Shown here in pieces: positions 1 through 21,452 of a DNA stretch of 21,452 bases. A program made the position numbers and the translations under genes. The notes beneath the pieces are model-generated. The model made no database searches. It was not told where the DNA came from and was given only the letters and a program-made list of their open reading frames with translations. The stretch covers positions 1-21,452 of IMG/VR virus record IMGVR_UViG_3300031951_011933; one strand, given 5' to 3'. The first letter of the stretch is position 1, and every line of letters begins with the position of its first letter. The stretch is from a virus.

Positions 1-251
1 GCATAGTAACCAGCAATGATTTCCAAGGCTTGTGTGCCCGAGTGGCAAGTAACAGCATATCCCACGTTGTTCTTGCGAGCCAACCAATTCTCAAACTCAG
101 CAGTATTGTTACCGTTCATGAGAACGCCTGAACGCAACACTTCATCTGTTGCATCCAGGATTTCTTTGCGGAGATTATTATACTGCTTTTTTAGACCAGT
201 AAACGGAATTGTTAAGCCAGTTGTAGTAATTTTCAAATCCTTGTTCAACAT
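1..251 (-). CDS. DegT/DnrJ/EryC1/StrS-family sugar aminotransferase, N-terminal part (runs off window)
   Basis: About 83 N-terminal residues are visible before the window edge. The translation contains IPFTGLKKQY, then VLRSGVLMNG and CHSGTQALEI, which match the start of PLP-dependent sugar aminotransferases (IPF-x-L, LxSG, and the SGTxAL phosphate-binding loop). The family transfers an amino group to a keto-sugar nucleotide. The family-like segment begins upstream of the epimerase stop, so the two genes must overlap. The ATG at 251 directly follows an in-frame TAG and gives a 74-bp overlap; an internal TTG at about 236 would shorten it. Neither start has a well-spaced Shine-Dalgarno, so translational coupling to the epimerase is likely. 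The catalytic lysine lies outside the window. Family call confident; exact substrate unknown. Confidence 0.8.
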   Translation of the reverse strand, partial: MLNKDLKITTTGLTIPFTGLKKQYNNLRKEILDATDEVLRSGVLMNGNNTAEFENWLARKNNVGYAVTCHSGTQALEIIAGYY

Positions 252-1149
252 CTACTTTGGGGTCAAAACCAAGTATGGTCCTGGCACGATCAATATTTAA
301 TGCGCCACGTGACGGAAAGTCTGCGTCTTTGTCTCGAACTTCAATGGTGCCCCGGCCCACAATTTTCACAATCATTTCTGCAGCTTCTAGCAAACTAACC
401 GAGTGCGACTTTGTAATGTTGAATGTTTTGTTGGCACTCATGATACGTGTGGCTGCCGCAACAATACCATCTGCGGCATCATCCACATAGGTAAAGTCTA
501 GGGTCTCGGATACCCCATTAACGCGAAGAACGCTGCCTCGCATGGCGGCGAGCATAAACTTTGCAACGACTCTGTCTTCCACGTCCAAGGGGCCGTATAC
601 AGCACTAGGCCTGATAATAGCGTAATCAAAAGCGCCGCGACGCTGATAGTCTTTAACAAGATCTTCTCCACATAATTTCATAATTCCATACTGACCAATA
701 GGGTTGCATGGGTCATCCTCTAGCACCTGGTCTTCAAAGTCTCCATACACCATGCTACTAGATATGTATACCACACGTTCAACCTTGTGCTTTTTGGCAC
801 TCTCGCAAACGTTGATCAAACCTTCCATCATGACTCTGGCACCCCAGGCAGGATTGGCATTGACAACTTTTTGTCGGGGAAAGCTGGCCATGTGTATGAT
901 TACTTCGGGCCGGTGATTCTCTACCACACGATCAAATGCTTCAGCATCAGAGATATCAGTACGATATATGTGCTGTGTCTTGATCTTTTTACTGCGCTCA
1001 TCCAACAAGTACTCTAGTTCGTCTTGCGGAATAATACCATAGTTGGTCATGATGTCCACAATCACAACTTCATGTTCTTTTGCTTCTAATCTTTGTACTA
1101 CATTGTGTCCAATGAGACCCATGCCGCCTGTTACTAAAAATTTGCTCAT
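178..1149 (-). CDS. NAD-dependent nucleotide-sugar epimerase/dehydratase (extended SDR)
   Basis: This 323-residue protein is an extended short-chain dehydrogenase. It has the N-terminal NAD-binding loop TGGMGLIG (residues 7-14), the serine cluster ISSSMVYG (about 129-136) and the catalytic YGIMK (Y154, K158). The later IRPSAVYGP and LDFTYVDDAADG segments are typical of GalE/RmlB/WbpP-type enzymes, which oxidise C4 of an NDP-hexose and epimerise or dehydrate it. The ATG overlaps the stop of the preceding small gene (ATGA), and the 3' end overlaps a DegT aminotransferase. Epimerase or dehydratase next to aminotransferase is the usual pairing for making an amino-deoxy-sugar nucleotide, plausibly for modifying host surface glycans or a phage component. 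Specific activity cannot be read from sequence. Confidence 0.85.
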   Translation of the reverse strand: MSKFLVTGGMGLIGHNVVQRLEAKEHEVVIVDIMTNYGIIPQDELEYLLDERSKKIKTQHIYRTDISDAEAFDRVVENHRPEVIIHMASFPRQKVVNANPAWGARVMMEGLINVCESAKKHKVERVVYISSSMVYGDFEDQVLEDDPCNPIGQYGIMKLCGEDLVKDYQRRGAFDYAIIRPSAVYGPLDVEDRVVAKFMLAAMRGSVLRVNGVSETLDFTYVDDAADGIVAAATRIMSANKTFNITKSHSVSLLEAAEMIVKIVGRGTIEVRDKDADFPSRGALNIDRARTILGFDPKVDVEQGFENYYNWLNNSVYWSKKAV

Positions 1150-1472
1150 TTATTATTTCCCCATTTGAGTTGCCAAAAAGTTTCGTTTTGTTCGCTGAGC
1201 CTAGCCATAATACGATACAGGTGCCCGTAACTGTTGTGGTCTATGCCGCGAGTCCAGTAAGGTTGATCCACAGCATTCTCCATTATAAATCGACCGGCAT
1301 CACTTTGTTGCCACTGCCATATGGGATCGGCCACAAACAGATCAGGATCCTCAACATCGCCCATGCGTATCTCATGCACACATACATCACGAAAACGTAT
1401 GGCTCGATCGCCGATGATTTTGACTTGTTCAGGTTGCCAATGGTCTGGTTGTTCCGTGCGTGTTATTGCCAT
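1146..1472 (-). CDS. Small phage-type protein of unknown function, predicted leaderless
   Basis: A 108-residue soluble protein rich in Trp and His, with the segments WQWQQSDAGRFIMENAVDQP and YWTRGIDHNSYG. The 'SxAGxxxMENA...P.W.R' pattern resembles, from memory, a conserved unknown of T4-like and other environmental myoviruses; I cannot name a function. Its ATG lies only six bases after the TATAAT of a strong promoter, so the predicted transcription start is the A of the ATG and there is no room for a ribosome-binding site. It is first in an operon with the epimerase and aminotransferase that follow, joined by an ATGA overlap. The next in-frame Met is about residue 37, so a much shorter form is unlikely. 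Confidence 0.75.
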   Translation of the reverse strand: MAITRTEQPDHWQPEQVKIIGDRAIRFRDVCVHEIRMGDVEDPDLFVADPIWQWQQSDAGRFIMENAVDQPYWTRGIDHNSYGHLYRIMARLSEQNETFWQLKWGNNK

Positions 1473-1478
1473 AACACA

Positions 1479-1507
1479 ATTATAGCAGGCCGGGCATAAT
1501 TAATCAA
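1479..1507 (-). promoter_or_regulatory. Sigma70-type promoter, extended -10, driving the 1472-to-1 operon
   Basis: On the minus strand TTGATT (1507-1502), a 17-bp spacer and TATAAT (1484-1479) preceded by TGC form an extended -10 promoter. The expected transcription start, 7 nt past the -10, falls on the A of the ATG at 1472. Confidence 0.8.
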
Positions 1508-1539
1508 GTAAATTGATAGATTGCATCAGTAAGTATAAT

Positions 1540-3054
1540 CTAAAAAAGATTGTTTTTAGCATGTGCTAGTTCTGGTATGTAATCTACTAGTTTGCTACCT
1601 CTATAAGCATCTAATTTATCATTGTAATTGTAAAATTCTTTTAATATCCTTGGATCATGATCGTATTTTTTATAATATGCAATCATCTCGGTGATTAAAT
1701 CGCTAGTATTACGACCGTTTTGATAAACAACCTTTGTTTGCTGGCATTTATACATTGATTCGAGAGCTTTTTCTCGGAGAGGTGTGTGCCACGGTCCCAG
1801 ATAATTATTTTGTAAACTTGCAGTCTGCACTAACGAATTACTATTAGGAAATTCTCTGTCATAAAATTCAAATACTTCGTGTAAATTTGTGGCATTGTAC
1901 ATGCTGAATACTGTTTGAAATGCCAAGACATGACCATTTTTCAAAATACGGTGACAGTTATGTCTTATGGTATCAAAATCGCTTTTCCATCTTATGTAGT
2001 CGTTGACTTTTTTATATCCATCAAAACTTACACTAAAAGTTACTCGCGAAAAGTCTCTTAACAAATCTAGTAGTGTGTCACTAATTTTCATACCATTTGT
2101 TCCAATGGTCAGTTCAAAGTCGGTGTGTTTTTTTTCTATGCATTTTCGCAAAAATGCATAAAACTCTGGCATAACAGTAGGCTCGCCTCCTGACCAATAT
2201 ACATTCTCCATGGTATCCCAATCAATCTTGTCATAAGGATAGTCTGCCAGTCTTGGTTGCCAAATCTCGAATTGTGTGTGTTTGTTTTGTTCCTTTTCAA
2301 TTAGACTGCTTAAATCTGAATTACACATACGACACATGAGATTGCATTTATTACTTGGTCTAATTTCGTACAAGACTGGGCTGGTAATCTTTGATAAATC
2401 TTTTTCTGTTTTTAATTTTAATCGCATGACCCATTCTAATGATTCAAATTGTCTTGCAGATTCTCCACCATTTGTTTCACGCTCGTAGCAAAGATTGCAG
2501 TTATCTGGCATTGTAATACCTTGCAACATATTATTTCTTATGTCGGTAAATCCAGGTGCTGTTGACCAATCGCCTAGCGAGTCAATTCTGCATAAAGGTA
2601 TAGAATTTTTTTGACATTGCGATGCTGATGAAAAATTTTGTATCAAATTGATCCATGGATAAACACATAAACTTTTGTTGGTTTGTAACAATGTGTGCCA
2701 GTATAGTATATCCTTGTTTGCTACGTTATTTCTAAAATCAGTTGTTATATTTTTCTTTTCCAAGTTTACCATGGTTCTAAAGGTATTGACAAAAGATTTC
2801 CAGTGAGGATAGCTGTTGATATCTTGATCTAGCATTGTTACACAATCAAAATATTTGTGCAAATTTTGTATAATATTGCCTGGAGTAATATCTGAAATAC
2901 TTGTATGATAAAAACCAAATTCGGCAGGATAAAATAATGGATCAGTAATTAGTCCATGATTTATAGTATCATGTGAGATTGCCTTAGCGGTGACTAAAGC
3001 ATGTGAGTGGCTTGTTTCATTACCAATGCATAATATTTTTTTTTGAAAAGACAT
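1540..3054 (-). CDS. Radical SAM protein with N-terminal auxiliary-cluster (twitch/SPASM-like) cysteines
   Basis: This 504-residue protein carries the radical SAM signature SNKCNLMCRMC (C237, C241, C244, CxxxCxxC) that binds the 4Fe-4S cluster cleaving S-adenosylmethionine, followed by WSGGEPT for SAM binding. Before it lie CVYPW (C130), C155 and a CNLCYERETNGGESARQ segment (C186, C189). Spaced Cys of this kind ahead of 'E..GG.S.R' occur in twitch/SPASM-type enzymes and probably bind an auxiliary cluster. The first 120 residues are unrecognised. The gene is visibly more AT-rich than its neighbours, suggesting separate acquisition. No good Shine-Dalgarno precedes the ATG, and AT-rich DNA separates it from thyX. 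Substrate unknown; peptide or sugar modification are both possible. Confidence 0.85.
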   Translation of the reverse strand: MSFQKKILCIGNETSHSHALVTAKAISHDTINHGLITDPLFYPAEFGFYHTSISDITPGNIIQNLHKYFDCVTMLDQDINSYPHWKSFVNTFRTMVNLEKKNITTDFRNNVANKDILYWHTLLQTNKSLCVYPWINLIQNFSSASQCQKNSIPLCRIDSLGDWSTAPGFTDIRNNMLQGITMPDNCNLCYERETNGGESARQFESLEWVMRLKLKTEKDLSKITSPVLYEIRPSNKCNLMCRMCNSDLSSLIEKEQNKHTQFEIWQPRLADYPYDKIDWDTMENVYWSGGEPTVMPEFYAFLRKCIEKKHTDFELTIGTNGMKISDTLLDLLRDFSRVTFSVSFDGYKKVNDYIRWKSDFDTIRHNCHRILKNGHVLAFQTVFSMYNATNLHEVFEFYDREFPNSNSLVQTASLQNNYLGPWHTPLREKALESMYKCQQTKVVYQNGRNTSDLITEMIAYYKKYDHDPRILKEFYNYNDKLDAYRGSKLVDYIPELAHAKNNLF

Positions 3055-3143
3055 ATAGGTTACTTATTTGTTTAAGAACATAAATTGCAATAACCTTTTA
3101 ACTATTTTTTCAAATTATAAAAAAATTATATTTTGCAAAATTT

Positions 3144-3830
3144 TTAGGTAATCAAGTAGGATGTCATTGGAAATATTTCAGCAATAGCTTTTGCACAGGC
3201 TAGAGCGATATCTTGATGTTCTTTTTGTGTACCATTTGAGGCACGTAATTCCATGTAGTGAATCCATGAACGTAGAGTTCCGTTCATATACATACGACTT
3301 ACTGTGAGACCTTCGGGCAACACCGCACGAGCTTGTTCCTTAGCGATACCATTCTTAAGAGCCCAACTGTATTCTTGCTTGACCACAAACAATACACGTT
3401 TTTGAGCACGTTCCCATTCATAGGATAGAAGTCGTTGCTGCTCGTCGTCTGTGTCTATTTCTATACTGTTCTGTCGATTCTTGGTGTCTTGGAATCGTGC
3501 CTCACGTAGCACAAACGCTTCATCAAGTTCAGCTGTAGGATCAGCATATCGCTGGGAGAACTCTTGGAAGCTGAAACTTCTGTGACGTAGAATCTGTCTT
3601 GCAATGTCACGGGTGGTGACAATTTCGAGACAGGCGGAGACCATTTCAAGTGGGCTCCAGTGCTGGTGCTTGATAAGGTATTTGATGAGTCGTTCGCTTG
3701 TGTCTGTGTTGAATTGGTTGGCAGGATTGGACACACGGGCGCAATACGCAATAAGTTCCTGCGCATCTTCGATACCCATGTTTGCAAATTCTGCTGTTGG
3801 TTGAGAATAGGAAACCAGTTTAACATTCAT
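3144..3830 (-). CDS. thyX: Flavin-dependent thymidylate synthase ThyX
   Basis: A 228-residue ThyX that makes dTMP from dUMP using methylene-tetrahydrofolate, FAD and NADPH. The diagnostic motif RHRSFSFQEFSQRY (residues 82-95) contains the RHRx7S core, and length is typical. The C-terminal TVSRMYMNGTLRSWIHYMELR segment fits the dUMP-binding region of the family. Phages use ThyX to enlarge the host dTTP pool for genome replication. Its ATG overlaps the TGA of the preceding small gene (ATGA), and it is the last gene of the long operon that starts with the VWA protein. After the stop comes an AT-rich stretch with a weak ATTTTGCAAAAT palindrome and a T-run on the minus strand, which may end the transcript. 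Confidence 0.96.
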   Translation of the reverse strand: MNVKLVSYSQPTAEFANMGIEDAQELIAYCARVSNPANQFNTDTSERLIKYLIKHQHWSPLEMVSACLEIVTTRDIARQILRHRSFSFQEFSQRYADPTAELDEAFVLREARFQDTKNRQNSIEIDTDDEQQRLLSYEWERAQKRVLFVVKQEYSWALKNGIAKEQARAVLPEGLTVSRMYMNGTLRSWIHYMELRASNGTQKEHQDIALACAKAIAEIFPMTSYLIT

Positions 3831-4141
3831 ATATCTTTTAACAGTTTATCAGTTTCGGGCTGAACCAGTTTGGCAACTTCTGTAACATCAACCACAAAGT
3901 CAATGTCGCGGACTGTGTCACCCAGTTCCAGTAATGTGCGTGTTAAAATCATTTCAAGTTCTTCTAAATCAAGGCCTTGACGTCGTAAAGTGGCCAAATT
4001 CAAAGTTCTTTGTCTGCGACCATCTTGACTACCATCCAACTTGATCACTACCTTTTTAATACATTCAAGTGGGACTTCAGTCTTGGTTACTTCGGCAATG
4101 ATGTGTTCCCACTTGAGCAGAAACTCATCACTGAACTGCAT
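3827..4141 (-). CDS. Conserved phage-type unknown, 104 aa
   Basis: I place the start at the internal ATG (4141, MQFSDEFLLKWEHIIAEV) rather than further upstream, because the extra N-terminal residues are only a shadow of the previous gene's C-terminus; this leaves a 14-bp overlap. The 104-residue product is acidic and helical, with LDLEELEMILTRTLLELG and a VQPETDKLLKDI end. The sequence resembles, from memory, a conserved unknown of T4-like marine phages; no enzymatic motif is visible. It sits between an AT-hook-bearing protein and thyX, joined to thyX by ATGA, so it is co-translated with both. Function unknown. Confidence 0.75.
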   Translation of the reverse strand: MQFSDEFLLKWEHIIAEVTKTEVPLECIKKVVIKLDGSQDGRRQRTLNLATLRRQGLDLEELEMILTRTLLELGDTVRDIDFVVDVTEVAKLVQPETDKLLKDI

Positions 4142-4856
4142 TCTCGGCCGCTGCCTTTTCTGCTTTGGGTGGGCGGCCACGGCGTGGTGGTTCTGGAGGA
4201 GGTGCTAAAACCGCTGGTGTGACATTAGGAACCATACGTTCGGCTTCTTTCTTCATACGTGCTGCCTCAGCAATCATACCTTGTGCTTCCACTTCCATAC
4301 GTTTGGCTTGAGCCAACATATTAGAGGCCAGAGCCTTGTCATCCAATGCACCATCTGCACTTTGTAGTGGTGGCACATAAGGTGCGGTTGTGTCTTGTAA
4401 TTTGCGTTCTTCTCTACGTTTGTATTCTGCTTCGGCCTTGCGCTTTTGTGCAGGATCAACAAAGCCAGCACTGGCGTCAATTTCTTGCAGTCGCTTGAGA
4501 GCTTCGCCGCCTTGTTCCATCTCACGGATGATCTTGTTCATCTCGTCCAGTTTAACACTACTCTGGGCCGTGGGAGTTACAATTACTTGATTGGTAGGCA
4601 CCTTCTTGATCATGCCTTCTCGATGCAAGGCTTCCAGTTGTGGCCGACCATCTGGCAGGAGGTTGCGATGCAATACTTCTGACAAATTAGTAGCTGCTTG
4701 TCCAGCAGGACTTTCCAGTGTGGCCATGATTGAGTTGTGAATATGCGTGGGCAACGTTTCTGGGTATACCACAAGGCACATGTGATCCTCGCCCGGTACT
4801 TCTCTAAAGAGTAGTGCAACCTTGCGGTCTCCGTGTCGTCCTATATGTTTAAGCAT
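4128..4856 (-). CDS. Conserved phage-type unknown with coiled-coil region and C-terminal AT-hook-like tail
   Basis: The start is taken at ATG 4856 (MLKHIGRHGDRKVALLF), which has an AAGGAG Shine-Dalgarno at good spacing; the in-frame upstream extension covers another gene and is rejected. The 242-residue product has a globular N-terminus (REVPGEDHMCLVVYPETLP) resembling a conserved protein of T4-like cyanophages, then a highly charged, Ala/Lys/Glu-rich helical region likely to be a coiled coil. The tail PPEPPRRGRPPKAEKAA contains the RGRP core of an AT-hook, suggesting minor-groove DNA contact. It overlaps its upstream and downstream neighbours by 8 and 14 bp. A structural or DNA-associated role is possible; nothing enzymatic is seen. 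Confidence 0.78.
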   Translation of the reverse strand: MLKHIGRHGDRKVALLFREVPGEDHMCLVVYPETLPTHIHNSIMATLESPAGQAATNLSEVLHRNLLPDGRPQLEALHREGMIKKVPTNQVIVTPTAQSSVKLDEMNKIIREMEQGGEALKRLQEIDASAGFVDPAQKRKAEAEYKRREERKLQDTTAPYVPPLQSADGALDDKALASNMLAQAKRMEVEAQGMIAEAARMKKEAERMVPNVTPAVLAPPPEPPRRGRPPKAEKAAAENAVQ

Positions 4857-5055
4857 TAGTATCTCCTTGTGGTGGTGCTTGTTCTGTCTGTTCCTGTGCC
4901 TGCTGGGCCGCAGCATCAAGGAATCGAGACAGTTTGTCATAGATCTCGCCAACCCGGCTCATCTCAGGTGCCTTAAAAGCACCGCGAGTGCAAGCGGCGT
5001 CGATGAGGGTGTGTAGGGAAGCCAAATCGGCTATAGTAAGTTGTGCGTTTTCCAT
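4849..5055 (-). CDS. Small phage-type helical protein, 68 aa
   Basis: A 68-residue acidic protein, MENAQLTIADLASLHTLID at the start, a middle RGAFKAPEMSRVGEIYDKL and a Gln/Ala-rich tail. It looks like a small conserved unknown of T4-like marine phages, recognised only by general resemblance. It overlaps the next gene by 8 bp. No clear Shine-Dalgarno lies upstream; the 37-bp gap before it is AT-only-like DNA where a weak promoter could sit, but I see no convincing one. Function unknown. Confidence 0.7.
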   Translation of the reverse strand: MENAQLTIADLASLHTLIDAACTRGAFKAPEMSRVGEIYDKLSRFLDAAAQQAQEQTEQAPPQGDTNA

Positions 5056-5092
5056 ATAGATATTTAATGTCTAAATACCTATATAAATTATT

Positions 5093-5308
5093 TTAATCGT
5101 CATTTTGGAGAAATTCGTTTAGGCGGTGTACAGCTTCGTCAAAGTCCACAGCCCAAACTTGTGCCTCTAATGTAGTTCCGCGGATTGTGATATCAAATGG
5201 AACGACCCCGTTGAATTCAACCCCGTTTGGCACTTCAGTTATCACGGTAAATTCCTGCAAATGTCTTGCTCTGAAAATTAGATTATTGGCCATATCGACT
5301 GAGTTCAT
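5093..5308 (-). CDS. Small phage-type protein, 71 aa, unknown
   Basis: A 71-residue protein with alternating beta-like segments (TVITEVPNGVEFNG, VVPFDITIRGTTLEAQVWAV) and a C-terminal helix DFDEAVHRLNEFLQ. The look is of a small alpha/beta fold, and similar proteins are known to me from T4-like phage micro-gene clusters. An AAGGAG Shine-Dalgarno lies inside the end of the upstream gene, and the ATG overlaps that gene's TGA. It belongs to the operon from the promoter at 7584-7612. No function can be assigned. Confidence 0.72.
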   Translation of the reverse strand: MNSVDMANNLIFRARHLQEFTVITEVPNGVEFNGVVPFDITIRGTTLEAQVWAVDFDEAVHRLNEFLQNDD

Positions 5309-5544
5309 TTATACTCCTTAATATCCTTGTGCTTGACAATGATAAAGTTATATATGCGATTGTCAAACCGTATAGGTAAATCTAGGTGTACAGTAACTTC
5401 AGGGCCATCTTGGTGGTTGATCAGACGATCGTTGCCCACAGTGCCCACAAACGGAATCTTGTTCCATTTGCCAATCACTCGATCACCTATGTCGTACACA
5501 TGCTTGTAACCTATTCGATCAAAGTAATCAGTCAGGCTTCCCAT
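5305..5544 (-). CDS. Small phage-type protein, 79 aa, beta-rich
   Basis: A 79-residue protein: MGSLTDYFDRIGYKHVYDIG, then RVIGKWNKIPFVGTVGNDR and PEVTVHLDLPIRFDNRIYNF. The 'GKW.gIPF.GTVGNDR' segment resembles a recurring small protein of T4-like phages, recalled rather than searched. Predicted mostly beta, possibly an SH3-like barrel, but that is inference. It abuts the upstream gene stop directly and shares ATGA with the downstream start, so all three are translationally linked. Function unknown. Confidence 0.72.
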   Translation of the reverse strand: MGSLTDYFDRIGYKHVYDIGDRVIGKWNKIPFVGTVGNDRLINHQDGPEVTVHLDLPIRFDNRIYNFIIVKHKDIKEYK

Positions 5545-5727
5545 CTATGACAAATCTTGAAACATTTGTTTTCGACCTGCCTCGCCTATGTGATAGTCAA
5601 ACAGTTCTCTTGTGCGCTGTAACATAGCACACGCCATCATGAGTTGATCCTCACGGCTGTCGCACATGAGGATCTGTTGCTCTATTGGACGCATGAGTTC
5701 CCTCATGCGTTGTTCCGTCTTGTTCAC
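5545..5727 (-). CDS. Small phage-type helical protein, 60 aa (GTG start)
   Basis: A 60-residue helical protein, MNKTEQRMRELMRPIEQQI then LMCDSREDQLMMACAMLQ. It starts at GTG within a GTGA overlap with the preceding gene's TGA. The 'RPIEQQIxMCDxxED.LMMA' pattern matches, by memory, a conserved micro-protein of T4-like cyanophages. All residues look compatible with a small helical bundle. No function is known to me. Confidence 0.72.
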   Translation of the reverse strand: MNKTEQRMRELMRPIEQQILMCDSREDQLMMACAMLQRTRELFDYHIGEAGRKQMFQDLS

Positions 5728-5933
5728 ATCTTTCTTTCGTGAACCATGCTCTCAAACGTATTCCACAAGCAATCAAACTTGCGCTCGTAGTATTCGGCTA
5801 GCACTTTAAAATCTTCTGTTTGGGCATCTTGGGCAATGTACATTTGGATGTCATTGACAACCTTCCAGCATTCCAAGATCTCTTGTTCAAGATCAAAACG
5901 ATCTTTTGTCTTTTCAATCATTTCAACGTCCAT
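5724..5933 (-). CDS. Small phage-type protein, 69 aa, unknown
   Basis: The start is set at ATG 5933 (MDVEMIEKTKDRFDLEQEIL), which has a strong GGAGGA Shine-Dalgarno six bases upstream. Upstream in-frame codons belong to another gene's reverse frame and are not counted. The 69-residue product is acidic and helical (DIQMYIAQDAQTEDFKVLAE). It overlaps the 48-aa membrane micro-gene by 11 bp and the next gene by GTGA. The pattern resembles a small T4-like phage protein; function unknown. Confidence 0.72.
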   Translation of the reverse strand: MDVEMIEKTKDRFDLEQEILECWKVVNDIQMYIAQDAQTEDFKVLAEYYERKFDCLWNTFESMVHERKM

Positions 5934-6069
5934 CGGGATTCCTCCATTCCTTCCTGGCCAATCGGGCCTCTTCAACAATTCTCTTGCCCAGTTGCCACAG
6001 TGGGTACCAGAAGTATCCCAGTGCAAATCCCCAAGCAAAAGGTCCTAGTGCCTGCAAAAAGTCGTTCAT
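5923..6069 (-). CDS. 48-aa membrane micro-protein
   Basis: A 48-residue ORF begins MNDFLQALGPFAWGFALGYF and continues WYPLWQLGKRIVEEARLARK. The first part is one hydrophobic helix with aromatic residues, followed by a basic amphipathic helix: a single-pass small membrane protein with its positive side probably cytoplasmic. Its ATG overlaps the upstream gene's TGA (ATGA) and its stop lies 11 bp inside the next gene, the linkage seen throughout the operon. Similar micro-proteins occur in T4-like phages from memory. Function unknown. Confidence 0.7.
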   Translation of the reverse strand: MNDFLQALGPFAWGFALGYFWYPLWQLGKRIVEEARLARKEWRNPDGR

Positions 6070-6287
6070 ACAATCTTTCCTAGTACACTATAAAACAATC
6101 GGGCCAACAAGTGATCATAGGGCTTGCCCAGCCTACGCAATTGATACATCTGCTCTACAATTTCTTTAGCATCGGCATCGGCATCAATAGGCAATGCTCC
6201 GCGACTTTCTAATTCTTCAACAAGGTCATCTGTATCAAAGTCACTTAGATCAACATCAACTTCAACTTCTGTATATACTGTTGGCAT
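6066..6287 (-). CDS. Small acidic phage-type protein, 73 aa
   Basis: A 73-residue protein with a very acidic N-terminal half (EVEVDVDLSDFDTDDLVEEL) and a helical C-terminus (LGKPYDHLLARLFYSVLGKIV). The 'D.DLxDFDTxDLVxEL' pattern recalls a small protein of T4-like cyanophages. The start overlaps the VWA gene stop by one base (TAATG), so it is likely translated by re-initiation after that gene. Function unknown. Confidence 0.72.
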   Translation of the reverse strand: MPTVYTEVEVDVDLSDFDTDDLVEELESRGALPIDADADAKEIVEQMYQLRRLGKPYDHLLARLFYSVLGKIV

Positions 6288-7555
6288 TATTCGGCCTCGT
6301 CATAGTAAGCATATTGGCCCCAAGGTGGTTCAATAGTTGTGGTACCATGCAAGATCCAAACAGTATCTGCATAGTTCTCATCGCCCCACGAACCAAACGG
6401 GTAGCCGTCTGTAAACACAACCAGGCGCTTGGGTTCAATTTCATTGTCCTTCAAGTATTTGAAGATACAATCAAAGTCTGTACCACCACCACCTGTTACT
6501 TCGTAGTCGCAAATGTCTTCCAAGTTGTCCGAGTCATATTGTGCAGGATTGTAGCAGTCAGTATCAAAGGTCACAACATGGATACGATACGCAGGGAATG
6601 AATCCATGATGCCTTGAATCTCGCCCAAGAAGTCTTTCAACATCTTTTCGCTGATTGAGCCTGAAGCATCCAGTGCAATAGCAATATCAATCATGGGATC
6701 CAGTTTCATACCGGGCATGACCGCATCCATGTGCCAACCTTTACGGCTGGCTCGCATCCAAGTGTAATCACTCTTGATGGTTGACTCCAATTGCATACGG
6801 AGCAGTTCGCGCCAGTTCATCTTGGGCTCGGTCATGTCTTGTATAAGACGCTTGACACCTGCGGGCAAGTTGCCTGCACCATCCACAGTAGCGGCCGCCG
6901 CTAGCATGGCTTCTTTGATCTCATCACGGATTTGCTGACGCTCTTCAGGAGTGAGCTTGGGACGGCCTTTGCCTTCTTGGTCACCATCACCATCATTGGG
7001 ATCGCCTTCGCCATCCATGTGCTCGTCAATCATCTTGTCCAACAAGTCGCTGATGTTGATCTTTTCTGCTTTTTCGTACAACTGGTCATAGATCTCTTCC
7101 GAGCTCATGCCTTCATATTTGCGGTCGAACAAGCAAGGCACAGATGTAATCATCTCACCTACCTTGTGTTTGACCAAGTCGCCATTCACAGCAAAGTCAT
7201 TGGCAATGTTAAACAACTGTGGGTCACGATTGCCGCGACGTCCAAAGTGATCATAAACACAATGCAGGACCTCGTGTCCAAACAAGAATTCAATCTCCTT
7301 GGGCTTGAGCATTTTAATGAAGCGGGTATTGTAGTAGAAGTTTCTGCCGTCTGTTGCGGCAGTAGCACACCACTCATCTGCGTTTACCAGTTTCAAACGA
7401 GTAGCAAGATTGCCAAAGAAACTAGCCTTTAACAACAAACCCACACGGGCGGTGATCAACATTTCACGCACAACTTTGTCAAGTTTGGTGTCCATGGGTC
7501 CAATAAGATCTTTAAACTTATCAGACTCTTTTTTGTTTACTGTACTGGTAGTCAC
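6287..7555 (-). CDS. Metallopeptidase-like/VWA protein (DUF2201-type), MoxR partner
   Basis: A 422-residue two-part protein. The N-terminal half has a zincin-like HExxH (H94-E95-x-x-H98, in FGHEVLHCVYDH) and the NIANDFAVN segment (about 116-124), as in the metallopeptidase-like domain attached to VWA proteins. An acidic linker (about 170-200) leads to a VWA domain with an intact MIDAS DxSxS (D296, S298, S300) plus GGGGTDF and FTDGYPFG for metal binding. It starts with GTG, with an AAGGA Shine-Dalgarno. The MoxR ATPase gene lies two genes upstream with its own promoter; MoxR-VWA pairs act as chaperone-like machines that insert cofactors or remodel complexes. First gene of the operon running to thyX. 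Confidence 0.85.
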   Translation of the reverse strand: MTTSTVNKKESDKFKDLIGPMDTKLDKVVREMLITARVGLLLKASFFGNLATRLKLVNADEWCATAATDGRNFYYNTRFIKMLKPKEIEFLFGHEVLHCVYDHFGRRGNRDPQLFNIANDFAVNGDLVKHKVGEMITSVPCLFDRKYEGMSSEEIYDQLYEKAEKINISDLLDKMIDEHMDGEGDPNDGDGDQEGKGRPKLTPEERQQIRDEIKEAMLAAAATVDGAGNLPAGVKRLIQDMTEPKMNWRELLRMQLESTIKSDYTWMRASRKGWHMDAVMPGMKLDPMIDIAIALDASGSISEKMLKDFLGEIQGIMDSFPAYRIHVVTFDTDCYNPAQYDSDNLEDICDYEVTGGGGTDFDCIFKYLKDNEIEPKRLVVFTDGYPFGSWGDENYADTVWILHGTTTIEPPWGQYAYYDEAE

Positions 7556-7583
7556 GGGCTATTCCTTTGTTGCTTATGTGTAT

Positions 7584-7612
7584 ATTATAGCAGATCACGA
7601 TTTGTTGGTCAA
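7584..7612 (-). promoter_or_regulatory. Sigma70-type promoter for the VWA-to-thyX operon
   Basis: Minus strand TTGACC (7612-7607), 17-bp spacer, TGC-TATAAT (7589-7584). The start is expected near 7577, giving a leader of about 22 nt with AAGGA before the GTG. The TGA stop of the preceding gene (7611-7609) is inside the -35 box. Confidence 0.88.
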
Positions 7613-7914
7613 GTTATAATTGGTAGTACTTCAGTAGTACAATTTAGGTACCGCAGTTGAAACCAACTTTGTGAAGATTCTGTGTAAAAATCAACATGTA
7701 CCTGCTGTTCGCAATACTTGTGGCCTCCATCCATTTTTTTGATTTGGATCCACTCTTGATGATTGCGATAAGTGAATCCAAGTTCACGTCTCAGTCGAGT
7801 GCGCACTGCCATACCCATGCCAAAATCTTTGAGAATCTTTGAATAAATGGCACTCCAGTCACCTGGGTGGTGAAATATAATTAGATTCTTTTTTACTGTG
7901 ATACGGGATGACAT
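7609..7914 (-). CDS. Phage-type unknown, 101 aa
   Basis: I choose ATG 7914 (MSSRITVKKNLIIFHHPGDW); an in-frame TTG at 7926 would add four residues. The product has 101 residues, mixed alpha/beta, with HPGDWSAIYSKILKDFGMG, YRNHQEWIQIKK and YCEQQVHVDFYTE segments. I do not recognise a family. It overlaps the preceding gene by 22 bp, and its TGA lies in the -35 box of the VWA promoter. Sitting between moxR and the VWA gene, the pair 7893-8222 and 7609-7914 might be accessory to the MoxR/VWA machine, but that rests on position alone. Both proteins mention alternating basic/aromatic residues, perhaps because they are related to each other. Confidence 0.68.
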   Translation of the reverse strand: MSSRITVKKNLIIFHHPGDWSAIYSKILKDFGMGMAVRTRLRRELGFTYRNHQEWIQIKKMDGGHKYCEQQVHVDFYTESSQSWFQLRYLNCTTEVLPIIT

Positions 7915-8222
7915 AGCAAAAACCAACTGAGTGTTTTGTCGTTGTCAACATAGATGCGGTAATCGCCATACTTAACTGCATAGGCCCATACAAGATTGAT
8001 ATCGTCTGCCTGGTAGGCTTCTTGATTGTTACGACGATTTACTGACATGGAGTCTCGAGTTTCAACATCTTGACTCCATCCAAAGTTCTGATTGAACCAG
8101 CGCCTGCAACGATCAAAGTCCAACACGCCAGTACCAAAACTTTCAACCTTTGAGAACTCGATTATATAATCAAACCGGCGCTTGTTGAATCGCCCGTCCA
8201 TTTTTGTAACTTTGTATTTCAT
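7893..8222 (-). CDS. Phage-type unknown, 109 aa
   Basis: A 109-residue protein with basic and aromatic residues: MDGRFNKRRFDYIIEFSKVE, a CRRWFNQNFGWSQD segment and LVWAYAVKYGDYRIYV. Predicted alpha/beta, with the last segment beta-rich; no known domain recognised. It starts right after the terminator that closes moxR and has no visible Shine-Dalgarno or strong promoter of its own. A TTAAATA stretch in the terminator loop could be a poor late-type box. Expression may come from read-through. It overlaps the next gene by 22 bp. Function unknown. Confidence 0.66.
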   Translation of the reverse strand: MKYKVTKMDGRFNKRRFDYIIEFSKVESFGTGVLDFDRCRRWFNQNFGWSQDVETRDSMSVNRRNNQEAYQADDINLVWAYAVKYGDYRIYVDNDKTLSWFLLCHPVSQ

Positions 8223-8228
8223 AGTAGA

Positions 8229-8280
8229 GAAAGAAAAGGGGCCATGTGTACACAGCCCGTGTATTTAACCACACGGCCCC
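8229..8280 (-). terminator. Rho-independent terminator after moxR
   Basis: On the minus strand GGGGCCGTGTG (8280-8270) pairs with CACATGGCCCC (8248-8238), with one G-U, around a 21-nt loop. A pyrimidine run TTTTCTTTCT follows. It ends the moxR transcript directly after its stop. The large loop makes the energy uncertain. Confidence 0.75.
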
Positions 8281-8286
8281 TTAAAC

Positions 8287-9369
8287 TTAGGCGGATGCCT
8301 GCAAGATATACTTGCCAAAGCGTTGATGGAACTCGTCAAAGTTCTTGAGCTTGGTTGGGAGGAAGGGCAAGTCGTATGTGGTCAACGCAATACGAGCACC
8401 CATCACAGTCAACTCAGTCTCAAAGTTCTTCATCATGTAGCCCAGGAAGTTGTCGGCCATCTCATGGAACTTCTTGTCTTCCACTTTGGTCTCAACAGCC
8501 GCCTTGAGCTCGTAGCACATGGAGATCACCAGGCTATACATGGCTGACACTTCTTTGACCTGCAAGTCCTTGACCTTGCCGCTCAAGATGTCTGCAGGGT
8601 TGGGCATCTTGCCTGCAACCTTTTTATGTGCCATAAACTTCACAGCAAGCCCTTCGCCTACAGTACCTGCAATCAGGTTCATTGTGGTGTCGTCATCGCT
8701 ATTGTCGTCCAACAACTGGCTCACAAAGGTCCATGAACGCGGAGTAGCAAAGGCACGGCTGGCGCTCTTGGCATCAAAGTCGTACAAGTCCTGCTTGGCA
8801 AAACTCAAGTAACCAACCACGTCCTTGTGGATGCGGTTGTTAACTGCCCACTCTTGCCACGAAGCAAAGTCCACCTTCATCTCTTGGTGGATGAAACGGT
8901 TTGCCAGGGGAGTCGGCATGCGATAGGTAACACCTTTGTCGCTTTCACGGTTACCTGCGGCAACCATTACAACATTGTCAGGCAGTTTATACTTGCCAAT
9001 GCGTCGATTCAAAATTAGTTGATAAGCGGCACTCTGAACAGAAGGTGCGGCACTATTAAGTTCGTCCAAGAACAACACCACAATGGGATATTGTGCGGCA
9101 GTTTCTTCATCAGGCAGTTCCACAGGAGGAGCCCAATCCATCTTGCCAATGTCCTTGTTGTAGAACGGGATACCACGAATGTCTGTGGGCTCCATCTGAC
9201 CCAGGCGCAGGTCAATCATCAAGCCGCCAAGGTCGTTGGCAATGCCTTCAACCAGCTCACTCTTGCCAATGCCGGGAGGACCCCACAGGAACAAAGGACG
9301 CTTGACTTGGAATGCTTTGAGCAAAGATTTTTTTGCTTGAAGCGCGGTAACGGTGCGGGAATCTGACAT
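8287..9369 (-). CDS. MoxR-family AAA+ ATPase
   Basis: A 360-residue MoxR-type AAA+ ATPase. Walker A is GPPGIGKS (30-37), Walker B is VVLFLDELN (97-105), sensor 1 is AAGN (137-140) and PTPLANRF supplies the arginine finger (R158). A lid region follows. MoxR ATPases couple ATP hydrolysis to a VWA partner, and one with a zincin-like domain lies just downstream on the same strand. The gene has its own extended -10 promoter and a Rho-independent terminator, so it is a single-gene unit. An AAAGG Shine-Dalgarno lies eight bases before the ATG. In a phage this machine probably remodels a host or phage complex; its target is unknown. Confidence 0.92.
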   Translation of the reverse strand: MSDSRTVTALQAKKSLLKAFQVKRPLFLWGPPGIGKSELVEGIANDLGGLMIDLRLGQMEPTDIRGIPFYNKDIGKMDWAPPVELPDEETAAQYPIVVLFLDELNSAAPSVQSAAYQLILNRRIGKYKLPDNVVMVAAGNRESDKGVTYRMPTPLANRFIHQEMKVDFASWQEWAVNNRIHKDVVGYLSFAKQDLYDFDAKSASRAFATPRSWTFVSQLLDDNSDDDTTMNLIAGTVGEGLAVKFMAHKKVAGKMPNPADILSGKVKDLQVKEVSAMYSLVISMCYELKAAVETKVEDKKFHEMADNFLGYMMKNFETELTVMGARIALTTYDLPFLPTKLKNFDEFHQRFGKYILQASA

Positions 9370-9399
9370 GGGCTGTGCCTTTCAAGTTAATAAGTCTAT

Positions 9400-9428
9400 A
9401 GTATAGCAGAAGTTGATTTAGCGGTCAA
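9400..9428 (-). promoter_or_regulatory. Sigma70-type promoter for moxR
   Basis: Minus strand TTGACC (9428-9423), 17-bp spacer, TGC-TATACT (9405-9400). The leader of about 24 nt ends in AAAGG before the ATG. The -35 box holds the TGA stop (9427-9425) of the 57-aa gene upstream. Confidence 0.86.
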
Positions 9429-9598
9429 CTGTTAATTGTAGCAAAAGGGCTAAGAACTTCTTCAGGTTCTTCAACTGCCTCGGGCTTTTCGTAAACCCAA
9501 CTAACCGGGATCTCCAGTTCTCGAGCCACGTCCATGGGAGACCGGCCCTTTTCTAGCAGGTCCTGAATGTCTACGTCGAGGTCGCTCATACGGCTCAT
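9425..9598 (-). CDS. 57-aa micro-protein, phage type
   Basis: A 57-residue ORF in the 9425-9598 gap. It begins MSRMSDLDVDIQDLLEKG, then RSPMDVARELEIPVSWVYE, an acidic EAVEEPEEV linker and the end ATINS. The middle has the length and spacing of a small helix-turn-helix ('xxDVARELEIPVxWVY'), so DNA binding is possible. The ATG overlaps the upstream TGA (ATGA), and the stop is inside the moxR -35 box. I recall similar proteins in T4-like phages. Second ATG at 9589 is an alternative start. Confidence 0.74.
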   Translation of the reverse strand: MSRMSDLDVDIQDLLEKGRSPMDVARELEIPVSWVYEKPEAVEEPEEVLSPFATINS

Positions 9599-9879
9599 GC
9601 TGTCTCCTTGCTCATGTATTCAAACAAAATCCACTTGGCCTGATTCAGCATCTGGCGCTGGGTTTCCATGATGTTGGCCAGTCGGTCGCTGTCATAAGGA
9701 CCGTAACTGACCATTTCTTGGCAATCGCTGAGGATGCCGGCGGCAACCATTGCGGCTCCGGAAAATTTGAAAGTGATGCTGTCTTCAACGCTGTCGCGGA
9801 GTTCAGCTTCAGTGCAACCATACATGCGAATTTCGCGTTGTCGTTGCTGATCTTTTGCGAATGCTTTGCTCAAGTCCAT
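9595..9879 (-). CDS. Small phage-type protein, 94 aa, unknown
   Basis: A 94-residue helical protein: MDLSKAFAKDQQRQREIRMY, then DSVEDSITFKFSGAAMVAAG, ILSDCQEMV and a C-terminal QMLNQAKWILFEYMS helix. The 'GAAMVAAGILSDCQEM' stretch resembles a conserved small protein of T4-like cyanophages, from memory. AAAGGAG precedes the ATG at good spacing, and a strong promoter lies 30 bp upstream. Its stop overlaps the start of the 57-aa gene. Function unknown. Confidence 0.74.
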   Translation of the reverse strand: MDLSKAFAKDQQRQREIRMYGCTEAELRDSVEDSITFKFSGAAMVAAGILSDCQEMVSYGPYDSDRLANIMETQRQMLNQAKWILFEYMSKETA

Positions 9880-9909
9880 TTGTGGCTCCTTTTGTGTGTC
9901 TATGTGTAT

Positions 9910-9938
9910 ATTATAGCAAATTGGGATTTATTGGTCAA
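9910..9938 (-). promoter_or_regulatory. Sigma70-type promoter for the 9879-to-9425 pair
   Basis: Minus strand TTGACC (9938-9933), 17-bp spacer, TGC-TATAAT (9915-9910). A leader of about 24 nt ends in AAAGGAG. The TGA of the preceding membrane-protein gene (9937-9935) is part of the -35 box. Confidence 0.88.
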
Positions 9939-10168
9939 CCAAACGCTTTGTATAACCCTACAAAGCCTATGGCTAATGAAATCACATTTACTGTGAACTG
10001 TGGCAGGTTTCGTACACGGATGGTCCATGAAAGGAATGCCACGGTGCCAATAAATGCCGCGATGATGTTGTAGGGATAAGCCGCAGGACCCACGGCATTG
10101 AGGCCGTGCATGGCAATGATAGCCACTGCTCCGGTCCACTGTAGTATTTCGTTGATTTCTAATTTCAT
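9935..10168 (-). CDS. Small multi-pass membrane protein, 77 aa, predicted leaderless
   Basis: The real start is ATG 10168 (MKLEINEILQWTGAVAIIAM), since any upstream start would lie before the promoter's own start point. The 77-residue product has hydrophobic segments WTGAVAIIAMHGLNAVG, YNIIAAFIGTVAFLSW and a C-terminal VNVISLAIGFVGLYKAF, so about three membrane spans. The ATG is six bases past TATAAT, so the mRNA is predicted leaderless, with no Shine-Dalgarno possible. Similar small membrane proteins occur in environmental T4-like phages by memory. Function unknown; transport or lysis-related roles are guesses. Confidence 0.76.
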   Translation of the reverse strand: MKLEINEILQWTGAVAIIAMHGLNAVGPAAYPYNIIAAFIGTVAFLSWTIRVRNLPQFTVNVISLAIGFVGLYKAFG

Positions 10169-10174
10169 GTTATT

Positions 10175-10203
10175 ATTATAGCCGATCTTGAATATTTGGT
10201 CAA
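10175..10203 (-). promoter_or_regulatory. Sigma70-type promoter giving a predicted leaderless mRNA
   Basis: Minus strand TTGACC (10203-10198), 17-bp spacer, GGC-TATAAT (10180-10175). Seven bases past the -10 is the A of the ATG at 10168. This promoter lies in the divergent gap opposite the plus-strand operon. Confidence 0.85.
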
Positions 10204-10205
10204 CC

Positions 10206-10231
10206 AAAAAACGCCCCGCAAAACTGCAAGG
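10206..10231 (-). terminator. Weak terminator-like hairpin in the divergent gap
   Basis: On the minus strand CCTTGCA (10231-10225) can pair with TGCGGGG (10220-10214), with two G-U pairs and a four-base loop, followed by CGTTTTTT. It could stop antisense transcription leaving the plus-strand genes. On the plus strand the stem is poorer. Confidence 0.35.
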
Positions 10232-10236
10232 GTTTT

Positions 10237-10274
10237 GTAGTACTTGAGTATTACAGCAGTAAATACCTTATAAA
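10237..10274 (+). promoter_or_regulatory. Candidate promoter region for the plus-strand operon
   Basis: TTGAGT (10244-10249), a long 19-bp spacer and TATAAA (10269-10274) precede the ATG at 10283, with no Shine-Dalgarno. It is much weaker than the minus-strand promoters. TTATAAAATA also resembles a T4 late box with one extra base. An imperfect repeat GTAGTACT-TG-AGTATTAC (10237-10254) overlaps the -35 and may bind a regulator. Confidence 0.35.
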
Positions 10275-10282
10275 ATACCGTC

Positions 10283-12448
10283 ATGAATTTTGCAATACCC
10301 GCTGAGTCCCTAGTAATTGGTCTTTCCACCGATCGACCAGCAATTTATTCAGGAAAAAAATTAAGTCGTTTGATTGACAGTGTAGCCGGAAAGTTGCATA
10401 GTTTACACTTGCCTCCAGATGCTGGCATTGGCATAATTGGTGTCAACTCTGTACCTTATATAATCGCCATGTTAGGCACACACAAAACCAATCATGTTTG
10501 TGTTCCGCTGAATTACAAACTGCCTGAAGACAAGATACATTTCTGTCTCAATGAAAGCAAGGTTGGGCTTGTATTTTGCGATGCCAAGTTCAAACATCTA
10601 GTTCCTGCGGGCATCGCCACAATTGAGTTTGATTCAGATTTTGATCAATTTGTAGACAACGATTATCTTCCTCCTGAAGATTTGGATCTGAACAGAGTGA
10701 CTTTGGCCTTGTACACTTCGGGATCTACTGGTGCCCCAAAAAAGGTCTTGTTCAGTTTCCAAGACAGGTTTTCTGAAACTGCCATGAAAAAAATGTTGCT
10801 CTGGAATTCTGTGACACATCGAACCATGAGTGCTAATCCGTTGTTTCATATTGCAGGTATCAATTGGCTTGTGATTAATCTCGTACGCGGCAACGTGTTA
10901 TTTGTTCTGTCACACTTTGATGCCAGCGAGTTTTTAAAACACATACAAAAGAATCGCATTACATCATTGACACTTGTGCCTCCTATGATGTCCATGATGC
11001 TAAACAAAACAGACCTGTTGAAAACAACGGATCTGTCATCGGTTAAGGAAATTGTGTTCCAAGCCGGGTTGGCAGATGTATCTTTGCTGGAACAAGTGAA
11101 ACAGGTTTTTGTCAATGCAGAACATATTGCAAATTCCTATGGGTCAACTGAAACAGGATTTGGCGTGTTTGGAAAGCACCCAGATGGTAGAAAAACTCCC
11201 CCCGGAAGTGTGGGTTATCCACTACCGTTGGTAAAAACAAAATTGATAGATGATGTGTTGTTTGTCAATACCAAAGACCTGACTAGCAGGCTACAGGAAG
11301 TTGGTGAAGAATACTTTGATACTAGAGATCGTTTTAGAGTTGACGAGCATGGATTTTATTATTATGCTGGCCGTGTAGACGACATGCTCAAGTGCGGAGG
11401 AGAAAAAGTCTATCCTATTGAAATTGAGCAAGTGTTAACCCAACATCCGGCTGTGGTCGAATCTGTGATAATTGGCCTAGACGACGAAATCAAAGGACAA
11501 AAGCCTTATGCATTTGTCAAGCTATCGACCCCAGTGGAAGAAACACACTTGATAGATTATGCTTCATCCATGTTGGCCACGTATCAAATTCCAAAACGTA
11601 TTTGGTCCGTTGACACCTTTCCCATAAACGAAATTGGTAAGATAGACAAAAAAACTCTAGTGCAGCTTGCACAGCAATATATATCTAATAACATGAACTT
11701 CAACCCACCAGATAATCTTAAAGGCCAAACTGCGGTTATCACAGGTGCCATGGGCAAAGTAGGTTACGCTACTGCTCAACGTTTGGCTGATTGCGGAGCT
11801 AGAATCATTGGACTAGTACGACGAGATGTGGAAGCCGCACAACAAAGATTAAACCAACTGCCCAACAATGCACTCAATCATTTGGCCTTGCTAGCCGATG
11901 TAACCGATACTGCTAGTTTAAAGTTGGCTGCCTCTCAAGTTGATCGGTGTGATATTTTGGTCAACTGTGCTGGATATACCAAAATGATCAGGAACTCTGA
12001 ATTACACGAATTAACTGATGAAATGTTTCATAAGATAGTCTCGGTTAATTTACACGGTACCTATGCTACAATAAGAGAATTTGGCAATTTACTAAAAGCA
12101 TCCGGGGACGGATTGATAGTTAATATTACCAGTGCAGCCGGGCTACGGGCCAGCACCAGTAACGTGGCCTATGGAGCCAGTAAAGCTGGTGTTGATTTAT
12201 TGACAAAATCGTTGGCAGTTAGTTTGGCTCCTACAGTCAGAGTTATATCTATTGCTCCAGGATATTTACAAGACGGAGTATCTGGAACCACAGTCACACC
12301 GGACGGACGAGCACGGATGATCAGCATCACTCCAATGAACAGAGTAGGAACTGCCAAAGAAGTGGCTGACGCAATACTTGCCTATGCAACTGTGATTAAA
12401 TTTACAACTGGTGCTATTGTAGTTTTAGATGGTGGTAGAACACTATGA
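10283..12448 (+). CDS. Acyl-CoA ligase (ANL family) fused to short-chain dehydrogenase/reductase
   Basis: A 721-residue fusion. Residues 1-470 are an adenylate-forming CoA ligase: A3 loop LYTSGSTGAPKK (143-154), A5 YGSTE (286-290), A7 FDTRD (345-349, TGD read as TRD), A8 GRVDDMLKCGGEKVYP and catalytic Lys K453 in NEIGKIDKK. Residues 473-721 are a classical SDR: TGAMGKVG (487-494), NCAG (561-564), S617 and YxxxK (Y630, K634). The ligase N-terminus looks shorter than usual. The ligase would convert a carboxylate to a CoA thioester; the SDR interconverts a hydroxyl and keto group with NAD(P)H. M471 could be a separate SDR start but lacks a Shine-Dalgarno. The stop overlaps the next gene (ATGA). 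Substrate unknown. Confidence 0.88.
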   Translation: MNFAIPAESLVIGLSTDRPAIYSGKKLSRLIDSVAGKLHSLHLPPDAGIGIIGVNSVPYIIAMLGTHKTNHVCVPLNYKLPEDKIHFCLNESKVGLVFCDAKFKHLVPAGIATIEFDSDFDQFVDNDYLPPEDLDLNRVTLALYTSGSTGAPKKVLFSFQDRFSETAMKKMLLWNSVTHRTMSANPLFHIAGINWLVINLVRGNVLFVLSHFDASEFLKHIQKNRITSLTLVPPMMSMMLNKTDLLKTTDLSSVKEIVFQAGLADVSLLEQVKQVFVNAEHIANSYGSTETGFGVFGKHPDGRKTPPGSVGYPLPLVKTKLIDDVLFVNTKDLTSRLQEVGEEYFDTRDRFRVDEHGFYYYAGRVDDMLKCGGEKVYPIEIEQVLTQHPAVVESVIIGLDDEIKGQKPYAFVKLSTPVEETHLIDYASSMLATYQIPKRIWSVDTFPINEIGKIDKKTLVQLAQQYISNNMNFNPPDNLKGQTAVITGAMGKVGYATAQRLADCGARIIGLVRRDVEAAQQRLNQLPNNALNHLALLADVTDTASLKLAASQVDRCDILVNCAGYTKMIRNSELHELTDEMFHKIVSVNLHGTYATIREFGNLLKASGDGLIVNITSAAGLRASTSNVAYGASKAGVDLLTKSLAVSLAPTVRVISIAPGYLQDGVSGTTVTPDGRARMISITPMNRVGTAKEVADAILAYATVIKFTTGAIVVLDGGRTL

Positions 12449-13317
12449 ATTCAACAATAATTACCTGCGCTGTAACAGGCTCAGTTACTGATCCCAATGC
12501 AACACCGTATTTGCCAATTACCCCAGAGGAGATTGCCACATCATCATTGGAGGCGGCAGAAGCCGGTGCGGCAGTGGTTCATATTCATGTGAGAAATCCA
12601 GAAACCAAACGTGGTAGTATGGATATAGATTTGTACGCTAGAACAGTCGAGCTGATCAAACAAAGCAACCGAGACTTACTGATTAATTTAACCACAGGTC
12701 CTGGTGCTCATTTCTCCATCGGCAAGCCGTTTATGCACAATGGCAACAAAGATAGTATGCTGTATCCAGCAAAGGTACGTGTACGACACATACTGGAAAT
12801 CAAGCCTGATTTTTGTAGTATAGATTTCAATACCATGAATCAACATGATGACAGAGTTCGTATCAATCATAAAACTGTAGTAAAAGAAATGATTGAGTTA
12901 ATACAATCTGTGGGAACAAAGCCTGAACTAGAGTTATTTGACAGCGGCGACCTGCGACTGGCCAAAGAGTTTTGTCAAGAAGGTATCATCAAACCTGGTG
13001 CCATATGGCAGTTTGCCATGGGCATAAAGTATGGCTGGGACCATACGGTGGAAACAATAGACTACGCACGTAGGCAGCTACCAGAAGGGGCCGTGTGGAG
13101 TGCCTTTGGTATAAGCCGAGAACAAATGCCCATGCTGGCCGCAACTTGGTTGTATGGCGGGCATGTTCGCGTGGGCATGGAAGACAACATCTATTTGTCC
13201 AAAGGACAGTTGGCCAAGACCAATGCGGAGCTTGTGACAAAAGGTCGGCGCATCATTGAGGACCTGGGCGGCACAATAGCGACCACTGCCGAAGCAAGAC
13301 AGATTTATAAAATGTAA
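12445..13317 (+). CDS. Beta-keto acid cleavage enzyme (BKACE/DUF849 family)
   Basis: A 290-residue BKACE. Such enzymes use Zn2+ to transfer the acyl part of a beta-keto acid to CoA from acetyl-CoA, releasing acetoacetate; known members act on 3-keto-5-aminohexanoate, dehydrocarnitine and others. Visible are the Zn ligands HIHVRNP (HxH at about 45-51), ELELFDSGDL and GGHVRVGMEDN near the C-terminus, the family's hallmark. N-terminal IITCAVTGS is also typical, and length fits. It shares ATGA with the ligase-SDR fusion, so the three activities are co-expressed. It is closed by a strong terminator. The family is rare in phages as far as I know. The exact substrate is not readable from sequence. 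Confidence 0.9.
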   Translation: MNSTIITCAVTGSVTDPNATPYLPITPEEIATSSLEAAEAGAAVVHIHVRNPETKRGSMDIDLYARTVELIKQSNRDLLINLTTGPGAHFSIGKPFMHNGNKDSMLYPAKVRVRHILEIKPDFCSIDFNTMNQHDDRVRINHKTVVKEMIELIQSVGTKPELELFDSGDLRLAKEFCQEGIIKPGAIWQFAMGIKYGWDHTVETIDYARRQLPEGAVWSAFGISREQMPMLAATWLYGGHVRVGMEDNIYLSKGQLAKTNAELVTKGRRIIEDLGGTIATTAEARQIYKM

Positions 13318-13324
13318 GTCAAAA

Positions 13325-13350
13325 AAAATAGGCCCCGAAGGGCCTATTTT
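13325..13350. terminator. Bidirectional Rho-independent terminator between convergent genes
   Basis: An 11-bp perfect stem AAAATAGGCCC (13325-13335) and GGGCCTATTTT (13340-13350) around a CGAA tetraloop, with A-runs on one side and T-runs on the other. It can end both the plus-strand BKACE transcript and the minus-strand metallophosphoesterase transcript, whose TAA overlaps the stem edge. Confidence 0.92.
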
Positions 13351-13955
13351 TACATAGTAGGTCCGTTGCCGGATCTAAACCCAACTACGCCACCTTCTGC
13401 TTCAATGCGTTGGATAGCATCTTCAAACAAGATAGGTGCAAAGTCAGTTTGCTCCACGCATACACAATGGTACCGGGGATCAATCTCAGTAGAGTACAAC
13501 ACAGTTCCAGTCTTGGCATCAACACCACGTGCCTTCTTCACACGGCTGGCATGCAAGTGTCCGTGAATGTTTACACCAAAGCGACCCAATGAAGCCTCAT
13601 GCACAGGGATATGACTCAAGATCATTCCGTTCATCACATGGTATGCACGTAACTCACGAAAATATTCTCTGTACTCGTCATCACGAAAGATGTCGTGGTT
13701 GCCGCGGATCAATACCTTGTCCCCGTTCAACCTAGCCAATGTCTTCAAAGCCTTGCGGTTGATAACAACGTCACCCAAGTGGTACACCTTGTCACTAGGA
13801 CGCACACGATCGTTCCAATTCTTGATCATAGCCTCGTCCATCTCATCAGGATCGTCCCAGGGACGCAATTTCACTGTGTCGTCATCAGGGTGCGTGAAGC
13901 GACAGACACCGGCGTGTCCAAAGTGCGTGTCACTGACTAAAAATACTGCTGGCAT
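13350..13955 (-). CDS. Calcineurin-like metallophosphoesterase
   Basis: A 201-residue metallophosphoesterase with the whole set of metal-binding motifs: DTHFGH (D9, H11, H14), GDVV (61-64), GNHD (85-88), a later SHIPVHE and HGHLH. Such enzymes hydrolyse phosphomonoesters, phosphodiesters or nucleotides with Mn2+ or Fe/Zn. This compact form is common in phages and in small bacterial phosphoesterases; its substrate is unknown. AAAGGAG precedes the ATG, and a strong promoter lies 26 bp upstream. The stop is inside the bidirectional terminator. Single-gene unit. Confidence 0.9.
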   Translation of the reverse strand: MPAVFLVSDTHFGHAGVCRFTHPDDDTVKLRPWDDPDEMDEAMIKNWNDRVRPSDKVYHLGDVVINRKALKTLARLNGDKVLIRGNHDIFRDDEYREYFRELRAYHVMNGMILSHIPVHEASLGRFGVNIHGHLHASRVKKARGVDAKTGTVLYSTEIDPRYHCVCVEQTDFAPILFEDAIQRIEAEGGVVGFRSGNGPTM

Positions 13956-13980
13956 CTTGTGCTCCTTTCTTTAATTGTTA

Positions 13981-14009
13981 ATTATAGCACATTGGTAATT
14001 ATTGGTCAA
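13981..14009 (-). promoter_or_regulatory. Sigma70-type promoter for the metallophosphoesterase
   Basis: Minus strand TTGACC (14009-14004), 17-bp spacer, TGC-TATAAT (13986-13981). The leader ends with AAAGGAG. The -35 contains the TGA stop (14008-14006) of the hldD-like gene. Confidence 0.88.
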
Positions 14010-14770
14010 CCGTTTAGTACCTGATTTGTTCGAGTCATGTCGGCACAAGTGTACATTTGATAGCTATTTTTTAAGTGTTCGGGCATGGGGATTTCGTCAA
14101 TGGGCACATTAAATTGTTCAGCCACTGCTCGAAAACTCTGAGTTCGCCCTGTTCCTACATTGTATATTCCACTTGTGGGTTTTGTGAGAAATCTCAAGTG
14201 CATGTCCACAACATCTTGTACTGGCACAAAGTCTCTGTGATAGCGTTCGCTTCCTTCAAAAATCTTGATCCTGCCAGTTTCCTTTGCTTGTTTTGCAAAT
14301 TGATGAAAAGGACTAGCTTGGCCACCTTTGTGAGCTTCACCGGTGCCATACACATTGAAATATCTAAAACCTTGCACCACGTTACCACCTTGGTGTTGTG
14401 TGTGATAGCGTTCAAACAAGTATTTGCTCCAGGCATACGGTGTGCGTGGGTCTGGTGGGGCATCTTCGGTAAACACTTGCCCCATACCATATATGCTTGC
14501 TGAGCTGGAATACTGCATGTTAACACCAAAACGTTTGCAAGCGTCAAACAACTGTCTGCTGAAATCAAAGTTTTGCGTGAGAACTTTGTTTATGTCACGT
14601 TCAACTGTTGAACTGATGCCACCAATATGCACAACCCAGTCTTGTTCCATAACGCTGGGCATGTTGCCATCGTCCCAGTCAAAGGTGTCGACTTCGTGTC
14701 CGTCGGCTTCTAAAGATCTCAGCAAGTGGCTACCAATAAAGCCTTTATGACCGGTTAGTAATATTTTCAT
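14006..14770 (-). CDS. hldD: HldD-like ADP-heptose 6-epimerase
   Basis: The start is ATG 14770 (MKILLTGHKGFIGSHLL); upstream in-frame Met codons fall within the HAD gene. The 254-residue protein matches HldD across its length: TGHKGFIG, SSSASIYG, catalytic YAWSK (Y112, K116), then GFRYFNVYG, EAHKGG, IFEGSERYHRDFV and IYNVGTGRTQSF. HldD converts ADP-D-glycero- to ADP-L-glycero-D-manno-heptose, the precursor of LPS inner core. It is about 55 residues shorter than the E. coli enzyme, missing mainly C-terminal residues. It is last in the heptose operon, and its start overlaps the HAD gene by 26 bp. Close relatives could act on other ADP or NDP sugars. Confidence 0.85.
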   Translation of the reverse strand: MKILLTGHKGFIGSHLLRSLEADGHEVDTFDWDDGNMPSVMEQDWVVHIGGISSTVERDINKVLTQNFDFSRQLFDACKRFGVNMQYSSSASIYGMGQVFTEDAPPDPRTPYAWSKYLFERYHTQHQGGNVVQGFRYFNVYGTGEAHKGGQASPFHQFAKQAKETGRIKIFEGSERYHRDFVPVQDVVDMHLRFLTKPTSGIYNVGTGRTQSFRAVAEQFNVPIDEIPMPEHLKNSYQMYTCADMTRTNQVLNG

Positions 14771-15059
14771 TGTGATATGTCTCGATGTTCGTTGCTTTGT
14801 CATCAACCCAGATGTCGTATACAGGCTTGCCCAATTTTAATGTTGTGTACTTTACCTGCCAATTGGCAAATTGTTGTTGTGTGAGTGTAGTCCAGTCAAT
14901 GCCCGAATTACCGCCTCTGGCTGTCCAGTAATGTATCTCGTGACCCTGATCAAACAGGCTGTTGAAATGTGCAATCCTGTCCACAAACGGAACAGCACTT
15001 TGGTAATCACCATTGGTGTTATTGCATATGGTACCATCAATATCAATCATGTATTTCAT
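14745..15059 (-). CDS. Small HAD-superfamily phosphatase
   Basis: A 104-residue HAD protein with motif I DIDGTICN (D6, D8), motif II YWTARGG and motif IV DIWVDDKATN, lacking any large cap. Its length matches the small capsule/LPS-associated HAD phosphatases rather than full GmhB (about 190 aa). In this operon it may remove the 7-phosphate of a heptose 1,7-bisphosphate, replacing GmhB, or act on a related sugar phosphate; this is inference from position. It shares ATGA with the cupin and overlaps hldD by 26 bp, so it is translationally linked to both. No GmhB-type zinc ligands are seen. Confidence 0.82.
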   Translation of the reverse strand: MKYMIDIDGTICNNTNGDYQSAVPFVDRIAHFNSLFDQGHEIHYWTARGGNSGIDWTTLTQQQFANWQVKYTTLKLGKPVYDIWVDDKATNIETYHNENITNRS

Positions 15060-15415
15060 GCTTGGCTGTCTCCGGGTAACACTCGATAGTTGTCTTCTAC
15101 AGAGTCTGGAGTGCTTACTTCAATGATAGTACCTGCTTCTAGGCAAATGACCTGATGCGGTTGCAGTGGACGATTACGCCAGGTTGTGCCAGGTTTGAGA
15201 ACTGCATCGTGTTGGCTTGCATCCTGTGTTTCAATGAACACCACTTTGAACAGTCCATCTAGCACATACCAGCTCTCATCTTTTTCAGCATGGAAGTGCA
15301 TACTGAATCTTGCATCCTTGTTAAATTTAAGTAGCTTGCCACAGTACTTGTCGTTGGTTGCCCAGATTAATTCTGAACCCCACCCCTTGTCTATAAATCC
15401 GTTTAATCTTGTCAT
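15056..15415 (-). CDS. Cupin, mannose-6-phosphate isomerase C-terminal type
   Basis: The start is ATG 15415 (MTRLNGFIDKGWGSELIW), which gives an ATGA overlap with the kinase; a longer frame upstream is a shadow. The 119-residue protein is one cupin barrel, with motif 1 MHFHAEKDESWYVLDG (HxH, E, G) and motif 2 around RPLQPHQVICLEAG. The 'KGWGSELIWA' start is typical of the cupins attached to mannose-6-phosphate isomerase/GMP. In a sugar operon it may isomerise or epimerise a phosphosugar; metal binding is likely. Exact role unclear; it is not part of canonical ADP-heptose synthesis. Confidence 0.82.
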   Translation of the reverse strand: MTRLNGFIDKGWGSELIWATNDKYCGKLLKFNKDARFSMHFHAEKDESWYVLDGLFKVVFIETQDASQHDAVLKPGTTWRNRPLQPHQVICLEAGTIIEVSTPDSVEDNYRVLPGDSQA

Positions 15416-16161
15416 TTGATTTCTTCTAGTGTAGGGGCATACACACCCACATGTTGTACGGTGATTGATGCCGCATGAGTTGCAAACTCTACCGCTGATT
15501 TGATATCGTTGGTCACCAAGTACTGATATGCCAGTGCGGCCAAGAACGTGTCGCCTGCACCAGTGACATCCACAACTTCGACTGCTGGTGCCGGACAATG
15601 AATGTCGTGGTGTACAACATTTGCCCCTTTAGAACCGCGAGTGACAATCAATCCTGAACATTCACTTTTGATTTTACTGTATTCCAGTTCATTGATTTTT
15701 ACCCATGCACCTTGCATGACCTCCAAGTCTGTTAGCTTGGTATCAATGAATACTGGACACTTTACTTCCTGCAGGATATCGTAGATAAGTTTGTAGTCTA
15801 CCACACCTTTGGCGTAGTCACTGATTACAATGGCATCGTATGCGGGAATCGCTGTGGCAAACCGTACTGGAGTTGACTGCACATCTTCATCAATGCGAGC
15901 TATCTGTTGCCGACTGCGTTGGTCAATGAGCCTGGTTTTCTTGCTAGCGTGACCGCAGAGCAGATTAACTGTGCAACCAAGTGCAACAAGATTGGCATAA
16001 ACATTGCCTGCCATGCCTTCGCGTTCTTCTTTGTAGGCAGGAACAAACACAGGCACAGGTGCTTCGGGGCTTAGTCGATCAATGGTACCATACTGATACA
16101 CATCTACACAAGTGTCACCTATTAGCAATATGTTGAATTTTTTCTGTGGTTGAGAATCCAT
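15412..16161 (-). CDS. PfkB-family sugar kinase, HldE N-terminal (RfaE1) type, compact
   Basis: A 249-residue PfkB kinase resembling the kinase half of HldE: FNILLIGDTCVDVYQYG at the N-terminus, SPEAPVPVFV, AGNVYANLVALG, VISDYAKGV and the catalytic DVTGAGDTFLAAL. HldE-N phosphorylates D-glycero-D-manno-heptose 7-phosphate at C1. It is about 70 residues shorter than the E. coli kinase domain, with the main loss around the LLCGHASKKTRLIDQRSRQQ region, where lid and substrate segments normally lie; the nucleotide-binding core is kept. In E. coli kinase and nucleotidyltransferase are fused; here they are separate genes overlapping by 47 bp, transferase first. Weak Shine-Dalgarno. Sugar specificity not proven. 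Confidence 0.87.
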   Translation of the reverse strand: MDSQPQKKFNILLIGDTCVDVYQYGTIDRLSPEAPVPVFVPAYKEEREGMAGNVYANLVALGCTVNLLCGHASKKTRLIDQRSRQQIARIDEDVQSTPVRFATAIPAYDAIVISDYAKGVVDYKLIYDILQEVKCPVFIDTKLTDLEVMQGAWVKINELEYSKIKSECSGLIVTRGSKGANVVHHDIHCPAPAVEVVDVTGAGDTFLAALAYQYLVTNDIKSAVEFATHAASITVQHVGVYAPTLEEIK

Positions 16162-16507
16162 GTATTCTTTCGAAAAATACTATGTCTGATATCACATGCT
16201 GACCCACAATAGGACGGCCACGATAGTCAGAACCTTTGACCATTATGTCACATTCTGCAATGATGTCGACAAGCTCTTGATCAGAATCAAATATTCTAAC
16301 CTCATCCACTGAGCGTAGATTACTCAAGAGTTCTTGCCGTTCCGCTTGTGTATTTACAGGACGATCAGCGCCTTTTAATTCTTTTACTCTTCGATCAGAG
16401 TCAATGGCAACTATAAGATAATCACCTAAACTTCGAGCATAATTTAACAATGCTAGATGTCCAGAGTGTACGATATCAAATGTGCCATTGACTATGATTT
16501 GTTTCAT
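16115..16507 (-). CDS. Sugar-phosphate nucleotidyltransferase, HldE C-terminal (RfaE2) type
   Basis: A 130-residue cytidylyltransferase-like protein. NGTFDIVHSGH (7-17) holds the HxGH nucleotide-binding motif and GFSTTEKI near the end is the ISTTxxI-type motif. DSDRRVKELKGADRPVNTQ and MVKGSDYRG fit HldE-C, which adds AMP to heptose 1-phosphate to form ADP-heptose. It starts by ATGA within the phosphatase gene and overlaps the kinase by 47 bp. Glycerol-3-phosphate or other cytidylyltransferases are alternatives, but the neighbouring PfkB kinase and HldD-like epimerase favour heptose. Confidence 0.88.
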   Translation of the reverse strand: MKQIIVNGTFDIVHSGHLALLNYARSLGDYLIVAIDSDRRVKELKGADRPVNTQAERQELLSNLRSVDEVRIFDSDQELVDIIAECDIMVKGSDYRGRPIVGQHVISDIVFFERIHGFSTTEKIQHIANR

Positions 16508-16974
16508 TCGAAGTCTAAGTTCATCCGGCGCCAGGCTTCGTCGTCTGGCTTTTCATTTTCATCGTATGTCCAGCCCAGTTGTTTCATCAACCGGTGCTTG
16601 ACACGCAGATTAGGAATACGAGTTCGCTCGGCGTCCTTGAATCCCATCATAACACCAACCTCTGCTACTGCACCTGAACGGCACAGGCCCGCCATGCAAT
16701 GTACAACCACGTTCATGCGCTTCTTCAATGCATGCTGTAACAGGCGCACAATCTCTGCGGCTTGCTCGTCTGAGATCTTGGCTTCGTCAGGAAAGCCGTC
16801 TTTGTCTTCGGCATCCAAGAATTCAAAACGATGAGTTTCCTTAAAGTCGTGCGCCGGCTCCGGCCACCAGCTGGGTGCAGGATCCATAATTTGGATCAAC
16901 ATCGAGTTAGGGCCAGCATTGTGATGATACCTCATGGGCACATCAGCGGCGGCTACGTTTTCAATCCAGGGCAT
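16504..16974 (-). CDS. Protein tyrosine/dual-specificity phosphatase-like protein
   Basis: A 156-residue protein with the phosphatase signature VVHCMAGLCRSG (C93, R99; HCx5R). A possible general acid Asp lies in the preceding DAEDKDGFPDE region. The family cleaves phosphotyrosine, phosphoserine or small phosphorylated molecules through a Cys-phosphate intermediate. It leads the heptose operon from a strong promoter with GGAG Shine-Dalgarno and is joined to the nucleotidyltransferase by ATGA. It may dephosphorylate host regulators or a sugar phosphate of the pathway; which one is unknown. Confidence 0.83.
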   Translation of the reverse strand: MPWIENVAAADVPMRYHHNAGPNSMLIQIMDPAPSWWPEPAHDFKETHRFEFLDAEDKDGFPDEAKISDEQAAEIVRLLQHALKKRMNVVVHCMAGLCRSGAVAEVGVMMGFKDAERTRIPNLRVKHRLMKQLGWTYDENEKPDDEAWRRMNLDFE

Positions 16975-16996
16975 TGTGTTCTCCGTTTAATATGTA

Positions 16997-17025
16997 ATTA
17001 TAGCACAAAGAGCTATTCTAATCAA
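16997..17025 (-). promoter_or_regulatory. Sigma70-type promoter for the heptose operon
   Basis: Minus strand TTGATT (17025-17020), 17-bp spacer, TGC-TATAAT (17002-16997). The leader is about 16-20 nt and ends with GGAG before the ATG at 16974. Confidence 0.85.
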
Positions 17026-17031
17026 GTAGCA

Positions 17032-17508
17032 CTAAGGTATTATTTCTTGCCAGGTATGATCGCCCATGTATCGGACCTGCATTAGGTATTGATAATCTTC
17101 TGGTACACCGGTATTCCAGTCGTTGGGTCCGGTGAGTACCAGGAGATTTTTTCCGTGTCGCTTGTGCCATACCAACCAATAGCAGTGGCCCATCACAATC
17201 TGAAAATTGTATTCTGCGGCATATACTGCGTCAGTCACATCAAGTCTACGACGAATGTCTTGTGCTTGTTTTTCCAGTACTGAGACCAGTTCCATGATAC
17301 GATCGTACTCTTGCTGGGCATACATCCTAGCATGATTGATCATCAAGTCCTTTTGCTTCTCAACAGGAACTAGATCAAATGTGGGCCCCAGAGTGCTAGT
17401 GGCGTAGGGTGTTATGTTGCGATTAAAAAAATGTACCAGGGTATTGCCAGTAGTGATGTCAAAACTGTCTCTACCCTTGGCACTATTTGATTGATCAGAA
17501 TCCGCCAT
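17032..17508 (-). CDS. DUF2452-like protein
   Basis: The start is ATG 17508 (MADSDQSNSAKGRDSF), giving a 14-bp overlap with the omega-like gene; the longer frame upstream is a shadow of that gene. The 158-residue protein matches my recollection of DUF2452: FDLVPVEKQKDLM, HARMYAQQEYDRIMELVSVL, QAQDIRRRLDVTDAVYAAEY and an end with CYWLVWHKR, GPNDWNTG and RYMGDHTW. These are long helices followed by a beta-rich end. DUF2452 has no established role. Co-transcription with the omega-like protein hints at a role in host takeover, but that is only position. Confidence 0.75.
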   Translation of the reverse strand: MADSDQSNSAKGRDSFDITTGNTLVHFFNRNITPYATSTLGPTFDLVPVEKQKDLMINHARMYAQQEYDRIMELVSVLEKQAQDIRRRLDVTDAVYAAEYNFQIVMGHCYWLVWHKRHGKNLLVLTGPNDWNTGVPEDYQYLMQVRYMGDHTWQEIIP

Positions 17509-17785
17509 GATCCTTGTGACGACGTCTTGGTTCGATGTCCAACTGCTTGTACAAATACTCTCGACCAACAAGTCCAAGCTCGATTTCTTTGAGAGCTGTG
17601 ACCACTGCACTGTGCTTGGGACCATCAATTCGTGGTCGGTCGCCACGGCCTAGTTCTCTGGCACGACGAGCACCAATTAGTACCAAGTCGTATCGATTGC
17701 CCACTGCTTCGACTGCGGCCTCATTGCTGAGTCCCAGGGTTGCTTCGTATGCCAGTGCATCTTGTCTAGTTTGTACGTTATTCAT
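17495..17785 (-). CDS. rpoZ: RNA polymerase omega subunit-like protein
   Basis: A 96-residue RpoZ-family protein. The conserved core is AVGNRYDLVLIGARRARELG, matching bacterial omega 'VxNRFDLVLLAAKRARQL', followed by the KHSAVVTALKEIELG segment equivalent to 'K.TVVALREIA'. A 20-residue N-terminal addition and a basic C-terminus (RRRHKDHGGF) are different. Omega folds around and stabilises the beta' subunit, so a phage copy could replace host omega or alter ppGpp response. The start at 17785 is preferred because AGGA is well spaced; the ATG at 17788 is too close. It overlaps both neighbours. Confidence 0.85.
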   Translation of the reverse strand: MNNVQTRQDALAYEATLGLSNEAAVEAVGNRYDLVLIGARRARELGRGDRPRIDGPKHSAVVTALKEIELGLVGREYLYKQLDIEPRRRHKDHGGF

Positions 17786-18083
17786 CATCTTCCTTTGTTG
17801 TTAAACCATTTGAATGTGTGTCGCGAATTACTTCCACGTTTTGGAACAATCGCTTTTCTTGTGCTGTGAGTTTGTCTTTGTGTGTTTTACGTGGGTTACC
17901 ACATAGGTAACAATGTGGATTACCGCAGTCCATGGCATGATGTTTGGCCAATCGATGAGGTTGTCGAATATTTGCTTGATTAAACGTGCCATGCGATTTG
18001 GCAATTTTTACTTGCCTAGCAATGGCCACATCAGTTTTGTGACGTCGTTTTGAGTTTATAAATTTGGCTAGATCGTTGCTCAT
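17778..18083 (-). CDS. Cys/His-rich small protein, possibly zinc-binding
   Basis: A 101-residue basic protein. MSNDLAKFINSKRRHKTDVA begins it, and HRLAKHHAMDCGNPHCYLCG NPRKTHKDK holds four Cys/His that could bind zinc. A small family with 'CGNPxCxLCGNPRK' is known to me in phages and environmental bacteria as a hypothetical protein. It is first in the operon with the omega-like gene, whose start it overlaps by 11 bp. The leader from its promoter has no Shine-Dalgarno. Function unknown; nucleic-acid binding is a guess from the basic charge. Confidence 0.75.
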   Translation of the reverse strand: MSNDLAKFINSKRRHKTDVAIARQVKIAKSHGTFNQANIRQPHRLAKHHAMDCGNPHCYLCGNPRKTHKDKLTAQEKRLFQNVEVIRDTHSNGLTTKEDDE

Positions 18084-18097
18084 ACAGTTATTTAAGT

Positions 18098-18129
18098 AGG
18101 ACGAAACTTATTATAACAGATTTCGTCCT
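18098..18129. repeat. Perfect 9-bp inverted repeat around the -10 box
   Basis: AGGACGAAA (18098-18106) and TTTCGTCCT (18121-18129) form a perfect inverted repeat with a 14-nt spacer. The spacer contains the -10 TATAAT (18115-18110), so the dyad is centred on the promoter core. It looks like an operator; a terminator is less likely since no U-run follows. Confidence 0.7.
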
Positions 18130-18138
18130 CTAGGTCAA
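18110..18138 (-). promoter_or_regulatory. Sigma70-type promoter for the omega-like operon
   Basis: Minus strand TTGACC (18138-18133), 17-bp spacer, TGT-TATAAT (18115-18110). The ahpD TGA stop (18137-18135) is in the -35 box. The 32-bp dyad at 18098-18129 covers the spacer and -10. Confidence 0.87.
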
Positions 18139-18644
18139 CTGTTTAGAACTTTTGCAACCGAGTTCATTACCGAAGCAATACGTCCAATATCACGAAGTTG
18201 TTCGACGGTGTAACCTTGTTCCATCTTCAGCGTCTCGTAGTGTGCCTTCACACAGAAATGGCACTTGCCCACAATCGAGGCGGCCAAACTGAATGCTTCA
18301 AAGTTGGCCTTGGTAGTCCCACCATGACTGGCAATAGCATTCATGCGTAGACCAGCTGGTAGTCCTTTTAGAGCAGGATCATCGGCCATCTCAACGTAGG
18401 GATACCATACATTGTTCTGTGCCATAATACTTGCGGCTGTCATTGCTGACTCTGCGTGTACAGGCGCATCTGCTAGAATTACTGATAGGATTTTTCCGTT
18501 ACCAGTTGCGGCCAATGCGGCCACAGCACAACCCATAGCCACATCTGCATCTAATGTACTACGCAAAAGCACAGCATCAAGATTTAACTTGGTGTCTTTT
18601 GCGTAGTCTGGCAACGCTGATTTAACTGCGTCGATGAATGCCAT
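18135..18644 (-). CDS. ahpD: Alkylhydroperoxidase AhpD
   Basis: A 169-residue AhpD-like protein, the family's usual length. The redox centre is KCHFCVKAH (C128, C131, H135, CxxC with +4 His) and a Glu upstream (E116) completes the known proton relay; the position of the relay His inside CxxC is Phe here. In mycobacteria AhpD reduces AhpC using lipoamide from dihydrolipoamide succinyltransferase. The gene follows ahpC by a TAATG overlap, so the two are co-expressed. Phage-encoded AhpD is unusual and would need host lipoylated proteins and lipoamide dehydrogenase as electron donors. Confidence 0.92.
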   Translation of the reverse strand: MAFIDAVKSALPDYAKDTKLNLDAVLLRSTLDADVAMGCAVAALAATGNGKILSVILADAPVHAESAMTAASIMAQNNVWYPYVEMADDPALKGLPAGLRMNAIASHGGTTKANFEAFSLAASIVGKCHFCVKAHYETLKMEQGYTVEQLRDIGRIASVMNSVAKVLNS

Positions 18645-19183
18645 TATAGTGTCTCTCCGCCCACAGTACGGTTACATGCACATAGTTCGCCAGTTTGCAA
18701 TGCGTCAAGAATACGCAAGGTTTCTTCTGGTGAGCGACCCACGTTCAAGTTGTTCACAGTAACGTGTTGGATTTCATTGTTGGGATCAACAATGAATGTT
18801 GCACGAAGTGCGGCACCTGCTGGAGCATAAAAAACACCCAGCTGTTCAATCAGACTCAACTCACCACGCTGTGTGTCGGCAAACTGATGATGTGTGATCT
18901 TCTTGAGATCAGCGTGTGCTGTTTGCCAGGCCACTTTGCAGAACTCATTGTCTGTTGAACCGGTGAGCAATACAGCATCACGGTCAGCAAAGTCGCTGGC
19001 CAACTTGTCGTAGGCCACAATCTCAGTTGGGCATACAAATGTAAAATCTTTTGGGTAATACACAATCACTTTCCACTTGCCCTCGAACGATTGATCTGTG
19101 ATCGTATAGAAAGCATCTTGGGGTTGTCCAGGTTTGACACCTGTGACTGCAAATGGGGCTAATTTATCGCCTACGGTTTTCAT
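18644..19183 (-). CDS. ahpC: Alkyl hydroperoxide reductase AhpC (2-Cys peroxiredoxin)
   Basis: A 179-residue 2-Cys peroxiredoxin. The peroxidatic Cys is C51 in DFTFVCPTE, and the C-terminal GELCACNRT contains C168 and C170, the extra-cysteine pattern of the Mycobacterium AhpC that pairs with AhpD. It reduces H2O2, organic peroxides and peroxynitrite. AAGGAG is well placed before the ATG, and an extended -10 promoter lies 46 bp upstream. With ahpD it makes a complete two-gene peroxidase system, presumably protecting the infected cell from oxidative stress. Confidence 0.96.
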   Translation of the reverse strand: MKTVGDKLAPFAVTGVKPGQPQDAFYTITDQSFEGKWKVIVYYPKDFTFVCPTEIVAYDKLASDFADRDAVLLTGSTDNEFCKVAWQTAHADLKKITHHQFADTQRGELSLIEQLGVFYAPAGAALRATFIVDPNNEIQHVTVNNLNVGRSPEETLRILDALQTGELCACNRTVGGETL

Positions 19184-19228
19184 ATTTTCTCCTTGGTTGA
19201 TGAAACTCAGTGTTTATACTGATTCATT

Positions 19229-19258
19229 ATTATATAGCATAGAAGATGGCTAAGTCAA
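19229..19258 (-). promoter_or_regulatory. Sigma70-type promoter for ahpC-ahpD
   Basis: Minus strand TTGACT (19258-19253), 18-bp spacer, TATAAT (19234-19229) with TGC two bases further upstream (TGCTATATAAT). The 5' leader is about 39 nt. It lies in the gap after the 19280-19771 gene; no operator-like repeat or OxyR-type pattern is evident to me. Confidence 0.75.
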
Positions 19259-19279
19259 GGCATTTTGCCATTGATTTTT

Positions 19280-19771
19280 TTAATGAGGATAATAGTAAGT
19301 ATCTTTGCGCTCGTTGGCCAAGAGCCAAGGATAGATCGGGGTGGTAAACCGTAGGCTTTGGTAACCCACCTGGCCCATGTACTCGGACGGCACCGCAGGT
19401 TTACCATCGAGTTGGCATTCACCTGAATCTTCCATGGTCAGTCGCATGCATAAACCTTCGATACAAATACTGCGTATGTGTAACATGGCGCCAGTTGGCC
19501 GACCACTGACCTCAATGCGAAGTTCGTGTTCGATAGTTTCTGTATTGGATGTATTACCATAAACAATGACAGGTTCCGGAATGCCGTATTCAAATTTAGT
19601 TATGTCGCTTGACAATTTTTTTGATAGTACTACTTGATTATCAATGACAATAGATACTTGTGTGGCAGGATCATTATCTGTAGCTGAAAACTCTATTTCC
19701 AGCAACGCAGTTTTTGCAGTATGAATTTTGCCGTCAATGATATTTGAATAGATACTCAAGACTGTCTCCAT
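19280..19771 (-). CDS. Unknown beta-rich protein, 163 aa
   Basis: The start is ATG 19771 (METVLSIYSNIIDGKIHTAK); it overlaps the PP-loop gene by 38 bp, and the upstream extension of the frame is a shadow of that gene. The 163-residue product is rich in beta-like segments (ALLEIEFSATDND, VSIVIDNQVVLSKKL, ETIEHELRIEVSG, AMLHIRSICIEGLC) like a beta-sandwich, carbohydrate-binding-type fold. The end, PIYPWLLANERKDTYYYPH, is aromatic. I recognise no family. Its position after a PP-loop enzyme suggests the two act in one pathway or structure. Function unknown. Confidence 0.72.
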   Translation of the reverse strand: METVLSIYSNIIDGKIHTAKTALLEIEFSATDNDPATQVSIVIDNQVVLSKKLSSDITKFEYGIPEPVIVYGNTSNTETIEHELRIEVSGRPTGAMLHIRSICIEGLCMRLTMEDSGECQLDGKPAVPSEYMGQVGYQSLRFTTPIYPWLLANERKDTYYYPH

Positions 19772-20852
19772 AGGTGTTTTTAAATTCACGTTCACTGAAC
19801 AACGGCAGATTAGGGGTGCGTATAACAGTTCTGTCACTTAGATATGCAATCCATTGTTGCCCCAATAGTTCTGTCTTCTTGCGTGTGTACAATACAAACT
19901 GTGAACTGTTTACTTTTCTAGCAAGTTTGAGATGGGTGTCATTGGGATAAAAACGGTGTATGTATTGTTTCATAAACTGTTTGTAAGATGCATAGTTGTC
20001 GTTGGCTATGACTTGATCCGTGTTGTGCCACATGTAATCTTCAAAACCTTGACAGTCAAAGAACGCACTGGTGCTGGCAGTTGTTGTGAATATACTATCA
20101 CGTGGGGGAAAGACCTGGGTTTTAGCTGACGCATAGAACCACCATCGTGCTTCTAACACAGTGTCAATAGGTCGTTGTGATAGTGCAAAGTATTCTGTGC
20201 AAAATTCTTGGAGTGCCGGATCGGTTATTAAACTACGCCAAGGTTTGTGTAAGCCTTGGTATCCAACAGTATCAAAGAAGCTTTCGTCAAGGCTAGCAGT
20301 GAACTCGTCGCCGCCGTGGCCGTTAATCATGATGCCATCAAACACTGTTTCTAAATACACATCACCGCTGATATCTAGCATATCCAATGCAGGATAATTT
20401 GTTTTCAAGTATTCAAAGAACTCGCGATTTTCGTAAACACTGAATGGGGAATAAAGCACACGTAATTGATCTAGGTGTGCGGTATGTTTTAAGAATCCTG
20501 CTACCAAACAGGTTGAGTCGATGCCACCACTCCAGCACAGGTTTAGTTTTTCTCCTGTGCGAATGTAGTTGTTAACTCTTTGTGCCATGACTTCGTCAAA
20601 GGTTTGTTTGGCTTGCGGAGCTTGCCAAGGCCGATGTACTTCAAACGCAAAAGGCCCAGTAACAGTTTCTGTACGATCTACAGGATCGCCTGCGGGGAAG
20701 GTTGAAAATATGCTGTTGAGATCAATTAAATTATTGTAATAATCAAACCCTTGAACCTTGGCAATGCTGCCTACCAGTTCATAAGGTTTATGTTGCCAAT
20801 CTAGTATTCTGTAAAAATATTTAGGATTGATTAAAGACAATAGTGGTCTCAT
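19734..20852 (-). CDS. Asparagine synthetase-like PP-loop protein without glutaminase domain
   Basis: A 372-residue protein with the PP-loop LCWSGGIDST (SGGIDS, 108-113) and a GHGGDE motif, the ATP-pyrophosphatase signature of class B asparagine synthetase. The first 100 residues lack the N-terminal Cys2 and the Ntn-hydrolase pattern of a glutaminase, so it would use ammonia or another nucleophile. The family adenylates a carboxylate and transfers an amino or other nucleophile; phage and natural-product relatives act on peptides, lactams or sugars. The ATG overlaps the preceding gene's TGA. A beta-rich unknown overlaps its 3' end. Substrate unknown. Confidence 0.87.
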   Translation of the reverse strand: MRPLLSLINPKYFYRILDWQHKPYELVGSIAKVQGFDYYNNLIDLNSIFSTFPAGDPVDRTETVTGPFAFEVHRPWQAPQAKQTFDEVMAQRVNNYIRTGEKLNLCWSGGIDSTCLVAGFLKHTAHLDQLRVLYSPFSVYENREFFEYLKTNYPALDMLDISGDVYLETVFDGIMINGHGGDEFTASLDESFFDTVGYQGLHKPWRSLITDPALQEFCTEYFALSQRPIDTVLEARWWFYASAKTQVFPPRDSIFTTTASTSAFFDCQGFEDYMWHNTDQVIANDNYASYKQFMKQYIHRFYPNDTHLKLARKVNSSQFVLYTRKKTELLGQQWIAYLSDRTVIRTPNLPLFSEREFKNTYGDSLEYLFKYH

Positions 20853-21121
20853 GAACTACGCCAGGTTATATCTTTGAAAAAAGGAGCAACATCAAAGTTT
20901 ACTAAATCTTGAATGTCGTCGGTTTCAAAGTTTTCAATTTTTTGTAAAAGTTGACTTTCGTAACTGTTGACATGACGTAACATTCTAAGTCTTCTTTTGA
21001 ACACAACAGGATCAGTTGCGTTTGTGGTCAGTTCATGTATTAAATCAGTCTTAAGTCGATGAGTATGTTCTAGTAATCTGTTTATTAGTTTTATTTTGTA
21101 GAACTTGGCACTGGAGGTCAT
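20849..21121 (-). CDS. Small helical basic protein, 90 aa, unknown
   Basis: A 90-residue protein: MTSSAKFYKIKLINRLLEHT, then LKTDLIHELTTNATDP, VVFKRRLRMLRHVNSYESQL and an acidic end. It looks like three or so helices, with no recognised domain. It overlaps both neighbours by ATGA, so it is expressed with the PP-loop enzyme and may be its partner. Function unknown. Confidence 0.7.
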   Translation of the reverse strand: MTSSAKFYKIKLINRLLEHTHRLKTDLIHELTTNATDPVVFKRRLRMLRHVNSYESQLLQKIENFETDDIQDLVNFDVAPFFKDITWRSS

Positions 21122-21372
21122 TCTGGATTAATTTGGGCTGAATCAGCACCTTCGCTTAACACATAGTCAACCCATGCCTGCGCTTTTTCGGCGTCAGGCC
21201 AGGCACGGGTCACTGTAATTGATCCATTTTCTTCGTTTGATGTTTGATTTATTTCATCTTTGTATGATTCCCCTGCAATGCTAATTGCAGCATCATACAT
21301 TCTTTGCTTTTTTGCTTCTAAGTCTTCTGGGGTAACATGACCTTTTAGCCAAGTAACGGTGGTAGTTCTCAT
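21118..21372 (-). CDS. Small phage-type protein, 84 aa, unknown
   Basis: An 84-residue protein beginning MRTTTVTWLKGHVTPEDLEA; helical with an acidic tail and a SITVTRAWPDAEKAQAWVDY stretch. Alternating strands and helices would fit a ferredoxin-like fold as in small monooxygenase-type proteins, but this is weak. AGGAG lies seven bases before the ATG. A T4-late-type TATAAATA is 22 bp upstream, making this a likely late-expressed operon leader. Function unknown. Confidence 0.72.
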   Translation of the reverse strand: MRTTTVTWLKGHVTPEDLEAKKQRMYDAAISIAGESYKDEINQTSNEENGSITVTRAWPDAEKAQAWVDYVLSEGADSAQINPE

Positions 21373-21393
21373 GATAAATCTCCTATGGTAAAC

Positions 21394-21401
21394 TATTTAT
21401 A
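21394..21401 (-). promoter_or_regulatory. Candidate T4-type late promoter
   Basis: Minus strand TATAAATA (21401-21394) is the exact T4 late -10 box. It lies in the 31-bp gap between the tRNA end and the ATG at 21372, leaving space for AGGAG. I saw no other exact copy placed ahead of a gene, and a short AT-rich box can arise by chance. Confidence 0.5.
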
Positions 21402-21403
21402 TC

Positions 21404-21452
21404 TGGCCGGCCCTGAGAGGATCGAACTCCCATCTCCGGGTTCGAAGCCCGG
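21404..21452 (-). tRNA. tRNA-Arg (anticodon TCG), 3' part only
   Basis: The visible 49 nt are the 3' part, with the 5' end beyond the window. Minus strand: anticodon stem CCGGG/CCCGG closes loop CTTCGAA, placing anticodon TCG at 21445-21443 (reads CGA, Arg). After a 4-nt variable loop come T-stem GGGAG/CTCTC (one G-U) with TTCGATC loop, acceptor strand AGGGCCG, discriminator G and encoded CCA. The 5' acceptor and D-arm cannot be checked here. Phages often carry tRNAs for codons rare in the host. Confidence 0.88.

Follow-up and report, generated by a model that had tools for sequence, protein, structure and literature searches.

We found that the window (the whole 21,452-nt stretch that was analysed, IMGVR_UViG_3300031951_011933 positions 1 to 21,452) contains what appears to be one allele of an exchangeable, phage-specific metabolic unit of T4-type jumbo phages, which comprises three enzymes: an ANL-type acid-CoA ligase, an SDR and a BKACE-family protein. 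The enzyme families are known; the phage module, which unites three enzymes that each form a phage-only clade, is apparently new, neither described nor reported before. Our preferred reading, to which we give a probability of roughly 0.5, is that this exchangeable cassette would run in the direction of oxidation and cleavage rather than of biosynthesis.

The two cassette genes are, as first predicted, the only convincing plus-strand genes in the window, all other long plus-strand frames overlapping minus-strand genes. Both open reading frames and the 4-nt ATGA overlap between them were confirmed (Table 1), and the terminator predicted at the end of the module is a 12-pair inverted repeat, the strongest in the region. 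Within the fused gene, Pfam identified AMP-binding (2.7e-48), AMP-binding_C (3.2e-14) and adh_short_C2 (5.4e-39) domains, and the 290-aa frame matched the BKACE profile over its full length (6.7e-91, residues 4-290). The active sites, which the original prediction had described as intact, proved to be so on alignment: K453 does not vary among 12 phage ligases, S617, Y630 and K634 are conserved across the phage SDRs, and the zinc ligands H46, H48 and E246 of the BKACE are retained together with E163, R242 and D247 in the complete phage copies.

Table 1. Positions of the cassette and its parts in the window.
Feature	Position	Strand	Basis or remark
Cassette insert	10255..13346 (boundaries +/-2 nt)		Missing as a unit in the near-identical phages L102 and L115
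Fused gene, 721 aa: ANL-type acid-CoA ligase + SDR	10283..12448	+	ORF call, Pfam
Ligase domain, ~residues 1-468	10283..11686	+	A3 YTSGSTGAPKK, A5 YGSTET, A8 GRVDDMLKCGGEKVYP, catalytic K453
SDR domain, from Met471	11693..12445	+	S617, Y630, K634; Arg after beta-2, NADP(H)-type
BKACE-family protein (PF05853, DUF849), 290 aa	12445..13317	+	Pfam; Zn ligands H46, H48, E246
ATGA stop/start overlap of fusion and BKACE, 4 nt	12445..12448	+	Translational coupling inferred
Inverted-repeat terminator	13324..13351		Lies where the BKACE and phosphoesterase genes converge; missing from empty sites

Comparison with related loci and contigs (numbered with the prefix L) shows the cassette to be, on the evidence of sequence, a precise, swappable unit that has been gained, lost and exchanged at one site. 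L102 is 98.5% identical to window positions 8013-10254 and, after one base, resumes at window position 13348 onward; L115 has the same empty junction, with window position 10254 abutting 13347, and in both phages the terminator is missing together with the cassette. In L006 the same site holds a different allele, the ligase, SDR and BKACE of which are 46%, 43% and 76% identical to those of the window, between flanking proteins that are 96-100% identical except for one at 73%. A hairpin at window positions 10209-10240 is a mutated and weaker form of the strong symmetrical terminator present at the empty sites (L102, L105, L106 and L115), while the cassette carries its own terminator at its far end. 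In the trees of the BKACE (support 100) and the ligase (aLRT 95) the window lies beside L005; in the SDR tree it groups with L018 and L082, and an AU test on the SDR rejected the window and L005 as sisters (p = 0.0075), a looser grouping with L075 being borderline (p = 0.054). Because the SDR tree thus conflicts with the other two, the SDR has probably been exchanged separately from the rest of the cassette. The phage SDRs fall into two substrate-loop classes, and the ligase and SDR come out of these comparisons as the most variable parts of the cassette.

Viral contigs were searched with the window BKACE and also with aligned phage BKACEs, which gave 33 BKACE loci in the wider scan, most of them with ligase and SDR genes directly upstream. 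Besides the window lineage, at least nine phage lineages carry the genes as ligase-SDR-BKACE, usually unfused; this order was seen in the window lineage, L005-L008, L018 (345 kb), L011 (207 kb), L075, L078, L082, L084, L085, L090/L091 (171 kb) and L100. The order is ligase-BKACE-SDR in L079, and reduced sets occur as ligase-BKACE in L077, SDR-BKACE only in L076 and L093-L097, and BKACE alone in L012-L016. In a sister phage the BKACE is split into two ORFs with its middle missing (L017:7927-8623), through either module decay or an assembly fault. Module contigs L018, L011, L078, L090 and L091 carry a gene for the T4-type major capsid protein Gp23 (PF07068), and in L077 the ligase follows ~10 bp after the end of a T4-type terminase gene, which places the module on true phage genomes; Gp23 genes also lie on contigs of 286-344 kb that have the flanking ATPase gene in common with the window and so represent its phage lineage. 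No BKACE match was obtained in 50,697 phage records, no PHROGs family matched BKACE, and no report of a phage BKACE was found in the open-licence literature. The trio was likewise not seen in any of the bacterial stretches inspected, namely 30 short loci, 14 16-kb regions and 3 plasmid regions. The proposal of a phage carbon/CoA module is thus borne out by a conserved trio that is absent from the bacteria and cultured phages examined.

The fusion of ligase and SDR, on which the original prediction laid weight, is real but not an essential feature. It is restricted to the window lineage among the phage loci found; in the sister phages L005-L008 and in other phages the trio recurs with ligase and SDR as separate genes, usually overlapping or adjacent. 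A sequencing error was ruled out, since the identical 721-aa frame occurs in two further assemblies: it is unbroken in the L003 and L004 contigs, and the protein is 100% identical in L002 and L003. In L005 the separate ligase and SDR genes share 4 nt, and the window retains a Met (Met471, codon 11693) where the separate SDR of relatives starts, so the fusion looks like the joining of two genes with the 4-nt overlap of the sister phages. It is a local variant only of the wider module.

All 21 phage BKACEs fall into a single clade (100/99) that lies among the bacterial BKACEs, the phage SDRs form one clade (98/99) adjoining bacterial SDRs that neighbour BKACE genes, and the phage ligases occupy one side of their tree (aLRT 98). 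When the window SDR was compared with 398 Pseudomonadota genomes, its best three matches were three BKACE-adjacent SDRs, and an SDR and a BKACE are paired in this way on replicons (plasmids) of Caballeronia and Cupriavidus too. The bacterial operon runs intradiol dioxygenase-SDR-BKACE, in most cases with a zinc ADH next, and includes further genes in Rhizobium; no related ligase was present within the stretches of these operons that were inspected, and the nearest bacterial ligases are only 30-36% identical. Since the closest bacterial SDRs adjoin BKACE in ligase-free operons, the SDR and BKACE are an inherited pair and the ligase is the phage addition; trees and gene order together show a derivation of the cassette SDR and BKACE from a bacterial SDR-BKACE pair. 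The dN/dS ratios between L090 and L091 (BKACE 0.03, SDR 0.07, ligase 0.13), which are rough because synonymous sites are near saturation, show the signature of purifying selection on the cassette.

The window ligase has the P-loop-like A3, A5 and A8 motifs and the A10 Lys of ANL acid-CoA ligases, and its SDR has the classical catalytic Ser, Tyr and Lys. The TGxxxGxG cofactor motif reads TGAMGKVG in the window, with glycines spaced TGxxGxxG, and TGMMGGIG in L005. An Arg follows beta-2 in 20/20 phage SDRs and the window also has a Lys before the last glycine pair, residues that mark NADP(H) use by a published rule (PMC4785404); this signature fits reduction as well as oxidation. The window BKACE is filed as a member of PF05853, from which retro-Claisen chemistry is inferred. 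The Tyr proposed as catalytic in retro-Claisen BKACEs (Kce, PdKce) is F165 in the window and Phe in all complete phage copies except L077, which has Tyr. The same Phe is found in 30/30 of the nearest bacterial relatives sampled and in 3c6c, so F165 does not decide the reaction. A clue to the substrate is the position of window H89: bacterial relatives beside a carnitine-dehydrogenase-like gene have Asp there, and BsfD (Arg91) and relatives from ring-cleavage operons have Arg. The phage copies have H, L, F, V, Y, K, T, A or Q there, with Arg in L077 only, and because the position is variable, neither Asp nor typically Arg, the substrate of the phage BKACE is most likely neutral and perhaps variable. 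The carnitine-like substrates once suggested are accordingly disfavoured, as Asp, the mark of a carnitine type that is itself assigned from neighbouring genes, never occurs in the phage copies.

Going by the enzyme families, the SDR would use NADP(H) to interconvert a beta-hydroxy acid and a beta-keto acid, the Zn-dependent BKACE would reversibly convert the beta-keto acid and acetyl-CoA to a shorter acyl-CoA and acetoacetate, and the ligase would use ATP to turn a free acid, most simply acetoacetate, into its CoA thioester, the acetoacetyl thioester then passing to a host thiolase to give acetyl-CoA. During infection, a neutral host or environmental beta-hydroxy acid (at a guess, a PHA monomer) would thereby be oxidised and cleaved, yielding acyl-CoA, acetyl-CoA and NADPH. 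The route first proposed is partly supported: the SDR and BKACE are an ancestral functional pair, but the NADP(H)-typical residue throughout the phage SDRs makes the oxidative direction uncertain. The clues to direction conflict, in that the NADP(H) signature is set against the catabolic surroundings of the bacterial relatives. Oxidation and cleavage are further put in question by F165 at the position of the proposed catalytic Tyr, by the strong divergence of ligase and SDR alleles, which is unusual for plain central carbon metabolism, and by the existence of phages in which the ligase is not adjacent (SDR-BKACE or BKACE alone) or the BKACE is broken (L017).

Alternatively, one could imagine the pathway running towards synthesis, with the ligase activating a variable acid, the BKACE forming a C-C bond (acyl-CoA and acetoacetate giving a beta-keto acid and acetyl-CoA) and the SDR then using NADPH to reduce that product to a beta-hydroxy acid that decorates a glycan, lipid or small molecule. 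Such a direction, which we regard as a tentative second choice, would suit the Arg and Lys of the SDR and the pattern of variation, the variable ligase and SDR, two SDR loop classes and probable SDR swap looking as though the product varied; sugar-nucleotide, desaturase, MaoC, methyltransferase and 2OG-oxygenase-like genes also lie near some copies. However, the neighbouring glycan genes are gained and lost independently of the module, the bacterial SDR-BKACE relatives sit in ring-cleavage catabolic operons, and free acetoacetate is scarce in most bacteria. A broader possibility, about which we are similarly doubtful, is that widespread jumbo phages run their own diversifying acyl-CoA/beta-keto-acid pathway, in which exchangeable ligases and SDRs would tune the acid, a conserved BKACE would carry out the carbon-carbon chemistry, and a specific beta-hydroxy acid, which would alter the infected cell or its surface, would be made or broken.

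Different chemistry at the BKACE itself is improbable. BsfD, a BKACE-family enzyme from the flavophos cluster, transfers acetyl instead of cleaving and acts on a phosphonate, Arg91 lying near the phosphonate, and Phe166, standing where others have Tyr, has been suggested to matter (PMC12871164, PDB 9zsc). Its structure is the closest solved one to the window BKACE, the phage clade lies within its bacterial subfamily, and the two proteins share the Phe and a long loop after beta-3. Nevertheless, we dropped Phe165 as proof of BsfD-like chemistry because the bacterial subfamily sampled has Phe throughout, many members having carnitine-type or ring-cleavage neighbours, and Arg91 is replaced in all phage copies but L077 (by His in the window). 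That the three enzymes have unrelated jobs and are merely co-located is very unlikely: a lone BKACE in L012-L016, the changed order in L079 and the probable separate SDR swap would agree with it, but many lineages have the trio in one and the same order, and bacteria too inherit SDR and BKACE together. The bacterial type of the enzymes might also raise the suspicion of contamination or an assembly chimera, a concern that accompanied the original prediction. We consider this ruled out for practical purposes, because L003, from a different metagenome, is collinear with window positions 6858-17421 at 99.7% and L004 with 9817-21452 at 100%, and because of the empty-site alleles, the phage-only clades and the hallmark genes on module contigs. 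A defence function was dropped as well, PADLOC having matched neither the fusion nor the BKACE.

Several neighbouring genes are of interest in their own right. An asparagine-synthase-like gene (19734-20852) gained no support as a fourth module member because it also occurs in members of the window lineage that lack the module (L102, L107); several PP-loop (SGGxDS) asparagine-synthase-like families recur near phage BKACEs in the window, L016, L076, L082, L084 and L093-L097. A heptose/sugar-nucleotide cluster at 13956-16507 (HldD-like, HAD, WbuC-like cupin, short PfkB, HldC) forms another optional insert within the variable region that also holds the cassette, and is absent from L006 and L102; its 249-aa HldE-type kinase (15412-16161) matches its profile in three separate stretches and may have lost internal parts. 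We rejected a link between the module and the heptose genes at 14006-16507, which are independent inserts, L006 having only the module and L111/L112 only the sugar genes. DctP-type solute-binding protein genes (L011:6957-7904, L082:9192-10148, L084:1905-2885), with TctC-like proteins nearby, are an odd set for a phage, their products seemingly lacking a signal peptide (L011 read by eye). Beside the module of L018 (3569-7821) lie two radical SAM genes and sulfotransferase, methyltransferase and DUF6492 genes. Downstream of the module in L078 (6981-9675), L090 and L091 are 2OG oxygenase-like, double methyltransferase and MaoC-like hydratase genes that could extend the acyl chemistry, and fatty acid desaturase-like membrane proteins are encoded near it in L082 (12680-13468) and L084 (14301-15074).

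It seems that large phages have some acid/CoA chemistry of their own, and the conservation of the three-enzyme unit suggests that they actively maintain carbon/CoA chemistry. Near-identical phages with one allele, with the other and with no cassette constitute a natural experiment, and all three enzyme families can be expressed and assayed, making the role of the unit in large phages directly testable.

Compared with the characterised BKACE family (Kce, 3c6c, carnitine-type and 3-oxoadipate-type), the phage copies share the family score, the zinc ligands and the active-site Arg, Glu and Asp but differ in forming a separate clade, in having Phe for the proposed Tyr and an ANL ligase as neighbour, and in a pocket position 89 that is neither the Asp of the carnitine-neighbour type nor, L077 excepted, the Arg of the BsfD/ring-cleavage type. 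BsfD belongs to the same subfamily, and the available part of its description notes no ligase-SDR partner (PMC12871164). The closest SDR and BKACE relatives, in the dioxygenase-SDR-BKACE-ADH operon of Caballeronia, Cupriavidus, Rhizobium and others, stand in the same SDR-then-BKACE order, whereas the phage trio has an ANL ligase instead of the ring-cleavage dioxygenase or ADH. The oxidative deoxyribonate pathway likewise uses an SDR and a BKACE to take a hydroxy acid through a keto acid to acyl-CoA and acetoacetate, but its surrounding genes differ from the phage cassette and no CoA ligase was identified in it (PMC6365646). Like phage auxiliary metabolic genes and morons, the cassette consists of host-type enzymes in a discrete optional insert, on the opposite strand and with its own terminator; it differs from them in combining three enzymes, each with a phage-only clade.
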